In this document: piece after piece, positions 1-64,000 of the stretch | Numbering within the stretch: position 1 is the first letter of the stretch | How the letters are laid out: each line of letters starts with the position of its first letter | Origin: Rheinheimera sp. MMS21-TC3 | GTDB lineage: Bacteria > Pseudomonadota > Gammaproteobacteria > Enterobacterales > Alteromonadaceae | Direction: 5' to 3' | DNA length: 64,000 bases | NCBI RefSeq assembly: GCF_032229285.1 | Contig: NZ_CP135084.1 | Coordinates: 2,418,001-2,482,000, forward strand | The notes under the pieces: generated by a model | What the model was told of the DNA's origin: nothing | Seen by the model: the letters and a program-made list of their open reading frames with translations, nothing else | Databases searched by the model: none | Position numbers and translations under genes: made by a program

Positions 1-484
1 TGTCTGTATTTTGCTTTGTAAACTGGTTAGTGCTAAATAACTGACTTAGCTGATTTAATGTCTGTTTTAAGCCTACTTGCTTAAATAAGTAGCGCATACT
101 GCGCCAGCACCAGATTAAGGCTAAGACTTGCAGTACAATTAATATAGCCACAGCGGCTAAAACAGAATTTAACAACTGAAACATAGCCATACCTATTAAG
201 GCTAAGATGCTTCCCCATAACATAATAAGGCCTGCTCCAAAGCACACTAATATGGCTGTCGCTAAGGTTAAACTTCGTACCGATAGCACCCACTCTGCTT
301 TTGCTTGCTGTTTAACTAAATCTGTTTGCACCTTATATTGCTGCGCCACTGAACTGGCTAGCGCAGCAATTTCAGCAATATCATCCAAGGTCTTTTCTAT
401 ACCAGAACCTTTTGCTTTATCCGCAGGCTTAGCTGCTTCTGAAGCAAACGGCTCTGCCCCTTGCTGAGTGTCTTGCTCTGACAT
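1..484 (-). CDS. yqjE: YqjE-like membrane protein (holin superfamily III type), partial
   Basis: The reading frame opens at an ATG at 484 and runs off the left edge after 161 visible codons, so the C-terminus is missing. The N-terminal third is charged and Ala/Glu/Lys-rich, a short helical stretch follows, then two strongly hydrophobic segments at about residues 70-95 and 100-125. This is the layout of the YqjE/Phage_holin_3_6 group. It sits 3 bp downstream of a YqjD/DUF883 gene, matching the yqjD-yqjE pairing of enterobacteria, where these inner-membrane proteins are linked to stationary phase or stress and YqjD to ribosome association. The family call rests on topology plus neighbour rather than on a unique motif. 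Confidence 0.65.
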   Translation of the reverse strand, partial: MSEQDTQQGAEPFASEAAKPADKAKGSGIEKTLDDIAEIAALASSVAQQYKVQTDLVKQQAKAEWVLSVRSLTLATAILVCFGAGLIMLWGSILALIGMAMFQLLNSVLAAVAILIVLQVLALIWCWRSMRYLFKQVGLKQTLNQLSQLFSTNQFTKQNTD

Positions 485-487
485 TAA

Positions 488-799
488 CTACTTACCGCGA
501 CGTAAAAGTGCAGTAAGTAACACACCAGCGGCAAAAGCAATACCTGCCGCAGCTACTGGGTTTTCAGAGGCAAAAGTACGAGTGCGCTGGTAACCACTTT
601 CTAATTGCTGCTGCAACTGCTCTTGCCGCTGATGCCAAGCTTCACTTGATTCAGACGCTGTTTTACGAATGGTCTCTTCTGCGTTTGCCGCTTTAGTCGA
701 CATTGCATCAACAGCATGATGTGCCGCTGCTGCCGCTTTTTCAGTTAAAGGTGAGCCAAACTCATTTACATCTGTTTTATTCTTAGTTGAATTAGCCAT
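488..799 (-). CDS. yqjD: DUF883 family protein (YqjD/ElaB type)
   Basis: A 103-residue protein with an Ala-rich amphipathic helical N-terminal part and a single C-terminal membrane segment at about residues 82-98, ending in a basic RRGK tail. The ENPVAAAGIAFAAGVLLTALL segment is the typical DUF883 anchor. In E. coli, YqjD and ElaB are inner-membrane, C-tail-anchored proteins that bind ribosomes in stationary phase; that role is inferred here from family. A perfect GGAGGT ribosome binding site lies 6-7 nt upstream of the ATG. It forms an apparent operon with the YqjE-like gene that starts 3 bp after its stop. Confidence 0.85.
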   Translation of the reverse strand: MANSTKNKTDVNEFGSPLTEKAAAAAHHAVDAMSTKAANAEETIRKTASESSEAWHQRQEQLQQQLESGYQRTRTFASENPVAAAGIAFAAGVLLTALLRRGK

Positions 800-1170
800 A
801 ATATACCTCCTTAAAACTTAAGATTAGCAGTACAACTGCAAAATCCCAGTATACTGCCTGCCCTATAACTTAAAGCAAATTACAGGCCAACAAATAAAGG
901 CTTTTAAAATCAATGCATTAAGCCAAGAAGAAAATATAAACTATAATTAATACTTTTAATATCAGTAGCTGTTACTACCATTAAGTAATTTTTACCGACA
1001 GCAAGCTTAAGCTTAAATACATAACCACTATGCCACAAAAAAACAACAATTAATAAGACCTTAATGCCCCTTAAATTAGCCCAACTTGCATTTTGCAATG
1101 ATATAGTGTAACATATTGATTGTGTTATTATTTTAATCTGTGATTATATTTCTAGAACAAGGAGAGTATT
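800..1170. other. Intergenic region between divergent yqjD and CarD-like genes
   Basis: About 370 bp, AT-rich, between divergently transcribed genes, so promoters for both must lie here. A 62-codon minus-strand frame (910-1098) has no ribosome binding site and no recognisable family, and I do not call it. I see no strong hairpin or terminator. Confidence 0.5.
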
Positions 1171-1668
1171 ATTACTATTAATAAAGGTGATCGTATTTAT
1201 CATCCCGGTCATGGTATCGGTATCGTAAAGTTTATTGGTAAAAAAAGCTTTTCTGGTGACAGCAAAGCCAAGTTTGTCAAACTCTACTTCGAACGCAACG
1301 ACCTCACTTGGTTAGTTCGCGCTAACGACATGCCAAGTTCTATTCGCAATATTATAAGCGCCAAAGAGGCCAGAAAAATTATTAGCCACTTACAAAACTG
1401 GCAAGGTAAAGTTAGCGAACAATGGAAAGTTAGAGCAACAGCTAACCAAGCCGCTATAGAAAAGGGTGACCCCTTTGGCTACGCTGAAGTCGTAAAAGGC
1501 TTAACTGTTATGCAAGAACAGAACCCACTTAGCGCAACTGATCGCAAGCATTTAAATCGCGGCTTAGAATACTTATGCGAAGAGCTAGCCGACGCTTTAG
1601 GTAAAACTCACGAAAGAGTCCGCCAACTAATAGATAAAGCTACAGCCTCACAACCCTCAGTTGCCTAA
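1171..1668 (+). CDS. CarD/CdnL-like transcriptional regulator, probable ATT start
   Basis: The frame opens after a TAG at 1153 and encodes about 165 residues. The N-terminal region, with NKGDRIYHPGHGIG followed by a beta-rich segment ending at about residue 55, resembles the CarD_CdnL_TRCF RNA-polymerase-interaction domain; the rest is helical. CarD-family proteins bind the RNA polymerase beta subunit and stabilise open complexes. There is no ATG, GTG or TTG before the ATG at 1330, which would delete the whole RNAP-binding domain. A perfect AAGGAG (1159-1164) stands 6 nt before ATT at 1171, so an ATT start is the best reading. ATT at 1168 or 1177 is possible. The gene lies just outside the cassette array and faces away from yqjD. 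The family call is fairly confident, the start is inference. Confidence 0.7.
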   Translation: MTINKGDRIYHPGHGIGIVKFIGKKSFSGDSKAKFVKLYFERNDLTWLVRANDMPSSIRNIISAKEARKIISHLQNWQGKVSEQWKVRATANQAAIEKGDPFGYAEVVKGLTVMQEQNPLSATDRKHLNRGLEYLCEELADALGKTHERVRQLIDKATASQPSVA

Positions 1669-1767
1669 AGCAACTAAAGCCATAATAGATTGGCATTTTT
1701 AAGCTATATAATCTTGGCTTTGACAACTTTTCTACTTTTTTCAATTAAGCTTTATTAATATAGCAGT

Positions 1768-1831
1768 ATCTAACGCCTAAGATAGCACCCCTATGCTATC
1801 TGGGCGTGCTATCTGGCTAGCGCAGTTAACT
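1768..1831 (-). other. attC site (last cassette of the array)
   Basis: 64 bp, bounded by ATCTAAC and GTTAACT. The arms match as TAACGCC..TA..AGATAGCAC against the complement of GTGCTATCTGGCTAGCGCAGTTA, with extra unpaired bases as in true attC sites. It lies 137 bp beyond the stop of the preceding cassette gene, an unusually long 3' gap, and marks the array end nearest the CarD-like gene. Confidence 0.65.
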
Positions 1832-1967
1832 ACAACTATTGCCAAGCTATCCTTACCAGAAAAACTGTCGGCCCTGGAGTAAAGCATTTTGTTATAATTC
1901 ATTTACTATAAGAAACAACTGGGTCCCCTCTTCTTTCAGCACTACATCAAACCCTTTGAAATATTTA

Positions 1968-2249
1968 TTATATGTTACTACGATTAGCTAAATTTTTTTT
2001 ATACTTTCGTTCGCTATAGTGCCAAGTTAGCAAGCCATAAACTACTCCCGCTAATAGCCAAACTATACAATGAGTTATGGCGCTCTTTGACGTAAAACCA
2101 TCTGTAAATGGCTTGTTTATAAAAGCCATAAATATCAACATTGGTAAGCCCCATAACAAGACACCAGTAACTAGAACAAATTTTAGTTTTCCTTTTGTTC
2201 GTGTTTTTTCCCATGCTTTAAATTGATCATCTTTCATTAAATTTAACAT
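1968..2249 (-). CDS. Small two-span membrane protein (cassette gene)
   Basis: A 93-residue protein with a charged N-terminus (KAWEKTRTKGK), hydrophobic spans at about residues 24-43 and 59-77, and a basic tail. I recognise no named family. Short two-span membrane proteins are common integron cassette products. Two starts are possible, the ATG at 2249 or the one at 2237 (MKDDQF...). Neither has a strong Shine-Dalgarno. The upstream attC (2265-2342) has a mutated crossover base, so this cassette may no longer be excisable by itself. Confidence 0.6.
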   Translation of the reverse strand: MLNLMKDDQFKAWEKTRTKGKLKFVLVTGVLLWGLPMLIFMAFINKPFTDGFTSKSAITHCIVWLLAGVVYGLLTWHYSERKYKKNLANRSNI

Positions 2250-2264
2250 CCAAGTTTAAATAAC

Positions 2265-2342
2265 ACATAAAGCCCCGCGCATACGCGCTAACTTGTGCGC
2301 CCCACAGGCACAGCAGGCATCTAATGACGAGATTTGTTATAA
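2265..2342 (-). other. attC site with mutated crossover base
   Basis: The arms closely match the attC at 8681-8758 (shared CCCCGCGCAT, GCGC and AACTTGTG blocks), but the low-coordinate box reads ACATAAA instead of ACATAAC. On the minus strand the conserved G of the cleaved GTT is therefore T. The other end is GTTATAA. It is probably recombination-deficient. Confidence 0.65.
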
Positions 2343-2414
2343 ACTTTCATTGCTGCTAAAAGCAAAAATAATTGCTGATGAACTGAGAGATAATATAACT
2401 GTCTTTGAAGTCAA
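2337..2414 (-). CDS. Micro-ORF of a ~215-bp mini-cassette (25 residues, TTG start)
   Basis: The cassette between the attC sites at 2265-2342 and 2479-2563 holds no normal gene. A TTG at 2414 opens a 25-residue frame beginning MTSKTVILSLSSSAIIF, hydrophobic in its centre, with GGGGAG 7 nt upstream. Its TAA stop lies inside the GTTATAA box of the attC, the same geometry as the dfrA stop in its attC. An 18-residue hydrophobic frame (MAFFLIIIYIYLVWGVVF, ATG at 2467, stop at 2411) overlaps the start region and could be translationally coupled. Both are below the size at which sequence alone can prove coding, and no family is recognised. Confidence 0.3.
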   Translation of the reverse strand: MTSKTVILSLSSSAIIFAFSSNESL

Positions 2415-2478
2415 AACACTACTCCCCAAACCAAATAGATATAAATAATAATTAGAAAAAACGCCATACTCTCGGTTT

Positions 2479-2563
2479 ACCTAACACATTTATAAACGGC
2501 TCGCATCCAGTGAAACCCACGTTTTTTTTGTGGACGGAACGAGGTTTGATAAATTAGTTAGGC
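2479..2563 (-). other. attC site
   Basis: 85 bp bounded by ACCTAAC and GTTAGGC. The arms CTAACACATTTATAAACGGCTCG and the complement of CGAGGTTTGATAAATTAGTTAG pair with a few extrahelical bases. The loop carries a CCCAC/GTGG stem around a T-run. Confidence 0.75.
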
Positions 2564-2736
2564 CATATAGTAGAGCCATGGAGCCAATCATGAGAGCTTA
2601 CTCCACTCCTGTGAACTAGGGAGGGTATCAAGCGCCTTTTTGCTAGCAAAGAACCGCGCCCACAGTTTTTACACACAATCTTAATTTGAATAAAAAGAAG
2701 TACAGAAATAAATATTAAGGGAAGAAAACTCTCCAA
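2554..2736 (-). CDS. Small hypothetical membrane protein (cassette gene)
   Basis: A 60-residue frame starting at TTG 2736. An AAGGAG stands about 12 nt upstream, slightly far, and the bases between give no better start. Residues 4-20 form one hydrophobic span (LPLIFISVLLFIQIKIV), followed by CKNCG and a basic, Ser-rich tail. The stop is adjacent to the GTTAGGC end of the attC at 2479-2563, as expected for a cassette gene. No family is recognised, and the single CxxC pair is not enough to assign metal binding. Confidence 0.45.
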   Translation of the reverse strand: MESFLPLIFISVLLFIQIKIVCKNCGRGSLLAKRRLIPSLVHRSGVSSHDWLHGSTIWPN

Positions 2737-2756
2737 GTATTAATTATCTCCTTTAC

Positions 2757-2837
2757 GTATAACGCCCGCCACAAACGCGAGCAACTTGTTGCGAGTCGAG
2801 CGCCCAAAGGGCGCGTTTTTGATGGCGATTGTTAGTG
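2757..2837 (-). other. attC site
   Basis: 81 bp bounded by GTATAAC and GTTAGTG, following the BrnT/BrnA cassette. The inner arms contain GAGCAACTTGTTGCGAGTCG and GCGCCC/GGGCGC complementarity. Confidence 0.8.
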
Positions 2838-2842
2838 GCCTT

Positions 2843-2971
2843 TCAGTCCTCAGACTTGGGCTTTGATTTTTCTTCTTTCTGCTGTTTATACAACAATGCG
2901 AAGTTCGATTTTCCCTTCATCTTACGCAACTCTTCTAATGTCGCGCGTGTCTTTCCTGCAACCTTTTTCAT
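2843..2971 (-). CDS. BrnA-like mini-protein (possible second antitoxin)
   Basis: A 42-residue frame. Its ATG overlaps the TAA of the preceding BrnA-like gene (TAATG), and a TAGGAGA Shine-Dalgarno sits inside that gene's last codons, so it is very likely translated by coupling. The sequence MKKVAGKTRATLEELRKMKG resembles the N-terminal part of BrnA-type antitoxins. It also aligns with the neighbouring 60-residue protein (LEELRKMKGKSNF against LQQIRKLKSLSDAKKF). The acidic middle and the DNA-binding C-terminus of full-length BrnA are missing, and the tail is Lys/Glu-rich. It could be an eroded paralogue or a short accessory antitoxin. The frame and start are well supported; the function is inference. 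Confidence 0.6.
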   Translation of the reverse strand: MKKVAGKTRATLEELRKMKGKSNFALLYKQQKEEKSKPKSED

Positions 2972-3153
2972 TATTTTCTCCTAACTAGTTCAAATTGCTT
3001 TAGTTCTTCATCCGTTAGCTGGTAAAGATCTGGATCTTCAGCAATTTGCTTATCAATTTCTTCTTCTGTGGTTTCGTTGAATTTCTTTGCATCAGATAGA
3101 CTTTTAAGCTTTCGAATTTGCTGCAATGTTAATCGTGTTGTCTGTTCAGGCAT
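2971..3153 (-). CDS. brnA: BrnA-like antitoxin (short form)
   Basis: A 60-residue protein following brnT with an 8-bp overlap, the usual toxin-first order of brnTA operons. The block IRKLKSLSDAKKF, then EEEIDKQIAEDPD and LTDEE, matches the N-terminal, toxin-contacting half of the BrnA family. At 60 residues it is shorter than usual BrnA (about 80-100) and ends (FELVRRK) before a complete ribbon-helix-helix domain. Autoregulation by DNA binding may therefore be weak or absent. A second, even shorter BrnA-like gene follows by TAATG coupling. BrnA normally neutralises BrnT and represses the operon; the first part is likely here, the second uncertain. Confidence 0.75.
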   Translation of the reverse strand: MPEQTTRLTLQQIRKLKSLSDAKKFNETTEEEIDKQIAEDPDLYQLTDEELKQFELVRRK

Positions 3154-3457
3154 TTTTTAATCCCTCGGAAAAAGTCCTCGTTTCATATTGCTGAATGTCT
3201 TTTTTCTTAGCGCGGCGTACTGAGATAATTCTGTTTACGTGTTTACCTTCGGAATACACCCGCACTGTATATACAACGAACAAGATGCCTAGCGACCCGC
3301 GGCCAATAGTCTGATATCGTTGCTCCCCGTAGTCCTTCCGGTTATCCTCCCTTACTTGGCGTAAAGGGTCATCCCAAATTAAAGCGGCATCGATAAAGTC
3401 GATACCTCGTTCGAAAAGCGTCGTTTGTCTCTTGGATTCATCCCACTCAAATTCCAT
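3146..3457 (-). CDS. brnT: BrnT family ribonuclease toxin
   Basis: A 103-residue protein starting at the ATG at 3457, which has AAGGAG 7 nt upstream; a longer frame to 3517 would run into the attC and lacks a ribosome site. MEFEWDESK, the central ALIWDDPLRQVRED and RYQTIGRGSLGILFVVYTVR, and the terminal RIISVRRAKKKDIQQYE are diagnostic of BrnT, a RelE-like RNase that inhibits translation. It heads a three-gene cassette with two BrnA-like proteins. Such toxin-antitoxin cassettes are known to stabilise sedentary cassette arrays; that role is inferred here. Confidence 0.9.
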   Translation of the reverse strand: MEFEWDESKRQTTLFERGIDFIDAALIWDDPLRQVREDNRKDYGEQRYQTIGRGSLGILFVVYTVRVYSEGKHVNRIISVRRAKKKDIQQYETRTFSEGLKNA

Positions 3458-3499
3458 CTTATCTCCTTGTGTATTGTTAAAACTCTGTACTTGAATAGC

Positions 3500-3586
3500 C
3501 ACTAACGCAAAGCACACGGGCGACGAGCCGCACAGCGGGTTGGCGTCCCAGCGACCAACGGGAGCGAGTGATGCGTATTGTTAGGC
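3500..3586 (-). other. attC site (CACACGGGCG family)
   Basis: 87 bp bounded by CACTAAC and GTTAGGC, with internal CACACGGGCG and GAGTGATGCG blocks shared with the sites at 6668, 10340, 10855 and 12228. Confidence 0.85.
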
Positions 3587-4027
3587 ATTTTTCACACCTA
3601 AAACTGACCACTGCTGCCAAGAACCTAGAGCAAACAGACCGCCAATAAACAAACATATACCAGAACTAATTAACCAAAATGTCAGGCTGTTTTCTGGGAA
3701 CATTGGCATTAACCCGACGAAGGAAACTCCACGAAGTAAAAAGATACCAGTAATGAGGATTAGCGCTAGTTTTGTCAGTGGTAAACGTTTAATTACGCCC
3801 GCGCCCGAAAGGCCATAAAGCGCCCAAACCAAAAGCACCATGACAATGACAGAGGTTACAATTGTCGGATACCAAAGCTCTTGCTCTGCCATCCGAGCCA
3901 TCTGTTCGCCTGCACCAAAGAAACGATACCAATCGCCCCCGAATACAATACAGCCCAGATGAGCAAATGCAGCAGCGAAACAACATATCGCCGCAGCCAG
4001 AAGATATTTATTACTAACAGAATGCAT
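3581..4027 (-). CDS. Four-span membrane protein (cassette gene)
   Basis: 148 residues with hydrophobic segments at about 8-30, 55-77, 84-105 and 115-137, so four predicted spans with a short loop (GGDWYRFFGAGEQMARMAEQ) between the first two. It resembles small integral membrane proteins often found as single-gene integron cassettes, but I cannot name a function. A good GGAGG-type site (CGGAGGAAAG) precedes the ATG at 4027. The stop lies within the GTTAGGC end of the attC at 3500-3586. Confidence 0.75.
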   Translation of the reverse strand: MHSVSNKYLLAAAICCFAAAFAHLGCIVFGGDWYRFFGAGEQMARMAEQELWYPTIVTSVIVMVLLVWALYGLSGAGVIKRLPLTKLALILITGIFLLRGVSFVGLMPMFPENSLTFWLISSGICLFIGGLFALGSWQQWSVLGVKNA

Positions 4028-4042
4028 CTTTCCTCCGTGAAT

Positions 4043-4133
4043 GCCTAACGCCCAAATTTAGCGCGGAAAGCCGCGCAGCGGGTTGACGTCGCAGCCAGCG
4101 CTGTTTGCTGGCGATAAAATTTTTTTGTTAGCT
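4043..4133 (-). other. attC site
   Basis: 91 bp bounded by GCCTAAC and GTTAGCT, with strong central complementarity (GCGGAAAGCCGC and CCAGCGCTG..TGCTGG stems). Confidence 0.8.
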
Positions 4134-4994
4134 GCCTTTGCTTTGTTTTGGAATAGCTTTTTGAAGACCATCCGTTAGTAACACCGCAAAGGCGCTTTGA
4201 TGAGTCAATCCTGACAATATTTTGGATTGGATGCTTAAGCCTTGATAATCTCGTGATTTTAACTGATTCTCGAATGCATGCATTTCCTCTACCATACTAC
4301 CTTCTTCACTACCGATGTACATGAATACACTTGCTTTCATGGCCTTATTATTTTTTGCAAAGTCACTTTCCAGCCGAAACATCGCTTTGTTGTCATACCA
4401 GAACGATGGACTACCTAAGATGTAGTAGTCAAATAGTTCGGCATTAGTGATCAAGATGTTGGCGCCAAGCAAACCGCCATATGAATGACCAACAAATATT
4501 TTTTTATCCTGTCTGATTCGGTATGTTTGACTAATCAGAGGTAAAACCTCATCTGAAATGAAACTAATGTACTGACTGGCTTTACCTGAATACTTCTGAA
4601 CGTCGAGCGAATGCCCCCTTTTTTCATTTGGGGCATATGTTGGTGTGTAGTCTCTTGTGCGACTAAGCAAAGGGTTATGCCCTTTGGAATATGAAATCCC
4701 TACAATAATGACATCCTCGATGTCTCGGCCTGCCATCAGATGAACAATGCCGCTCGCCACTGCAACTGAATAACCTGTGTCGTTTAATAATACCAGCGGG
4801 TATTTTTTGTTATTTTCTGAGTAATCGTTAGGCAGGCGAATATACAGTTCATACTCCAATCCGCTTACTTCAGATTTTATATTCAGGGTATGCGTATTTC
4901 GAATTTTAAATTCAGTACTCTCTTTAGCGCATAGCGGCACTGAGAAAAAAATAACTAGAGCAAAAGCCAACTTAATAAACTTAGAAAGCATCAT
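4128..4994 (-). CDS. Exported alpha/beta-hydrolase, esterase D/IroE-Fes type
   Basis: 288 residues with an N-terminal signal peptide (about residues 1-23, ending PLCA-KE). The GHSYGG motif at about residue 167 is the nucleophile elbow of the putative esterase family (PF00756), which includes IroE- and BesA-like siderophore esterases and esterase D. The C-terminal HQSAF supplies a likely catalytic His, and an Asp/Glu lies near IGSEEGS. The product should act in the periplasm on an ester substrate that cannot be identified from sequence. AAGGAA lies just ahead of two consecutive ATGs; the second (4991) has the better spacing. It is a single-gene cassette with its own attC at 4043-4133. Confidence 0.8.
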   Translation of the reverse strand: MMLSKFIKLAFALVIFFSVPLCAKESTEFKIRNTHTLNIKSEVSGLEYELYIRLPNDYSENNKKYPLVLLNDTGYSVAVASGIVHLMAGRDIEDVIIVGISYSKGHNPLLSRTRDYTPTYAPNEKRGHSLDVQKYSGKASQYISFISDEVLPLISQTYRIRQDKKIFVGHSYGGLLGANILITNAELFDYYILGSPSFWYDNKAMFRLESDFAKNNKAMKASVFMYIGSEEGSMVEEMHAFENQLKSRDYQGLSIQSKILSGLTHQSAFAVLLTDGLQKAIPKQSKGS

Positions 4995-5022
4995 TTTCCT
5001 TAAATGTGTGAAGGTTAACCAC

Positions 5023-5078
5023 AGCTAACGCCCAAAGCAAGCGCGCGGTACGCGTCGCCATGCCTTTGTTTGTTAGCA
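5023..5078 (-). other. attC site (short)
   Basis: 56 bp bounded by AGCTAAC and GTTAGCA, at the short limit for attC. The GCGCGCGGTACGCG segment forms the central stem. Confidence 0.7.
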
Positions 5079-5258
5079 GCCTACGCCAAAACTTGCGCGG
5101 CTTGCCGCACTAGCAAACCTAAACAACGGCAGACTGCTTTTAATTAAAACTAAACCAGTTAACTGCGAAACAGCGCGCCAACCGGAACTTGTAAAACTGT
5201 TTAAACGAAGCCTCAAAGAACAACGCCACTGTGCCAACAAAGATTGCACTAAACACAC
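5073..5258 (-). CDS. Doubtful 61-residue cassette ORF
   Basis: Between attC sites at 5023-5078 and 5361-5420 lies about 280 bp with no clear gene. A GTG-initiated 61-residue frame on the cassette strand ends in the attC box. That geometry is weak evidence, because attC ends supply a TAA in one frame. There is no Shine-Dalgarno before the GTG. An overlapping plus-strand frame, basic and Cys-containing, is open through the same bases but lacks an early start. I recognise neither product. The cassette may be non-coding or hold a decayed gene. Confidence 0.25.
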   Translation of the reverse strand: MCLVQSLLAQWRCSLRLRLNSFTSSGWRAVSQLTGLVLIKSSLPLFRFASAASRASFGVGC

Positions 5259-5360
5259 AAACTGGCGTACTTTAATGGCTTGGTTTTGCTGCTATAGAAA
5301 ACGAAACACGAGCAAAGCCAAAATAAAACTACAAACTGAATCCGTTAAAACCCGAAAACC

Positions 5361-5420
5361 TGCTAACGCCCGCGTAAAGCGCGCGAGGTACGAGCGTCGC
5401 ATTTAACGCGATTGTTATGC
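5361..5420 (-). other. attC site (short, 59-bp-element type)
   Basis: 60 bp bounded by TGCTAAC and GTTATGC, with CCCGCGTAAAGCGCGC pairing against GCGTCGCATTTAACGCG. It follows the serine hydrolase gene after a 59-bp untranslated gap. Confidence 0.75.
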
Positions 5421-5479
5421 TCTCTTTGCATGGTTAAAAACTAACACCGGATGACAAAATTTAAAATCACCCAGTTTTG

Positions 5480-6652
5480 TCATTGAATATACTCTTTGCG
5501 AACAACATTTGATAATTTAGGCATCAAGCTTTGCTGTAATGGAGTATTAGTCACGTACATTAAAACCACACCGTCATCAACATAATTATAGATATCCATA
5601 TCAAAGAAATCGTTTGCGCCACCATGATTGATTATTCTTCGCGTACCAGCCTGATTCGCCCTAACCATCCAGCCATACCCATAAAATATTCCCGAAGTCA
5701 CCTCAACATACGGAGAATACAGTTTATCTTTTGAAGCTTCAGACAAAATCGAGTTGTTTGCAAGAGCCAAGTACCAAAGGTGGAGATCATTTAGAGTGGA
5801 CAGTAAGCCACCATTGCCATGCAGAGACCACCAAGGTCCATCTTTTGCCCAAGATTGCTCAAGAGGCGTTCCCCATCGGTCGCTTCTTCCAAAAACAGAA
5901 CCGACACCAGCCAGCAATCGATGATGGCGATAACGTGAGTCTCTTTGATAACCAACAATGAAGTCTTGCTCACTCCATGAAGGAATTCGATAGCCTGTAT
6001 TGTTCATACCTGCAGGTAAAAATAGATGTTCATGCAAAAAAGCTTCATAGCTTTGATTACTAGCTTTCTCGATAACAAGAGCTAGCAAGCTGAAACCAAT
6101 GTTCGAGTAATTAAAGGTTTCACCAGGCCTTGAACGAAGTCGCGAGTTAAGTGCATGCTGCTCAAGCTGTTGACGGGTTGCTGGTGTGTAATCGCCTTTG
6201 TAGTTTGCTTTGAAGCCTGCCGTATGAGTTAAAAGTTGATGCAGTGTAATACCTTGTTTTTCAGCAGGCACATTATGGAAGAATTGCTCAAGCGTATCAT
6301 GTACTGACAGAGCGCCTTGCTCTTCGAGCTTTAGAATGGCTGCTGCAGTAAACTGCTTCGTCATAGATAAGATATCGACAACAGTATCAGCAGTAAAAGG
6401 TCGTTTATCTTCCTTGTCGGCATAACCAATGCCTTGCTCAAACAGCTTCGCTTGACCTTTAGCTACAAGAACCATACCCGAAAAACCAGAAGTCTTAGCA
6501 TCCTCATACCAGTCAATCAGCGGCTGTCGGGTATCAACACTGGATGCTGCGCTAGCAATCAGTCGATCATTTTCGGGTTCATCTGGCTTGCTGTTGGCTA
6601 TTGAACACGAAGAAATTAGTGTTAGTGATAGCAGGCCGATCACAATTTTCAA
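5480..6652 (-). CDS. Beta-lactamase-fold serine hydrolase lipoprotein (class C/PBP4 type)
   Basis: 390 residues. The N-terminus is a lipoprotein signal with lipobox LISSC (Cys at about 16). The class C beta-lactamase/esterase motifs are present in order: SMTK (SxxK nucleophile and base), YSN (YxN) and HGG near the C-terminus (equivalent to KTG, with His). These active-site elements look intact. The HGG variant and overall pattern fit PF00144 esterases or peptidases more than a true AmpC, so beta-lactam hydrolysis cannot be assumed. It would sit in the periplasm attached to a membrane. It is carried as a cassette with attC at 5361-5420. Confidence 0.85.
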   Translation of the reverse strand: MKIVIGLLSLTLISSCSIANSKPDEPENDRLIASAASSVDTRQPLIDWYEDAKTSGFSGMVLVAKGQAKLFEQGIGYADKEDKRPFTADTVVDILSMTKQFTAAAILKLEEQGALSVHDTLEQFFHNVPAEKQGITLHQLLTHTAGFKANYKGDYTPATRQQLEQHALNSRLRSRPGETFNYSNIGFSLLALVIEKASNQSYEAFLHEHLFLPAGMNNTGYRIPSWSEQDFIVGYQRDSRYRHHRLLAGVGSVFGRSDRWGTPLEQSWAKDGPWWSLHGNGGLLSTLNDLHLWYLALANNSILSEASKDKLYSPYVEVTSGIFYGYGWMVRANQAGTRRIINHGGANDFFDMDIYNYVDDGVVLMYVTNTPLQQSLMPKLSNVVRKEYIQ

Positions 6653-6667
6653 TGCATACTCCTTTTT

Positions 6668-6752
6668 GCATAACGCTTAGCACACGGGCGACGACCGCAA
6701 CGCGGTTGGCGTCCCAGCGACCAATGGGAGCGAGTGATGCGCATTGTTAGCT
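6668..6752 (-). other. attC site (CACACGGGCG family)
   Basis: 85 bp bounded by GCATAAC and GTTAGCT, sharing the CACACGGGCG and GAGTGATGCGCATTG blocks with four other sites of this array. Confidence 0.85.
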
Positions 6753-7562
6753 ATCCTGCCAAACGATTGTTCCATCTAAATACTGGCCCTTTGCTCGCTT
6801 TATTATTTCAAAATCAAATATCCCATACTTGTATCTCTTGTTGACACGAACAACAAAATTACTACCAATGTCGAACTTTTTACTGACCACGTTTGGTTTC
6901 ACAGCAAAGTTCATCGAACCTTCCAAAGCTACTCCGGGGTACACAATCGAATCAATACTTGGGTGTTTTTCGAAAATTAGCTTTGATAGCTTTCTTGAAT
7001 ATAGATAGTCAGACTTCGATGCTGCCTTATCTCTCAACAAGCTAGACAGAAATGAATCCGTGTATACATAGCTTCGACCGATATCGAAGTTCATCTCGTT
7101 CATTATTCTGTTTAAGTGGTTTCCTAAATGATCGGATGACTGAGCTCGTCCCCATCTATGAACATTAGTAATCTCACCAACGATTGCACATCTTAATTTT
7201 GACTCTATCTTTTGTCTGTAAGCAATAATGTGAACTATGTCACCAGCTTTGCTACCTATCTCTTCCAATACGGAGAACTGATTTGTGGACAAGTAGAGCA
7301 TCGGCTGCTTAGGCTCGTTCATTCTACCAGCCTTAGTTATTTCAGCCGGAGGAGCACCTAATTCGTTAGTATTGTCATATCCTATTCTGCCAATACAACA
7401 CTTCCTAGCTCGCCAATAAGAGCGGTCATATGACATTTCGTAGTTCAATACACCATAGAAATCTAAAAGATGCCTGAGCATAATTTCTACACTATCCGGC
7501 TCAATACACTTCAAAATCCCTTCACATAGCTCATCTAGATATCTCAATTCCAGAACTTTCAT
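6747..7562 (-). CDS. RES-domain protein (putative NAD+-targeting toxin or ADP-ribosyltransferase-like)
   Basis: 271 residues. The middle reads YWRARKC, then GRMNEPKQPMLYLS and SVLEEIGSKAGD. The C-terminal half has YLYSRKLSKLIF..SIDSIVYPG followed by an N-containing segment. This Arg-Glu-(Ser) succession is that of RES domains (PF08808), which degrade NAD+ or ADP-ribosylate in Res/Xre toxin-antitoxin modules. In the last motif the usual Ser of YPS is Gly here, so activity is uncertain. No Xre-type antitoxin accompanies it inside the cassette. A GGAGGAATATG context (AGGAGG) gives a strong start at 7562. It is inferred to be a toxin or defence-type cassette. Confidence 0.7.
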   Translation of the reverse strand: MKVLELRYLDELCEGILKCIEPDSVEIMLRHLLDFYGVLNYEMSYDRSYWRARKCCIGRIGYDNTNELGAPPAEITKAGRMNEPKQPMLYLSTNQFSVLEEIGSKAGDIVHIIAYRQKIESKLRCAIVGEITNVHRWGRAQSSDHLGNHLNRIMNEMNFDIGRSYVYTDSFLSSLLRDKAASKSDYLYSRKLSKLIFEKHPSIDSIVYPGVALEGSMNFAVKPNVVSKKFDIGSNFVVRVNKRYKYGIFDFEIIKRAKGQYLDGTIVWQDS

Positions 7563-7576
7563 ATTCCTCCTTGGAT

Positions 7577-7648
7577 AGCTAACGCCGCACTCTGCGGCAA
7601 ATTTTGAGCGTAGCGAAAAATTTGTCCGACAGCAGTGCCTTGTTACAT
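7577..7648 (-). other. attC site
   Basis: 72 bp bounded by AGCTAAC and GTTACAT, with CGCACTCTGCGG and AAATTTTGAGCG..CGAAAAATTT arms forming the hairpin. Confidence 0.8.
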
Positions 7649-7652
7649 TTCA

Positions 7653-8654
7653 CTACTGCAGATGTGAGAAGTCACAATCCAAAATTATTCTTCTTAGCCT
7701 GTTAAGGTCACCATTACAGAAACTTTTTAGCGCACAAAACAGATTTGTATCATCTAATTCATCTCTGAAATAAGGCTCAAGAACACTGATATATCTATCA
7801 TCCCCATGTGGATCATACTCATCATTCACAAACAATAGATCTTGAGCTTTTAGGACGTGGAATATCTGCACCCCATAGTCTCCGAATGCCTGACCTACTT
7901 GGCTTGTAGGCATAACGATATTGTTTTCATCTGCGCGTCCATAAATGTTGCGAGCGAACTGACCGTGCCCAACGATGTAGAATAAGTACTCTCTCTGGTG
8001 TTTAGTCAGATTTGATAATATTTGTGCGAGTGATTTTAGGTCATTTAACAACTGCTCGGTATATTCCGGCTCATCTTCAAGGCCCAAAAAAGAAATTAAT
8101 GCATTTGGCCTAGGTGTTGAGTAGGTTGTCATCAGTCCTAACGGCAGAATGCTGTCAGATTGCTCAACCCTACTAACTAAGTTTTGTGCCAAATAGCTAT
8201 CAATATAGAACACATCTCTGTCATCCAAGTTTGCTATGGCCTTGTACAAATCATTGAGATTTATAACGCTAGTGTTAATGTCCTTATCTGTTAAAGTGCA
8301 CAAGTCTTTATTGGAGATAATCAGAAAAATCAACTTATCAAAGTCTCGATCCAGCTGTTTCTCCTTAAATCTTTCAACCGTGCGTCTGAACTTTTGATTA
8401 GTAGATTCTGATGTGACCTGTATACAAGTTCTAGAGCTATAGTCACCCAAATCTATGGCCGGATAATTATCTTGTATTGCATTCATATCCCTTAATCGAA
8501 GATTGTATGCGATATTCAAAACATCAATAAAAAGTCGCTCAGCACTTTTGTTAATGTCGTTGAACCCAGCTTTATTTTGAATTGTTACAACATTCGCGAA
8601 TGTTGAAAATCTTTCAGCCAATGCTTTAAGTACGTTTTCTCTTCTGATATCCAT
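7653..8654 (-). CDS. SMEK-domain protein (restriction-endonuclease-like N-terminus)
   Basis: 333 residues from the ATG at 8654; a longer frame upstream reads through the attC and is rejected. Residues 15-130 (GFNDINKSAERLF, AIDLGDYSSRTCIQVTSES, then KLIFLIISNKD) have the core of SMEK-type domains, which resemble a PD-(D/E)xK nuclease fold: Asp, then a strand with IQVT in place of ExK. The C-terminal 200 residues are helical with no assigned domain. Proteins of this type are associated with bacterial conflict or defence systems. The domain call is from remembered family patterns, the defence role is inference. The ribosome site (GTAAGAAG) is weak. Confidence 0.6.
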   Translation of the reverse strand: MDIRRENVLKALAERFSTFANVVTIQNKAGFNDINKSAERLFIDVLNIAYNLRLRDMNAIQDNYPAIDLGDYSSRTCIQVTSESTNQKFRRTVERFKEKQLDRDFDKLIFLIISNKDLCTLTDKDINTSVINLNDLYKAIANLDDRDVFYIDSYLAQNLVSRVEQSDSILPLGLMTTYSTPRPNALISFLGLEDEPEYTEQLLNDLKSLAQILSNLTKHQREYLFYIVGHGQFARNIYGRADENNIVMPTSQVGQAFGDYGVQIFHVLKAQDLLFVNDEYDPHGDDRYISVLEPYFRDELDDTNLFCALKSFCNGDLNRLRRIILDCDFSHLQ

Positions 8655-8680
8655 ATTATTACTTCTTACTTGATTGTGAA

Positions 8681-8758
8681 ATGTAACGCCCCGCGCATGC
8701 GCGCGAACTTGTGAGCGTCGCAAGGGCCACAGGCCCTGAATGACGCGGATTGTTATGT
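8681..8758 (-). other. attC site
   Basis: 78 bp bounded by ATGTAAC and GTTATGT; the GNAT stop codon lies in the upper box. Closely related to the mutated site at 2265-2342. Confidence 0.85.
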
Positions 8759-9310
8759 TGCACTGAACTCTGAACGGAGCAAACCGAAACATTTGAGATC
8801 ATGAAACTTATTCTTCCAATAACCACACTCACGCCGAAGCCCTTCTTCTTTAAATCCAAGCCGACGCAGCAATGATTCAGAGGCACGATTGCCTGGAACT
8901 GTATCAGCTTGGACTCGATGCAATTCACCACAGGGAAGAATCCCTGCAAATCCAGCACTAATAATGGCGCGAACAGCTTCTGAGGAATACCCTTTCCGCC
9001 AAAACTCAGGCAGCAGATCATAACCAATAACGGCATTACGCATTTTGCTGCTCCACGAATTAAAGCCGCAGGTGCCTATCAATCGACCTGATGACTTTAA
9101 CCGGATAGCCCACCTGATACCTTGCTGCTCCTCATATCTTGATTTAAAAAGACTAATCAAATTTGCTGCTTGGCTATGTTCGCGAAACACATCTAAATCG
9201 TAGTATTCGACCACAGATGGGTTGGAAAACAAATTGAATAGATCAGCTTCATCATCAACACAAAGTTCTGTAAGTAATAGCCGATCAGTTTCTAGTGATG
9301 GAAATACCAT
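8753..9310 (-). CDS. GNAT N-acetyltransferase (RimJ/RimL type)
   Basis: 185 residues. It begins with the RimJ/RimL signature LETDRLLLTEL and VDDEADLFNLFSNPSVVEYYD. Strand beta-4 plus motif A reads NAVIGYDLLPEFWRKGYSSEAVRAI (acetyl-CoA pyrophosphate loop), then RVQADTVPGNRASESLLRRLGFKEEGLRR. These are the canonical GNAT elements (PF13302). The acceptor is unknown: a protein N-terminus, small molecule or antibiotic are all possible, and nothing singles out an aminoglycoside acetyltransferase. It is a single-gene cassette; the stop is embedded in the attC at 8681-8758. Confidence 0.9.
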   Translation of the reverse strand: MVFPSLETDRLLLTELCVDDEADLFNLFSNPSVVEYYDLDVFREHSQAANLISLFKSRYEEQQGIRWAIRLKSSGRLIGTCGFNSWSSKMRNAVIGYDLLPEFWRKGYSSEAVRAIISAGFAGILPCGELHRVQADTVPGNRASESLLRRLGFKEEGLRRECGYWKNKFHDLKCFGLLRSEFSAT

Positions 9311-9326
9311 CTAAATTCCTTTTTCA

Positions 9327-9438
9327 ACATAACGCCCGCGTTCAGCCGCGGCCAAAGTTGGGTGGCTTTTGTGGTATAAGCGCAGCGACCACAAAAGGCG
9401 CACAGCTTTGGACGTCGCGCTGCAACGCCTTGTTATGT
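9327..9438 (-). other. attC site (long)
   Basis: 112 bp bounded by ACATAAC and GTTATGT. The arms include CCCGCGTTCAGCCGCGGCCAAAG pairing with CTTTGGACGTCGCGCTG, and an inner TTTTGTGGT/ACCACAAAA stem. Confidence 0.8.
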
Positions 9439-9912
9439 TGTGGGGACACCATAGAATGCCTCTGATGCTTCCTCCTTAATATTATCAAATTCTTCCTTAG
9501 TTATTTTACCCGATTCGAGCTCTGATTTTGCTTTTGAAATTTTGGCACGATACTTCATTTCCAAAACTGCCAAAATGTACCCATACTTTTCCCTGGTTAT
9601 TCGATCAGCACTTAGCTCTTTGAGTGCCAATGCTTCATTCCAGGTTTTTCCAGAAGGTGCCTCAGGTATTGAAAAATCCTTAGAAGATAAGTTCGAATCA
9701 CCTAATAAGTAGCCTTGCTCTATTGCTCTTTGCGCACATTTAAAATTGTAAAAATCAACCATATGCGATGCTGCACGCCAGTCGATAAATGCATGACGAC
9801 AAACTTTAATTAAATCTGGGTCGTTAGCGTGCGCCAATTTTACACTTTTCATCGAACAGGCTGATAGGCTGCTGATGATTAACACGTAAAATATACTCTT
9901 AATTAGTTTCAT
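9433..9912 (-). CDS. Small lipoprotein with SHOCT-like C-terminus
   Basis: 159 residues from the ATG at 9912 (MKLIKSIFY); a longer frame to 9957 would include attC bases. A lipoprotein signal with lipobox LSAC (Cys at about 19) targets it to the envelope. The body has a Cys-containing helical segment (VCRHAFIDWRAASHMV..CAQRAIEQG). The C-terminal stretch KAKSELESGKITKEEFDNIKEE looks like a short oligomerisation (SHOCT-type) helix pair. No enzymatic motif is visible. It is a cassette gene with its stop inside the attC at 9327-9438. Confidence 0.7.
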   Translation of the reverse strand: MKLIKSIFYVLIISSLSACSMKSVKLAHANDPDLIKVCRHAFIDWRAASHMVDFYNFKCAQRAIEQGYLLGDSNLSSKDFSIPEAPSGKTWNEALALKELSADRITREKYGYILAVLEMKYRAKISKAKSELESGKITKEEFDNIKEEASEAFYGVPTT

Positions 9913-9933
9913 TTTTATGCGATCCAGTAAACA

Positions 9934-10046
9934 ACATAACGCTTTGCTAAGGGGCAATTAACTGTTGGCTAAACTTGCGCGAAGCGCCAAGCCAACTGTT
10001 AATTGTCCCAGTGAGTTTACGAACGAACTTTAGCAACTTGTTAGCT
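9934..10046 (-). other. attC site (long)
   Basis: 113 bp bounded by ACATAAC and GTTAGCT. The inner arms GGGGCAATTAACTGTTGGC and GCCAACTGTTAATTGTCCC form an almost perfect 19-bp stem around TTGCGCGAAGCGC. Confidence 0.85.
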
Positions 10047-10304
10047 ACCGCTATACGATGAATGAACCCCGTCATAGTAACCTTGAGCAAAGGCAGCGTG
10101 CGGACTTCTATGACGAACGGTACCCGCTTGACTTTCAGGCAATGAATCCAAATCTATGTGAAGACGCTCATCTCTACGAGCTCCGGCTTGGTAACCTAAT
10201 TCATAGGCACAGCCAGCGCATTTATGACGCCCATGGCCACCTTGGTCATGAGGAAGTGATTCTAAAAAAGGCCAATGACGATGTTCTTGATTACAATTAC
10301 TCAT
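10041..10304 (-). CDS. Small protein with two copies of an SLP-Q-G-RH-GYxxG module
   Basis: 87 residues from the ATG at 10304, which has AAGGAG 7 nt upstream. The sequence is an internal duplication. ESLPHDQGGHGRH..CAYELGYQAG is followed by DSLPESQAGTVRH..AAFAQGYYDG. Each copy keeps SLP, Q-G/AG, RH, an A-rich helix and GYxxG, and only the first copy has the CAGC pair. I do not know the family's function; a metal site formed by the Cys pair and several His is conceivable. A plus-strand frame covering the same bases is a shadow. The stop lies in the attC at 9934-10046. Confidence 0.65.
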   Translation of the reverse strand: MSNCNQEHRHWPFLESLPHDQGGHGRHKCAGCAYELGYQAGARRDERLHIDLDSLPESQAGTVRHRSPHAAFAQGYYDGVHSSYSGS

Positions 10305-10339
10305 TTCGATCTCCTTATATTCCGTGAAATGATTTAGGT

Positions 10340-10426
10340 AGCTAACGCAAAGCACACGGGCGGAAAAACGCGTTAGCGTTTGACGTCCCAGTGGCCGAAG
10401 GCCACGAGTGATGCGCATTGTTAGCC
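10340..10426 (-). other. attC site of duplicated cassette, copy B
   Basis: 87 bp bounded by AGCTAAC and GTTAGCC; from the inner CTAAC onward identical by eye to the site at 12228-12314. Confidence 0.9.
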
Positions 10427-10863
10427 ATTATTTATTTACACCGGCGATGTACTCTTTATTTATTTTGGAGTATGCATCTAAATCAATCAGACTGATTAGG
10501 ACGTTATCGATTACAGCCGTGCCATTACGGTCAATATTGATTGACTCATCATCAATATAAACTTTTACCATTGGCATCTTGGTCTCATCATCAATTGCTG
10601 TATCAAATTTGACATTAACCTCTTTCCCGTTTGAAAGCTGGTATGTCCGTACAACGCTTCCATTAAAGCTGTCAAAATCTTCAGATAGCTGAGACTTTAT
10701 TTCGTAGACATAAAAGGAAATATCGCTTTGCTCGAGACTGTTTGACTGAGGACCACTTTCGCCAATGTAATTAAGGGCATAGCCTATGGATATCCCCGCT
10801 ATCAATACCACTGAATGTAAAATGAAATTCTTCACTGCATTTCTCCTTGCGAATGGCTAACGC
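10342..10863 (-). repeat. Duplicated cassette, copy B (522-bp direct repeat)
   Basis: Identical by eye to 12230-12751. The repeat begins in the CTAACGC of one attC and ends in the GGCTAACGC of the next, i.e. exactly one cassette long, and sequences outside differ immediately. Confidence 0.9.
10428..10835 (-). CDS. Signal-anchored hypothetical protein, duplicated cassette copy B
   Basis: 135 residues, GTG start with AAGGAG 7 nt upstream. Residues 5-25 form one hydrophobic segment (signal anchor or uncleaved signal). The rest is a soluble, acidic alpha/beta domain with no recognised motif, probably periplasmic. The protein and its DNA are identical to the copy at 12316-12723. No known family recalled. 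Confidence 0.7.
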   Translation of the reverse strand: MKNFILHSVVLIAGISIGYALNYIGESGPQSNSLEQSDISFYVYEIKSQLSEDFDSFNGSVVRTYQLSNGKEVNVKFDTAIDDETKMPMVKVYIDDESINIDRNGTAVIDNVLISLIDLDAYSKINKEYIAGVNK

Positions 10864-10943
10864 GAAGCACACGGGCGAAAAAACGCGCCAGCAGGTTTGC
10901 CGTCCCAGCGACCGAAGGAAGCGAGTGATGCGTATTGTTAGAA
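10855..10943 (-). other. attC site (CACACGGGCG family)
   Basis: 89 bp bounded by GGCTAAC and GTTAGAA, sharing CACACGGGCG, CGTCCCAGCGACCGAAGG and GAGTGATGCG blocks with its family members. Confidence 0.85.
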
Positions 10944-10944
10944 A

Positions 10945-11691
10945 TCAAACAAATTGACCTGAAAAGTTAACTAAATTGTGAGCGACTATGGGAAAAATTA
11001 AACTCCCAGTTTTTTCTCTTAACCACAGCAAAATAAAACCATAAACGCCTGTAATTATTATAGTAATACAAGAAAAATGCCATTCACCGGTACTGTAAAT
11101 TATTCCATGAACCAAGCCAAATAGCACAACGAGCAATAGCCCCGCTACATTAATTTTTGCACCTAGTACATTATAATTCTTTGAAATTATTGCTAAAGAT
11201 AAAGTGTATAAAATAATTCCTCTAAACATGGGCTCTTCATCTAGCCCAGGCATTGTTGCTTGGAATAGTAACTCTTCAATATCATAGTCAGGTCCATCAC
11301 CTAAAAGAGCACTAAGCATTAACTGCAAAATTATAAATAAAATAGTAGCGATAAATGCAGGCTTAAAAGAGCTCGTTTTTTGCTTTAGGGTAAATCCAGC
11401 ATCAGCGGCTTTAAAATTAGGATTAAAACGTATAAGTAAAAATAACACCAAAATCCATAGAAAGACTCCTGCTATCTTACCACCCCAATTCCAACTCAAA
11501 TCATGAATAATTTTATCAATTGGGATGATTTCCCCACCTATTAACAAGACGACAAAATAGCCGAAAAATAGCGCTAGAGAAATAGCAGCCCACTTAGAAT
11601 TTATGGTTACTTTTTTAAATTTCGCTAAAATCAAAACAATAATAAAAATAATTCCAACATGAACAGAAACTGATAAAAAAAACTCTAACAT
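10945..11691 (-). CDS. CPBP intramembrane metalloprotease (CAAX/Abi type)
   Basis: 248 residues with about seven or eight hydrophobic spans. The three CPBP motifs (PF02517) are intact: EEPMFRG (EExxxR), FGLVHG (FxxxH) and HNLVNF (HxxxN). The catalytic Glu pair and both His therefore look competent. Bacterial members include bacteriocin-immunity and abortive-infection proteins and general membrane proteases; the substrate is unknown here. The start at 11691 lacks a strong Shine-Dalgarno. It is carried as a single-gene cassette. Confidence 0.88.
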   Translation of the reverse strand: MLEFFLSVSVHVGIIFIIVLILAKFKKVTINSKWAAISLALFFGYFVVLLIGGEIIPIDKIIHDLSWNWGGKIAGVFLWILVLFLLIRFNPNFKAADAGFTLKQKTSSFKPAFIATILFIILQLMLSALLGDGPDYDIEELLFQATMPGLDEEPMFRGIILYTLSLAIISKNYNVLGAKINVAGLLLVVLFGLVHGIIYSTGEWHFSCITIIITGVYGFILLWLREKTGSLIFPIVAHNLVNFSGQFV

Positions 11692-11711
11692 TTACATATA
11701 CCTATGATGCT

Positions 11712-11801
11712 TTCTAACGCAGCCAGCAGCGGCCGAAAAACCGCGCAGCGGGTTTGAGGTCCAGGGCACGCAGTGGCCGTTGCTGACTGGCCTTGTTAGG
11801 C
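11712..11801 (-). other. attC site
   Basis: 90 bp bounded by TTCTAAC and GTTAGGC, with CAGCCAGCAGCGGCC pairing against GGCCGTTGCTGACTGGCC. Confidence 0.85.
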
Positions 11802-12209
11802 ATTTGCCCGATGCGTGCTGCGGACTAAAAAATAAAAACACACAGCCAATAACAAATAGCGTGGCAGCGTTGTAACGATTGTATTGAGCATTTGAGGCTG
11901 TGATTGCGCAACAAAATACAGTTGTAAGAGTACTAAAGGCGCGAGCAACAAAGCGTAAAAAGTGAAATCTGGTTTGCTGATTACCAGCTTACCGGCGATT
12001 GCCACCACTAAAAATGCTGCCGCCAACGGCACTGCGATAGTGAATAAGTCGACCAGCGTAACCGCAAGGAGGCTTGATACTTGTGCAACCGGTTTTAAAA
12101 TGTCAGCCGGTATTGCTACTGCGGCACCAATGCCTGCAATAGCAATTGACGCATAAGCTAGTGCAACACCTAAAATGACGGCAATTACTCGATTTTTGAT
12201 TTGATCCAT
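11796..12209 (-). CDS. Four-span membrane protein (cassette gene)
   Basis: 137 residues, almost entirely hydrophobic, with predicted spans at about 9-30, 42-72 (possibly two), 78-100 and 108-128. The start at 12209 has AAGGAG 8 nt upstream. No recognised motif or family. It follows the CPBP protease in coordinate order but is a separate cassette with its own attC (11712-11801). Confidence 0.7.
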   Translation of the reverse strand: MDQIKNRVIAVILGVALAYASIAIAGIGAAVAIPADILKPVAQVSSLLAVTLVDLFTIAVPLAAAFLVVAIAGKLVISKPDFTFYALLLAPLVLLQLYFVAQSQPQMLNTIVTTLPRYLLLAVCFYFLVRSTHRANA

Positions 12210-12227
12210 CTACTTACTCCTTGTTTT

Positions 12228-12314
12228 GCCTAACGCAAAGCACACGGGCGGAAAAACGCGTTAGCGTTTGACGTCCCAGTGGCCGAAGGCCACGAGTGAT
12301 GCGCATTGTTAGCC
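12228..12314 (-). other. attC site of duplicated cassette, copy A
   Basis: 87 bp bounded by GCCTAAC and GTTAGCC; same sequence as 10340-10426 except the outermost bases. Confidence 0.9.
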
Positions 12315-12751
12315 ATTATTTATTTACACCGGCGATGTACTCTTTATTTATTTTGGAGTATGCATCTAAATCAATCAGACTGATTAGGACGTTATCGATT
12401 ACAGCCGTGCCATTACGGTCAATATTGATTGACTCATCATCAATATAAACTTTTACCATTGGCATCTTGGTCTCATCATCAATTGCTGTATCAAATTTGA
12501 CATTAACCTCTTTCCCGTTTGAAAGCTGGTATGTCCGTACAACGCTTCCATTAAAGCTGTCAAAATCTTCAGATAGCTGAGACTTTATTTCGTAGACATA
12601 AAAGGAAATATCGCTTTGCTCGAGACTGTTTGACTGAGGACCACTTTCGCCAATGTAATTAAGGGCATAGCCTATGGATATCCCCGCTATCAATACCACT
12701 GAATGTAAAATGAAATTCTTCACTGCATTTCTCCTTGCGAATGGCTAACGC
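12230..12751 (-). repeat. Duplicated cassette, copy A (522-bp direct repeat)
   Basis: Same sequence as 10342-10863, offset 1,888 bp, with the membrane-protein and CPBP cassettes between the copies. The boundaries coincide with attC crossover regions. Confidence 0.9.
12316..12723 (-). CDS. Signal-anchored hypothetical protein, duplicated cassette copy A
   Basis: Identical 135-residue product to 10428-10835: GTG start, AAGGAG 7 nt upstream, one N-terminal membrane segment, soluble acidic domain. Two perfect copies in the same array imply recent duplication or re-insertion. Confidence 0.7.
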   Translation of the reverse strand: MKNFILHSVVLIAGISIGYALNYIGESGPQSNSLEQSDISFYVYEIKSQLSEDFDSFNGSVVRTYQLSNGKEVNVKFDTAIDDETKMPMVKVYIDDESINIDRNGTAVIDNVLISLIDLDAYSKINKEYIAGVNK

Positions 12752-12835
12752 CCGGCTTTGGGGCGGACTTGTAGCCGCGCAGCGGCGGAAAGGCCGTCCC
12801 AGCCCCGAAGGGGCGACAACAGCCGTTTGTTATGT
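12743..12835 (-). other. attC site
   Basis: 93 bp bounded by GGCTAAC and GTTATGT. GC-rich arms (CCCGGCTTTGGGGCGGAC; CCCCGAAGGGGCGAC) with inner GCCGCGCAGCGGCGG. Confidence 0.8.
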
Positions 12836-12850
12836 GATTTGAAGGCAAGG

Positions 12851-13069
12851 CTAGACACCGGCTAAAACCATATCTTTAATCTTTACCGCTTTTTCGAAGT
12901 GATCCAATTTGTGAGTTTCTATCCACCACCGAGCCGCTTCCATGAGAACCTCTGGCTGATCGTTTTTATTCTTGAAGAACGCGTAAAACGACAACCCCAC
13001 CGTCGCGCCCTTCTTCTCTATTTTTAGATCACATACTTCAATAATCTTTTCTCTAAGCTCTTTCCGCAA
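12851..13069 (-). CDS. Small hypothetical protein (cassette gene)
   Basis: 72 residues, TTG start at 13069 supported by AAAGGAA 8 nt upstream. It is basic and soluble, with two predicted helices and a Trp-Trp pair (AARWWIETHKLDHFEKA). I recognise no family. No membrane segment or signal peptide. Confidence 0.6.
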   Translation of the reverse strand: MRKELREKIIEVCDLKIEKKGATVGLSFYAFFKNKNDQPEVLMEAARWWIETHKLDHFEKAVKIKDMVLAGV

Positions 13070-13095
13070 AGCAGTATTCCTTTGTTGGGTTGATC

Positions 13096-13221
13096 ACCTA
13101 ACGCCCTGTTAAGGTGTGAGCAACGCAATACCGAAGCCTCCGCATACCACCTTAAACACTAAACGCAACGCATAGTAAAAATGCCACGCGTTGCGAATCA
13201 CTCTTAAACAGATTGTTAGCC
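13096..13221 (-). other. attC site of the dfrA cassette (126 bp, VCR-length)
   Basis: Bounded by ACCTAAC and GTTAGCC; the dfrA stop codon lies in the upper box. Long arms (CCTGTTAAGGTGTGAGCAACGC and GCGTTGCGAATCACTCTTAAACAG) resemble the ~126-bp sites of Vibrio-type superintegrons. Confidence 0.85.
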
Positions 13222-13689
13222 CTTTGCCCAAATTTGGTACGTGTAATCAATATTTGAACTGAAACTTTGCTCAAATGTTTGCTTGAAGCCCTGTGGAACT
13301 GGAGGAAAAAACACATCGCCAGAGATATGCTTGTGAATCACTGAAAGATGGATAACATCTGCTTGATCGATTAAAGCTTCATATATTTCACCACCACCAG
13401 AAACAAAGATATGTGCTGTCGCATTGTTTAGGTAAGCTAATGCCGATTCAACACTTGCGAAATACACAACATCAGGGTCATTCGAGATAATTTTAGAACG
13501 AGTAACCACTGCATATTTTCTATTCGGAAGTTTACCCATTGAGTCGAAGGTTTTACGACCAACTAGAAGCCATTGATTGTAAGTCATGGCTTTGAATAGG
13601 AGCTGCTCGCCTTGTACATGCCAAGGTATATCCAATCCAGAGCCAATTACTCCATTCTCGGAAACAGCTGCCATAAGAGATATTTTCAT
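13216..13689 (-). CDS. dfrA: Trimethoprim-insensitive dihydrofolate reductase, DfrA1 group
   Basis: 157 residues, the exact length of integron DfrA1-group enzymes. The sequence carries their hallmarks: [35 protein letters not shown] with the catalytic acidic residue in [30 protein letters not shown] and the final YTYQIWAKG. From memory it is closest to the DfrA6/DfrA31 branch rather than DfrA1 itself; an alignment is needed to name the allele. These enzymes reduce dihydrofolate with NADPH and tolerate trimethoprim. It has GGAGGAAAA ahead of the ATG and is the first cassette, the position that is normally newest and best expressed. Resistance is expected from family, not demonstrated. Confidence 0.93.
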
Positions 13690-13702
13690 TTTTCCTCCTG
13701 AG

Positions 13703-13776
13703 GGCTAACGCTTATTAGGCGGAAAAATCCGTATTTAAACACGGATATTTCCGTCTTTGTAAATTTAATGTTTAAG
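13703..13776 (-). other. Leading end of the array: crossover box plus hairpin (attC remnant or attI-like)
   Basis: GGCTAAC at 13703-13709 (GTTAGCC on the minus strand) is the junction upstream of dfrA. Next to it, ggaaaaatccgt (13721-13732) and acggatatttcc (13741-13752) form a 12-bp stem with one mismatch and an 8-nt loop. The outer arms do not pair as in the other attC sites, so it may be a decayed attC or the edge of a lost attI. Confidence 0.45.
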
Positions 13777-13794
13777 ACATTACAATGATTTTAG

Positions 13795-13800
13795 ATTATA
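13795..13800 (-). promoter_or_regulatory. Candidate -10 box for the cassette array
   Basis: TATAAT on the minus strand about 105 nt upstream of the dfrA ATG. The -35 region is poor, so this is only a candidate Pc-like promoter. Confidence 0.3.
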
Positions 13801-13927
13801 TACAATAGGTTATGGGTACAGTGCTATTTTTTGGTGCGGCAAGTACGGAAAAGTCAGTCTAATAAAGCTAAGAACGTGTTTATCTGGTTATGTATGTAAT
13901 TACAGTATTTTGCGTAAGAAGTAACCT

Positions 13928-13962
13928 ATTAAATCACCAGCTTTGAAAGGTGGTGATTTAAT
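13928..13962. terminator. Inverted repeat downstream of hemN
   Basis: Perfect 11-bp arms attaaatcacc and ggtgatttaat separated by 13 nt. There is no long T-run, so termination of hemN is possible but weakly supported. Confidence 0.4.
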
Positions 13963-13990
13963 GTTAGTAAGACTTTTTAAACTGTTTTAT

Positions 13991-15343
13991 TTAAACCACT
14001 TTTGAATAACGCTGTTGGCCTTTATTTAAATAGGCATCGAAACAAGCACAGATACTGCGTACCCATAAACGGCCTGCTTGGGTGACTACTAGCTTATCTT
14101 GGTGTACTTCAACTAAAGCATCTTCAATAAAAGGGCTTAACTTTTGTTTAGCTTCAGCAAAGTAGTGCCAAAAATCGGTTAGTTGCCAGTTAGCGCTAAA
14201 TTGGTTTATATCTAGTTCAAAATGACAAATTAACTGGCTAATTAAGGCTGCACGGAGTTTATCGTCGGCATTTAAACTAAAACCGCGTTCAACAGGATAA
14301 GTGCCCTGCTCTAGCGCTTTGTAATAATCGGTTACTACTTTACTGTTTTGCCATAGCACGCCATTAACTTGGCTAATGCTAGACACACCTAAGCCAACTA
14401 AGGCATCTTGACCGGCTGTGGTGTAACCTTGGAAGTTACGCTGCAACTTACCCGCTTGCTGGGCTTTAGCTAGGCTATCATTGGGCTTAGCAAAATGGTC
14501 CATACCAATAAACTGATAACCGGCATCGACAAAAGCACTGATCCCTAACTGCTGTAATTCAAGTTTAGTGGCTGCTGTAGGTAGGCTGTCGTTATCTAAC
14601 TTGCGCTGGGCGGCAAAGCGCTCGGGCAAGTGGGCATAACTAAATAAAGAAATACGATCTGGGCTTAGCTTAATAATTTCTTTCAAAGTTTGCTTAAAAC
14701 TTTCGCTGTGCTGAAAGGGTAAACCATAAATTAAATCTAAATTAATTGAGCTAAAACCAAGCTGCTTACTCAATGCCACTTGGCGGCGAATAAGATCTGT
14801 ATCTTGCACTCTATTAATAGCTATTTGTACTTTTTCGTCTAGGTCTTGCACGCCATAACTGACACGATTAAAACCTAACTGGCGTAAATGGGCTAACTTT
14901 TGGTCACTACAACTGCGCGGATCAATTTCAATGCTTATTTCAGCATCAGCTGTTAGCTTAAAATAATGCTGGATCAGAGCCATTAATCGGCTTAACTGGA
15001 CTTCAGTTAAAAAGGTAGGTGTGCCCCCGCCCAAGTGCAGCTGATTAATTAACTTTTGCTGTAATAGCGGGCCGTACATAGCCATTTCTATGGCTAAGTT
15101 ATCAAGGTAAATATCCGCTTTATGTTGATGCTTGGTAATAACTTTATTACAGCCACAATAAAAGCAGAGTTTCTGACAAAAAGGGATATGAATATACAGG
15201 CTTAATTCAGCGCCGCTTTGCTCAATAGCTTTAGCAATATTAGCTAGATCAAAATCTGGATTTAACGCTAATGCGGTTGGGTAAGAGGTATAACGTGGCC
15301 CATTAATATTATATTTTTCAATTAATTTATTATCCCATCGCAT
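13991..15343 (-). CDS. hemN: Oxygen-independent coproporphyrinogen III dehydrogenase
   Basis: 450 residues, the usual HemN length. The N-terminal RYTSYPTA motif and the radical-SAM cluster HIPFCQKLCFYCGC (CxxxCxxC plus the extra Cys of true HemN) are intact, followed by LHLGGGTPTFL. HemN converts coproporphyrinogen III to protoporphyrinogen IX in the cytoplasm without oxygen, for haem synthesis in anaerobic respiration. It heads a block of anaerobic genes (ubiTUV, nar/nor-related). The extra conserved Cys separates it from HemW. Upstream I find only a TTGAT half-site, not a full FNR box. Confidence 0.95.
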   Translation of the reverse strand: MRWDNKLIEKYNINGPRYTSYPTALALNPDFDLANIAKAIEQSGAELSLYIHIPFCQKLCFYCGCNKVITKHQHKADIYLDNLAIEMAMYGPLLQQKLINQLHLGGGTPTFLTEVQLSRLMALIQHYFKLTADAEISIEIDPRSCSDQKLAHLRQLGFNRVSYGVQDLDEKVQIAINRVQDTDLIRRQVALSKQLGFSSINLDLIYGLPFQHSESFKQTLKEIIKLSPDRISLFSYAHLPERFAAQRKLDNDSLPTAATKLELQQLGISAFVDAGYQFIGMDHFAKPNDSLAKAQQAGKLQRNFQGYTTAGQDALVGLGVSSISQVNGVLWQNSKVVTDYYKALEQGTYPVERGFSLNADDKLRAALISQLICHFELDINQFSANWQLTDFWHYFAEAKQKLSPFIEDALVEVHQDKLVVTQAGRLWVRSICACFDAYLNKGQQRYSKVV

Positions 15344-15433
15344 TATACGGCTCTCACTTAATGTTGCTGCTAAAGGCTAATATAGCGCGCATAGCAGTTT
15401 GGTTATTGATCTAGCTCAGTTTTCTCTGCGTTA

Positions 15434-15925
15434 TCAAAGCTGTTCTGCTACTTGATGAGCAGTTAACCAGTGTAAGCCTTCAATAATTGGTTTGGGCAAG
15501 CGCTCTAAGCCAATACTATCTAACAGGTTTTTACACTCTAGCCCTAGCTCTGTATCACCTAATATGACTAATTTTCGACGAAAGAATAAAGTATCTGGGT
15601 CAACTTGATTTGTGATCATTTGTAAAAAATCCACTGAACTTGCTTTAATTAGGCTATCTTGCTTTTGTGCTGGCAAGCTAACCTGTAATCGCTTATCTAC
15701 TAAGCTAATACCAAAAGCTAACTGATAGTCAGTCACTTCAATAACCACGCTTTTGTTCAGTAAAAAGTCGAGTTCGCCACTACGGCATTCTTGTTGAAAA
15801 AACTGATTTAAAGCTAAGCTTAACACCCTTACTTGTACTGCTTTTGGCGCATAATGATTAACCCGCCGCATTATTAAGGGTATTACCGATACCACCTTTT
15901 GGTTAGCTCTTTTAATATCAAACAT
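15434..15925 (-). CDS. ubiT: Anaerobic ubiquinone biosynthesis accessory factor UbiT (SCP2 domain)
   Basis: 163 residues, an SCP2-like lipid-binding protein matching E. coli YhbT/UbiT in size. It is transcribed divergently from ubiU and ubiV, the same three-gene arrangement as in E. coli. The central ITNQVDPDTLFFRRKLVILGDTELGLECKNLLD is characteristic of the family. UbiT acts with UbiU and UbiV in O2-independent ubiquinone synthesis, probably binding the hydrophobic intermediates. Confidence 0.9.
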   Translation of the reverse strand: MFDIKRANQKVVSVIPLIMRRVNHYAPKAVQVRVLSLALNQFFQQECRSGELDFLLNKSVVIEVTDYQLAFGISLVDKRLQVSLPAQKQDSLIKASSVDFLQMITNQVDPDTLFFRRKLVILGDTELGLECKNLLDSIGLERLPKPIIEGLHWLTAHQVAEQL

Positions 15926-16030
15926 AGTGCACCTTTTATTAGTTTTTAAGCCCTATAATCAAACCATAATTAACTTACTGTGCACATAACCTTTCAGAGG
16001 TAGTGCAGTGATTTAAGTACAGGTGAAAAT

Positions 16031-17023
16031 ATGGAGCTTTTATGCCCAGCCGGCAGCATGCCGGCATTGCAAGCCGCTATAGATAACGGTGCAGATGCGG
16101 TTTATGTTGGTTTAAAAAATGATACTAATGCTCGGCATTTTGCCGGCTTAAATTTTGATCAAGCAAAGTTAGAGCAAGCTGCACGCTATGTTCATCAGCA
16201 TGGCAAAAAACTGCATATTGCTATTAATACTTTCGCTCATCCAGATAACTGGCAACGCTGGCAACAAACCGTGGATATGGCTGTTGCTGCTGGTGCAGAT
16301 GTATTAATTATTGCCGATATAGCAGTGCTTGCTTATGCCGCTGAACGTTACCCCTTTGTAGAGCGACATTTATCGGTGCAAGCTTCGGCCACTAATGCCG
16401 CTGCCATTGAGTTTTATCGCCAATTTGGTGTCAGCCGAGTGGTATTGCCACGCGTATTGTCTATCCAGCAAGTACGTGCCCTAGCCCATAGCTGCGATAT
16501 TGATTTAGAAGTCTTTGCCTTTGGCAGCTTATGTATTATGGCTGAAGGCCGCTGCTACTTAAGCTCGTATATGACAGGCCAATCCCCTAATACAGCGGGG
16601 GCTTGTTCACCTGCAGCCTTTGTTCGTTGGGATGAAAACGACGGCAATTTAGAGTCGCGTTTAAACGGCATTTTGATTGATAGCTTTGCGCCTAATGAAA
16701 CCGCAGGCTACCCCACTTTATGTAAAGGTCGATTTAAAGTTGGCGACGATCTTTATCATGCTTTAGAAGAACCCACTAGCTTAAATACTTTAGATCTGCT
16801 GCCCGATTTATATAAACAAGGCATAGCCTCGCTAAAAATAGAAGGCCGGCAACGCAGCCCTGCCTATGTGGCACAAATTACCCAAGTGTGGCGCGCGGCT
16901 ATTGATCACGTTATGCAAGATCCAGATCACTTTATGGTGCAACAAAACTGGCAGCAGGTGTTAGCAAGCTTATCTGAGGGCAGCCAAACCACTTTAGGTG
17001 CTTATCACCGCAGTTGGAAGTAA
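16031..17023 (+). CDS. ubiU: O2-independent ubiquinone biosynthesis protein UbiU (U32 family)
   Basis: 330 residues. It opens with MELLCPAGSMPALQAAI and contains LSVQASATN and the Cys set GSLCIMAEGRCYLSS, AGACSPAAF, PTLCKGRF. These are the four Cys that hold a 4Fe-4S cluster in E. coli UbiU, and the motif SLKIEGRQRSPAYV follows. UbiU with UbiV hydroxylates ubiquinone precursors without O2, using prephenate as the oxygen donor. It lies divergent to ubiT and is followed after 23 bp by ubiV. Confidence 0.95.
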   Translation: MELLCPAGSMPALQAAIDNGADAVYVGLKNDTNARHFAGLNFDQAKLEQAARYVHQHGKKLHIAINTFAHPDNWQRWQQTVDMAVAAGADVLIIADIAVLAYAAERYPFVERHLSVQASATNAAAIEFYRQFGVSRVVLPRVLSIQQVRALAHSCDIDLEVFAFGSLCIMAEGRCYLSSYMTGQSPNTAGACSPAAFVRWDENDGNLESRLNGILIDSFAPNETAGYPTLCKGRFKVGDDLYHALEEPTSLNTLDLLPDLYKQGIASLKIEGRQRSPAYVAQITQVWRAAIDHVMQDPDHFMVQQNWQQVLASLSEGSQTTLGAYHRSWK

Positions 17024-17046
17024 TTAGATATTTTGGAATAAATGCA

Positions 17047-17919
17047 ATGAAATTTTCTCTAGGCCCAGTGCAATACTTTTGGCCAAAAGCGCAAATGCAG
17101 CAGTTTTATCAGCAGGCTGCCGACTCCAGCATCGATATTGTTTATCTTGGTGAAACTGTCTGCAGCAAAAGGCGTGAACTTAAGCTAGCAGATTATATGA
17201 CGCTAGCCCATATGTTACGTGAAGCCGGCAAACAAGTTTGTTTGTCCACTATGACATTATTAGAAGCGCCAAGCGAGCTTAGAGAATTACGTAAGTACAT
17301 TGAAAACGGTGAGTTTTTAATTGAAGCTAATGATGTAGGGGCTATTTCGTTACTGCAAGAGCAAAGTTTACCTTTTGTTGCTGGTGCGGCCATTAACTGC
17401 TACAACCAACATACCCTGCGTCGTTTAGTTGGCATGGGCATGAACCGCTGGGTTATGCCGGTTGAGTTATCACAGCAATGGTTAAGCAGCATTTTGCAGC
17501 AAAGTGTTATTACAGATATTCGTGATTGTTTTACTACCGAAGTATTTGCTTTTGGTCATCTCCCTTTAGCTTGGAGTGGTCGCTGTTTTACTGCGCGCTC
17601 AGAAAACCGCAGTAAAGATCAATGTGAACTATGCTGCATTAAATACCCGCAAGGCCGTAAAGTTAATAGCCAAGATGGCAGCCAAGTATTTATTCTTAAC
17701 GGCATTCAAACTCAGTCTGGCCATCGTTATAACTTGGTTAATCAGCTGCCAACTATGCAAGGCCTAGTGGATATAGTACGCTTAAGCCCCGAAGTAGAAG
17801 GCACTTTTAGCTGGCTAGACAAATTTAAAGCCAATATTAACGGCCAAGCACCGCAAGCTTTAGCCGCTACCGACAGCAACGGCTATTGGTTGCAATTAGC
17901 CGGTATGGCAAGTCAGTAA
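17047..17919 (+). CDS. ubiV: O2-independent ubiquinone biosynthesis protein UbiV (U32 family)
   Basis: 290 residues from the ATG at 17047 (MKFSLGPVQYFWP); an earlier ATG at 17014 overlaps ubiU and lacks homologous sequence. Cluster ligands are visible as SGRCFTARSENRSKDQCELCC plus upstream Cys. It is the partner of UbiU in a heterodimer carrying two 4Fe-4S clusters. The gene is co-directional with ubiU and followed by mogA 27 bp later, so these three may share a transcript. Confidence 0.94.
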   Translation: MKFSLGPVQYFWPKAQMQQFYQQAADSSIDIVYLGETVCSKRRELKLADYMTLAHMLREAGKQVCLSTMTLLEAPSELRELRKYIENGEFLIEANDVGAISLLQEQSLPFVAGAAINCYNQHTLRRLVGMGMNRWVMPVELSQQWLSSILQQSVITDIRDCFTTEVFAFGHLPLAWSGRCFTARSENRSKDQCELCCIKYPQGRKVNSQDGSQVFILNGIQTQSGHRYNLVNQLPTMQGLVDIVRLSPEVEGTFSWLDKFKANINGQAPQALAATDSNGYWLQLAGMASQ

Positions 17920-17946
17920 ATTTAGATGGGATAAACAGGAACAAAC

Positions 17947-18483
17947 ATGACTAATCAGATTGCTAAAATTGGCATTGTCACCGTGAGTGATCGCGCTAGC
18001 GCCGGTGAATATGAAGACATCTCTGGTCAGGCGATAATTGATACTTTAAATGACTACTTAACCAGTGAGTGGCTACCTGTATATCGGTTAATTCCTGATG
18101 AAAAAAACTTAATAGAATTAACTTTAACCGAACTAGCTGATGATGAAAACTGTAGTTTAATTGTCACTACCGGCGGTACTGGGCCAGCAAAGCGAGATCT
18201 AACCCCTGAAGCAACAGAAGCAGTGTGCGATAGAATGATGCCTGGTTTTGGTGAGCTTATGCGCGCTGAGTCATTAAAATATGTTGCCACTGCCATATTA
18301 TCTAGGCAAACAGCAGGATTACGCGGCGATAGCTTAATCATTAACTTACCAGGTAAGCCTAAAGCTATTCGCCAGTGTTTAGATGCGGTGTTCCCTGCTG
18401 TACCTTACTGCATTGATTTAATGGAAGGGCCTTATTTAGTGTGTAATGAAGCGGTGATTAAACCCTTTCGACCCAAAAGCTAA
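17947..18483 (+). CDS. mogA: Molybdopterin adenylyltransferase
   Basis: 178 residues with the MoCF-domain motifs TVSDRASAGEYEDISGQ, TTGGTGPAKRDLTPEA and INLPGKPKAIRQCLDAVFPAVPYCIDL. These are typical of MogA, which adenylylates molybdopterin before molybdate insertion. It belongs with the nitrate-related genes next door because nitrate reductases need this cofactor. The stop codon overlaps the convergent kinase gene's stop by 4 bp. Confidence 0.94.
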   Translation: MTNQIAKIGIVTVSDRASAGEYEDISGQAIIDTLNDYLTSEWLPVYRLIPDEKNLIELTLTELADDENCSLIVTTGGTGPAKRDLTPEATEAVCDRMMPGFGELMRAESLKYVATAILSRQTAGLRGDSLIINLPGKPKAIRQCLDAVFPAVPYCIDLMEGPYLVCNEAVIKPFRPKS

Positions 18484-20225
18484 CGCCGTAATATAAACAG
18501 CCACACTACTAACAGCAAAGTAATAAACCAAAACCCCGACAACAACTGCCAAAATAGTAAGGGGTTGGTTTTATGCTCTTGCTTTACTTCTTGATGCAAA
18601 AACTCTGGGTTTGGCTGCTGTAGGTCGGTAAGCAATTGGTTCAGGGTTTGATAACGCTGGTTTAGCGATAAACTTACCCCTTTTTCTAAAGCGCGATCAA
18701 ACCAAGTTGGGATAACAGCATTAAACTGACTGGCAGAACGATAGCGTAACTTGTCATAATCAGCGGCTGTTCTGCACTCTTCTACCGCATCGCCGTAAGG
18801 CAACTGGCCACCTGTAAACAGCTCATAGCTAATAGTTGCTAAGGCATAAATATCACCTTGAATACCTGAGTTGTGGCCAAGTAAATATTGCGGATCAGAA
18901 TAACTGGCCGTACCTAAAGCGATATCCTGCTGCATAGGGCTATAAATTTCAGCTAAGCTGGCTACATAAACCGAGCCAAAATCGACCACCTTAAGTTTTC
19001 CATCTGGCAAACGTAAAACATTGCCAGGCTTTAAGTCTTGATGAATAGCCCCCACTTGATGAAAAGCTTGTAAACCTTGAGCTATCTGTTTTACTAATGA
19101 AATAGCCAGCGATGGCTTTAACGGTTGCGGCTGCTCGGCAAACCATTTATCTAAGCTTTGGCCGGGTAAATATTCCATTAAATAATATAAAAACGTGCGT
19201 GGCCTATCTTGGCGAATCACTTTTACTACATGCTCACTTTGGATCCGCAAGCCAATCCATTCTTCGCGTATAAAACGGTCAATATAAAAATGATCATCGT
19301 CAAAGTTGATTGATGGGCATTTAAGCACTAATTCAGTTGCAGTAGACTCATCTTTAACTAAATATAAATGGCTACGACTGCTGGCAAATAACTCCTTTAG
19401 TACCAAATATCCATCTATTTTCATGCCAGGCTCTAGCGCAGGTGGAAAAGGTAAACGGGTTAATTGTTGGTTTAAATCATCTAAACTTTGCTTTGGAATA
19501 CTTAACACCTCAACCAAAACAGCGCTTAAATTATCATTAGAGGCAGAGGCCATAGCGGTATCATGCAAGGCTGTTACTGCTTGCTTAAGATCAGCTTGCT
19601 GCATCAGCTCAATTAGTTTTGGCTCGGTAATAAAATCGTGAATACCATCGCTAGTCAGTAAAAATCTATCGCCAGCCAAAATACTAATATTGGCATAATC
19701 TGCCGAGACCTTGGCATCCATCCCCAAAGCCCGGCCTAAAAACTGCCTCTTATCAGATAAGATAGTGGTATGGTCTTGAGTTAGCTGCTGTAACACGCCA
19801 TCGCGCAAGTGATACAAGCGGCTGTCGCCAACATGAAAAAAGTGAGCAGTTTGTGATTTTAAAACTAAAGCCGTAAAAGTAGTTAAGTAGCCTTTATTCT
19901 CTTGACCATGGGAATGACTAAAGCCATGGCTAAGTTGGTAAAGCTGGGCATTAATGGTTTTTAATAGTTGCTCTGCGCTATAAGAAACTGACCAACTATC
20001 TGGTGTTTGCGGGTAATCTTTAGTAAAGCGCTGTACTGCCAACAAACTGGCTTGCTGGCCGGCTTCAGCCGTACTAACACCATCGGCTAAAGCAAAACAG
20101 GCGCCTTTATAAGTAACAAGGTGAGCATCTTGTGGTATATAGCTGGCTACCGCATCTTCGTTTGTCGGCTTAATACCGGCTTTACTTAGTTGACAGTAAG
20201 CTAGCTGTAGCTGTTGTTCACTCAC
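18480..20225 (-). CDS. Bifunctional PP2C phosphatase / Ser-Thr protein kinase, membrane anchored
   Basis: 581 residues. Residues 1-240 are a PP2C phosphatase (ALADGVSTAEAG, HVGDSRLYHL, LTSDGIHD, DNLSAVLVEV). Residues 270-530 are a Hanks-type kinase with the invariant Lys in LVLKCPS, catalytic loop HQDLKPGNV, VVDFGSV (DFG) and the activation-segment GTASYSDPQYL. The Gly-rich loop is degenerate. A single C-terminal membrane span (about 556-576) puts both domains in the cytoplasm. It lies 36 bp downstream of narK on the same strand, an arrangement I know from other nitrate-using Proteobacteria; control of nitrate transport or assimilation is inference. All phosphatase metal ligands I can place look present. 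Confidence 0.88.
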   Translation of the reverse strand: MSEQQLQLAYCQLSKAGIKPTNEDAVASYIPQDAHLVTYKGACFALADGVSTAEAGQQASLLAVQRFTKDYPQTPDSWSVSYSAEQLLKTINAQLYQLSHGFSHSHGQENKGYLTTFTALVLKSQTAHFFHVGDSRLYHLRDGVLQQLTQDHTTILSDKRQFLGRALGMDAKVSADYANISILAGDRFLLTSDGIHDFITEPKLIELMQQADLKQAVTALHDTAMASASNDNLSAVLVEVLSIPKQSLDDLNQQLTRLPFPPALEPGMKIDGYLVLKELFASSRSHLYLVKDESTATELVLKCPSINFDDDHFYIDRFIREEWIGLRIQSEHVVKVIRQDRPRTFLYYLMEYLPGQSLDKWFAEQPQPLKPSLAISLVKQIAQGLQAFHQVGAIHQDLKPGNVLRLPDGKLKVVDFGSVYVASLAEIYSPMQQDIALGTASYSDPQYLLGHNSGIQGDIYALATISYELFTGGQLPYGDAVEECRTAADYDKLRYRSASQFNAVIPTWFDRALEKGVSLSLNQRYQTLNQLLTDLQQPNPEFLHQEVKQEHKTNPLLFWQLLSGFWFITLLLVVWLFILRR

Positions 20226-20261
20226 CTTATTTACTTCTCCCGCGGCTTAAGCTGTTGCCAA

Positions 20262-21758
20262 TTAGCCTACACTAATATGATGTACAGTGCCGTCTTCTCC
20301 CACTTCAGTAATATGGCCTTTAGGGTCATCTAAAAACATCACGCTAAATAATCCTACTAGCGCAGAAGCGGCTATAACATAAAAGAAGGTACTATAATCA
20401 ACATAACTTAACACTGTTAAATACACCACAGCACCCACATTACCATAAGCACCTGCCATACCGGCTATTTGCCCAGTCATACTGCGCTTAATCAGTGGCA
20501 CTATAGCAAAAACAGCACCCTCGCCGGCTTGAACAAAGAAACTACATAACATAGTGGCCAGAACCGCTAAAGGTATCCACCAATGGCTATCCATTAAGCC
20601 CATTAAAAAGTAACCTGCAGCTAAGCCACCAATAAGGATCACCATACTTTTGCGACGGCCAAACTTATCTGAAATCCAGCCACCCATAGGCCGCGACACT
20701 AAGTTCATAAAGGCAAAGCCAGAGGCTAATAAGCCAGCTTTAACGGCAGTTAACCCTTCGAAGGTTTCAATAAAATATAGCGGTAACATAGATACTACGG
20801 CTAGCTCAGAGCCAAAGGTAGTAAAGTAAGCTACATTTAAAATACCCACTTGTTTAAAGCTATATTTATCTGCTTCAGCTACACCAGCACGCAAATGCTC
20901 TACGTTGACGCTCCATATTTGTTGAGTTTGGCCAATAAACAGTACCACCAACACCCCCCAAAATCCGTACATAATATTCGTAGAGAATAACTCTACTCCG
21001 GCTGGGGATAAACGCCATGCCAACATACCTAGGGCTAAATACATTGGTATATTCATGATAATTAGCAAGTACAGATCGCGCCAGCTTGAAACCATCATGC
21101 CACCGGTTTTTTTCGGTTTAAAATAAACCGAACCTTTAGGGGTATTACGCACTAATTTATAAAATATTAACGCGTAAACAGCACTGACAACACCCACTGA
21201 AGCAATAGCATAGCGCCAGCCATTTTCACCACCAAACATTAACGCTAATGCTGGTAAAGTCATAGCAGCTGCCGCTGAACCAAAGTTACCCCAGCCACCA
21301 TAAATGCCTTCTGCTGTGCCAACCTGATTATGCGGAAACCACTCACCTACCATACGAATACCAATTACAAAACCGGCGCCGACAAAACCTAATAAAAATC
21401 GCATTATGGCCAGCATGTTATAGGTTTGAGCAAAAGCAAAGCCAATACACAGCATGGCAGATATAAATAGTACTAAGGAATAAACAATACGAGGCCCATA
21501 ACGGTCCACCATCATACCGACAATGATACGAGCCGGAATGGTTATGGCGACGTTAAGAATTAATAAGGCTTTAACCTGAGCATCACTTAAGGCTAACGCC
21601 TCTTTGATATGAATAAGCAAAGGAGCATGAGCAAACCACATAACAAAGGTTAGAAAGAATGCAAACCACGCTAAGTGCAGCATTTTTATTTTTTGATCAG
21701 CAAAATTAAGGATCCTTAATTTGCTACTGTTTTGTGCTGAATATGACGGCTCTGACAT
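20262..21758 (-). CDS. narK: Nitrate/nitrite MFS transporter (NarK family)
   Basis: 498 residues, 12 predicted spans, major facilitator superfamily. It has the NNP-family nitrate signatures: [18 protein letters not shown] in span 5 and an equivalent [16 protein letters not shown] in span 11, plus [12 protein letters not shown] and SDKFGRRKS loop motifs. It moves nitrate in and/or nitrite out across the inner membrane. A strong GGAGGGG precedes the ATG, and an FNR-like box (21824-21837) lies 66-79 nt upstream. It is divergent from a second MFS gene of the same family. Confidence 0.92.
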
Positions 21759-22058
21759 ATTACCCCTCCAAGGGATTTACTAATTAACCTTACTCATTGT
21801 AAGGATCAAACCCGACAAAATCTTTGATTTAAAACAAGACAAAATAATGCTCAAGCCTGCAGCAACTCTAGCTCTAACCCCTTTTAAGTAGTAACTTATC
21901 CCTGCCATCCGCTGCTAGCTTTGCAGCAACTACCTCTATAGGAGTAGTTGGCAAAAAATGATGTGCATTTTTAGCGCATCAGAGGTACACCCTAGTAACC
22001 GCTGCAAAATTAATTGCACTGAGTAAACTAAAGCTATGGCTTACTAACGGGTAATAAC
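21759..22058. other. Divergent regulatory region between two NarK-type genes
   Basis: 300 bp with the FNR-like box above, an imperfect dyad TGATGTGC-N7-GCGCATCA (21959-21981) nearer the plus-strand gene, and short hairpins (GCTGC/GCAGC, CAACTAC/GTAGTTG) around 21910-21950. No small gene is seen. Confidence 0.55.
21824..21837 (-). promoter_or_regulatory. FNR-like box upstream of narK
   Basis: TTGATttaaAACAA, one mismatch from the FNR/Anr consensus TTGATN4ATCAA. It is positioned to act near -41.5 of a narK promoter on the minus strand. Confidence 0.6.
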
Positions 22059-23321
22059 ATGCAAGTAAAACGGGTTAATGCAAATAAAGCTTTAATTATT
22101 GCCACGCTAGCCTTTGCTGGTTGTTTTTCAATTTGGACCCTTTATGCCGTTATGGGCTTAAACCTGCAGCAACAGCTAAAATTAACAGCAACGCAGTACG
22201 GGGTTTTATTAGCTGCGCCAATATTATCTGGCGCCTTATTGCGTATCCCTGTAGGTTTACTGGCTGATCGCTATAACAGCCGAAAGCTGTGGATAGCGCT
22301 CATGTTATTGGTATTACCCCCATTACTACTTTTGCCTTATATTAATAACTTTCAAGGTTATTTATGGCTAGGGCTTTGGTTTGGTGTTAGCGGTGCATCA
22401 TTTAGCATTGGCACTCGTTATGTATCTGATTGGTTTAGCACAGCGCAACAAGGCCGAGCTTTAGGTATTTTTGGCGTTGGTAATGTAGGCGTTGCCATTA
22501 ACTTTGTGTTAATTCCGCTAATACTGCACTTTTTAGATTGGCGCTGGATAGGCCCCATCTATGCCCTAGGGCTAAGTTTATTAATAATATTGCTGGCCAT
22601 GGCACCTAATGTACAGCAGTCTGCCAGTACTAAACAAAAACCAATGTCATTACGCAAGTTAAGTGCTCAGTCCAGACTTTGGCGATTTTCACTGTATTAT
22701 TACTTTGTTTTTGGTAGCTTTTTAGCACTTTTATTATGGCTGCCACAATATTATATGCAGGCCTATGAATTAACGGCGCAGCAAGCCATGGCCTTTACTT
22801 TATTTTTTGTTGCCAGTTCATCTATTATGCGTGCGGTTGGCGGCTGGTTTGCCGATAGATATGGTGGTAGAGCGGTAAACTGGACTGTATTTTGGGTCTG
22901 TATTGTCTGCTTATTCTTTTTAAGCTATCCACCTACTACCATGCTTATTCATGGTATAGAAAAAGACGTTACTATAAAAATCTCAGTTAACCTGTGGTGG
23001 TTTACTGCTTTAATTTTTGTTATTGGCGTTGCCCAAGGTTTTGGCCGAGCTAGTGTTTATAAAGTGCTTTATGATTATTACCCAACCCAAATGGGCGCAG
23101 CGGGGGGCTTTGTTGCCGCTATTGGTGCTTTGGGCGGTTGTACCTTGCCAATTTTATTTGGTGTAGCTCAAGATGTACTAGGCATTGTTACTGGCTGCTT
23201 TATGATTTTATATGGTGTGCTTGCACTGTGTATGGTGACAATGTTTTTTGCAAACCAAGCAGCACAATTTCAGCAGCGACTACAATTAGCGCGTGAAAAT
23301 AACTTTTTACAGGATGAATAA
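22059..23321 (+). CDS. Second nitrate/nitrite-type MFS transporter
   Basis: 420 residues, 12 spans. RIPVGLLADRYNSRK and GIFGVGNVGVAINFVLIPL are the NNP/NarK1-type motifs, with a matching GGFVAAIGALGGCTLPILFGVAQD in the C-terminal half. NarK1-type members are proposed nitrate/proton symporters, and paired NarK1/NarK2 genes are common. The Shine-Dalgarno (GGGTAA) is weak. It is followed 2 bp later by nnrS, so they are probably co-transcribed. Confidence 0.88.
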   Translation: MQVKRVNANKALIIATLAFAGCFSIWTLYAVMGLNLQQQLKLTATQYGVLLAAPILSGALLRIPVGLLADRYNSRKLWIALMLLVLPPLLLLPYINNFQGYLWLGLWFGVSGASFSIGTRYVSDWFSTAQQGRALGIFGVGNVGVAINFVLIPLILHFLDWRWIGPIYALGLSLLIILLAMAPNVQQSASTKQKPMSLRKLSAQSRLWRFSLYYYFVFGSFLALLLWLPQYYMQAYELTAQQAMAFTLFFVASSSIMRAVGGWFADRYGGRAVNWTVFWVCIVCLFFLSYPPTTMLIHGIEKDVTIKISVNLWWFTALIFVIGVAQGFGRASVYKVLYDYYPTQMGAAGGFVAAIGALGGCTLPILFGVAQDVLGIVTGCFMILYGVLALCMVTMFFANQAAQFQQRLQLARENNFLQDE

Positions 23322-23323
23322 AA

Positions 23324-24526
23324 ATGCAAATTAGTGATCTGGCTACAGAGCAAAAACTGACGCCGTTACTACGGCAAGCATTTAGACCCATGTTTTTATT
23401 AGGTGGGGCTTTTAGCGTTATTGCTATGTTGCTGTGGGGGCTTGTCTTAGCGGGTCATATTCACCTAGCCCCCTTTGCTGATGTGTTATTTTGGCATAAA
23501 CACGAAATGATCTTTGGCTTTGTTGTAGCTATTATTATTGGTTTTTTATTAACCGCAGTGCAAAACTGGACTGGCCTGCGCGCCCCTCATGGCAAAACCT
23601 TATTGTTTATTACCTTATTATGGTTAGCCGGCCGCTTAGTCTTATTATTTGGCCAGTCTTTACCCTTAGTATTAGTCGCAGCTATTGATCTTAGTTTTTT
23701 ACCTGTTTGTGCTTTTTTATTAGCCAAACCGCTTATTCAAACCGGCCAACAGCGCAATTTGTTTTTTATTCCTGTGTTAGCGCTACTGACTATATGTAAC
23801 TTATTAATGTACATAGGTGTTGCTTATCATCGCTATGATTTACAGCAGCTGGGCAGTCAAAATGCGGTTTGGTTAGTCACTTTATTAATGACCATAGTCG
23901 GTGGCAGAGTATTGCCTATGTTTACTGCTAACGGCACTCAAACTAAAAAAGCCGAGCCTATAGTCTGGTTAGATCGTATTGCTTTAGGCTCACTTTGGTT
24001 AATATTTATCGTCCACTTTTTTACCTTAACAAGTTATATTCCTACTTATGCTATGAGTGCCTTATTTGCTGTTAGCGCCTTAGCCATTGCTATTCGCTGC
24101 GCGCGCTGGAAAATATGGATCACCGCTAAAGTGCCTTTATTATGGTCATTGCATATTGCCTATTGGTTTATTCCAATCGGCTTAGCCTTATATAGCGCCC
24201 GTTACGCCGGTTTGCCCATTACTAATAGTGTTGCTTTACATGCTTTAACTGCTGGGGCTATGGGCTCTATGATCTTAAGTATGATGGCACGCGTTTCTTT
24301 AGGTCATAGTGGCCGAGTATTAAAACCCAAAGCCATAATGTCCGTTGCCTTTATTTTAGTTATTGCTGCGGCAGTCAGTAGAACACTGCTGATCTCAATT
24401 TGGCCGCTTGAAACAACACATTGGTTAATGTTGGGTGTGGCTGCTTGGTGTGTCGCTTATTTGCTCTATGTTATTGTCTACTTCCCAGTATTAACTACCC
24501 CGCGTCCAGATGGTCGCCCAGGTTAA
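23324..24526 (+). CDS. nnrS: NnrS family haem/copper membrane protein
   Basis: 400 residues with about 12 hydrophobic spans. The signature starts with FRPMFLLGGAFSVIAMLLWG and continues with FWHKHEMIFGFVVAIIIGFLLTAVQNWTG, whose His residues are proposed haem ligands, and ALTAGAMGSMILSMMARVSLGHSGR. NnrS protects cells against nitrosative stress, by limiting formation of dinitrosyl iron complexes in Vibrio. Its position after a NarK-type transporter and near norR and ytfE fits a nitric-oxide response. Confidence 0.93.
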   Translation: MQISDLATEQKLTPLLRQAFRPMFLLGGAFSVIAMLLWGLVLAGHIHLAPFADVLFWHKHEMIFGFVVAIIIGFLLTAVQNWTGLRAPHGKTLLFITLLWLAGRLVLLFGQSLPLVLVAAIDLSFLPVCAFLLAKPLIQTGQQRNLFFIPVLALLTICNLLMYIGVAYHRYDLQQLGSQNAVWLVTLLMTIVGGRVLPMFTANGTQTKKAEPIVWLDRIALGSLWLIFIVHFFTLTSYIPTYAMSALFAVSALAIAIRCARWKIWITAKVPLLWSLHIAYWFIPIGLALYSARYAGLPITNSVALHALTAGAMGSMILSMMARVSLGHSGRVLKPKAIMSVAFILVIAAAVSRTLLISIWPLETTHWLMLGVAAWCVAYLLYVIVYFPVLTTPRPDGRPG

Positions 24527-24601
24527 TAAGGCATTTTGCTACAATACAACTCCAAGCCGATTTACTCTTTAGGGGTAGATCGGCGCTTGCCTAACTGTAG
24601 T

Positions 24602-24615
24602 TTGATATATATCAA
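24602..24615 (+). promoter_or_regulatory. Perfect FNR consensus site
   Basis: TTGATatatATCAA, an exact match to the FNR/Anr consensus, 73 nt before the DGC-domain gene. A promoter with this box near -41.5 would start transcription around 24650. Confidence 0.75.
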
Positions 24616-24643
24616 ATCGATATTTTAATTGCGCTCTAGACTT

Positions 24644-24672
24644 AAGGTTACAACTTACTTTGTTGTAACCTT
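24644..24672 (+). promoter_or_regulatory. Perfect inverted repeat ahead of the DGC gene
   Basis: AAGGTTACAAC and GTTGTAACCTT, 11-bp perfect arms with a 7-nt spacer, ending 3 nt before the TAGGAG ribosome site. It could be an operator or a leader hairpin that limits ribosome access. Confidence 0.5.
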
Positions 24673-24687
24673 ATAGGAGCCAAGCCA

Positions 24688-25068
24688 ATGACCACAAATT
24701 ATAAAGATAAACCTTTAGTTTACGCCTGCTCAGGCTGTTCTAATGTTGCGCAACTAGCCAATGATTTAGCCGTAGTGCTAGACAGAGAAGGTTCTGCCCA
24801 AATGTCTTGCATTGCTGGTGTTGGCGGTAAAGTGAAGCAGTTGGTTAAAGTGGCTAAATCTGGCCGGCCTATTTTAGCCGTAGATGGTTGTGCGCTTAAT
24901 TGTGTAAAGCAAACCTTAGCCACTGTTGATGTGGTACCCACTTGGCATTTAGAGTTAACGTCACTTGGCTATAAAAAACGCGAACATGAAAGCTGCAACC
25001 TAAACGATGCTTATAAATTAATGCAGCTGGTACGTACCAAACACTTAGGGCTAGCGACAAGCGATTAA
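24688..25068 (+). CDS. Putative zinc-binding protein, DGC domain
   Basis: 126 residues, Cys-rich in the DGC pattern (PF08859): YACSGCSNVAQLAN near the start, MSCIAGVGG in the middle and VDGCALNCVKQTL (the D-G-C of the name), then ESCNL. The Cys set suggests metal binding. The molecular role of the family is not established. It has TAGGAG ahead of the ATG, an upstream perfect FNR site and an inverted repeat, so anaerobic expression is likely. It converges with moeB, leaving 16 bp between the genes. Confidence 0.85.
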   Translation: MTTNYKDKPLVYACSGCSNVAQLANDLAVVLDREGSAQMSCIAGVGGKVKQLVKVAKSGRPILAVDGCALNCVKQTLATVDVVPTWHLELTSLGYKKREHESCNLNDAYKLMQLVRTKHLGLATSD

Positions 25069-25084
25069 CACCCCATGACCAGCC

Positions 25085-25864
25085 TTAAAGCAAAGAGCAG
25101 ACCAAGCAATGCGGATCTTTAGTTAAAGTAAACTGCTGCCATTGGCTATACATAGCATCAAATAACTGCAGTTTACCAAATAAAGGCTGGCCCACTTTGG
25201 CTAAAATTTTCACCGCTTCAAGCGCTTGCATAGTGCCGACAATGCCAACTACAGGCGATAAAATGCCGGCTTCCATGCAACTTAATTGCTGCTCGCCAAA
25301 TAGCTGGCTTAAACAATGGTAACAGGCTTGATCGCCCTGCATGCTAAAGCTGGCCACTTGACCTTCAAAACGAATAGCCGCACCAGATACCAAGGGCACC
25401 TTTGCCTTAACGCAGCCAGCATTAATGGCGTTACGAGTACTTAAGTTATCGGTGCAATCTAATACTAATGAATACTGCGGGATCAGTTGGGCTAAATCTT
25501 CTGCCGTTAAACGCTGCGTCAGAGTATCAATTTGTATTTCACTATTTAACTGTCTCAGCTGGGTTGCTGCTTGCTGTACTTTAGCTAAACCAATATCCGT
25601 TTCACGATACAAAATTTGCCGCTGTAAATTGCTGCTATCAATACTGTCATCATCCACCAAAGTAATAGCACCAACGCCGCTAGCAACTAAGTAAGGGGCC
25701 GCCGCACAGCCTAAGCCACCCATGCCGATAACCAGTACTTTGCTGGCTAATAAAGCTTCTTGACCGCGAAAGTCCATGGCCGGCAGCATAAGATGACGAC
25801 TATAGCGCATAGCTTGTTCAGGGGTTATTTGCTTTAGTTCTTTTTTGTTAAGAGGCGTTGTCAT
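25085..25864 (-). CDS. moeB: Molybdopterin-synthase adenylyltransferase (MoeB/ThiF type)
   Basis: 259 residues. YSRHLMLPAMDFRGQEAL, the nucleotide-binding VIGMGGLGCAAAPYL, DDDSIDSSNLQRQILY and DCTDNLSTRNAIN are canonical E1-like motifs. Zinc ligands are CYHC near 178-181 and CLVC at the C-terminus. MoeB activates the MoaD C-terminus for molybdopterin dithiolene synthesis. ThiF is an alternative, but neighbouring mogA and nitrate genes favour MoeB. It overlaps the DUF454 gene by 17 bp. Confidence 0.88.
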   Translation of the reverse strand: MTTPLNKKELKQITPEQAMRYSRHLMLPAMDFRGQEALLASKVLVIGMGGLGCAAAPYLVASGVGAITLVDDDSIDSSNLQRQILYRETDIGLAKVQQAATQLRQLNSEIQIDTLTQRLTAEDLAQLIPQYSLVLDCTDNLSTRNAINAGCVKAKVPLVSGAAIRFEGQVASFSMQGDQACYHCLSQLFGEQQLSCMEAGILSPVVGIVGTMQALEAVKILAKVGQPLFGKLQLFDAMYSQWQQFTLTKDPHCLVCSLL

Positions 25865-26258
25865 TGTTTTTCTCTGCCAGTTGCTCAGGTATCTGCTCTG
25901 GTCGCAGCCAGATCCAAATAGCGACGGTTAACATAATTAAAGGTACAGCTATTTTTACCCAGAAAATAGCCGCTGAAAATTGTAATACAATGCCACTTAT
26001 AGACATCATACCTATAGATAAGTATTTAGCTTTTCTGGGCACTATACCGTATTGACGCCACTTTATTATGGCAGGCCCAAGATGAGGCTGAGCTAATAAC
26101 CAGCGCTCTAATGCCGGCCAGCCTTTACCGCCCGCCCAAGCACTGACTAATATAAATGGCACTGTAGGCATCACCGGCAATACCATACCTATTAGGCCTA
26201 ATAATAAGCTGATAATGGCCAAAAAACGCCAAAACAGCACTCCCATAAAGCGCAACAT
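25848..26258 (-). CDS. DUF454 (YbaN) family inner-membrane protein
   Basis: 136 residues with spans at about 10-40 (GLIGMVLPVMPTVPFIL), 78-98 and 100-118. The N-terminal GxxGxxLPxxPTxPF motif is diagnostic of DUF454/YbaN. Function unknown. Its start overlaps the norR stop (TAATG), so it is probably translated from a norR-DUF454-moeB transcript. Confidence 0.85.
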   Translation of the reverse strand: MLRFMGVLFWRFLAIISLLLGLIGMVLPVMPTVPFILVSAWAGGKGWPALERWLLAQPHLGPAIIKWRQYGIVPRKAKYLSIGMMSISGIVLQFSAAIFWVKIAVPLIMLTVAIWIWLRPEQIPEQLAEKNNDNAS

Positions 26259-27781
26259 TATTTCATTCCTAAACGTTGGGCTAACTTATGCAGATTACTG
26301 GCATCTATTTCTAGCTGCCGTGCTGCCTGTGACCAACTACCTGCAGAGTTAACTAAGGCTTGCTCTATCATCTGGCGTTGTAATTGATTAACTGCTTGCT
26401 TTAATGACACACCTGCCACGACTTGTTTATGAATTAACTCATGTTCACCCATTAACGCTGAGCTGGCTTCTATATCTAATAACTCAGAAGCAATAGTGAC
26501 AATATCATTACGTGAAGCACCATGACTTAGCGCTTTAATTGCAGCGCGGCTAATAACATGCTCTAGCTCGCGCACATTACCCGGCCAGTTATAACTTAAT
26601 AATGCTAGCTCAGCTTGTGGCTCTAAACGTAAAGCACGCAAGCCTAAGCGACGACTATTTAACTCTAAAAAGTGTCCTGCGAGTAAAGGTATATCGTCTC
26701 TGCGTTCTCTTAATGGCGGTATAGGTAACGGATAAACCGACAACCTATGATATAAATCAGCTCTGAATTCACCGCTTTTTACTTGCTGCTTTAAATCTCG
26801 ATTGGTTGCGGCAACTAAGCGTACATTGACGGTTCTTGATTCATCTGAGCCTAAACGTTGAATTTCACCGTTTTGTAATACTCGCAATAATTTAGCTTGC
26901 ACAGCTAAGGGTAACTCCCCTACTTCATCTAAAAATAAGGTGCCGCCATCGGCAGCTTCAAAGCGGCCAGCACGTTCGCTATTGGCACCTGAAAAAGCCC
27001 CTTTAGTGTGGCCAAATAACTCGCTTTCTGCCAAGCTTTCCGGTAAAGCCGCACAATTTAAATATATTAACGGCTTATTCGCTCGGTTAGAGCTACGATG
27101 TAACTGCCTAGCAAATAGCTCTTTACCTACCCCAGTTTCACCTAATAATAAAACCGGCAAGTCTGAATTTGCGACTATTGCTAACTCTTGCAGTACTTGC
27201 TGTAGCGGCTTACTTTGGCCAATGAGTTCATATTGCTGATCATTGGCTGTGAATACTGGCTCATTTGCCTGATGCGTTGTTCGCAGCGCTCTATTGGCTT
27301 GCTCTAACTCAGTTAACCTAACCGCCGCCTCAACATATAAGCTATAACGCTGTAACTCTATAACCGTATCCTGATTAAAGCTATTGCCGTCTAGCGCATC
27401 TAGGGTTAATACTCCCCAGCAGCGGCCTTCAATAAATAAAGAGGTGCCCATGCAATCATGTACTGGTAAGGCTTTACCGGGTTGATCGGCTAATAAACCA
27501 TCATAAGGATCGGGCAGCTCTGAACTGGGATCAAACCTCACTGGATTACGACTAGCTAAAATAGCAGCTAATCGCGGGTGCTTGCCCACTAAAAATCGCC
27601 GACCATGGGCTTCGCGCACTAGCCCATGCAAGGCCACGGGTTTTAAAATTTCATGCTCTAACTTTAATAAACCCACAGCACCGCAATGAAAATGACTTCG
27701 TAAGGTGCTAACTAAACGCTGCAAACGCACCGCAGCCGGTAAGTCTGTTACTAAATCAGCAATAAGGCTTTGCTCTAGCAT
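26258..27781 (-). CDS. norR: Nitric-oxide-responsive sigma-54 activator NorR
   Basis: 507 residues with the three NorR domains. The N-terminal GAF domain (about 20-165) senses NO through a mononuclear iron. The AAA+ core has Walker A GETGVGKE and Walker B GGTLFLDEVGE. The C-terminal Fis-type helix-turn-helix is SWSQAARQLEIDASNLHKLAQRLG. The sigma-54 contact loop reads GAFSGA rather than the usual GAFTGA. The gene is divergent from ytfE; three GGT-N7-ACC boxes and a -24/-12 promoter lie between them, one box touching the norR start codon, which suggests autorepression. Confidence 0.93.
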   Translation of the reverse strand: MLEQSLIADLVTDLPAAVRLQRLVSTLRSHFHCGAVGLLKLEHEILKPVALHGLVREAHGRRFLVGKHPRLAAILASRNPVRFDPSSELPDPYDGLLADQPGKALPVHDCMGTSLFIEGRCWGVLTLDALDGNSFNQDTVIELQRYSLYVEAAVRLTELEQANRALRTTHQANEPVFTANDQQYELIGQSKPLQQVLQELAIVANSDLPVLLLGETGVGKELFARQLHRSSNRANKPLIYLNCAALPESLAESELFGHTKGAFSGANSERAGRFEAADGGTLFLDEVGELPLAVQAKLLRVLQNGEIQRLGSDESRTVNVRLVAATNRDLKQQVKSGEFRADLYHRLSVYPLPIPPLRERRDDIPLLAGHFLELNSRRLGLRALRLEPQAELALLSYNWPGNVRELEHVISRAAIKALSHGASRNDIVTIASELLDIEASSALMGEHELIHKQVVAGVSLKQAVNQLQRQMIEQALVNSAGSWSQAARQLEIDASNLHKLAQRLGMK

Positions 27782-27839
27782 GGTAATTATTACCCTTTTA
27801 TGGTTATTTAAACCTAGCTCAATATGGGTTCAATATACC
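27782..27839 (+). promoter_or_regulatory. Three NorR-type enhancer boxes
   Basis: GGTAATTATTACC (27782-27794), GGTTATTTAAACC (27802-27814) and GGTTCAATATACC (27827-27839). All fit the GT-N7-AC NorR target with flanking G/C, spaced 20 and 25 bp apart. Confidence 0.75.
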
Positions 27840-27878
27840 ATAGCGTTAAATAAAACCATATAAATCAATGGTGGTAGT

Positions 27879-27896
27879 TTTGGCCTAACTCTTGCT
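27879..27896 (+). promoter_or_regulatory. Sigma-54 (-24/-12) promoter of ytfE
   Basis: TTGGCCTAACTCTTGCT has GG and GC separated by exactly 10 bp. It sits about 50 bp upstream of the ytfE ATG and downstream of the NorR boxes. Confidence 0.8.
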
Positions 27897-27945
27897 CTAT
27901 ACAGCTATATAACAAGTTTTATTTATTACTTAGCTAGGAGTCAGT

Positions 27946-28641
27946 ATGTCATTATTAGATCAATCTTTGGGTAGCATTGCCACATCTGTTGCTGGAGCAA
28001 CGGCCGTATTTCATCAATTCAAATTAGACTTTTGTTGTGGTGGCCAACTAAGTTTACGTGAAGCCTTAGCTAAACGTGAACTAAACGAACACGATGTTGT
28101 TACAGCATTAACTGCCTTACAACAACAAACAACTGATCATGTAAACTGGAAAGAAAAACCAGTTAAAGAGTTAATTGAACATGTAGTTACACGCTTTCAC
28201 GAACGTCATAGACAGCAGCTACCTGAGTTAACCCGTTTAGCCCGTCGGGTTGAGCATGTTCACGGTATGGACCCTAATTGCCCTAACGGTTTAACCGAAC
28301 ATTTAGAGCAAATGTATCAAGAACTAGAAAGCCATATGATGAAAGAAGAGCAAATCTTATTTCCTATGCTAGCAGGTGGTATTTATCCATCAGGCCCAAT
28401 TAGCGTAATGGAAGAAGAGCATATTCAGCATGGTGATGCGCTAGAAATTTTATGCAAACTCACTAATGATATTACTTTACCAGCGGGTGCGTGTAACACT
28501 TGGACCGCGCTGTATATTGGCCTTGAAGAATTAAGACAAGATTTAATGCAGCATATTTTATTAGAAAATGAAATTTTGTTTGTGCAACCTAAAGCCAAAG
28601 CCCATGGCGAAGGCGGTGTTTGCTGTGGTGGTTGCCAATAA
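27946..28641 (+). CDS. ytfE: Di-iron iron-sulphur cluster repair protein (RIC/YtfE/ScdA)
   Basis: 231 residues. The N-terminal ScdA_N domain has KLDFCCGGQ. The hemerythrin-like domain carries spaced His/Glu ligands: HVVTRFHERH, HVHGMDPNC, ESHMMKEEQILFPM, EEEHIQHGDAL and QHILLENEILF. RIC proteins repair Fe-S centres damaged by NO or oxidants. The start has TAGGAG 7 nt upstream. Control by NorR and sigma-54 is indicated by the promoter layout. The C-terminus ends in CCGGCQ, an additional Cys cluster not typical of E. coli YtfE. Confidence 0.94.
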   Translation: MSLLDQSLGSIATSVAGATAVFHQFKLDFCCGGQLSLREALAKRELNEHDVVTALTALQQQTTDHVNWKEKPVKELIEHVVTRFHERHRQQLPELTRLARRVEHVHGMDPNCPNGLTEHLEQMYQELESHMMKEEQILFPMLAGGIYPSGPISVMEEEHIQHGDALEILCKLTNDITLPAGACNTWTALYIGLEELRQDLMQHILLENEILFVQPKAKAHGEGGVCCGGCQ

Positions 28642-28650
28642 GCTGCAGTG

Positions 28651-28699
28651 CACTAAACACTAAACACTAAACACTAAACACTAAACACTAAACACTAAA
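28651..28699. repeat. Seven tandem copies of CACTAAA
   Basis: A perfect 7-bp period, seven units, directly between the ytfE stop and the terminator hairpin. The same heptamer occurs reversed inside the 14-bp repeats at 45443-45526. Confidence 0.95.
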
Positions 28700-28729
28700 A
28701 AAGCCTGCTAATTTTTAGCAGGCTTTTTT
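28697..28729. terminator. Bidirectional terminator between ytfE and the ABC exporter
   Basis: AAAAAAGCCTGCTA and TAGCAGGCTTTTTT around a 5-nt loop: a strong stem with T-runs in both directions, between convergent genes. Confidence 0.9.
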
Positions 28730-28743
28730 GTTAGTGCTAGTTG

Positions 28744-30489
28744 TTAATGCAAAAGCTGCAGCTTAGCTAACTCGCTATACAGCGGGCTTTGCTCTATTAG
28801 TTGATGATGGGTACCACTGGCAATAATACGGCCGTTATCTAATAAAATAATCCGATCAGCATTAACCACTGTTGCCAAACGGTGAGCAATAATTAAGCTG
28901 GTTTTATTTTGCATTAAGTGCTCTAGCGCCAACTGAACTTGCTGCTCGCTTAAGGCATCTAAGGCACTGGTGGCTTCATCTAGCAATAATACTGGCCGGT
29001 CGGCTAAAATAGCTCTAGCAATAGCAATTCGCTGCCTTTGCCCACCAGATAACTTAACCCCGCGCTCGCCTAATTGGGTTTGATAACCTGCACTTAATTC
29101 GTTAATAAAGCCATCGGCACGGGCGGCAATACAAGCTTGCACCACTTCTTGCTCAGTCGCTTCTGGTCGACCATAACGCACATTTTCTAACACATTGTCA
29201 GCAAATATAACGGCATCTTGTGGCACTAAGGCAAATTGCTGGCGTAGTTGCGCTAACTCAAGCTGGTTAATATCCACACCATCTAAGTAAATAGCGCCTT
29301 GACTGGGCTGATAAAACCGCTGCAACAATTGAAATAAAGTGGTTTTACCGGCACCGCTTGGGCCAACTATGGCAATGCGCTCGCCTGGTTTAATAGCCAG
29401 CTGTAATTGCTGTAGCACTAGCTTGTCATCTGTATTAGGGTAAGCAAAACTTAATTGCTTTAACTCAATAGCACCGGTAATTGGCTGTGGTAAAGGTACG
29501 GTTATTTCAGCCGATTGAATATCAACTGGCATTTCTGCTAATTCAATTAAGCGTTCAGCCGCACCAGCTGCTCGCTGAATATCACCTATTACTTCGCTTA
29601 TGGTCGCCGCGCCTCCTGCCACCATAACAGCATAAAACATAAAAGCCGTTAACTCGCCCGGGGTCATTTTATCGGCCATAACATCATGAGCGCCAGCCCA
29701 ACTTACTAGCACCATAGCGCCTATACTTAGCATCATTACCATAGCAATTAACAAGGCGCGGTAAAAAATACGGCCGCTGGCAGCTTGCATAACTTGCTCT
29801 ATGCGCTGGCCAAAACGCTGTATATCATGCTGTTCGTGGGTGTATGACTGTACGGTATGTATTTCATGTATGCTTTCATCAACATAAGCACCAACATCTG
29901 CCAGCCTATCTTGACTGGCGCGGGCTAAAAGCCGTACCTTTTTACCTAACATAAAAATTGGTAATAAGACTAAGGGCACCGCAATCAAGACTAACAGTGT
30001 CATTTTTACGCTAGTTAGTGCCATCATAATTAAACCACCGACAATAGTAACACTAGAGCGCAAGGCCATAGATAAACTAGAGCCAACCACACTTTGTAAT
30101 AAGGTGGTGTCAGCGGTAAAACGCGAGATAATTTCTCCGGTGCGCATTTCGCTATAAAAGGCAGGCGATAGTTTTAACATATTCTGATACACGGTATTGC
30201 GGATATTGGCACTTACCCGCTCGCCCAACCAAGTCATTAAATAAAACCGAGCAAAAGTGGCCACTGACGCCACTAAACATAACAATAAAATAAAGCCAGT
30301 AACATAATTGAGCTGGCTTGCATTACCTTGAGCAAAGCCTTGGTCAACTAACATTTTTACGCCTTGGCCTAAGGCTAGCCAGCTTAAAGATCCTATAGCT
30401 AAAAAAACAAGGGCGGCTATAACCTTAAGCCAAAAAGGTTTTAAAAAGGTAAAAATCCATGGCAAGACTTTTGTTGATGAAGTTGTCAT
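28744..30489 (-). CDS. MsbA-type ABC exporter (fused permease-ATPase)
   Basis: 581 residues: six membrane spans (about 15-310), then an ATPase domain with Walker A GPSGAGKTT, signature LSGGQRQRIAIARAIL, Walker B VLLLDEATSALD and switch His IIAHRLATV. It works as a homodimer in the inner membrane. It lies just upstream in coordinate, and downstream in transcription, of a polysaccharide operon (4-bp gap to DUF218), so a lipid-linked or glycolipid substrate is plausible, but the sequence alone does not separate it from multidrug half-exporters. Confidence 0.85.
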   Translation of the reverse strand: MTTSSTKVLPWIFTFLKPFWLKVIAALVFLAIGSLSWLALGQGVKMLVDQGFAQGNASQLNYVTGFILLLCLVASVATFARFYLMTWLGERVSANIRNTVYQNMLKLSPAFYSEMRTGEIISRFTADTTLLQSVVGSSLSMALRSSVTIVGGLIMMALTSVKMTLLVLIAVPLVLLPIFMLGKKVRLLARASQDRLADVGAYVDESIHEIHTVQSYTHEQHDIQRFGQRIEQVMQAASGRIFYRALLIAMVMMLSIGAMVLVSWAGAHDVMADKMTPGELTAFMFYAVMVAGGAATISEVIGDIQRAAGAAERLIELAEMPVDIQSAEITVPLPQPITGAIELKQLSFAYPNTDDKLVLQQLQLAIKPGERIAIVGPSGAGKTTLFQLLQRFYQPSQGAIYLDGVDINQLELAQLRQQFALVPQDAVIFADNVLENVRYGRPEATEQEVVQACIAARADGFINELSAGYQTQLGERGVKLSGGQRQRIAIARAILADRPVLLLDEATSALDALSEQQVQLALEHLMQNKTSLIIAHRLATVVNADRIILLDNGRIIASGTHHQLIEQSPLYSELAKLQLLH

Positions 30490-30493
30490 GCTT

Positions 30494-31207
30494 TTATTCA
30501 GCCTCTGGTGCTTGGTGCCATGAAGTCCAGCTACGCGTTACAACAAACACCGTGTAGCTGCTAAATTCGGCAATTAACTTACTGTATAAATCAAAATTGC
30601 TTAGATTTACGGTAAAAAAACAATTTATCCCGCAATTTACGGCGCGAAAAGTTTGGCTAGACGTTGTAATAACTTGGCTAGGCAATTTATGGTACTCAAC
30701 CAGTTGCCGAACTCGCCAGCCATGAAACTGGCTAGTAACAATATAATTGGCCTTAATACCATATTTTTGGCTTAAACTAGAAAACTCTTGATAAGTATTA
30801 TCGCCGCCATTAAAGCAGTTAATGGCAATATTGGGCTGATTTTGCAGTAAATAGTCAACATAAGGCTGGCAGTGGCGAGTGGTTATTACTACAGACGCAG
30901 CCTGTTTAGGTAACAGTTGTATGGCTCTATCTAAACGCGACTTAGCACAGGCGGGTAAAGCTGTCGCACTGCCACCGCAGCCCAGCACAATTGCATTGAC
31001 ACTGTTGGCCGATGCTAATGCCGCTCCCTGCAGTTTAAACTCGGGAAATAATGCCCTAGCTTGATTAGCAATAAAGCTATTGCCCAACACATAATAAAAA
31101 ATAAATAAGCACCATAAGCCTTTTTTACGGTAGAAAATACAACTAATAAATAAAGCAAATAACACAATATTTTGTGGATATAGCAAAGGCTCAAGAATGT
31201 CTTTCAC
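30494..31207 (-). CDS. DUF218 (YdcF/ElyC-like) membrane-anchored protein
   Basis: 237 residues with two N-terminal hydrophobic segments. A DUF218 core follows, beginning with the nucleotide-binding-like strand NAIVLGCGGSATALP and continuing through LPKQAASVVITTRHC and YIVTSQFHGWRVRQLVEYHKLP. Relatives (ElyC, SanA) act in envelope polysaccharide or lipid-carrier metabolism. It overlaps the preceding Wzy-like gene by 17 bp, supporting an operon role in polysaccharide assembly, which is inference. Confidence 0.75.
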   Translation of the reverse strand: MKDILEPLLYPQNIVLFALFISCIFYRKKGLWCLFIFYYVLGNSFIANQARALFPEFKLQGAALASANSVNAIVLGCGGSATALPACAKSRLDRAIQLLPKQAASVVITTRHCQPYVDYLLQNQPNIAINCFNGGDNTYQEFSSLSQKYGIKANYIVTSQFHGWRVRQLVEYHKLPSQVITTSSQTFRAVNCGINCFFTVNLSNFDLYSKLIAEFSSYTVFVVTRSWTSWHQAPEAE

Positions 31208-32480
31208 GTATCGTCCTTAGTTGCTGCTCGCTGCTTGAAAATAATAGCGCATTGCAAAGTGCCCAAGGCAACCACAATAAACCTGAGGTTATAACATGGC
31301 CTGCCATAGCAGAAACAGCCAATAATACTAGATTAAGCAATAACATAACACGGCCTGACCTTAAGCCAAGGTGTTTAATGCTATTACAAATAAATAGGCC
31401 AAAAGTGGCAATATAAACAACGCCCCCAACCACACCATAAAAGATAAATAAATCAAACCAGTCTAGTTCAGCAAAGTACTTTTTAAGCTGTAAGGCACTA
31501 CCGCCTTGCCCTACCCCAAGTAGAGTTTGCCAGCTAGCATAGTGCTGCTGCACACTGGCCCATATTTGGCTGGCATAAAGATCACGCGACGATAAAATAA
31601 TACCGCTAATGCCACGCTGTTGATAAACAAACTCCAACTTATGGTAAATACCTAATGCTTGTAACAGGGCTGGCAGATTAAGACTTGCTAACAATAACAG
31701 CACAATAAATACGGCCGCTATGGCAACTAACCTTAGCTGATGCTGACGCCAAAACTGAGCAGGCATAAACAATAAAGGAATAGTTAACATTAAAATTAAA
31801 CAGCCAAATAGCCCGGTTTTAGTTAATAACAACAAAGCTATTACCAAGGCCAATAGGCTAACAAGGCAGTAACGCCAGCGCGATAATGGCCAAGTAAGGC
31901 TTAATAAAGCTGCCGTTAATACCAATAACAATGCCGACAATTCATTAGTGGAATAAAAGAAACCTTTTACGCCTAAAAACGCTTGCTGCACATTCTCCAT
32001 CGGCCGATAAGCACTATAACCCCAGCCACTTAAACCCAATAACATATTCAGTAATAAAACGACTGAACTTACAGCTAGGGTAAAGTAGAACAGCCGTTGA
32101 GCTGAAGCAGGCTGCCGTTGCTGTAAAGTGAAAAAGTAATAAAAGCCTAACAAGGGGCTGAGTATTTTTACCACTAATTGAACGTCTGCCAAAATCCATT
32201 GGCTGCTTTGTTGCCAACTACTTAAAGCTGGCCCTAATAGCAGTAAAAGTGCAGTAGCAATATAAATTAACACGGCTTTAAACTGGCTTTGACTAAGCGC
32301 CAGCAACATTAAACTTAACAGCAAACCTTTATAAACCAAAGCCAAGCCATAAGCTGAGCCTTGGCTTTGCAATAAAGCGCCATTTAAACAATCAACCAAT
32401 AAAAACCAAGGGATCAAACCGCATAACAGCCGATCGGCTTGGCTTAATAACCAAGGCTGCGTTTTTGCTGGGGCTATCAC
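31191..32480 (-). CDS. O-antigen polymerase/ligase-like membrane protein
   Basis: 429 residues with about 11-12 hydrophobic spans and a large outside loop (about 290-350) that contains QQRGISGIILSSRDLYASQIW and LLGVGQGGSALQLKKYF. This loop layout is typical of Wzy polymerases and WaaL-type ligases (Wzy_C). Sequence does not settle which. Start and stop overlap both neighbours by 4-17 bp (GT2 upstream, DUF218 downstream). A role as the repeat-unit polymerase of this cluster is inferred, because a Wzx flippase lies in the divergent operon. Confidence 0.75.
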   Translation of the reverse strand: MIAPAKTQPWLLSQADRLLCGLIPWFLLVDCLNGALLQSQGSAYGLALVYKGLLLSLMLLALSQSQFKAVLIYIATALLLLLGPALSSWQQSSQWILADVQLVVKILSPLLGFYYFFTLQQRQPASAQRLFYFTLAVSSVVLLLNMLLGLSGWGYSAYRPMENVQQAFLGVKGFFYSTNELSALLLVLTAALLSLTWPLSRWRYCLVSLLALVIALLLLTKTGLFGCLILMLTIPLLFMPAQFWRQHQLRLVAIAAVFIVLLLLASLNLPALLQALGIYHKLEFVYQQRGISGIILSSRDLYASQIWASVQQHYASWQTLLGVGQGGSALQLKKYFAELDWFDLFIFYGVVGGVVYIATFGLFICNSIKHLGLRSGRVMLLLNLVLLAVSAMAGHVITSGLLWLPWALCNALLFSSSEQQLRTIRERHS

Positions 32481-33379
32481 TTTTTAAACAGCCCCATAAC
32501 ACCCTTACTAAACAACTGCATTCGCCATTTACTTAAAATACCTAATTTATGCTTTAAATAATAACGCCACTTTAAGCCGACTAAACCGTAACGAGCACTA
32601 CTAAAAAAACCAAATAAACTAAGCGGCTGATGTTGCATGGTTTGGCGGTAATACATTTGATTTTGTAAGTTACGCTCAGACATTAAGCTGCGATGCTTAG
32701 CCACAAATTGCTTGTGGGCATCTAAGCGTTTGGGTGAGTCTGTAATACGGCCCAGTTCATGGCCTACATTCACCTTATAACTTGGCTCGGCAATACGTAA
32801 AGCGGGGCCATAGTCACGCACTACCCGCACCCACATATCGTAATCTTGAAACGCGGCTAAATTTATATCAAAGCCGCCCAAGGCTAGCATGCGCTCGCGC
32901 TTTACTAGGGCTTGATTAGACAGCACATGTAAGTCTAGCAACTCAGGCAAGGCTACCACTTTGCGTTCGGTATGTAGCCGCTTTTGCAAAGAGCCATAAT
33001 CCCAAATATAGCCAGAGCAAACACAGCTATATTTGTCATCATAAGCGTCATATAAGCTTTGCAGCCTATTGGCTAAAAACTCATCATCGTCATCAATACC
33101 GGTAACCCACTCGCCTTTAGCCTCGGTTATGGCTCTATTGCGGGCAGCGCAAGCACCTTGGCCTTTGTCTTGGCGAAATAAACGTACTCGGCCATCATGC
33201 TTATAGCGCTGGTTTAAAATATGCCAAGTATCATCAGGCGAGGCATCGTCTACTACCAATAACTCAAAATTAGGGTAAGTTTGCCCTAAAACAGATTCAA
33301 TAGCGCGGATCGCCATATCAACCCGATTATAAGTAGGCATATAAACACTGATCAGGGGTAAAGCAGCTGCATTAACCAT
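32477..33379 (-). CDS. Family 2 glycosyltransferase
   Basis: 300 residues, GT-A fold: PLISVYMPTYNRVDMAIRAIESVLGQTYPNFELLVVDDASPDDT at the N-terminus with the nucleotide-binding Asp pair, GACAARNRAI and the DxD-equivalent GIDDDDEF. The acceptor region follows (FDINLAAFQDYDMWVRVV). It transfers a sugar from an activated donor to a growing lipid-linked chain at the cytoplasmic face. Donor and linkage cannot be read from sequence. Overlaps the polymerase-like gene by 4 bp. Confidence 0.9.
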   Translation of the reverse strand: MVNAAALPLISVYMPTYNRVDMAIRAIESVLGQTYPNFELLVVDDASPDDTWHILNQRYKHDGRVRLFRQDKGQGACAARNRAITEAKGEWVTGIDDDDEFLANRLQSLYDAYDDKYSCVCSGYIWDYGSLQKRLHTERKVVALPELLDLHVLSNQALVKRERMLALGGFDINLAAFQDYDMWVRVVRDYGPALRIAEPSYKVNVGHELGRITDSPKRLDAHKQFVAKHRSLMSERNLQNQMYYRQTMQHQPLSLFGFFSSARYGLVGLKWRYYLKHKLGILSKWRMQLFSKGVMGLFKK

Positions 33380-33408
33380 TCGTTATCACCCTTAATTACT
33401 AAATATCA

Positions 33409-34158
33409 CTAAATTTTACCGCGCCAATACCACCAAATATAACGCAACAAGCCCAACTGCCGGCCTATGCGACTAGGCTGCAACAGCAACCGATAAGCCC
33501 ATTCTAAATTTAGCTTGCACCACAAAGCCGGAGCCCGTTTTACATTGCCAGTAAAAACATCATAAGTGCCACCAACGCCCATATAAAAACAATCGGGGTG
33601 CGCCTTGGCTAGTCGTTGAATAAGCAACTCTTGTTTAGGTGAGCCCATAGCCACACTGACTATTTTAGCGCCGCTTTGTTTAATACTGGCGGTTAGAGCC
33701 GCTTCGTCTTTAAAATAACCATCAACCGCACCGACTAAATTCACCTGCTGTTGTTTTAGCTTAGTGGCAGTTTGCTGATTAACCTCGGGTTTAGCGCCAA
33801 CAATAAATACCGGCACCTGATATTGTGCAGCGCGTAGCATTAATTGCTGCCAAAACTCACAACCGGGAATACGTTGTACTTGTTTACCTAACCGTTTACG
33901 CATAACCTTCACCACCCCTATACCATCGGCATAGCGTAAATCGGCTTGGTTAATTACCGCCTCAATTTCTGGGTTCTGCATTGCGGTTAATATTTTTTCA
34001 GGATTAATAGCAATAGCTGAGCCGGCAAACACAGTAGCATCGGGCTTAATCACTAATTCCAGCATATGCTGCATATCGTTAAAAGCCGCTACCTGAACAG
34101 GGCCAATTTTAACTGTTTCTAGGTTAATTGCTTCGTTATTTATAACTGATTCACTCAT
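33409..34158 (-). CDS. WecG/TagA/CpsF family glycosyltransferase
   Basis: 249 residues from the ATG at 34158; a longer frame to 34314 is read-through of the GT4 gene. ADLRYADGIGVV, IPGCEFWQQLM, FIVGAKPEVNQQ and VAMGSPKQELLI are the family motifs. WecG transfers ManNAcA to lipid-linked GlcNAc, and TagA transfers ManNAc. Together with the WecA-like enzyme at 35346 this implies a GlcNAc-initiated chain whose second sugar is ManNAc or its acid. Start and GT4 stop overlap as ATGA. Confidence 0.88.
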   Translation of the reverse strand: MSESVINNEAINLETVKIGPVQVAAFNDMQHMLELVIKPDATVFAGSAIAINPEKILTAMQNPEIEAVINQADLRYADGIGVVKVMRKRLGKQVQRIPGCEFWQQLMLRAAQYQVPVFIVGAKPEVNQQTATKLKQQQVNLVGAVDGYFKDEAALTASIKQSGAKIVSVAMGSPKQELLIQRLAKAHPDCFYMGVGGTYDVFTGNVKRAPALWCKLNLEWAYRLLLQPSRIGRQLGLLRYIWWYWRGKI

Positions 34159-35210
34159 AAAACAACTCGTTGATAAACTGTCTCTAATTGCTCTGCGATA
34201 TTTTTTAATAAATAGGGCTCTGCACTCATGCGGGCTTGTTGTTGCAGCCGTTGATACTGCTCGGGTGGCAGCTGCCATAAGCGTTGAATAATGGCAGTGG
34301 CATTGGTTAGCCATTGTTGCTCAGAATCAGTAGCGCTAAGTAATACCCCATTGACGCCATTTTGCACTTGCTCTTGAGCGCCATCAGTAAAGCTGGCAAT
34401 CACAGGCGTATAGCAGCACATGGCCTCGGTCATCACTAAACCAAAGGCTTCGTTACGGGATAAATTTATTAAATAACGCGACTGCTGATAAAGCTGCTTT
34501 AAGGCGCTGCTATTTTTTGGCCCTACAACTAAGACATTGGAAAACTCAGTCGCCGCTGTTTGCAACCGACTTAACCAAGGGCCACTGCCAGCAATAACTA
34601 CATGCTTGTCGGTTAAGTAAGGCAGCATAGCCAGCAGCCTATCCATACCTTTGTTTTCATCTAAACTACCGACATAAAGTAAATCTATGGTTTTATCTTG
34701 CCAGGCCACTTGCTCAGCTTGGCGATAAGACTCATTAATACCCGCCGCTAACACTTTGCTATTGGCTTTTGGTAAAGAAAAATGCTGCTCTAACGCCGAG
34801 CTGGCAAAGATCCACTGATCAACTTGCTTAGCACACCAGCGATATAATTTACTGGGCGGTTGATACTTATAAATATCACTGCCATGACAAGTAACGACTA
34901 TTTTTAAATTTTTATTGCGACAAAATTTATAGACTAAAGCCAGCCAAATAGTCGGATAAAAAAAGTGGATATGTGCTATATCATAGCGCTGACGGCTAAT
35001 AACAAAGCGCCAGATAAAACTAAGTAAAAAAACCGGATATTTCAAAAGCTTGTTCAGCAAAGAGTCACTGTGCCAGCGCATATAATGATACGCAGGATTA
35101 AGTTTAGCTAAGGCCCAAACTTGGTTATGCACAAATTTACCTTGAAATGGCGCCGATGGTTTTGGCCCCATGTTACTAATAATAAGAATTTTACACTGAG
35201 ATAGTTGCAC
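34155..35210 (-). CDS. Family 4 (GT1-type) glycosyltransferase
   Basis: 351 residues, GT-B fold. PSAPFQGKFVHNQVWAL at the start, VVTCHGSDIY in the acceptor domain, LLYVGSLDENKGMDRLL and VIAGSGPWLSRLQ at the nucleotide domain, and RNEAFGLVMTEAMCCYTPVIAS as the donor-binding EX7E motif (EAFGLVMTE). It is first gene of the minus-strand polysaccharide operon and translationally coupled (ATGA) to the WecG-like gene. The substrate is unknown. Confidence 0.9.
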   Translation of the reverse strand: MQLSQCKILIISNMGPKPSAPFQGKFVHNQVWALAKLNPAYHYMRWHSDSLLNKLLKYPVFLLSFIWRFVISRQRYDIAHIHFFYPTIWLALVYKFCRNKNLKIVVTCHGSDIYKYQPPSKLYRWCAKQVDQWIFASSALEQHFSLPKANSKVLAAGINESYRQAEQVAWQDKTIDLLYVGSLDENKGMDRLLAMLPYLTDKHVVIAGSGPWLSRLQTAATEFSNVLVVGPKNSSALKQLYQQSRYLINLSRNEAFGLVMTEAMCCYTPVIASFTDGAQEQVQNGVNGVLLSATDSEQQWLTNATAIIQRLWQLPPEQYQRLQQQARMSAEPYLLKNIAEQLETVYQRVVL

Positions 35211-35345
35211 GTTACTTATTCGTCCTAACGGCCAATTGAGCCAGTTAAATTAAACAACCTTGTGCACAGTAAACCCGATTTTAGCTGACGCTGTGCTGAA
35301 TAGCACTAACAGCATAGTCATAAAAATAGATATACGAGTAACTAA

Positions 35346-36410
35346 ATGGCTGAAAATACATTACTTTACATAACTGCCTTGGTTTGCTCGACATTAGCGA
35401 TAGGCTTGCTTTATCCATTGTCGATCCGCTTTGGCTTAGTTGATATTCCGCGCGGTCGCAAACAGCACCAAGGGGCTATTCCCTTAATTGGCGGTATTGC
35501 TACTTATATTGGTATCGCCATTAGTTTAAGTTTATTTGCAGATACCGCCTTACAGCCATTTTATTACTTAGCCTGTACCGGCTGCATAGTACTATTAGGT
35601 GTTTTTGATGATTATCTAGATTTAAGTGTAAAACTACGCTTAGCCGTGCAAACTCTGCTGGGTTTAGCCATGACATGGAGTTTAGGTTTGCACTTAAGTA
35701 GCTTAGGTAACTTATTTGGTTTAGGTAGCATAGAACTGGGTATTTTCGGCTTACCTATTACCTTAATTGCCGTTATTGCCGCTATTAACGCCTTTAATAT
35801 GACCGATGGCATAGACGGCCTAGCGGGCATGCTTAGCTTGGTTAGCTTTAGCACTATCGCTATTTTTATGTGGTTATGGGGCCAGCAAGACTATGCCGCT
35901 TTTGTCTTAGTCATAATTTGCGCTATGGTGCCTTATTTAGCCTGTAACTTAGGGCTTATCGGTAATAAAAAGATATTTTTAGGCGATGCCGGCAGTATGT
36001 TAATTGGCTTAAGCGTTATTTGGTTACTGATTATTGGCACCCAAAGTGAAACCGCCAGTTTTAGACCTGTTACCGCCTTGTGGATTATTGCTATTCCGTT
36101 AATGGATATGATTGCCATTATGGTTAGGCGTATTCGCAAAGGCCAGTCCCCCTTTAAAGCTGATCGCGAGCATTTACACCATATTTCCTTACGTTTGGGC
36201 TTAAACTCTCGCGAGTCGTTATTATTAATAACGTCTTTAGCTTGCGTCTTTTCTTGTATTGGTATTATTGCCGAATACTTACTGGTACCCGACTTTATTA
36301 TGCTGCTGTTATTTAGCTTGGCATTTGCCGGTTATTTATATTTATTGCAAAACACTTGGCGCCTAGTGTCGCATTTTCGCCAGCAAGCTTTACGTCATAA
36401 CAATAAGTAA
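35346..36410 (+). CDS. wecA: Undecaprenyl-phosphate GlcNAc-1-phosphate transferase-like (WecA/MraY family)
   Basis: 354 residues with about 10-11 spans. Loop motifs: IPRGRKQHQGAIPLIGG, GVFDDYLDLSVKLRL (DDD-like catalytic Asp pair), NAFNMTDGIDGLAG, FLGDAGSMLIG and ADREHLHHISLRLG (HxHH region of WecA). It starts polysaccharide assembly by moving a sugar-phosphate, most likely GlcNAc-1-P, to undecaprenyl phosphate. It heads a plus-strand operon with wzx and a pyruvyltransferase, divergent from the glycosyltransferase operon. Confidence 0.9.
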   Translation: MAENTLLYITALVCSTLAIGLLYPLSIRFGLVDIPRGRKQHQGAIPLIGGIATYIGIAISLSLFADTALQPFYYLACTGCIVLLGVFDDYLDLSVKLRLAVQTLLGLAMTWSLGLHLSSLGNLFGLGSIELGIFGLPITLIAVIAAINAFNMTDGIDGLAGMLSLVSFSTIAIFMWLWGQQDYAAFVLVIICAMVPYLACNLGLIGNKKIFLGDAGSMLIGLSVIWLLIIGTQSETASFRPVTALWIIAIPLMDMIAIMVRRIRKGQSPFKADREHLHHISLRLGLNSRESLLLITSLACVFSCIGIIAEYLLVPDFIMLLLFSLAFAGYLYLLQNTWRLVSHFRQQALRHNNK

Positions 36411-36453
36411 GGTTTAAACATTTTTAATCAAAGGGTTATAAGGAAGATCAAGA

Positions 36454-37764
36454 GTGAATTTTATAATCAAACTGCTACAAGCTAGAGCCACAGCCATGCT
36501 TGGCGATAAAATGTTTAAGTTAGCAGCAGGTGCGATTTTAACTATTTTTGTTGCCCGTATGCTAGGTGCTGCTGAGCTTGGTATTTTCTCTATTGTTATG
36601 GCTTGGAGCGCGTTTTTAGTACCTATTACTAGTTTAGGCTTAAACAATATCGTTGTTAGACAAATGGTAAAGCATGACAAGGGTAAAGATGCCATGACCA
36701 TGCTGTATAGCGCTATCAGTATGCGCTTACTACTCGGCTTTATTGGTGGTAGCCTTATTTTACTGGCCTTTTATTGGCTTTATCCCGACCTCTTTGTTGG
36801 CCATTTACGCATTGCCATCCCAGCGCTATTTTTGCTGCAAACCTTCTTTGGCTTTTTATTATTTGAATTTTATTTAAATTACCAAGGCACCTTTAGAACG
36901 GTCGCTTATATTAAAGCCGCTATAACCGCTGTGAGCTTTAGCATTAAATTAACCCTGTTATATCAAGGTTTTGGTATCGCAAGTTTAATTTTATTTACCG
37001 GTATCGAGTTTTTACTGGTTGGCGTGGCGCAATACATTGTTTATCGTTTAAAGCACAAACCTTATAACGAAACAGAAAACCGCTGGCCGGGCTATCATCC
37101 GCGCTGGTTTAACCTGGCTCAGGCTAAACAATTATTAAAGCGATCATCTTGGCTTTGGCTGTCGGGTATTGTCTCGGTAATTTACTTAAAAATAGATATC
37201 GTTATGCTTGGCTCTATGGCGGGTGCTGAACAAGCCGGTATTTATGCCGCTGCCAGCCGGTTATCTGAGCTATGGTATGTTTTCCCTGCTACCTTAGCCG
37301 CGCGTTATTATCCGGATATGATCCGCGCCCATCAACAAGGCTTAACCCCCTATTATTTAAAGCTGCGTCATTTCACTTTATTGTTTTTTGCCGCGGCGTT
37401 TTCTATCGCGCTAGTGATGACGCTTATTGCACCTTGGATCATTAGTTTATTGTTTGGTGCTAACTTCTTAGCTGCCGTAGAGGTATTACAAATTCATGTG
37501 TGGGCGGGTTGTTTTATCTTTGTTCGTTATTTAATTAGCCAGCATTTACTTATTACCGAGCAAGAGCCTTTATCTTTAGCTAGCCATGTTATTGGTGCTT
37601 TACTTAATGTTGGCCTAAATATTTGGCTGATCCCGACAATGGGGATAGTTGGTGCGGCTTGGGCTACACTTATCTCTTACTCTTTTGCCTCGTTCTTTTT
37701 TCTGTTTTTATTTAAAAGTACACGCCAACAAATGTGGCAATTAGTTACAGTGCGTAAAAATTAA
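36454..37764 (+). CDS. wzx: Wzx-type polysaccharide flippase
   Basis: 436 residues, GTG start with AAGGA upstream. Twelve to fourteen hydrophobic spans in the MATE/Wzx pattern, with KLAAGAILTIFVARMLGAAELGIFSIVMAW at the N-terminus and MLGSMAGAEQAGIYAAASRLSELWYVFPA in the middle. It flips undecaprenyl-linked repeat units to the periplasmic face. It is co-directional with the WecA-like gene (43 bp) and precedes the pyruvyltransferase. Confidence 0.9.
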   Translation: MNFIIKLLQARATAMLGDKMFKLAAGAILTIFVARMLGAAELGIFSIVMAWSAFLVPITSLGLNNIVVRQMVKHDKGKDAMTMLYSAISMRLLLGFIGGSLILLAFYWLYPDLFVGHLRIAIPALFLLQTFFGFLLFEFYLNYQGTFRTVAYIKAAITAVSFSIKLTLLYQGFGIASLILFTGIEFLLVGVAQYIVYRLKHKPYNETENRWPGYHPRWFNLAQAKQLLKRSSWLWLSGIVSVIYLKIDIVMLGSMAGAEQAGIYAAASRLSELWYVFPATLAARYYPDMIRAHQQGLTPYYLKLRHFTLLFFAAAFSIALVMTLIAPWIISLLFGANFLAAVEVLQIHVWAGCFIFVRYLISQHLLITEQEPLSLASHVIGALLNVGLNIWLIPTMGIVGAAWATLISYSFASFFFLFLFKSTRQQMWQLVTVRKN

Positions 37765-37806
37765 TAAATAACCTAAGTATTTAACGCGTTTTAATAAGGG
37801 CGGTAT

Positions 37807-38958
37807 ATGAGCAAACCATTTTTTGTTGAAATTAAAGGCGTCCAGTTTCGCAATAAAGGCGCCTATTTAATGTTACTTGCCTGCTTAGATGGCTTAAAAG
37901 CCGAGCCTAACGTGCAATTAGTGTTATCACCAGGGCCTAACCTACCCTACCCTGAACGGGCGCGTTTAGGGGCTTGGCAAAAGCTATCTTTTCGCCGTGG
38001 CGGCCTAGATTTAACCCCATGGATTGGCAAGCTACCCATGCAGGGTTTATTTCGCCGTTATGGCATGCTGTGTGAGCAACAAGTCGACTTAGTGCTAGAG
38101 GCCAGCGGCTTTGCTTATGGTGATCAATGGCCACTGCGCTTTTTACAAAACACCGCCAAAGAAGTAGTGCGTTTTGCTAAGGCTGGCAAACCCTTTATTT
38201 TTATGCCCCAAGCCTTTGGCCCTTTTGAATCAGAGCCTAGCAAAGCCGCCATGCGCGATATTATTCAGCATGCTGCTTTAATATTTGTTCGTGATCCTGT
38301 GTCATTGCAGCACTTACAAAGCTGTGTAGCAGACTTACCGCAATCAGTTGTGCTAACTCCCGACTTTACAATAGGCTTAACCGCTAAAGCGAATCATGAA
38401 GTGCCAACCATTGATGGCCCCTATGCTGCGCTTATTCCTAACAATAAAGTCGTGTCTAAATTTAACCATGCCGATGCCGAGCAACAACGAGCAGAATACA
38501 TTAATGCCTTTGCAGCAGCAGCCAATAAGCTAAACGAAAAAGGTTTCCAGGTTATGCTGGTGAATCATGAAGGCAAAGAAGATGCAGTGCTTTGCAATGA
38601 AATTGCCGCTAATGCCAAGTGTCAGATCGTCCAAATTGAAGATCCTTTAGCCGTAAAAGCCTTTATTGGTAAAGCCGAACTGGCCATTAGCTCACGCTTT
38701 CACGGCGCTATTAATGCTTTAAGCCAAGGGGTGCCCTGCATTGCCACTAGCTGGAGTCATAAATACCACGCCATGATGAATGATTTTGCCATGGCCGAAT
38801 ACTGCGTAGAGCAACTAACAGAGCAAAGCCTATTAGCCAGCTTACAGCAATTACTCGAGCATAAAACCGAGTTAAGCTTAACCTTAAAGCAAAAAGCCAC
38901 TGAGCTTAAACAAAAAAATGCCGCTATGTGGCAGCGGCTGTATCAAGTGATTAAATAA
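37807..38958 (+). CDS. Polysaccharide pyruvyltransferase family protein
   Basis: 383 residues. IKGVQFRNKGAYLMLLACLDGL at the start and SSRFHGAINALSQGVPCIATSWSHKY near the C-terminus are the PF04230 motifs (WcaK, CsaB, AmsJ). It transfers pyruvate ketals from PEP to a sugar, giving an acidic polysaccharide. It is last gene of the plus-strand export operon. Family good; acceptor unknown. Confidence 0.88.
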   Translation: MSKPFFVEIKGVQFRNKGAYLMLLACLDGLKAEPNVQLVLSPGPNLPYPERARLGAWQKLSFRRGGLDLTPWIGKLPMQGLFRRYGMLCEQQVDLVLEASGFAYGDQWPLRFLQNTAKEVVRFAKAGKPFIFMPQAFGPFESEPSKAAMRDIIQHAALIFVRDPVSLQHLQSCVADLPQSVVLTPDFTIGLTAKANHEVPTIDGPYAALIPNNKVVSKFNHADAEQQRAEYINAFAAAANKLNEKGFQVMLVNHEGKEDAVLCNEIAANAKCQIVQIEDPLAVKAFIGKAELAISSRFHGAINALSQGVPCIATSWSHKYHAMMNDFAMAEYCVEQLTEQSLLASLQQLLEHKTELSLTLKQKATELKQKNAAMWQRLYQVIK

Positions 38959-38963
38959 AACTA

Positions 38964-39284
38964 TTAGCCCCGCCACTGAGCGTGGCATAAGGCATCGTGC
39001 TTTTCGCGGCTTAATAAAATGCGGGCTAATACTATATCTGCCTGACCATCTTCGCCGCTTAAGCCGATTTGCGCTTCTAATTGCAGCTCTGGTTCTAGAT
39101 CTTGCATCATAATTTCTACCCAATCCTCTGCCGGTGGCACTAGATCGACAAAGCCGCGACTATCCGCATGTTGTTGGTACATTGAGTAATCTAACGCAGA
39201 AAGGTTTTCAGCGGCCAGCTCTTCAAAAATGTCAAAAGCATGATCGCATAATTCATCTAAGGTCCAGAGTTCTAGATCTTGCAT
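38964..39284 (-). CDS. Conserved acidic hypothetical protein
   Basis: 106 residues, strongly acidic, no Cys apart from two in DELCDHAF and ALCHAQW, no membrane segment. The N-terminal half is predicted helical (TLDELCDHAFDIFEELAAENLSALDY), the rest mixed. I do not recognise the family. It is convergent with the pyruvyltransferase (5-bp gap) and divergent from rlmA, so it is an independent unit with its promoter in 39285-39400. Confidence 0.65.
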   Translation of the reverse strand: MQDLELWTLDELCDHAFDIFEELAAENLSALDYSMYQQHADSRGFVDLVPPAEDWVEIMMQDLEPELQLEAQIGLSGEDGQADIVLARILLSREKHDALCHAQWRG

Positions 39285-39400
39285 TACGGCTCCACTAGCG
39301 CAATAAAATAGCTTAAAAGAGGCCAGAGTATAGCAAGGCTTTGCTTAAAACACTGCGCTACTGCTACACTTAAGCCGAATTTTTTTACTTAGATTGTATT

Positions 39401-40207
39401 ATGTATCAATGTCCGCTGTGCCAAAACCCACTTGTTATAGATAATAAGCTTTATCGCTGTGGGCAAAATCATTGTTTTGATATTGCCAAAGAAGGTTACG
39501 TTAACTTATTACCGGTGCAACAGAAAAACTCTAAGGCGCCGGGTGATAATAAAGAAATGATGCAAGCTAGGCGTGAGTTTTTACAAGCAGGCTGGTATCA
39601 ACCTTTAGCCGATGCAGTGTGCAAGTTGCTGCAACCGCTTGCTTGCCAAAAGCTATTAGATTTAGGCTGTGGCGAAGGCTATTACAGCAGTAAAATACAA
39701 CAAGCGTTGCCAGAATGTGCTGTTTATGGGCTAGATATTGCCAAAAATGCCATTAAAATTGCCGCTAAAGCCAATAAAAAAATCCAGTTTTGTGTCGCTA
39801 GTGCTTACCACCTTCCTTATAGCGACCAAGCTTTTGATACTGTAGTACGTATTTATGCCCCTTCCACTGCAGCTGAGTTAGCCCGAGTTATGACACCTAG
39901 TGGCCATTTATTAACAGTAACACCAGGGCCAGAGCATTTATTTGAAATTAAACAGGCTGTGTATCAGCAACCTAGATTGCATGATGATGCTATTATCACT
40001 ATAGACGGTTTTAACCATCAACAGCGCCAGCGGCTTAGTTTTAAATTACACTTTAACCAAGCTGCAGATGTATTAGCCTTAATTCAAATGGTGCCCTTAG
40101 CTTGGAAGTTTACTGCCGAGCAAAAACAACATTTTGCAGAGCAAACCAAAACCATTAGTATCGACTTTTTGTTAGATTTGTATCAAAAAAGGGTCAGAGT
40201 CAATTAA
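39401..40207 (+). CDS. rlmA: 23S rRNA (guanine-N1)-methyltransferase RlmA
   Basis: 268 residues. A Cys4-type zinc finger, CPLCQ and YRCGQNHCFD, leads into AKEGYVNLLPVQQKN, which is diagnostic of RlmA. The SAM domain has LLDLGCGEGYYS and YGLDIAKNAIKIAAK. It methylates G745 (E. coli numbering) of 23S rRNA. Gram-positive homologues give macrolide or tylosin tolerance, but the Gram-negative enzyme is housekeeping. Stands alone between two minus-strand genes. Confidence 0.93.
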   Translation: MYQCPLCQNPLVIDNKLYRCGQNHCFDIAKEGYVNLLPVQQKNSKAPGDNKEMMQARREFLQAGWYQPLADAVCKLLQPLACQKLLDLGCGEGYYSSKIQQALPECAVYGLDIAKNAIKIAAKANKKIQFCVASAYHLPYSDQAFDTVVRIYAPSTAAELARVMTPSGHLLTVTPGPEHLFEIKQAVYQQPRLHDDAIITIDGFNHQQRQRLSFKLHFNQAADVLALIQMVPLAWKFTAEQKQHFAEQTKTISIDFLLDLYQKRVRVN

Positions 40208-40211
40208 TACC

Positions 40212-40850
40212 TTATCCCCAAAATAGGCGCCATAACCAGCCACGTTTTAAATCATTTTCGCATTTATTTAATTGGCTAGCGTAGGTTTTGGCTCGGCTGT
40301 CTACTTTTTTAGCGGTGTTTATAAGCCAAGCTTTTTTCTTGTAGCTGCCGCGTTGATAGCCGCCCCAGCCTTCGTGGTAGTTTAGGTATTGGTTGTAACC
40401 ATCCCATTTGGATACTTTGTTTATGCGGTGGCTTTTGCTGATATACCAGCCCATAAAGTCTATGGCATCACCAAAGTTATCTCGGCTTACCCAAAATCTG
40501 TTGGTTTCTTTTACGTAGTCGTCCCAAGTGACGGTTTTTGCTTGTGAGTAACCATAGGCCGAGCTAGCGCGACCATAAGGAATAAAGCCTAAAAACCAGC
40601 GCATGGGGGGCCTAGCATTATGTTTAAAGCTGCTTTCTTGATACATAATGCTCATGGCAATATGAATAGGTACGCCCCATTTATCACGCATTTTTACCGA
40701 GTCATCATACCAACTACGATGTTCTTTAAAGATCTCGCAAATATTAGCGCTATTTTGCGGTGGTGAAGTGCTACAACTTGCAACAAAAGCCACTGTTACC
40801 CCCAATAATATTATTCGAAGTAAACCAGCATAGTGTGAGCTATTTATCAT
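40212..40850 (-). CDS. Transglycosylase SLT-domain lipoprotein
   Basis: 212 residues with a lipoprotein signal whose lipobox is VASC (Cys at about 26). The SLT fold follows: HIAMSIMYQESSFKHNARPP with the catalytic Glu in YQESS, then ASSAYGYSQAKTVTWDDY and YLNYHEGWGGYQRG. Probably an outer-membrane-bound lytic transglycosylase cleaving peptidoglycan. Similar single-gene lipoproteins exist across Alteromonadales. It is convergent with rlmA (4-bp gap). Confidence 0.88.
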   Translation of the reverse strand: MINSSHYAGLLRIILLGVTVAFVASCSTSPPQNSANICEIFKEHRSWYDDSVKMRDKWGVPIHIAMSIMYQESSFKHNARPPMRWFLGFIPYGRASSAYGYSQAKTVTWDDYVKETNRFWVSRDNFGDAIDFMGWYISKSHRINKVSKWDGYNQYLNYHEGWGGYQRGSYKKKAWLINTAKKVDSRAKTYASQLNKCENDLKRGWLWRLFWG

Positions 40851-40948
40851 AATTGGCGATTTTTTTTTGAACTTTCTTCATTTAATGGATACTAACAAGG
40901 TGTAGCACAAGTACAAGCGTTAAGTTTTATACTCCCTGGATAAAGTTA

Positions 40949-40974
40949 GGGCTACCAATGGTAGCCCTTTTTTT
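40949..40974. terminator. Terminator-like hairpin downstream of gshA
   Basis: GGGCTACC-AAT-GGTAGCCC followed by seven T on the plus strand. gshA reads the other way, where seven A precede the stem, so its orientation fits readthrough from the left better. It may be bidirectional. Confidence 0.6.
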
Positions 40975-40983
40975 ATCTGTTAT

Positions 40984-42573
40984 TTACTCATCACATTCTG
41001 GTATTTCTTCGTAATACTGCTTTAGGTATTCACTAAAACTAATTTCATCTTGTTGCTCAATTAGTTTTTGCTTTTCATGTGACTTAACTGCTTCTGCAAC
41101 AAACATTTGCTCTGAATACACTCGGTAAGGTTGTTGCAATATTTGCTGCTTATATTCAGCAGACAATTGCAGCATAAACTCGCCATTATCTAGTTGTTGT
41201 GGCAGCAGTTTATCCAGTATCTGCCCAGAGTAAGTTAAAGCCGGGTTTAATAAAGCTTTATAAAACTCTGTTAATACAGATTGATACTTCTGCTTGTTGT
41301 AAGCGCTGTCTAAATATTTAGCAACAGGCATCATATCGGCAAACAACTGCTCGGCCCAATCTTGCATTAAGCGTGGCTGTTCACCATCTTGCAGCTCTAA
41401 ATTAAGCCTACGGCCATCAGTAACAACTTTACGTAAATTAGCATCAGCAATATCTTGCTCGGCAATTGACATCTCTGGGCTGTCTTCTAACAAACAGAAC
41501 AACAAAAATGTATCTAAGAAATGCATTTGCTCAGCATTAATACCTATTTTACTAAAAGGGTTAACATCTAAAGCCCGTACCTCAACATATTCCACGCCCC
41601 GCTTAGATAAAGCACAAGTTGGCCGCTCACCTGTTTCAGCCGTCCGTTTAGGCCTAATGGTAGAATAAAACTCATTTTCAATTTGCAAAACATGAGTATT
41701 TAACTGTTGGTATTGATTATTAAACTTAACCCCAATTTTGCTGTATTGCTCTGAAGGTTTACTAATAGCATCTTGCAAACCAACCACATAGTCAGGCAAA
41801 TTATTATAGCTAATATTTAAGCTAGACTGGGCGCTGCTGGTATAGCCTAAATCACTCATGCGTAAGGAGGTGGCATAAGGTAAGTATAAACTGCCCTTGC
41901 CCAAAAGCTGAAAATCATATTTAGTTTTACGATCGGCAAGAAAAGACTTACACATAGCCGGCGAGGCACCAAATAAATACACCATTAACCAAACATAGCG
42001 TTTGTAATTGCGAATAAGGCCTAAATATTGCGCTGAAATAAAATCTTGTAAATCACCGTTATCACCTAACAGCTCTTGATACTGCTGCCAAAACTGCTGT
42101 GAAAAAGAAAAGTTAAAGTGCACACCGCTTATAGCCTGCATCATCCTGCCATAACGGTTATGCAGGCCTTTACGGTATAAGGTTTTCATTCTACCAACAT
42201 TAGAACTACCATATTGAGCCAGTGGAATAGTGTTTTGATCTTTAATAAAACACGGCATACTAGCCGGCCAAAACTGTTCAATGCCAATTTGCTTACTAAC
42301 AAAATGATGAATATCTGTTAGCTGGGCTATAGTAGTATCAATGTCATCAGTGGCAGGGGTAATAAATTCTAACAAAGATTCTGAAAAATCAGTCGTGATC
42401 AAAGAATGGGTTAACGCCGAACCCAAAGCCGCATTATGAGGTGTTAATGCAAGCTTACCATCAGGACAAACACGCAAAGTCTCTCGCTCTATACCGCGCT
42501 TAATACCAACAATTGCTTGCTTAAAGCTAACAGTATTAAATGCAGAGAGTCGTTGTTGGATAAGTGTAGACAA
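40984..42573 (-). CDS. gshA: Glutamate-cysteine ligase
   Basis: 529 residues, matching gammaproteobacterial GshA. Family motifs: GIKRGIERETLRV, TDFSESLLEFITP, ISGVHFNFSFS and YVEVRALDVNPFSKIGI. It catalyses the ATP-dependent first step of glutathione synthesis. The start is a TTG at 42573 with AAGGAA 5 nt upstream; E. coli gshA also uses TTG. It is a single gene, with 130 bp to the YqaA gene. Confidence 0.95.
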   Translation of the reverse strand: MSTLIQQRLSAFNTVSFKQAIVGIKRGIERETLRVCPDGKLALTPHNAALGSALTHSLITTDFSESLLEFITPATDDIDTTIAQLTDIHHFVSKQIGIEQFWPASMPCFIKDQNTIPLAQYGSSNVGRMKTLYRKGLHNRYGRMMQAISGVHFNFSFSQQFWQQYQELLGDNGDLQDFISAQYLGLIRNYKRYVWLMVYLFGASPAMCKSFLADRKTKYDFQLLGKGSLYLPYATSLRMSDLGYTSSAQSSLNISYNNLPDYVVGLQDAISKPSEQYSKIGVKFNNQYQQLNTHVLQIENEFYSTIRPKRTAETGERPTCALSKRGVEYVEVRALDVNPFSKIGINAEQMHFLDTFLLFCLLEDSPEMSIAEQDIADANLRKVVTDGRRLNLELQDGEQPRLMQDWAEQLFADMMPVAKYLDSAYNKQKYQSVLTEFYKALLNPALTYSGQILDKLLPQQLDNGEFMLQLSAEYKQQILQQPYRVYSEQMFVAEAVKSHEKQKLIEQQDEISFSEYLKQYYEEIPECDE

Positions 42574-42702
42574 AGTATTTCCTTAATCGGTAAGCATCCA
42601 ACTAAAGTTGGGGATGATAATAAATAAACTCAAGTGTTTAAACCAATTTAACTGGCTAAGCACTTAAACACAACTTACAAAAAGTTGCCTTGCTAATTGC
42701 TG

Positions 42703-43128
42703 TTAATACCAATGCGCAGCTACACTCAATAACAGCGCATAACGGGCAGCCTTACCTAATAACACTAAGGCTAAAAACAAACTAAAGCGAACACGCAATA
42801 CGCCTGCCACTAAGGTTAAAGGGTCACCCACTATAGGTAACCAAGCAAATAATAAACTTAACAGGCCAAAACGCTGAAATAAACGCTCGGCTCTTGCTAA
42901 TGACTTAGCTGAAAAAGGAAACCAACGCTTAGCTGAAAACTGCCTTAACCTACTGCCTAGCCACCAATTAACACAAGATCCCAAAGTATTACCAAAACTC
43001 GCCACTAACCAAAGCAATACTGGCTGATACCCTTGATGATAAAGGGTTAATAATAACACTTCAGACGAAGCCGGAAATAACGTCGCCGCTAAAAACCCGC
43101 TAGCAAATAACAATAAGTAGCTTAGCAC
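42703..43128 (-). CDS. yqaA: YqaA family membrane protein (DedA/SNARE-associated type)
   Basis: 141 residues with three or four hydrophobic spans. PASSEVLLLTLYHQGY and ASFGNTLGSCVNWWLGSRLR are the DedA/YqaA motifs, then RFGLLSLLFAWLPIVGDPLTLVAGVLRV. DedA-type proteins affect lipid flipping and membrane homeostasis; the exact role of YqaA is unknown. A companion MAPEG gene lies 49 bp upstream on the same strand. Confidence 0.85.
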   Translation of the reverse strand: MLSYLLLFASGFLAATLFPASSEVLLLTLYHQGYQPVLLWLVASFGNTLGSCVNWWLGSRLRQFSAKRWFPFSAKSLARAERLFQRFGLLSLLFAWLPIVGDPLTLVAGVLRVRFSLFLALVLLGKAARYALLLSVAAHWY

Positions 43129-43177
43129 TATTAAATACTTATCAAAGGCTCAGAGCCCTTTATAACACAAATAAGCG

Positions 43178-43606
43178 TTAAACAAATAACTGCCAAGCTA
43201 ATCTTAACCAGATTGCCCATAATACTGCACAACTCAGTAAAAAAATATTAAAACGCAGCCGAACATTATTGCTGCCTATATGCACTATAGTGTGGCCAAG
43301 TCGCAACAATACAAAAGCACTCGCCATAACTACATAGCCTAAGTCGGCAAAATTAGTTTGCAAGATAAAAAGCACACTAAATAAAAACAGCATTGGCATT
43401 TGAAACTGATTATCAAAGTTGCGGCTAGTTGCTATTACTTGTTCATTAGCACCGGTTAAGTTCATGGTTTTAAAAGCAGAAAGAGATATTTCTTTATTTT
43501 TAGCGGCTTTAATACGCCTATTACCCATTAAGATCATCACTATACTGGTCAATAACACTTGACCAAATACAGGTAATAAAATTAACTTCTCCATACTTTC
43601 TCTCAC
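43178..43606 (-). CDS. MAPEG family membrane protein
   Basis: 142 residues with four spans. The MAPEG pattern is clear: LTGANEQVIATSRNFDNQFQMPMLFL, with ANEQ/RNFDNQ in the first loop, and LLRLGHTIVHIGSNNVRLRFN. Eukaryotic relatives act on glutathione or leukotrienes; bacterial members are poorly known. Proximity to gshA is noted but may be chance. Confidence 0.85.
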   Translation of the reverse strand: MRESMEKLILLPVFGQVLLTSIVMILMGNRRIKAAKNKEISLSAFKTMNLTGANEQVIATSRNFDNQFQMPMLFLFSVLFILQTNFADLGYVVMASAFVLLRLGHTIVHIGSNNVRLRFNIFLLSCAVLWAIWLRLAWQLFV

Positions 43607-43931
43607 TATTAGCTTTAATTACATAGTACGTCAGCATAAAGTAGCTAAGCCAAGGTTACTAGGAGAAATAATTAGAATTAATGACTGTAAATAGAAATGT
43701 AAAACAATAACTAACTTACAAAATTTATATTTCTATAACCTAAGTTGCTATACTGTGCCATCGTTATTGTAGATAACTTTTTTATAACTTAAAAAGGCTG
43801 TAGCATCAGGGCTTATAAATTTTTGACTATAATATCAATATTTTTGTATGCAACGCCCACTTTAACTTAAAGTGGCAGCCTAAGAAAATAGAACACCTTA
43901 ATGACAATGCTAAAGCAAATACTCAGATGAG
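43607..43931. other. Intergenic region upstream of the diguanylate cyclase
   Basis: 325 bp between divergent genes. It contains CCACTTTAA-c-TTAAAGTGG, a near-perfect 19-bp palindrome at 43857-43875, and a possible TTGACT/TATGCA promoter around 43823-43852. No small gene seen. Confidence 0.5.
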
Positions 43932-45446
43932 ATGACTATGACCGATGTTGAGCAGCCGCATTTTTGGCCAGTATTAGATGCCTTACCTTATCCGGTATTA
44001 TATAAAGATATTAATAGCCCTAATATTTTTATTAACCTTGCTGCAAAACGGTTATTTTCAGAAAACAAAACAGACATCTCATCAGTCGTCAGCTTAGACA
44101 CTATTAAAACCCTTACACTTTGTTATGCAAATACCCATCACCCTTATGGTTTGTTTAATAACCCTTTAATCCAAGCCTTAAGTGGCAATGAAATTGAACA
44201 GCATGTATATCTAGCTAAGCAGGCTAGCAGCTATCAACTGCATAGCCGTTTAGTTGAATTTCCATTGTCGTTACACCAAAGCATTGTTATTAGCTTACAA
44301 CGTGCTGAACTAGGTCATATCGAGCATGATAACGCGCTTTATATTGACGAAGTGCATGAAGCTTTGGCTTTTGATAAGTTAATTTCGCTCATTTCAACTG
44401 GGTTCATTAACGTTCAAGAACATCAACTTGATATCCATATTAATGATGCAATAGCTGCAGTGGGTGAATTTTGCCAAGCCGATCGCGCTTATATGTTCCA
44501 GTTTAATGATGAATTAACCGAAATGAGTAACACTCATGAATGGGTGCGCCAAGGCGTAACTGCGCATAAAGACGAGCTACAAAATATTCCACAACATGCG
44601 CTGCCTTATTTTTATAAAACTATGCAAGAAACCTTTATTTTCAATGTTAGTGATGTCTCTAAGCTACCAGCAGAAGCGCACGCTGAACAAGCTGAGTTTG
44701 TCCGGGAGCATATTCAATCTATTCTGTGCTGTGCCATCCGTGCTGGTGATAAACTTATTGGTTTTGTCGGCTGCGATATGATTGGCCGCACCCGAAACTG
44801 GACCAGCAATGATTTACGCCGCCTTAAATTAGTAGGCGAAATGATCGCTAATACTTTACAAAGTGTCGCCTATCGCCAGTCACTACACAGCATGCAACAA
44901 CAATTATTATTAGCTAATGCCGACCTACAGCAACAAGCCATGCAAGACGGCTTGACAGGCATTGCTAACCGTCGCCGCTTTGATCAATGCTTACAACAAG
45001 AACTACAGCGTAGCGCCCGCAGCAACACCCCCTTAAGCTTAGTCATGTTAGATATTGACCGTTTTAAACTATACAACGACTACTACGGCCATCAAACGGG
45101 TGATGATGCTTTAAAAACCCTAGCCAATTGCTTAAGCGAAGTATTAAAACGACAAGGTGACATAGCCGCTCGTTATGGTGGCGAAGAGTTTGCCCTTATC
45201 CTGCCCGATAGCAGTTTAGAAGACGCTATGAATGTGAGTAAGAAAATTCAACAATTGTTACAAGAAGCAGCTATAGAACACAAACACTCTGATGTTAGCA
45301 AGCTACTCACTGTTAGCATTGGCTGTTGTAGCCTTATAGCCGATAAAAACACTAAAGCTAGTCAGCTGATTAAAGCCGCTGATACGGCGTTATATGCAGC
45401 GAAGAGTAATGGCAGGAATAGGGTTGAAGTGAGTGGTGAGTGGTGA
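43932..45446 (+). CDS. Diguanylate cyclase with PAS-like and GAF sensor domains
   Basis: 504 residues. An N-terminal PAS-like region (LDALPYPVLYKDINSPNIFIN, about 14-130) is followed by a GAF domain (about 150-310). A short coiled coil rich in Gln and Leu leads into a GGDEF domain (about 335-500). The active site is RYGGEEF and an inhibitory I-site RQGD lies exactly five residues before it, so product feedback is likely. It makes cyclic di-GMP and probably feeds the adjacent exopolysaccharide and surface gene clusters, which is inference. The last codons overlap the first 14-bp repeat unit. Confidence 0.92.
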   Translation: MTMTDVEQPHFWPVLDALPYPVLYKDINSPNIFINLAAKRLFSENKTDISSVVSLDTIKTLTLCYANTHHPYGLFNNPLIQALSGNEIEQHVYLAKQASSYQLHSRLVEFPLSLHQSIVISLQRAELGHIEHDNALYIDEVHEALAFDKLISLISTGFINVQEHQLDIHINDAIAAVGEFCQADRAYMFQFNDELTEMSNTHEWVRQGVTAHKDELQNIPQHALPYFYKTMQETFIFNVSDVSKLPAEAHAEQAEFVREHIQSILCCAIRAGDKLIGFVGCDMIGRTRNWTSNDLRRLKLVGEMIANTLQSVAYRQSLHSMQQQLLLANADLQQQAMQDGLTGIANRRRFDQCLQQELQRSARSNTPLSLVMLDIDRFKLYNDYYGHQTGDDALKTLANCLSEVLKRQGDIAARYGGEEFALILPDSSLEDAMNVSKKIQQLLQEAAIEHKHSDVSKLLTVSIGCCSLIADKNTKASQLIKAADTALYAAKSNGRNRVEVSGEW

Positions 45447-45540
45447 GTGTTTAGTGGTGAGTGTTTAGTGGTGAGTGTTTAGTGGTGAGTGTTTAGTGGT
45501 GAGTGTTTAGTGGTGAGTGTTTAGTGGTGAGTGACTAGTT
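45443..45540. repeat. Tandem 14-bp repeat GTGAGTGTTTAGTG
   Basis: Six exact units (45443-45526) and one diverged unit (45527-45540). The array starts inside the stop codon region of the diguanylate cyclase. Each unit is two related heptamers; read on the minus strand they are CACTAAA and CACTCAC, the first identical to the repeat at 28651. Confidence 0.95.
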
Positions 45541-45667
45541 CGCAGGGCGAACAGTGACTAGCTCACAAAGTGAGCGGTAACTAGCAGCTTTGCTGCGGTC
45601 ACTCGTCACTGTTACCAAAGGTAACTTGTCACCGCTTGCCCAGCAAACTCGTCACTGCTTGCTGGGC
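45539..45667. repeat. String of five short hairpins with different stems and shared linkers
   Basis: TTCGC-AGG-GCGAA (45539-45551), GCTCAC-AAA-GTGAGC (45561-45575), GCAGC-TTT-GCTGC (45584-45596), GTTACC-AAA-GGTAAC (45611-45625) and GCCCAGCAA-N12-TTGCTGGGC (45638-45667). Linkers are variants of (A/G)GT(G/A)ACTAG or GTCACT. Stem sequences differ while the geometry is kept. Confidence 0.9.
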
Positions 45668-45673
45668 GGTTTC

Positions 45674-47833
45674 TTAATCAAAAAATGGCGACCGGCTTTC
45701 AGTGGCATCAATCAAGTTAATTGGCTTATTTAACTTCTGGCCGCCATCGCGGGCAATAGGTACCCAAGGTAAGCGTCCTCGGCCTTTAGCTGGCCGTAAT
45801 GAAAACAAGTCAAAGGGTATAGAAACAAAAAAGCCTTTAGTAAAGCTTCCTTCCCCATATTGCTCGGCCGATAAGTTAGTTAATGCCGCATAAGCGCCCA
45901 CGACAATACCGCTATCAAAACGTTTGGCCGCTTCAATAGTCACCCCTTTATCTTTTGCTAAATACTGACCAATATTAAAGGTTAGTTGAGTATTAGGCAG
46001 TATTTCTGGTTTCCAATATAGGTTAACAAAGCCGGTAAAAGCATTGTAATCAAAAAACTTTAAATCATTATGGTAAGAGCGCTGCCTAACGTAGTTAACA
46101 TCAAAACCTATAGCAAAGTTACTATCTACCGGACGATACAGCATTTCTGCACCTACACCGCCATACATAGTTTCTAAATAGCCGCCGTACACTTGAGCAA
46201 ACACATTAGTTGATAACTGATCTTGCCATTGCAGATATAAGTTTTCCATACTTACCCTGTTGCCTGTTACATACTCACGTATATAAGTACGTACCCTATG
46301 CACACCAGTATCCTGCGCATCAACTTTATAATTAAACTTATCAAAATTCTCTAATAAAGTAACTTTGGCAGTCGCATTAACACTAAAGTTTTCACCTAAA
46401 CGGTAGCCACCACCTAAAAACACCCCTCCTTGATACATATAAAATGCTTCAGGGTTGCCAAAGGTCTGGATCCAAAAGGCTTCCATGCTGGTATAAAAAC
46501 CAGTTGAATAAGGGATATCTGCCATTGCCAATATGGTTTCATCTGGGTTTTGCCTAACATAAGTAGAAAGGACATTAGGCTCTAACACATCATAACGGGC
46601 AGCAGCTATAAAAGGCTCAACCTCTATCACCTTTTCAACCATAGCTAAATTGCCCGCATATTCGACTACTCTAATCCTTTTAATATAGCTGGGGATTTCA
46701 TTAACTAATATTCGGCCTATCCGCTCTGTTGCTTCTGCATCATCACGGTAACTTAGTTGCTGACCATAAATAATAAATTCATCATCCGTCACCCTAGAGG
46801 TTTGCAATAAAAAACCTGCTTCCGTTAATAACATTCTGGGGATTATATCTTTATCAGTAATGCTAACTTTCTCTGCTAAAACTTGTGGTATAGGCTGCAT
46901 AGCTGGTTTAATTTTAACCTGTTTAGCCTGGTGTAGGTTTAAAGCATAATGCACCCCAAAACCAAGAGTGTTACCTCGCTGATAATTGAGATCAAAACTA
47001 AAATTATTCCACTTATATACAGCACCAAGGTTCCAGCGGCTATCTTGGGTTAACTCACCTGCTCTATCACGGCTGTAGTCATTACCTTCATATTCCAGCT
47101 TTAAAGTTAGCGGCTGCCAAGGGGTTTGGTACTCAATGCCGCCATATACAGAAGCTGGCCCTTTAAAGAAACGCTGGTAATCAATCTTACCGCCTAAGCC
47201 ACTAAAGCCACCAGGACGCTGACAAAAGCTATCTTTTATTTCACAAAATGGATTACTAATATTAGCTGCGCTACCTAAATAGCCCCAACCAATACCAAGA
47301 TGAAAATCTAAGTCATGCCACTTTTTGCTAAAGGCTAAAAATTCACTTTCAAAAAAACCTGTGCCACCAAAGTCACGAAAGCCCACAGAAACTTGTGGTA
47401 AATAAGTACTTTCTTGCCACAAACGAAACTTAACATCTATACCTTTGTCTTTAAGAGTTTGATCACCACTAAATCCAGGTGAGTTGCTATATAACCGAGT
47501 GCGAACATCGGTATAACGCACCGTCGACTCCATCCAGTCAAATAGCTGTAAACTAACAGACCAAAAACGATACTCTTCGTTATCGGTATAATTAATCGTC
47601 ATATCACCAGCTTCAGCCATACGTGCAGTCGGGGTTTGAATAAGCCCGACACCACCATGGACCATTTGCGAAACACCACTAGCTGGTAACTGCCAGGTCT
47701 TTACTACAGACGATGGCGTATCCTGCTCAGTCGCCATAGTATTAAATGAACAAACAGCACAGCCTATAACTGAGGCTAATAACGAAATGCGTCTAGCTTT
47801 TACACTAGGCGTATTAAAACTTCTAGCTTTCAT
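45674..47833 (-). CDS. yjbH: YjbH family outer-membrane exopolysaccharide protein
   Basis: 719 residues with a signal peptide. YjbH features: GGVGLIQTPTARMAEAGDMTINYTDN near the start, a beta-rich barrel-like pattern over two repeats, and FEFE-type motifs such as VYGGIEYQTPWQPLTLKLEYEGND. YjbH is a predicted outer-membrane lipoprotein or porin-like protein of the yjbEFGH exopolysaccharide operon. It overlaps gfcC by 4 bp and is last in the operon. Confidence 0.9.
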   Translation of the reverse strand: MKARSFNTPSVKARRISLLASVIGCAVCSFNTMATEQDTPSSVVKTWQLPASGVSQMVHGGVGLIQTPTARMAEAGDMTINYTDNEEYRFWSVSLQLFDWMESTVRYTDVRTRLYSNSPGFSGDQTLKDKGIDVKFRLWQESTYLPQVSVGFRDFGGTGFFESEFLAFSKKWHDLDFHLGIGWGYLGSAANISNPFCEIKDSFCQRPGGFSGLGGKIDYQRFFKGPASVYGGIEYQTPWQPLTLKLEYEGNDYSRDRAGELTQDSRWNLGAVYKWNNFSFDLNYQRGNTLGFGVHYALNLHQAKQVKIKPAMQPIPQVLAEKVSITDKDIIPRMLLTEAGFLLQTSRVTDDEFIIYGQQLSYRDDAEATERIGRILVNEIPSYIKRIRVVEYAGNLAMVEKVIEVEPFIAAARYDVLEPNVLSTYVRQNPDETILAMADIPYSTGFYTSMEAFWIQTFGNPEAFYMYQGGVFLGGGYRLGENFSVNATAKVTLLENFDKFNYKVDAQDTGVHRVRTYIREYVTGNRVSMENLYLQWQDQLSTNVFAQVYGGYLETMYGGVGAEMLYRPVDSNFAIGFDVNYVRQRSYHNDLKFFDYNAFTGFVNLYWKPEILPNTQLTFNIGQYLAKDKGVTIEAAKRFDSGIVVGAYAALTNLSAEQYGEGSFTKGFFVSIPFDLFSLRPAKGRGRLPWVPIARDGGQKLNKPINLIDATESRSPFFD

Positions 47834-48582
47834 AATAAAACCCTATGACGTGCTAATGCTAAAATATCTTGGTTTAATTGCTGCCATTTAGCAGAGAACA
47901 TCGCAGGTTTAAAAGGCACAAATAATTGCGCTCCTGGCATAGCTTCAATTTTTTGCTGCTGCCAAGCACCAAGAGTTACTTTGATAATACGGCCATCAGG
48001 TTGCACTACATATAAAGTGCCTTTATCAGCTGCAGCTAGTCGCGAAATATCTGAGATGTAGTCGCCTACCTTAGTTGCATTTTTATAGCTAATACGACTT
48101 GGCTGTTGCACTAAGCCAAATACGCTTAATTGGCTGGGCCTTTTATAAAGCTGTAATAGGTAACTGCCTGGTATAAAACGCGGATTTTGCGACGGTTTTG
48201 CTCTAGCAAAGTCGTAATCTATAGGGATTAACACCCTAGTCGCTAATGACCAAGCTTGTATTTGTGCTGTCATACTGTTTAAAGCTTGCTGTACATCAGC
48301 ATCAGTTGCATAGTCGTGCTGCAACTGGCTTAACTGTTGTAAAATTTTCTGCTGCAGTAATTGGGCGCTGTTGTCATCGGTTTTAAACAAAGCTGATGCG
48401 GGCCAGTACCAATTATCAGTTAAGGCAACAGGCGCTAAAACATCTGCCAACCGAGGTATTTGTGATTGTTGTTCAGCAGCATAAATATAAAGCTGTTGGT
48501 TTATCTGTACCTTTACTTCCGCTTGTGCCATTAAACCAATGCACAGAAATAAAGACCCCATAATAGCTATTACAAATTTCAT
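47830..48582 (-). CDS. yjbG: GfcC/YjbG-type capsule/exopolysaccharide protein
   Basis: 250 residues with a signal peptide (1-22). Domain order fits GfcC: a beta-grasp-like N-terminus (VQINQQLYIYAAEQQSQIPRLADVL), a helical middle, then a second beta-grasp domain containing PGSYLLQLYKRPSQLSVFGLVQQPSRISY and LYVVQPDGRIIKV. Periplasmic, helps assembly or export of group 4 capsule or colanic-type polymers. Overlaps gfcB-like and yjbH by 4 bp each. Confidence 0.88.
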   Translation of the reverse strand: MKFVIAIMGSLFLCIGLMAQAEVKVQINQQLYIYAAEQQSQIPRLADVLAPVALTDNWYWPASALFKTDDNSAQLLQQKILQQLSQLQHDYATDADVQQALNSMTAQIQAWSLATRVLIPIDYDFARAKPSQNPRFIPGSYLLQLYKRPSQLSVFGLVQQPSRISYKNATKVGDYISDISRLAAADKGTLYVVQPDGRIIKVTLGAWQQQKIEAMPGAQLFVPFKPAMFSAKWQQLNQDILALARHRVLL

Positions 48583-49304
48583 GCTGCTGGTTGCTCCGTT
48601 TTCACCGCTTTACTTAGCTGCGCCTGCTTAGCTAGCTCTCTTGCTACTTTACTAACAAAAATCAATTGCATAGGCTCAGTAAAGGGGGCTAATTGTTGCT
48701 GGCTTTGCAGCAGAACACCACTGCTGGCATCAAACCAAAATATATTTTGCCAGCGTTGATCGAAGCGCAAAAAGTTAGCAGGAGTAGCATAATCTAAGTA
48801 TTCAATTACCTTAGTTACTGCAATATCTTGTTGAAAAACATTAATGGTATGCCCTGTCTCCACCTTAAAAGATGAGCTTACGCTATAGCCATACTCACCT
48901 GCACGCCAATCAACTAGGCGCTGCCAATGGCTTTGTTCGTTTATAGCTTGCCAGTTAGCAATAGGATCAGTAGTTGTAGCTGTTAGCTTAAGTAAATCAT
49001 TACTAAAGCCTAAGGTTTTGGTAATACGGCCATTATTGGTAATAAGCATAGCTTGGTCAGAAGAAATCCATTTTAAGTCACCCTGCTCTACAAACATTAA
49101 CGCCATAACACTTTGCGGACGGTCACCGTGAGTCACATATAAGAAGTCAAAGTCTGCGTTAGATACCTCTGCCAAGGTTAAGCTGGCATCAGGTTGGCGA
49201 GTAAAAGCTAGTTGTAGCGTGTCTTTATACGAATGATAAGTACCTGCACATGACGTTAGACTTATTATTACAGCTGCAGCTGCCAACCATTTCAGCAAAA
49301 CCAT
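48579..49304 (-). CDS. yjbF: YjbF/GfcB family lipoprotein
   Basis: 241 residues with lipobox LTSC (Cys at about 19). The GfcB/YjbF domain (PF11102) is recognised from ADFDFLYVTHGDRPQSVMALMF, DLKWISSDQAMLITNNGRITKTLGFSNDL and FWFDASSGVLLQSQQQL. Outer-membrane lipoprotein of the exopolysaccharide operon. The gap to the YjbE-like gene holds a terminator-like hairpin, which could cut expression of the downstream genes relative to it. Confidence 0.88.
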   Translation of the reverse strand: MVLLKWLAAAAVIISLTSCAGTYHSYKDTLQLAFTRQPDASLTLAEVSNADFDFLYVTHGDRPQSVMALMFVEQGDLKWISSDQAMLITNNGRITKTLGFSNDLLKLTATTTDPIANWQAINEQSHWQRLVDWRAGEYGYSVSSSFKVETGHTINVFQQDIAVTKVIEYLDYATPANFLRFDQRWQNIFWFDASSGVLLQSQQQLAPFTEPMQLIFVSKVARELAKQAQLSKAVKTEQPAA

Positions 49305-49396
49305 AGAATACCCAACCTAAAAAAGTATAAATATTACCCTAAAAGCGACTATATTAAAGAAGTGATTTACTACTTTTTAATATTAATATTTCAATA

Positions 49397-49422
49397 AAAA
49401 AGCCGCCCTGTGGCGGCTTTTT
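49397..49422 (-). terminator. Hairpin between yjbE-like and yjbF-like genes
   Basis: AAAAAGCCGCC-CTGT-GGCGGCTTTTT, a strong intrinsic-terminator structure working in either direction, placed inside the presumed operon. Confidence 0.85.
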
Positions 49423-49436
49423 AAACGACTTAAAAC

Positions 49437-49787
49437 TTACTGAACAATTGCAGGGTAAGTAAAGGTTACAGTCGCAGTTGTAGTACCGGTGCCCGTACCA
49501 GTAACAGTAGTAGTAGTGGTACCTGTACAAATACCATTTACGGGAGCTGCATCACCTGTATTACAGGTTTCTACTGGGTCAACTGGGGTTACCACTGAAG
49601 TACTGCTACTGTTAGACACTATTGCAGCAACAACAGCCACACCTACTACACCAGCTGCTACTGTTGTAGTGGCTACACCACCAATAGTACTACCAGGGGC
49701 AAAAAAACCACCTGCTTTATCATCTTGAGCGTTAACACCTAAAGATAACAACAACGCCGAAGCGGCAATAACTAATTTCTTCATCAC
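49437..49787 (-). CDS. yjbE: YjbE/GfcA-like Thr-rich exported protein
   Basis: 116 residues. Signal peptide to about residue 20 (LLSLGVNAQ-DD), a hydrophobic Gly/Ala/Val segment (GGVATTTVAAGVVGVAVVAAIVS) and a Ser/Thr-rich tail with a Cys pair. YjbE and GfcA are small Thr-rich proteins heading the exopolysaccharide operon in E. coli; position and composition fit, though such proteins align poorly. Followed by a terminator hairpin, so it may be made in excess. Confidence 0.75.
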   Translation of the reverse strand: MMKKLVIAASALLLSLGVNAQDDKAGGFFAPGSTIGGVATTTVAAGVVGVAVVAAIVSNSSSTSVVTPVDPVETCNTGDAAPVNGICTGTTTTTVTGTGTGTTTATVTFTYPAIVQ

Positions 49788-49907
49788 TAATTCCTTATGC
49801 CAAATTTAAACTTACAATTACTGTTAAGAGTAAACTAAAAGACTACTATACTCAACTAACTTATCTATTTTTTTAAGCCTCTTAACGATTTTAAAGCTAA
49901 AAGCCTG

Positions 49908-51839
49908 CTACTGACCCAAAGCTTTTTTTGCCAACTGTGCATTAATATCTATTACTTCTGTTTTTCTGGCTTTTGCAACCAAATCAGTCACACTTGAATG
50001 GTTAAACTCCGTTGGCGCTGCTTGCAATAAGTCAACTATTTCTTGAACAGCAAAGTCACTACAGTAAGCATCTAGTTGCAACAAAACCCTTTCCATTTCA
50101 GGCCAAGTTAAACACACCTCATCAGCCGCCATAATTCTTGGATGCTCAGTATCTCGAACATTATCACCAATCAACAACTCTTCAAATAACTTTTCACCTG
50201 GGCGTAACCCTGTGTATTGTATTTCTATATCACCACTGGAATGAACTTCATCTTTTACTTCTAACCCCATTAAATGGATCATTCGCCTTGCTAAATCAGC
50301 TATTTTTACCGGCTCGCCCATATCTAGCACAAATACATCACCACTGCCGCCCATAGCACCAGCTTGGATAACTAGCTGCGCCGCCTCGGGTATAGTCATA
50401 AAATAACGAATAATATCTTTATGAGTTACCGTTACAGGGCCACCACGGCGAATTTGCTCTCTAAACAAAGGTACTACCGAGCCACTAGAGCCTAATACAT
50501 TACCAAAACGGACCATACAAAAACGGGTTTTTGTTTGCCGCTTAGCTAAAGCTTGCAATACTAACTCTGCTAAGCGCTTCGACGCGCCCATTACATTTGT
50601 TGGCCTAACCGCTTTATCAGTTGAAATAAGCACAAAGTTTTCTACCTTAGCGGCAATGGCGGCTTCAGCCGCGTACCAGGTGCCAAAAACGTTGTTAGTC
50701 ACGCCTTCAACAATATTATATTCAACCAGCGGCACATGCTTATAAGCCGCAGCATGGTATACCGTATCTACCATAAAAGCAGACATAACAGACTGCATCC
50801 GCTCACGCCTTTGCACTGAGCCCATAATAGGTAGTAATTTAATCTCTAGCTGTTGCCTAGCTATGGTTGCACTTAACTCTTGCTCTATGGTGTATAAGCT
50901 AAACTCACAGCGCTCAAACAACACTAATGCTTTTGGTGCACATAATAAAATTTGCCGACACAACTCTGAGCCAATAGAACCACCAGCTCCGGTTACCATA
51001 ACCACTTTACCGCGAATATTGGCTTCCAGTAATTTAGTTTGTGGTGCTACTGCCTCACGGCCTAATAAATCTTCAATTTTAACATCTTGTAGCTCATCAA
51101 TCTTCATTGAGCCATCAACTAAATCACTCATACCAGGAATAGACTGCACAGGTATAGGTAACTTTTCTAGCGAGTCTAATACTTCACGCCGACGTGAGCG
51201 CGAAGCCGAAGGCAAGGCTAATAAAATACGACTAACATTTTTCTTTTTAACTAAAATATTTATAGCTGAAGGATTACCAACCGGAATACCCAAAATTGTT
51301 GAACGCTGCAAAGTTGTATCGTCATCAATAAATACCACTGGATGATACTGCTCACCATTAAATAAAGCTTGAGCAAGCTGACGCCCAGATGAGCCAGCAC
51401 CGTAAATTAATACTCGTTCTTTGTGGCCATTATTACGTTGCACCAAAAACACTCTGGCCAATAAGCGAATACCACCTGCACTAATTAAAGATAAAATAGC
51501 GTAAACAAAAATTAAGTTACCCTTATCTTCAACGTCAAAGGCTTTAAATAATAAGGCTAATATAATGGCGTTACTTACAATACCAGCCAATATAGCACCT
51601 AAGGCATGCTGGCCAATATAACGAATAACTGCCCGATACAACCCTAATTTAACAAAAAGCAATAATGTGAACGGTAAAGTGATAACAAAGGCAAGTGCAA
51701 TACTAGTTGCTTGATAAGAATCTGTACCTTGAGTAAGAAAATAAGCACCAATGAAAGAACAACTTAAAAACACAACATCAAATAATACCGAAATTGCGCG
51801 CTTAATATAGCGAGGTAAGCCTAATAGAAATGCCAACAT
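49908..51839 (-). CDS. Membrane-bound UDP-GlcNAc 4,6-dehydratase type (WbpM/CapD/PglF family)
   Basis: 643 residues. Four N-terminal spans (about 12-110), a CoA-binding-like Rossmann domain (RVLIYGAGSSGRQLAQAL), then the SDR domain with NAD motif VTGAGGSIGSELCRQI and the catalytic segment STDKAVRPTNVMGASKR (Met replacing Tyr, as in WbpM). AAAYKHVPLVE and GLRPGEKLFEE complete the pattern. It makes UDP-4-keto-6-deoxy sugars for surface polysaccharide. Co-directional with the yjb cluster 120 bp away. Confidence 0.92.
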   Translation of the reverse strand: MLAFLLGLPRYIKRAISVLFDVVFLSCSFIGAYFLTQGTDSYQATSIALAFVITLPFTLLLFVKLGLYRAVIRYIGQHALGAILAGIVSNAIILALLFKAFDVEDKGNLIFVYAILSLISAGGIRLLARVFLVQRNNGHKERVLIYGAGSSGRQLAQALFNGEQYHPVVFIDDDTTLQRSTILGIPVGNPSAINILVKKKNVSRILLALPSASRSRRREVLDSLEKLPIPVQSIPGMSDLVDGSMKIDELQDVKIEDLLGREAVAPQTKLLEANIRGKVVMVTGAGGSIGSELCRQILLCAPKALVLFERCEFSLYTIEQELSATIARQQLEIKLLPIMGSVQRRERMQSVMSAFMVDTVYHAAAYKHVPLVEYNIVEGVTNNVFGTWYAAEAAIAAKVENFVLISTDKAVRPTNVMGASKRLAELVLQALAKRQTKTRFCMVRFGNVLGSSGSVVPLFREQIRRGGPVTVTHKDIIRYFMTIPEAAQLVIQAGAMGGSGDVFVLDMGEPVKIADLARRMIHLMGLEVKDEVHSSGDIEIQYTGLRPGEKLFEELLIGDNVRDTEHPRIMAADEVCLTWPEMERVLLQLDAYCSDFAVQEIVDLLQAAPTEFNHSSVTDLVAKARKTEVIDINAQLAKKALGQ

Positions 51840-52151
51840 GGAACAGCCCCGTGTTTAGTTTATGCTTGATAAAACAAAAAGGAGATAACATAAATTACAA
51901 AGCTGCCATTTTATACTTAATGCACAAAACAAACTAGTCTCAATACAGTGTAGACTATTGCTGAGTAATTAGCCTTATACTCTTACCGTTAAACATAAAG
52001 ACCATAGTTTACATCCTGTAACTGAACCTAAGATGTACTACTATGGTCAAGATGCATCGTTAAAAGCAGACTAAGATTGCCAAACCAAGTGTTTAACACA
52101 CTAAGATAACAAAGTATTAAAACTAGAGAGTATTATATAATAAATCTAGCC
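51840..52151. other. Intergenic region with an imperfect long hairpin
   Basis: 312 bp, AT-rich. GACCATAG..TACATC (52000-52015) pairs with GATGTA..CTATGGTC (52032-52048). On the minus strand the stem is followed by TTTATGTTT, so it may end transcription of the DsbA-like gene. No gene seen. Confidence 0.45.
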
Positions 52152-52871
52152 TTACTTTGCTAGCTCATCAATAATTTTACTGAACTCTTCTACGCTTTTT
52201 GCACCAACAATAATTTCATAGTCAGTTACAGTATCGCCATCAATACGGCCTATAACAAAGGCTGGTGTATCGCCTAACCCCATTTCACTGGCATATTTTG
52301 CTGATAACGTAACGCTATTGTGAACATCAGTATTTTTTAAGCAATGTTGAAATGCGTCGCTATCTAAAGAAAAAGTATCTGGGATCGTGTTGAGATAATC
52401 TAAAGTTAAGCCTGAGGCACCAATTGAAAACAGCTCATTTTTAACCTCTGCATATTTATTTTGTTGGTTTGCACAGCGTAAAATTACCGCTGCCATACCC
52501 GCATTTTTATGTAAATTCAGTAATGGCAATTCACGGCCTACAAATAAAAGCTTATTGGTATCGATATACGCTTGTTTTAACTCTGGATATACTTCTTCAT
52601 GAAATTTTTTGCAAAACGGACAGTGTAAGTCTGTAAATTCAATTATGGCTACATTGGCGTTGTTGCTTCCAACACGTATACCGTCCGCCATTTCAATTGA
52701 GTCAGGCCTTACGCGATCACCCATACCTATTTTACGGGCGATTAGAGCCTGTAATTGCTTTACTTCTGCCAACTCGGCTTTTAGAGCATTAATTTCAGCT
52801 TCCTGAGGGGATGCACAACCTTGCAGCCATAAAGTACCTAACAGTACAAAAACAATTTTTATTAACTTCAT
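52152..52871 (-). CDS. DsbA-like thiol:disulphide oxidoreductase lipoprotein
   Basis: 239 residues with lipobox LQGC (Cys at about 19) and a short coiled coil (EAEINALKAELAEVKQLQALI). The thioredoxin fold carries the active site DLHCPFCKKFH (CPFC) and a cis-Pro region LGDTPAFVIGR. It should act in the periplasm, probably as an oxidase or isomerase. It lies 66 bp after the putative S-layer gene, separated by a terminator. That protein has four Cys after its signal peptide, so a chaperone role for it is a reasonable inference. Confidence 0.88.
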   Translation of the reverse strand: MKLIKIVFVLLGTLWLQGCASPQEAEINALKAELAEVKQLQALIARKIGMGDRVRPDSIEMADGIRVGSNNANVAIIEFTDLHCPFCKKFHEEVYPELKQAYIDTNKLLFVGRELPLLNLHKNAGMAAVILRCANQQNKYAEVKNELFSIGASGLTLDYLNTIPDTFSLDSDAFQHCLKNTDVHNSVTLSAKYASEMGLGDTPAFVIGRIDGDTVTDYEIIVGAKSVEEFSKIIDELAK

Positions 52872-52885
52872 TTATGTTCCTTAAT

Positions 52886-52912
52886 TAAAAAAGCCCTCGA
52901 TAACGAGGGCTT
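52886..52912 (-). terminator. Terminator of the putative S-layer gene
   Basis: AAGCCCTCG-ATAA-CGAGGGCTT; on the minus strand the stem is followed by six T. It ends 25 bp after the stop codon. Confidence 0.9.
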
Positions 52913-52937
52913 AATATTAACTAACTAAAAAGAGTTA

Positions 52938-54728
52938 TTACTCTCTCCAGTCGTTTAAGTCTAATACTGGAGTTACACGGTCGCCAGTTGATAAACGCTG
53001 TACACCGAAACCGTGAACTTTGTCACGAGGAGCAGTAACAGTGAATGTCATAGTTTGACGTCTGTCGTGTGAGCTAGTTTCAACACCAGTTGCACCAGCA
53101 GCATAGCCACCGTCAGCACCTAAGTAACCAGCTTCAGTTTCAGCTTGAGCAATTACGTCAGGAATAAAGTAAACTACTGATGATTTAGCAGGTACTTGGC
53201 CTAAAGATACAGCTTCAACAGCACGGTTAGCAACAGTACCATCAGCTGATTCGCCGAAAACATCAACAGTTACTTCAGCAGCTTCGCTATGCTCGTTAGT
53301 AATACGAACGAAGTTACCTTCTGCATTAAAGGTATAAGGTACTTTTAATACAGCGCCGTTAACACCGATGTTGTGAGTTAACTTGTTCGCTTCACAGTGA
53401 TCAAGCAAGTTAGCATCATCGAAGTCTAACGTGTAGTGCGTGTTAACTTTGTAGTTAAAGTTCATGATATCAGCTGGAGATGTATTAGTAACAACATAAT
53501 ACATTTCGTTGTATAAAGCACCATCTAATACTGTGCCTACTGCAGCAGGGTTAACTTCTGGGTCACCGCCAGTTGCATCTGGTGTGAACACGTCTGTAGC
53601 ATAAGTGTCATACACTGTAGCGGTAGCTAAAGTTGTACCAAACTCACCCCAAAGGATACCTGATTCAACAACTTCTTGAGTATCTAAAACACCTGTTGCT
53701 GCTAAACGTGCATTCCATAAACCCATTTCAACGTTTGAACGTGGGTCAGAAGAGGCAACAAAAGCAGTTTTTAGGTAGTCATCAACTTGTAATACAACAG
53801 CGCGATCTAAAACAGGCGCACGGTCATAGAAAGCTGTTTTATAAACAGCTTCGTGCTGCTTAGCAACTAACTGGTTAGTCACATCAGATGCATCATAAAC
53901 AAACTCAGTACGAGCAACTACAGCTGCACCAGCGCTATCAGCACTTTCTGCGTTCACTTCAACTTCAGCTGTAGTGCCGCCATGTAAAGCATAGAATTGC
54001 GGAGTTATATCGATAATTTTTTGTACTTTAGAAACACCACCTTCGATATTAAAACCTGTACCACCGTCTGTTCTAGCATAAGTAGCACGAATACTTACTG
54101 ACTGGTTAGATTCAGCAGTTGTACAAGTCGTGTTTTCAATTTTTAAACCTACTGGAACGATATCTGCTAAATCAGTGCCACTAGAAATTAATGAAAACGC
54201 TAAACGTGTACCAGCACCAATAGTAATACCAGCTTTAGTTAAGAAAGTAACAGCACCAGTACCATCTAAAACGCCGTCAGAAGAGGCTACAGCAACAAAA
54301 GTACCAGCATTATCTAAATCTTCTTTAACTAAGTGAATTTGGTTAGCGTTACCGTGAAATTTAGCACCAGTTAATTCCATACGAATTTCTGTGCCTGATG
54401 GAATATCAGTAGTAGGGATATAAATGATGTGTTGGTCTTCACCAGTAGCAGCACCAGTACCATCGATATCATCAAAACTTACTACTAAATTACCTGTTAA
54501 TTCATAAGCAATTTTAGTTTCATTGATTGCTTCTAAGTCGGTATCTGAAGCGCCGCCACGAACTGCAACACAAGATGCTAAACCGTAAGTTTTGTCAAAA
54601 GCATGTGGAACTAAACCGTCACCACCTTTATATACTTCAAAACACGCCTCTGTACCTGCGAATGCGTTACCAGCATATAAGCCAGCTAACACTGCAGTAG
54701 AAATAAGCGCTTTATTAAGTTTTTTCAT
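52938..54728 (-). CDS. Putative surface-layer (Slr4-like) exported protein
   Basis: 596 residues (about 61 kDa) with a clear signal peptide, cut near GNAFA-GTEA. The mature part is acidic, beta-rich, Ala/Thr/Val/Gly-rich and poor in Cys: four, at CFEVY, SCVAV, TTCTT and DHCEAN. This composition, a very strong upstream promoter and a 180-nt structured leader suggest an abundant surface protein. It recalls S-layer proteins described from marine Gammaproteobacteria (Slr4 family), a comparison from memory that needs an alignment. It lies directly after a type II-like secretion operon on the same strand, implying secretion by it. It has its own promoter and terminator. There is no catalytic motif. 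Confidence 0.65.
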   Translation of the reverse strand: MKKLNKALISTAVLAGLYAGNAFAGTEACFEVYKGGDGLVPHAFDKTYGLASCVAVRGGASDTDLEAINETKIAYELTGNLVVSFDDIDGTGAATGEDQHIIYIPTTDIPSGTEIRMELTGAKFHGNANQIHLVKEDLDNAGTFVAVASSDGVLDGTGAVTFLTKAGITIGAGTRLAFSLISSGTDLADIVPVGLKIENTTCTTAESNQSVSIRATYARTDGGTGFNIEGGVSKVQKIIDITPQFYALHGGTTAEVEVNAESADSAGAAVVARTEFVYDASDVTNQLVAKQHEAVYKTAFYDRAPVLDRAVVLQVDDYLKTAFVASSDPRSNVEMGLWNARLAATGVLDTQEVVESGILWGEFGTTLATATVYDTYATDVFTPDATGGDPEVNPAAVGTVLDGALYNEMYYVVTNTSPADIMNFNYKVNTHYTLDFDDANLLDHCEANKLTHNIGVNGAVLKVPYTFNAEGNFVRITNEHSEAAEVTVDVFGESADGTVANRAVEAVSLGQVPAKSSVVYFIPDVIAQAETEAGYLGADGGYAAGATGVETSSHDRRQTMTFTVTAPRDKVHGFGVQRLSTGDRVTPVLDLNDWRE

Positions 54729-54775
54729 TCCGTTTTACTCCATGAAATATTTTAAGCAGCAATTTACTGCTTATT

Positions 54776-54789
54776 GGAACACGTGTTCC
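54776..54789 (-). promoter_or_regulatory. Perfect 14-bp palindrome in the S-layer gene leader
   Basis: GGAACACGTGTTCC, 48 nt upstream of the ATG and inside the presumed leader RNA. It is flanked by imperfect repeats AGCAG-N7-CTGCT (54755-54771) and TAGGTAA..AGTGT / ACACT..TTACCTA (54790-54825). Confidence 0.55.
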
Positions 54790-54915
54790 TAGGTAATTAG
54801 TGTATTTCAACACTTTACCTAAGGTATTGAATTCAACTGCGACTTTAGTACAGCAGTCGGTGCTTGCATGCGTTCACCACCTGCAAAAGCCACCGAAGCT
54901 TATTCAACGTGTCGA

Positions 54916-54945
54916 ATCATAACGTTGTTTAACCTTAACAGTCAA
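54916..54945 (-). promoter_or_regulatory. Strong sigma-70-type promoter of the S-layer gene
   Basis: TTGACT (54940-54945) and TATGAT (54916-54921) with an 18-bp spacer. Transcription would start near 54909, giving a leader of about 180 nt. Confidence 0.65.
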
Positions 54946-55011
54946 CATTATTATTTCAAAAAAAACCTTGTAATTGCTTGTTTTTTTAACACTTAGCCCT
55001 AGCTATTTCAG

Positions 55012-57027
55012 TTATTGGTTTATTGGAAAACTATATAACTCAGATAGCTTACGCCCAAATTCATCTAACTCTGTAGTATCTTTAATTATTCTTGGTGTAA
55101 TTAGCACCATTAGCTCAGAACGAGAAAAGTCATTACCCTTAGTTTGAAATAATCTCCCTAAAATGGGTATATCACCTAACAGAGGAACTCTACTGTCATT
55201 CTCATTTAAATCTTCCTGAATCAAACCACCTAAAATAATAGTTTGGCCATTACCTGCTAAAACATTAGTGCTAATACTGCGCGAAGTAATAGTCGGAGAA
55301 GGTATGCTCGACAGAGTATTAGGGCTGCTTTTTGACGTTTCTTGCGATATTTGTAAACTCACTACACCGTCGGCATTAATAATAGGCGTAACAGATAAAG
55401 AAATACCAGTAGAGCGATACTGTACACTTGTTCGCACATTATCAGAAGAGTCTGATTCTCTAAACTCAGTAATAATTGGCACTTGTTGTCCTGAGTTAAT
55501 ACTGGCACTTTCGCCATCTCGCACTACCAAATAGGGCCTAGCTAGTACACGAGTATTCGTTTTACTTGCTAACATTTGTAAAGCTACGTTCCAGTTACCA
55601 TTAAAACCTAAAAATGATAATGAGCCTGTAGTAGACTTTAAGCCTAAAGTAGCAGATTTAGTATGATTAGCTTTAGAATCATAAAACCAATCTATACCTG
55701 CAGATACATTGTCTGACAATTCAACTTCTGCAACAATCACCTGTAAAGCTACTTGCCCTGGCATCCTATCTAACTGCTCTAATAAAGCTAACACCTCTTG
55801 GTATTTACTCGGTGATGTGTTTATAACAATCGCATTTTGACTCTCATCAGCGGTGATCCTAATACTACCGGTTCCACTTTTAGTGCTAGCAATGTTGCCA
55901 CTGGCTTGATTGGGGTTATTATTAACAATACCACTCGTCATTGAGCCTAAAACCGCTTGAAGACTTTTAACTAAATCGCTTGCTTTAGCAAAATTAGGCC
56001 GATAAACATACATTCGCTCGCTTTCACCACCAGTTGCCACATCGAGCATACGCGCCCACATACTAACGCGGTCGCCTAAAGTACTATTTCCAGAATAAAC
56101 AACAACAGCATTTAGTCTATTAATTGGTACCATAGCAATATCTTCACCAATTTGAAGACCTTCTGCTTTCATAAGTTCTTCCATTTGCCCAATAAGGGCA
56201 TCAGGTGATAAATACACCATACTAAGCATTCGTATATCGCGCCCTCTTGCATGAGGCACATCTAGCATATTCACTATTTGTAAGGCACGCTCTATATCAG
56301 CTCTTTTACCTTCCATTACTAATAATCGATTAGTATTATCAGAGTAGGCTTTAGCGTTAGTCAGTTTACCTAAAATGCTAATAATAGAACGAGATGAATT
56401 ATATACATAGGGTACTAATTGAATAACATCGTCACCAGATTCAGGCAAATCTTCTAAGTTACGGCCTATGCCTATAGAGCGATCAAGTACACGGTTAGAC
56501 GCTTTGTTAACGTAGATAATGTTATCTTTAGTATACACCTCAACTTTTTGCTGGCTTAACACCTGACGGGTTATTTGAAATAACTCCTGCGGGCTCACAT
56601 CTTGCTGAATGCTAAGTACCAATTTTTCTCGCATTTGTTCAACTTCAGATGATAAAACATAGCTTAGCGACAACAACTCACCAAAAACATAATGAGCTAG
56701 TTGTGGCACTTCCATCTCATTAACAGCCACTTTAATTGGTGCACTAGTTGCGAAATGAGGCAACTGAGTTAATAAAGGCGATCCTCTTTCTATCGCCCCC
56801 ATACTATCGATCTGATGCTCTGCAAACTCCTGTAAATCAGCTTCTTTTTTGTCAACTGCATTATTTGATACTATAGCTTGCTCTTGTTTTAAAAAAGACT
56901 CATTAATGCTGAAGTTACTTTTTAACTTATCTTTATGATCATTAGATTCGGTTGACACACAAGACACAGTAAGCGTAGTTAGTGTGAGTATAACTAATGG
57001 CTTGATAAATTTGTGTTTGATTCTCAT
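55012..57027 (-). CDS. gspD: Secretin (GspD/MshL-like) lipoprotein
   Basis: 671 residues with lipobox VSC (Cys at about 23). N-domains include repeated N1/N2 folds (VIQLVPYVYNSSRSIISILGKL; MYVYRPNFAKASDLVKSLQAVLG). The C-terminal secretin core has VALQVIVAEVELSDN, a gate region, and SELMVLITPRIIKD. It forms the outer-membrane channel. Being a lipoprotein it may not need a separate pilotin. Last gene of the type II-like operon, 34 bp after the GspC-like gene, with 283 bp to the S-layer gene. Confidence 0.88.
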   Translation of the reverse strand: MRIKHKFIKPLVILTLTTLTVSCVSTESNDHKDKLKSNFSINESFLKQEQAIVSNNAVDKKEADLQEFAEHQIDSMGAIERGSPLLTQLPHFATSAPIKVAVNEMEVPQLAHYVFGELLSLSYVLSSEVEQMREKLVLSIQQDVSPQELFQITRQVLSQQKVEVYTKDNIIYVNKASNRVLDRSIGIGRNLEDLPESGDDVIQLVPYVYNSSRSIISILGKLTNAKAYSDNTNRLLVMEGKRADIERALQIVNMLDVPHARGRDIRMLSMVYLSPDALIGQMEELMKAEGLQIGEDIAMVPINRLNAVVVYSGNSTLGDRVSMWARMLDVATGGESERMYVYRPNFAKASDLVKSLQAVLGSMTSGIVNNNPNQASGNIASTKSGTGSIRITADESQNAIVINTSPSKYQEVLALLEQLDRMPGQVALQVIVAEVELSDNVSAGIDWFYDSKANHTKSATLGLKSTTGSLSFLGFNGNWNVALQMLASKTNTRVLARPYLVVRDGESASINSGQQVPIITEFRESDSSDNVRTSVQYRSTGISLSVTPIINADGVVSLQISQETSKSSPNTLSSIPSPTITSRSISTNVLAGNGQTIILGGLIQEDLNENDSRVPLLGDIPILGRLFQTKGNDFSRSELMVLITPRIIKDTTELDEFGRKLSELYSFPINQ

Positions 57028-57061
57028 TAAATTACTATACCTACGATTAAAGGGTAAATGA

Positions 57062-57607
57062 TTACTTGGTCTGTGGTTTAAATAAATTCAGACTTAGCTG
57101 TGGCAACTCTTGCTCATGTTCAACTTCTTGTTTATTCGGCATAAACAGCGCGGTATTATTGGTTAACTCAATTAAACTATAACCATAAACTTCAGTACCA
57201 ACAGTCACTGTGATTAAACGTGAAGTAGTAGCTATACCAGAGCTTTTCTTATTAAGCATGCTCATATCAACAACCATTCGCCCAGTTAAATTACCATTAA
57301 CCTCATCAATTGCCACAAGCTTAGGAGATAAGTCACTTAAGGTCAGCTGTTTAGGTTTTTCAAGTTTTTTTTCTTCTATCAAAACAGGCGTAACACCAAA
57401 CAGTAAACTAAATGCCTCACTACTAGCTTGGGTATCTTTTAAGCTGCCAAACTGTATGGCTTGTGCAACTTCTTTATCAATATCACGTCCGGTTAAAGGC
57501 GTTACATAAGTCTGACGTACAACAGAAATAAAATGAATCAGCATTGCTACCATTACTGCTACCAATACTAAGATCTCTTGACGATTAAATTTAATCTTCA
57601 TTGGCAA
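57062..57607 (-). CDS. GspC/PilP-like inner-membrane connector
   Basis: 181 residues. One N-terminal span (ILVLVAVMVAMLIHFISVV), a linker, and a C-terminal beta-domain (LSPKLVAIDEVNGNLTGRMVVDM..RLITVTVGTEVYGYSLIELTNNTALF) of the homology-region type in GspC or the PilP/MshK type. It probably joins the inner-membrane platform to the secretin. Overlaps the GspM-like gene by 17 bp; the ATG at 57601 is an alternative start. Identified by position and topology, since the sequence is divergent. Confidence 0.65.
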   Translation of the reverse strand: MPMKIKFNRQEILVLVAVMVAMLIHFISVVRQTYVTPLTGRDIDKEVAQAIQFGSLKDTQASSEAFSLLFGVTPVLIEEKKLEKPKQLTLSDLSPKLVAIDEVNGNLTGRMVVDMSMLNKKSSGIATTSRLITVTVGTEVYGYSLIELTNNTALFMPNKQEVEHEQELPQLSLNLFKPQTK

Positions 57608-58127
57608 CCTCGGGTTTGAGCGGTACTAATATTTCAAGTATTCCTGTCATATCGGATGCAACGCGATTACTCTTTATTAAACGTATACTAGCAAACAAAC
57701 TTCTTGGTTTACCTGTTTCTAAAGCAGCAATTAAACGATAGATATCTTGAGGCTTACCTTTTACAAATACGCTCGCAGGTAAAGTGGTTGCGCCTTTATT
57801 ATTTACTTGGCCTGTATTACGCGTAGTTAGCTCTACACCTACCGCTTTTGCTTCTGCCTCTATATGCTTTAATACTTTTATCGCCAACTGACTTTCAGGA
57901 GCAGAAAACCAAGCTTGCTCTAATTGGGCATAATTATCATCTATCGCTTTTTCTTGAGCTATTAACACAGTAGAACGCTGTTGCACATTAGATAAACGTT
58001 TCTCATTAAGACTTAGTTGATTTATGGTTTGTGTTTTTAAAGTAACCCAATCAAGCCAAGGCACTAATATAAATTTCGCCAACGCCAAAACAATCACAAT
58101 GCCTATTAACAAAGGTTTATTTTTCAT
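57591..58127 (-). CDS. GspM/PilO-like platform protein
   Basis: 178 residues. A single N-terminal span (LLIGIVIVLALAKFILVPWLDWV), a coiled coil (about 35-70), and a ferredoxin-like C-terminal domain (IKVLKHIEAEAKAVGVELT..ASVFVKGKPQDIYRLIAALETGKPRSLFASIRLIKS). This is the bitopic layout of GspM/PilO. It pairs with the GspL-like protein encoded just before it (11-bp overlap). Confidence 0.75.
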   Translation of the reverse strand: MKNKPLLIGIVIVLALAKFILVPWLDWVTLKTQTINQLSLNEKRLSNVQQRSTVLIAQEKAIDDNYAQLEQAWFSAPESQLAIKVLKHIEAEAKAVGVELTTRNTGQVNNKGATTLPASVFVKGKPQDIYRLIAALETGKPRSLFASIRLIKSNRVASDMTGILEILVPLKPEVANED

Positions 58128-59244
58128 TATTAACCTCTTGCTGCATGCTCTGTGTTGTTTTTTCCGAGGTAACTTGAGTTGCCTTTGGCTGATAAACTAA
58201 GCTAATAGTAAAAGTTTCACCACCTTTATTATTGCTTTGTATACTGCGGTCAAACTTTACTTCTGCCCATTCAGGCCTACCACTCAACTTACTAATAACA
58301 TCTACCGCCGATGGTGAAGTGCCACGAATTTGCAATAAAGAACCGCTTTGTTGAATATTATCTAATATTGCATCATCAGCTAGCTGAGTGCTTAGTGTAT
58401 GTAAAATCATACTTGCTGATGGTAGCCGTTTATAAAGATCGCGATATGTTTGTATTGTTTCTGCTTTGTGATCTAACGCTTGCTGTTTATCAAATAAAGC
58501 GCTGGCTTCAGCTTGTAATTGTTTAACTCGCACTTGCAGCCGATTTTCTTGCCAAGTTAACCCTGCCGATATAAACATCATATAAATAGCAACTAAAGCA
58601 GCTGAGTAACCACCGATTTTTTTATAGTCTATAGCTTGTTTTACTTGCTTAGTAGAAGTACGAACTATACAACCAACCAATTCCCACCATTTAAGCGGTA
58701 AAGTTTGCATTTGTAAACTGCTTGGCAAAGTTAGCAGTTCAGGATTTATACCTTTGCTATTTTCACCTAACGCATCTAAAAAGTAACTTTGGTTAACCAT
58801 TAACCCCTGAATAGGTGTTAAATGCAATTGATTAGAGTCGGCTAACCATGCCCAATACGGAGTTTTAGCCTGAACTTTATAGAGCTTTTTCTTTACCAAC
58901 AAACGATAAAGCAGCCAAGTTTCAGGAATAAGAATATGCCAGCCGTTGGGTATATCAGCTATCACTTTTGCGGGTAACAGTGCATATAGCACTTGATACC
59001 GACCATTTTCATTCGACTGAACTTTCCAAATAGCTTTAGAACCTGAACTAGCTAGCACTTTTAGTTCATTACGAATCAACTTAGGTAAATCAGTCAAAGC
59101 TGCTTTATAAGAACGCTGAAACTCAGTGTACTGCTGTTTAGGTAATACCCGTATACGCTGGCTTGCTGAAAGGAACTTGCTATTTTTACTGTTTTCACCT
59201 TTTAGCTGTCGCGGTCTTGTAAACATCTTTGATAATGCTTTCAC
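58117..59244 (-). CDS. GspL-like cytoplasmic-membrane platform protein
   Basis: 375 residues. The cytoplasmic N-terminal part (about 1-210) would contact the GspE ATPase; a single span (YSAALVAIYMMFISAGL) follows at about 215. The periplasmic coiled coil and PilN-like fold come after it (VKQLQAEASALFDKQQALDHKAETIQTYRDLYKRLPSASMILHTLS). Order and topology fit GspL. The ATPase-contact part is strongly diverged from classical GspL. Start overlaps the gspK stop by 4 bp. Confidence 0.75.
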   Translation of the reverse strand: MKALSKMFTRPRQLKGENSKNSKFLSASQRIRVLPKQQYTEFQRSYKAALTDLPKLIRNELKVLASSGSKAIWKVQSNENGRYQVLYALLPAKVIADIPNGWHILIPETWLLYRLLVKKKLYKVQAKTPYWAWLADSNQLHLTPIQGLMVNQSYFLDALGENSKGINPELLTLPSSLQMQTLPLKWWELVGCIVRTSTKQVKQAIDYKKIGGYSAALVAIYMMFISAGLTWQENRLQVRVKQLQAEASALFDKQQALDHKAETIQTYRDLYKRLPSASMILHTLSTQLADDAILDNIQQSGSLLQIRGTSPSAVDVISKLSGRPEWAEVKFDRSIQSNNKGGETFTISLVYQPKATQVTSEKTTQSMQQEVNNEK

Positions 59245-60152
59245 TTGAAGTCGGTTCCTATATAACCGGGTTGTTTTTCTGCAACATAGCTTATCCGCTT
59301 GGTGCTGTTAGCTTTAATTACAACAAAAGATTGCCTATATGCCGCATCTTCAATGGTAATATCAATACTGACTTTTAATCTTCGACTTAAATACACCATC
59401 ATGTCTTCTGAGCGCTCAACCATCAAATCATCACTACTTATATTTTCTTCACCATTACGCATTTTCATAAACTGCTCTGCTCGATAATCGCCAAGCAGTA
59501 CTGGTAACAAGGCGTCTGGTGCAAACTCGTAGTTTATCACATGACTCCCCATAAAAGTAACATAGGGACCAATACGCGACCAGTCTTTCTCTAAGCCTTT
59601 TACTAGCCCTAATTCATCTGTGGTTTGTGGTAAACCATTCCTTGGCAACCCTTCAGAAGCGTAATCTTGCTTTTCTGCGCCATTCAGATGTAAAAAGTCA
59701 TCTGCATCAATCCAGTCTTCAATTGCTGCTACAACATGATCTGGGTTTTCAACATTAAAACGATATAAAAAATTAAGCCATAATCTAGGCTCAAAAGGAT
59801 GAACCGGCACCATTGATGCTGTATCAAAAATTTGAACTTGGGCGTTATTCCAAGTAAATGGAGTACCCCAAAAATTAAATTTTTCAGGTAGCTCTAGTTC
59901 AGCTAAGCGAGCCTTATTAGGACGTTCAGCCCATAAAGGCGTTGTTTGCAAAAGATATATCAGCTCTTCTTTAGCTGATTCAACCGCAGCCCTTGCTAAC
60001 AGGCTGTTTTTTGCTTGTTGAGCTAACCCAATATTAGCTTTACTTTTATACTGATACACAGTCACTACAGTTGCAATAACAGCTGCTAGCATTAGCACTA
60101 AAATCAGTGCCACACCTTTTTGTTGCTTAATACTGCAAAAAAATCTAGCCAT
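59241..60152 (-). CDS. gspK: Minor pseudopilin GspK
   Basis: 303 residues. A basic leader (KQQKG) then VALILVLMLAAVIATVVTVYQYKSKANIGLAQQAKNSL, the GspK prepilin segment without the usual Glu5. The large globular domain has WLNFLYRFNVENPDHVVAAIEDWIDADDFLHLNGAEKQDY and LPQTTDELGLVKGLEKDWSRIGPYVTF, typical of GspK. It caps the pseudopilus tip. Its presence argues for type II secretion rather than an MSHA pilus. Confidence 0.9.
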   Translation of the reverse strand: MARFFCSIKQQKGVALILVLMLAAVIATVVTVYQYKSKANIGLAQQAKNSLLARAAVESAKEELIYLLQTTPLWAERPNKARLAELELPEKFNFWGTPFTWNNAQVQIFDTASMVPVHPFEPRLWLNFLYRFNVENPDHVVAAIEDWIDADDFLHLNGAEKQDYASEGLPRNGLPQTTDELGLVKGLEKDWSRIGPYVTFMGSHVINYEFAPDALLPVLLGDYRAEQFMKMRNGEENISSDDLMVERSEDMMVYLSRRLKVSIDITIEDAAYRQSFVVIKANSTKRISYVAEKQPGYIGTDFK

Positions 60153-60849
60153 CAGTTCTACTCATAAAAATATTAACACGCTGCATATCTGCGTTTTCAA
60201 GTCGAACCCACACTATTTCAGGCTCTTGCTCTGACTCTTGCTCTGCATCGATACTCAACTTAATAAATAGCGGTAGTAATTCTGTATCAAAACCATCCAC
60301 AGAGTTAAACCAAGCAGGGTTATGCGCAACAATACCTTGGTAAGAGTCAGACATTGCATTTAGTCTATCTCGTGCTGAAGGCCAACTATAATATTCAAGA
60401 CGTATATTTTTAACTGGTTTAATTGGTTTCTTATACGTTTCACAAAGTTTTTCAGGGTTGAATTCAGGATTTATTAATAACTTCTGTATAATTAAACGCT
60501 CACAGTAAGTTAGCACTTCATCAATGACACCTAACCAAGCTACTGCTGTTTTACCTTGCTCTTGCATGCTTGTTGTTGTCACCCACGATACATTATCCTT
60601 GTCACCTTTAAACCATGTTTTAACAACATGTGGTTCTACTGGCACCGCATAATTAAATGCAGCCGAAAGTTGCTCTTGCCAAGCTAAGCCAGCTTTAGCC
60701 TGTTGCATTTGTTGTTTAACACGATTCTGCGACTTATTAAACCCCACCACATAAAATGAATAAGCACCGCTGGCTAATGACAAAACTGCCGTCAGTATTA
60801 GGGTGGCTATGAGCATTTCTAATAAAGTTAATCCACGCTGATTTGCCAT
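60145..60849 (-). CDS. gspJ: Minor pseudopilin GspJ
   Basis: 234 residues, a short leader NQRG and the type IV prepilin stretch LTLLEMLIATLILTAVLSLASGAYSFYV with Glu5. Then a GspJ-type domain with VSWVTTTSMQEQGKTAVAWLGVIDEVLTYCERL and IRLEYYSWPSARDR. It belongs to the I-J-K tip complex. Overlaps gspK by 8 bp and gspI by 22 bp. Confidence 0.85.
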   Translation of the reverse strand: MANQRGLTLLEMLIATLILTAVLSLASGAYSFYVVGFNKSQNRVKQQMQQAKAGLAWQEQLSAAFNYAVPVEPHVVKTWFKGDKDNVSWVTTTSMQEQGKTAVAWLGVIDEVLTYCERLIIQKLLINPEFNPEKLCETYKKPIKPVKNIRLEYYSWPSARDRLNAMSDSYQGIVAHNPAWFNSVDGFDTELLPLFIKLSIDAEQESEQEPEIVWVRLENADMQRVNIFMSRTDG

Positions 60850-61235
60850 ATTGTTTGCCTAAAGTCGTAGGTAATTGCAGACTCACTAGAAATAGTGATG
60901 TTATAAAGCACTAAAAAACCCGCTCCTGTTTCCTTAGCTCCTGTCTCGGGACTAAAGCCCCTTATTTCCGGCGCAGCACTTATAACTTCTGCTTTCCAGC
61001 TATATTTATTGTTTACGGTTGTAATATCACCTTTAACTTTTTTCTGCTCTAGCTCATAACGAATATTTGCTTGTATAGTGTTATAGTCCGCTAAGCTATT
61101 TATATATTTTACTGATTGCAGTTGAGTAGCAAAATTTTGCTGAAATACTACAGCAACTAAACCTAAAGTCATAAACAAAATGATTGATGCTATAAGCACT
61201 TCAATCAGGGTAAGACCATAATGCTTTTTCATCAT
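60828..61235 (-). CDS. gspI: Minor pseudopilin GspI
   Basis: 135 residues; leader MKKHYG, then LTLIEVLIASIILFMTLGLVAVVFQQ with Glu5 and a short C-terminal domain (YSWKAEVISAA..GAGFLVLYNITISSES). Size and order fit GspI. It overlaps gspH by 35 bp, an unusually long overlap; a second ATG at 61232 is equally good. Confidence 0.82.
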   Translation of the reverse strand: MMKKHYGLTLIEVLIASIILFMTLGLVAVVFQQNFATQLQSVKYINSLADYNTIQANIRYELEQKKVKGDITTVNNKYSWKAEVISAAPEIRGFSPETGAKETGAGFLVLYNITISSESAITYDFRQTIWQISVD

Positions 61236-61608
61236 CTATCACCAATTGCCATGCTTGGCCGTTTATATACGCCTCTAAAGAAATAGGATCTACAATCCCG
61301 TCGGGTGATACCGAAAGTGTTTTTTCGGCAAAAGAGGTATATTGAAGTGTTAATTCCTGTTCAAACTGCTTACTTTTGGCCTTAATGCTTTTGCCATTAA
61401 CGCTTATCTTTACAGGCCGAGATAAAAAGAAACTGCTATTTTGCATTTGTTCAATAAAAAGCGCACTCAATTGACGCTCTGATCTATGCTTTGCTGACTC
61501 TACTTGCTTCACAGTCAGCGGAAGCACAATACTTAAGCTAAGGGCCATAAGTACCATAACAATCAGTAGCTCTATTAATGTAAACCCTCGAGAATTAAAA
61601 CGGAACAT
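61201..61608 (-). CDS. gspH: Pseudopilin GspH-like
   Basis: 135 residues: leader NSRG, FTLIELLIVMVLMALSLSIVLPLTV, Glu5 present. A GspH-like domain ends LSVSPDGIVDPISLEAYINGQAWQLVID. The major pseudopilin GspG, with its Ca-binding loop, is not seen in this window. Either this protein takes its place or gspG lies beyond the right edge. Overlaps gspF by 14 bp. Confidence 0.8.
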   Translation of the reverse strand: MFRFNSRGFTLIELLIVMVLMALSLSIVLPLTVKQVESAKHRSERQLSALFIEQMQNSSFFLSRPVKISVNGKSIKAKSKQFEQELTLQYTSFAEKTLSVSPDGIVDPISLEAYINGQAWQLVIDDEKALWSYPD

Positions 61609-62785
61609 CTGATGTCGAAACGATACTTAGCAGCATGGTAACCACCACAGAACCTACCAGACCACCCATAACAATAATCAGTAAGGGCTCTAACATACTA
61701 GTCAGTTTCATTGCCCATTGCTCAAAACGCCAACGCGCTCTTTCGCTCATCTCACCAAAAACCACATCTAAATTGCCGCCCTCTTCGCCTACTTTCACTA
61801 GCGACAACATTACCGGCTCTAAAATATCCGTTGCGGCTAAAGAGTCTGATAGCATTTTACCTTGCGACACTTCATCTCTTACTCGCTTTAACTGGCCTTG
61901 AATTTTATTATCATTAGCAATAGCCACCGAAAAACCCAATGCTTGAGCTAAAGGTAAACCGCTTTGCAACATTAACTGCATGGCAGAAATAAAACGAATA
62001 CGCTCACTTAGCAATAAACCATTTTTTATTAAAGGCGTATTTCTTAACGCTGCAGATAAAAAACTTTGAAACCAAGGTTTGCGCCAAGATATGGCAATAA
62101 AAAATACAAACCCGACAATAGCAATAAGTAAGGTAAACTGGTTATCTTGCATCCAAGCGCTACTGTCTAATAAAAAGGCGGTATAGGCCGGAATATCTTT
62201 CATATTGGCAAATAGACCTTCCATACTCGGCACAATAAAGTTAAAAATAGCAAACAATGACACTAAGCAAACCGCAAAAATAAAACCAGGATAAATCATG
62301 GCTTGGTTCACTTTACCTTTTAAATCATTTTGAAATTTTTGGTTATGACCTAGCCGCTCTAGTGTAACCGCTAACTGACCAGACTCTTCACCAATACGAA
62401 CCATTTCACAATATAAGGTATTAAAATAACGTGGGAATTGAGCAAAGGCAGTATGTAAAGGATTACCGCCTCTTACCTGCTCTGTCATCGAGCCTAGCAT
62501 TTCAGCCGCAACCGGATTTGGGTTAGCTTGCGACATCATATCTAAAGCGCGATCTAGCTGAACGCCATTGCGAAGTAACAAAGACAGCTCTACAGTAATT
62601 TGCTCTAAATCACCCGCAGATATACTATTAAATAGCCCAGCATCCGGCTTTAACTGCTTAACCTGTAAAGGCGATAATTGCCTTGCAATAACCAAACCTA
62701 AAGCATCGGTTTCAGTAGCCGCACGAACTCGGCCTTTTACCCGCGAGCCTTGGCCATCTATCGCTTCAAATTCCCAGCTTAACAT
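61595..62785 (-). CDS. gspF: Inner-membrane platform protein GspF
   Basis: 396 residues with two T2SSF domains and three spans (about 162-185, 215-235, 365-390). Hallmarks: FEAIDGQGSRVKGRVRAAT at the N-terminus, LSLLLRNGVQLDRALDMM, VRIGEESGQLAVTLERLGH, MLQSGLPLAQALGF and VKVGEEGGNLDVVFGEMS. It links the ATPase to pseudopilus assembly. Starts 1 bp over the gspE stop. Confidence 0.94.
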   Translation of the reverse strand: MLSWEFEAIDGQGSRVKGRVRAATETDALGLVIARQLSPLQVKQLKPDAGLFNSISAGDLEQITVELSLLLRNGVQLDRALDMMSQANPNPVAAEMLGSMTEQVRGGNPLHTAFAQFPRYFNTLYCEMVRIGEESGQLAVTLERLGHNQKFQNDLKGKVNQAMIYPGFIFAVCLVSLFAIFNFIVPSMEGLFANMKDIPAYTAFLLDSSAWMQDNQFTLLIAIVGFVFFIAISWRKPWFQSFLSAALRNTPLIKNGLLLSERIRFISAMQLMLQSGLPLAQALGFSVAIANDNKIQGQLKRVRDEVSQGKMLSDSLAATDILEPVMLSLVKVGEEGGNLDVVFGEMSERARWRFEQWAMKLTSMLEPLLIIVMGGLVGSVVVTMLLSIVSTSDVPF

Positions 62786-64000
62786 TAACCGGCTACTCGC
62801 ATCACTTCATCAAAGGTGGTAATGCCGCGCAACACCTTTAATAAACCATCTTGCTTTAAGGTTCTTAAGCCTTTGCGCTCACGATATTCACGCACAGATT
62901 TAAGAAAGTTATGATCTTTAGGCATAGACTGAATTTCATAGTCATTAGGCAGATACTCTAAAATAGCAACACGACCTAAATACCCAGTACCACCACAACG
63001 CTCACAGCCTTTACCTACGCATATATCAGGCGTAGCAGAGAAACCCGCTAGCATCTGTTGTAAGTCTGGATGCTTAATAATTAATGCTTCGTTTTCATCT
63101 GTTGTTTTACAGTGAGTACAAATAGTTCGCACTAATCGCTGGGCCATAATAGAAATAACCGAGGCATTTAATAAAAATTCTTCTACACCCAAATCAATAA
63201 GACGGGTAAAGGTTGTAGGTGCATCATTAGTATGCACAGTACTAAACACTAAGTGCCCAGTTAACGATGACTGCATAGCAATACGCGCAGTTTCTTGGTC
63301 ACGTATTTCACCCACCATAATAATATCGGGATCTTGACGGACAATGCTTCTTAAGCCGCGTGAAAAATCAAAGCCAATATCGGTATTCACTTGAACCTGA
63401 TTAATGCCTTCTAACTGATACTCTATAGGATCTTCTAGAGTAATAATCTTTACCGAAGGCTGGTTTAGCTTAGCTAAAAACGAATATAAACTGGTGGTTT
63501 TACCCGAGCCCGTTGGGCCTGTCATTAATATAACGCCGGTGGTCCGTTTTAAATCTTGGTTTATCAGCTCAATTAAGTCATCTTCATAGCCAACAGCTTC
63601 TAAAGAAAAGTTAACCGACTCTTTTAACAAGAAACGCATTACCATACTTTCGCCTTCACCTAGCGGTAACGACGACACCCGGATATCAAGCTCTTTACCA
63701 GCAACACTGGTTTCTATTTTGCCATCTTGTGGCTTTCTGCGCTCGGCAATATCCATACCCGCTAAAATTTTAATCCGCGACACGACACCAAGCTGTAAAT
63801 CTAAAGGAATAGTATCACTTTGATGTAAGATACCATCAACCCGATAACGCACCCGATAGCGGCCACTTAATGGCTCAATATGCATATCTGAGGCACGCAT
63901 TTTTATACCACGAACAATTAAGCTGTTCACTAAATTAACCGTAGGCGCACCATAGGCTAACTCCCGTAACCGCTCTAGCTCTGAGCCAGTATCTTGCATT
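62785..64000 (-). CDS. gspE: Secretion ATPase GspE, N-terminus beyond the window
   Basis: At least 404 residues are visible and the frame continues to the right edge, so the N1/N2 domains are cut off; the ATG at 63999 is probably internal. Walker A GPTGSGKTT, Asp box TLEDPIEYQLEGINQ, Walker B IIMVGEIRDQETARIA, His box GHLVFSTVHTNDAPTT and the zinc finger CTHC..CERC are intact. It powers pseudopilus extension. First visible gene of a ten-gene overlapping operon. Confidence 0.94.
   Translation of the reverse strand, partial: MQDTGSELERLRELAYGAPTVNLVNSLIVRGIKMRASDMHIEPLSGRYRVRYRVDGILHQSDTIPLDLQLGVVSRIKILAGMDIAERRKPQDGKIETSVAGKELDIRVSSLPLGEGESMVMRFLLKESVNFSLEAVGYEDDLIELINQDLKRTTGVILMTGPTGSGKTTSLYSFLAKLNQPSVKIITLEDPIEYQLEGINQVQVNTDIGFDFSRGLRSIVRQDPDIIMVGEIRDQETARIAMQSSLTGHLVFSTVHTNDAPTTFTRLIDLGVEEFLLNASVISIMAQRLVRTICTHCKTTDENEALIIKHPDLQQMLAGFSATPDICVGKGCERCGGTGYLGRVAILEYLPNDYEIQSMPKDHNFLKSVREYRERKGLRTLKQDGLLKVLRGITTFDEVMRVAG

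Follow-up and report, generated by a model that had tools for sequence, protein, structure and literature searches.

A type II secretion operon with adjoining genes for a Slr4-related candidate coat protein and a Dsb-like lipoprotein in Rheinheimera sp. MMS21-TC3

The window analysed here comprises 64,000 nucleotides of the Rheinheimera sp. MMS21-TC3 genome (contig NZ_CP135084.1, positions 2,418,001 to 2,482,000). At its right end, an operon of type II secretion system (T2SS) genes is followed on the same strand by genes for a 596-residue protein with a signal peptide and for a CPFC lipoprotein, which raises the question whether the locus is a self-contained export system for a surface-coat protein. 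The initial annotation had read it in this way, and distant kinship to the S-layer protein Slr4, codon bias and conserved T2SS linkage lend support to this reading.

The secretion operon and its linkage to the cargo gene

All genes of the locus are located on the minus strand in the order G-E-F-H-I-J-K-L-M-C-D, followed by the gene for the 596-aa Sec-signal protein, referred to as the cargo, and that for the CPFC lipoprotein; both downstream genes lie where they had been placed before. The major pseudopilin gene gspG had been reported as missing, which was an effect of the window edge: it is found just to the right of it, at the equivalent of 64475-64879, with a PF08334 match of 107.5 bits at G000:C1:2482481-2482780 (window-equivalent 64481-64780). 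gspE encodes the secretion ATPase (62785..64000, running beyond the window edge to the equivalent of 64530; PF00437, 405 bits; 581 aa in L003) and gspF the inner-membrane platform protein (61595..62785; PF00482, 163.8 bits). The candidate minor pseudopilin genes gspH (61201..61608), gspI (60828..61235) and gspJ (60145..60849) are recognised mainly by N-methyl motifs (PF07963; 22.2 bits for GspI), operon position and sub-threshold NCBIfam matches (for GspH, TIGR01708 at E 7e-10, under the cut-off). Recognisable are also gspK (59241..60152; PF21687, 38.5 bits; NF037980 at E 3.8e-15, under the cut-off), a gene for a divergent GspL-like assembly protein (58117..59244; PilN domain PF05137, 29.2 bits, and position) and a gspM-like gene, the only match of which is the NCBIfam GspM model NF040576 (57591..58127; E 1.6e-7, under the cut-off). 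The small GspC-like protein (57062..57607) had no family match in the Pfam and NCBIfam profile searches and is assigned by its position and an N-terminal membrane anchor. The secretin gene gspD (55012..57027; PF00263, 162 bits; PF03958; PDB GspD matches to E 2e-47) codes for its own lipobox, LTVSC. Such a lipobox was detected by regular expression in 74 of the 75 GspD proteins of cargo-linked T2SS loci and by eye in the 75th (L133), and the sequence suggests that the gspD product is likely a self-piloting liposecretin.

Neighbouring genes overlap by 1 bp (E/F), 14 bp (F/H), 35 bp (H/I), 22 bp (I/J), 8 bp (J/K), 4 bp (K/L), 11 bp (L/M) and 17 bp (M/C). Strand, placement and the overlaps of 1-35 bp described originally thus hold as far as gspC; gspC and gspD, however, do not overlap and are separated by a 34-bp gap. 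The core components GspD, GspE, GspF and GspG are encoded together, and the description of the platform as divergent was accurate: it is a second T2SS beside a canonical gspC-N cluster near 452.5-463.8 kb of the same genome (genes from ORFs; GspG also by profile search), and several of its components are recognised only by sub-threshold matches or position. The gene arrangement recurs in relatives in two operon layouts, and for a collinear operon of 13 genes chance is no serious question.

An adjacent T2SS cluster is a trait of Slr4 loci and is present here. The co-occurrence check suggested with the initial annotation had a positive outcome, against the second of its refuting conditions: a T2SS was found in all 18 distinct loci with window-type cargo, and gsp genes in 71 of the 74 regions fetched around window-type or Slr4-type cargo. 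At least two GspG proteins are encoded in 70 of 72 cargo genomes vs 28 of 174 others, a contrast to which other clusters contribute in part, since 14 of the 20 regions fetched harbour a gsp-like cluster with no secretin detected. These 20 regions, from 20 genomes, resulted from a renewed search of the 28 genomes with two GspG and no recognised cargo; in the remaining eight, the second GspG match is weak or a duplicate. Three of the regions (L194-L196) contain another kind of T2SS, one (L183) is cut by a contig end and one (L193) is a short contig with no gsp matches, and a clear Slr4-type platform that lacks an adjoining cargo is seen only in L179.

The cargo protein and its expression signals

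The cargo gene (52938..54728) encodes a protein with a signal peptide of about residues 1-24 (end set by eye), a predicted beta-sandwich part (about 24-456) and a C-terminal ASRAH-like domain (about 457-576). As had been noted, it contains exactly four cysteines, at positions 29, 53, 202 and 445. All four are invariant in an alignment of 21 members; in one of 84 members, C53, C202 and C445 are invariant and C29 is conserved in at least 90%. Of 7999 candidates scored, 181 qualify as homologues with E <= 1e-3 (120 among the matches listed), and no homologue was found in plasmid and phage collections.

A search against Slr4, suggested with the initial annotation, gave a divided result. The Slr4 profile PF19526 does not match the window protein even at E 10, and only three of the 21 aligned members match it at E <= 10, the best (P0105) with 23.9 bits, under the cut-off of 25. 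The cut-off is exceeded by the family members P0102, P0107 and P0108 (26-28 bits) and by the cargos of G243 and G283 (36-37 bits). Kinship is detected at the profile level: hhalign comparison of 21 or 84 family members with 17 or 63 Slr4 members gave a probability of 94% and an E of about 1e-7, with the match spanning the C-terminal 109-113 columns only. AlphaFold models of the window protein and of a Slr4-type protein (pLDDT 90.9 and 92.2; for the latter, P0125 of Pseudoalteromonas sp. was modelled in place of the P. tunicata type sequence) are both all-beta, and in both the C-terminal domain runs through five strands, a helix and three further strands. Because of the significant profile-profile similarity and the same predicted architecture, wider kinship to Slr4 is accepted, and the family is, as judged from profiles, models and a shared gene context, a sister family and distant relative of Slr4. 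Together with a codon bias typical of mass production, this speaks against an unrelated periplasmic protein, one of the two outcomes named beforehand as fatal to the coat reading.

In structure searches, the first parts of both models match AgI/II and integrin chains at an rmsd of 7 or more; neither S-layer proteins nor RsaA are among the PDB structure matches listed for either model, and a PDB sequence search returned no relatives of the family. The models favour a beta-sandwich for Slr4-type coats over the RsaA-like beta-helix that was proposed for Slr4 by threading. The predicted fold of the C-terminal domain appears to resemble that of ASRT/ASRAH (2iia; PMC2739507) at 14% identity, an apparently new likeness; sugar binding by ASRAH-type domains is itself a prediction in the available text of that report. 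ASRT/DUF1362 is absent from the seven families matched by the 21 members at E <= 10, and 2iia is not among the 50 Foldseek matches listed.

With a CAI of 0.829, the cargo gene ranks first among the 63 ORFs of the window, and 21 ribosomal-region reference genes reach 0.62-0.75. This bias, a candidate private promoter (TTGACT-18-TATGAT, 54916..54945) and an intrinsic terminator before the dsb gene (52891..52912) fit a mass-produced coat. Both promoter hexamers are kept in the relative locus L112, and promoter-like sites are no commoner in the scanned region than in shuffled sequences (five vs a mean of 9.3). A hairpin with a T-run is also seen, by eye, in the same gap of 14 of 15 relatives and would hold dsb expression under the level of the coat gene. 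The leader (54729..54915) contains a nearly invariant core at about 54837-54889, apparently a new element, and a palindrome, GGAACACGTGTTCC (54776-54789). A short ORF of possibly 16 codons in the leader was considered and rejected; the core is likelier a DNA or RNA element, because a one-base gap in L113 and L114 breaks the frame while the DNA (compared by eye) is nearly unchanged. RNAalifold found no supported structure in the leader (covariation term about zero), and an Rfam search of it gave no match, with five weak rows at the terminator, all under their gathering scores.

Putative disulphide helper, possible coat exchange and destination of the cargo

The Dsb-like lipoprotein gene (52152..52871) encodes a thioredoxin fold (PF13462, E 5e-24; PF01323) with a CPFC motif and the lipobox LQGC. 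The gene directly follows the cargo gene in 16 of the 18 loci of the window cargo type, including all 16 close-family loci and both layouts, vs none of 61 other cargo loci; the latter include the weak family relatives L115 and L116, and some of them are fragments or lie at contig ends, so that a missing gene says little there. Among 16 genomes searched, it occurs only in the three with close-family cargo; the other 13 have a distant cargo (G016 and G030) or no such cargo (11 genomes). All 16 Dsb proteins possess CPFC or CPYC and a TP motif, which we take to be the cis-proline loop, and four lack the lipobox. The disulphide helper is thus the best-supported novel part of our reading of the locus, with disulphide transfer as its presumed role, and the cysteine/Dsb coat variant is apparently new. 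The lipoprotein could also be a general envelope oxidoreductase which simply travels with the coat gene, housekeeping DsbA making the coat disulphides. In other bacteria it is housekeeping DsbA that serves T2SS substrates, no Dsb gene accompanies Slr4-type cargos that contain two or four cysteines, and the distant relatives L113 and L114 possess the four cysteines and two more with no Dsb in the fetched regions or genomes; the strict placement after close-family cargo and the restriction to these genomes, however, make this alternative quite unlikely. The association concerns essentially one cargo clade and represents a small independent replication, and the Dsb tree gave no answer as to whether Dsb travels with the cargo (window and L112 at 54/43; AU 0.08 against a single clade of the four layout-B rows).

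Compared with L112, leader, signal peptide and core platform match far better than the cargo body, which makes the coat gene seem exchangeable: identity is 97% over residues 1-35 but only 20-28% over the following 70, a stretch in which four Pseudoalteromonas cargos reach 28-71%. GspE (86%), GspF (92%) and GspD (77%) are close to those of L112, distances are opposed (to Pseudoalteromonas, 0.76 for cargo vs 3.65 for GspE; to L112, 1.80 vs 0.19), and a tree that pairs the window and L112 cargos is rejected by the AU test (p 0.001). The local platform may therefore have received a different cargo body by exchange, apparently a new feature. As a tentative proposal, to which we give well under even chances, promoter, leader, signal and core platform would be fixed and the coat body swapped between lineages by recombination at conserved ends; the cysteine version and Dsb would form a two-gene cassette located before or after the gsp operon, and the conserved C-terminal sugar-binding domain would tie the coat to the host polysaccharide. 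Alternatively, the coat body may have diverged very fast in place, without replacement by recombination, which we regard as rather unlikely against the sharp break after residue 35, the close core platform and the tree data. Yet the break is patchy, as identity to L112 climbs again to 37-60% over residues 106-280 and to 31-74% over 421-595, and GspC (38%), GspH (55%), GspL (58%), GspJ (60%) and GspM (62%) have diverged too, so that the case for exchange is weakened and that for fast divergence raised; L112 also has a long branch (1.08) in the cargo tree, and the layout split is weak (65/84). Given this weak branch, coat transfer from Pseudoalteromonas to this lineage was discarded as a conclusion from topology alone. 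A further doubtful alternative concerns the destination of the cargo, which may be a major coat or cargo of outer-membrane vesicles, loaded by the T2SS via binding to surface polysaccharide, as with P49 of Shewanella vesiculosa. Gene order and adjoining polysaccharide genes resemble those of the P49 cluster (available text of PMC6971210), P49 leaves vesicles and cells in surface-glycolipid mutants (PMC7281004, as far as available), and the ASRAH-like fold belongs to a type for which sugar binding is predicted. The likeness to P49, however, is one of gene order, and Slr4, the nearest family whose function has been tested, builds a square lattice on cells but occurs with vesicles as well (PMC7821379, available text), so the readings overlap.

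A genome search also revealed a broken second coat copy at G000:C1:8382-9841. It belongs to a 9.8-kb copy of window positions 44542-54397 (99.43% identity) with which the single contig begins; this copy differs by 34 deletions (21 being losses of a single kind of base in runs of at least three), seven insertions and only seven mismatches. It was taken as an unpolished long-read overhang rather than a silent second cassette.

Proposed export model and known systems

Our preferred reading remains that the locus is self-contained and exports an abundant protein of the surface coat, and we hold the full mechanism, taken together, to be likely. What can be read from the DNA is the operon, the distant Slr4 kinship, the linkage of Dsb and four cysteines, the strong codon bias, the terminator ahead of dsb and the conserved cargo-T2SS linkage. 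The coat precursor, probably very abundant at the surface in its final form, would cross the inner membrane via Sec, as its signal peptide implies; its disulphides may be formed in the periplasm with the help of the Dsb lipoprotein, which is probably attached to the outer membrane. The folded coat would then leave through the second T2SS with its liposecretin, for which P49 provides an experimental precedent. Outside, the coat may be built from the beta-sandwich part and is probably tied by the C-terminal domain to surface polysaccharide from neighbouring genes. If confirmed, the conserved pairing of the four-cysteine coat with a private lipoprotein would mean that a coat exported by a T2SS has a disulphide helper dedicated to this one substrate. 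It has long been asked how substrates are recognised by T2SS machines. Here, one machine would serve one main substrate, and the window and L112 combine close platforms with coats of about 45% identity and with a GspC diverging along with the cargo. The two coats are alike in residues 1-35 and over a large part of the C-terminal domain; this points to where a recognition signal may lie.

The general idea is published for relatives: Slr4 of Pseudoalteromonas tunicata is encoded with T2SS genes (PF19526; PMC7821379 and PMC11094555, as far as available), and a dedicated T2SS has been proposed for it in print. The window locus shares with Slr4-type loci the adjoining T2SS genes, the Sec signal, the GspD lipobox, the all-beta model, the C-terminal element order and the C-terminal profile match, but differs in the missing PF19526 match, the four conserved cysteines (202 and 445 lying far apart) and the linked Dsb gene, absent from all 61 other cargo loci examined.

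In S. vesiculosa HM13, disruption of gspD2 abolishes P49 in vesicles (PMC6971210). According to the available text of that report, this second, non-canonical T2SS has the order G-E-F, three prepilins, K, four hypothetical genes and D, with the cargo one gene later and polysaccharide genes around. Unlike the window protein, P49 has 451 mature residues and is described as vesicle cargo; a hypothetical gene lies between D and P49, no Dsb is named in the table, and the authors report GspCLM and GspHIJ as missing. Two 7-residue pieces of the 22-residue P49 N-terminus were found neither in the 187 proteins nor in the ORFs searched. The S-layer gene npdA of Paracidovorax and Delftia, compared by description, likewise adjoins a gsp cluster, with no Dsb helper noted in the available text (PMC10765051). 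In Aeromonas salmonicida, a dedicated T2SS is required for formation of the VapA S-layer (cited in the available part of PMC10765051), and the window system, likened to it by published description rather than sequence, would share this dedication of a T2SS.

A second secretion platform beside the coat gene

The window (G000:C1:2418001-2482000) is part of the single 3.14-Mb contig of the Rheinheimera sp. MMS21-TC3 genome (G000) and likely contains a dedicated export locus for a coat protein related to Slr4, the S-layer protein of Pseudoalteromonas tunicata. On the minus strand, gspE, F, H, I, J, K, L-like, M-like, C-like and D genes are followed by the genes for a 596-amino-acid protein (the cargo or coat protein, 52938..54728) and a 239-amino-acid thioredoxin-fold lipoprotein (Dsb, 52152..52871). 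The initial annotation saw no gene for GspG and proposed to look to the right of the window; indeed, gspG is located just beyond it and heads the operon, and its apparent absence was an effect of the window edge. Since a canonical gspC-N cluster is found elsewhere in the same genome, the operon is a second, divergent type II secretion system (T2SS). GspC of the canonical cluster is larger (316 amino acids), and its GspD has a plain signal peptide, as judged by eye. A lipobox is present at the N-terminus of the window GspD and was found in 74 of 75 cargo-linked GspD proteins using a regular expression, and in the 75th by eye, which suggests that GspD may be a self-piloting secretin. The coat precursor would be exported via Sec, receive disulphides from Dsb, pass outward through GspD and become anchored to sugar.

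The coat gene has a codon adaptation of 0.829 and ranks first among the 63 ORFs of the window; the reference set, 21 genes picked by their position in the ribosomal-protein region of G000, only reaches 0.62-0.75 itself. The coat protein should be very abundant. The second-highest value belongs to a small gene at 49437-49787. The coat gene has a candidate promoter of its own and an upstream region of 283 bp, and between it and dsb is a strong terminator. A hairpin followed by a T-run occupies the equivalent site in 14 of the 15 relatives compared; the exception is L108, whose hairpin may be masked by an over-extended dsb start. With this arrangement, the helper level would stay below that of the coat protein. 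Part of the region recurs in the 9.8 kb with which the single contig begins (L013, G000:C1:1-9831). This stretch is a 99.43% copy of window positions 44542-54397 with 41 small indels and broken reading frames, and is probably an unpolished long-read overhang.

The putative disulphide helper and the leader element

The disulphide helper proposed in the initial annotation finds support in gene linkage. A search with a Dsb profile found the gene adjoining the cargo at 16 of the 18 loci with the window cargo type, versus none of 61 others; the latter include L115 and L116, which are only weakly related, and some fragments (L135 was dropped, as no ORF fitted). All 16 Dsb-linked cargos share four cysteines (window residues 29, 53, 202 and 445), the last two of which are far apart; disulphides would be expected among them, and 29-53 and 202-445 are a guess at the pairs. 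Of the other cargos, 28 of 61 have no cysteine, and in the remainder a cysteine usually has its neighbour no more than about 50 residues away or is close to the signal peptide. Two loci, L113 and L114, depart from this pattern: both cargos possess the same four cysteines and two more, but no Dsb was detected locally or in their genomes at the search sensitivity used. As judged by eye, the Dsb proteins carry a CPFC or CPYC motif together with another conserved pair of cysteines and a TP motif. A lipobox is present in 12 of the 16, and none has Asp at +2. Lipoproteins without Asp at +2 are sent to the outer membrane according to the Lol rule, and the Dsb lipoproteins would therefore go there.

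Two layouts were observed: gsp-cargo in the window and five relatives, two of which lack dsb, and cargo-dsb-gsp in 12 loci, including those of Pseudoalteromonas, Pseudocolwellia, Colwellia and Paraglaciecola. On either side of gsp the order cargo-dsb stays the same, so that both genes behave as a cassette. The association between Dsb and the cysteines provides few independent replicates, since it largely concerns one cargo clade, and we are moderately confident that Dsb serves the window cargo type.

The leader of the coat gene (54729-54915), which extends from the promoter to the start codon, contains about 53 bases that are nearly invariant upstream of the cargo in the six loci of the first layout (the window, L112, L107, L020, L113 and L114). 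The leader also contains a 14-base palindrome, perfect in two loci and with one change in four. A 27-base core occurs as one mismatch-free copy in each of four of 31 genus genomes, the same four in which the window cargo type was found. Neither the loci with the second layout nor the Slr4 loci examined yielded this core, and the leader matched no Rfam family. Our guess is that the leader regulates coat synthesis.

Linkage of cargo and platform, and the origin of the coat body

Among 246 genomes of the family, 12 match the window cargo family (10 strongly, two weakly) and 63 match PF19526, the Pfam Slr4 family, giving 72 in total. Regions of up to 20 kb around cargo genes, extending mostly toward the 5' side, contain gsp genes in 71 of 74 cases; G128, a PF19526 genome whose match is a fragment, and the second copies that some genomes carry are outside this set. 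Of the other three regions, one belongs to a gene fragment and one to a second paralogue, and one is at the end of a contig. At least two GspG proteins are encoded in 70 of 72 genomes with cargo versus 28 of 174 without, although 14 of 20 regions from those 28 contain another gsp-like cluster. The co-occurrence of T2SS genes and cargo homologues, which the initial annotation proposed to check, was observed: all 18 distinct loci identified by phmmer with the window protein carry a T2SS (L015, L017 and L021-L026, which duplicate other rows, are not counted).

Several variants were also encountered. Slr4-type paralogues are arranged in tandem in G153 (four in a row; L149, G153:C1:1251609-1258569), G127 (two; L144) and G202 (two; L163), and L179 (G157) has an Slr4-type platform without a coat-like ORF adjoining the secretin and has perhaps lost its cargo. 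Fourteen Alteromonadaceae-type genomes (L177, L178, L180-L182, L184-L192) share a different gsp-like cluster, made up of E, F, several pseudopilins and usually K, but without a detected secretin. Its further products are about 450-660 and 280 amino acids long, often with another of 900. In L194, L195 and L196 the second T2SS is of yet another, third kind that includes a secretin; after it, the place of the coat protein is taken by a protein of 152-166 amino acids that lacks cysteine.

The nearest relative by platform, L112, shares with the window 92% identity in GspF, 89% in G, 86% in GspE and 77% in GspD (K 74%, I 71%, M 62%, J 60%, L 58%, H 55%, C 38%), but only 45% in the cargo and 50% in Dsb. 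Identity to the window cargo is 58-61% for five cargos from Pseudoalteromonas, although the platforms at these loci are much less similar (GspE 51-53%, GspF 39-41%). The GspE, GspF and GspD trees join the window and L112 at 99-100%; in the cargo tree, this pairing is rejected (AU p 0.001). The intergenic regions of both loci are 78% identical (mean of 50 shuffles, 47%), and cargo residues 1-35 are 97% identical at the protein and 91% at the DNA level. Identity then drops sharply to 20-28% at residues 36-105 and reaches 37-60% at 106-280; residues 281-420 are again only 20-28% identical, and residues 421-595 range from 31 to 74%. It looks as if much of the coat body has been replaced between conserved ends. 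Fast divergence of the coat body in place is a serious rival to such a replacement; the L112 branch in the cargo tree is long.

Surface polysaccharides and known coat systems

The coat locus is placed within a surface-polysaccharide region. To its left are gfc/yjb exopolysaccharide genes, including a yjbH/gfcC/gfcB-like operon (45674-49787), and an epimerase-type polysaccharide-biosynthesis gene; to its right, pyruvyl transferase, glycosyltransferase and flippase-type genes are encoded on the opposite strand. In Shewanella vesiculosa, the vesicle cargo P49 (LC431027) came off both vesicles and cells when surface glycolipid genes were disrupted (PMC7281004), and the title of a further paper names capsular polysaccharide-mediated loading. 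Both the polysaccharide neighbours and these P49 data would be consistent with a coat protein that has a sugar-binding foot, for which the C-terminal domain (about residues 453-589) is the candidate. That the coat forms a lattice on cells, and not a covering of vesicles, is a less confident reading than the export locus itself.

No paper linking a Dsb protein to such a coat was found in the literature searched, which was thin in subscription journals and preprints. A dedicated T2SS for Slr4 was already proposed from gene neighbourhoods (PMC11094555), the NpdA gene adjoins gsp genes (PMC10765051), and an experimental gspD2 phenotype is described for the P49 system (PMC6971210). Given these precedents, the idea of a dedicated T2SS for a coat protein is therefore not new; we would count as new the sister family with four cysteines and a Dsb cassette, what looks like an exchange of the coat body, the conserved leader and the fold at the C-terminus.
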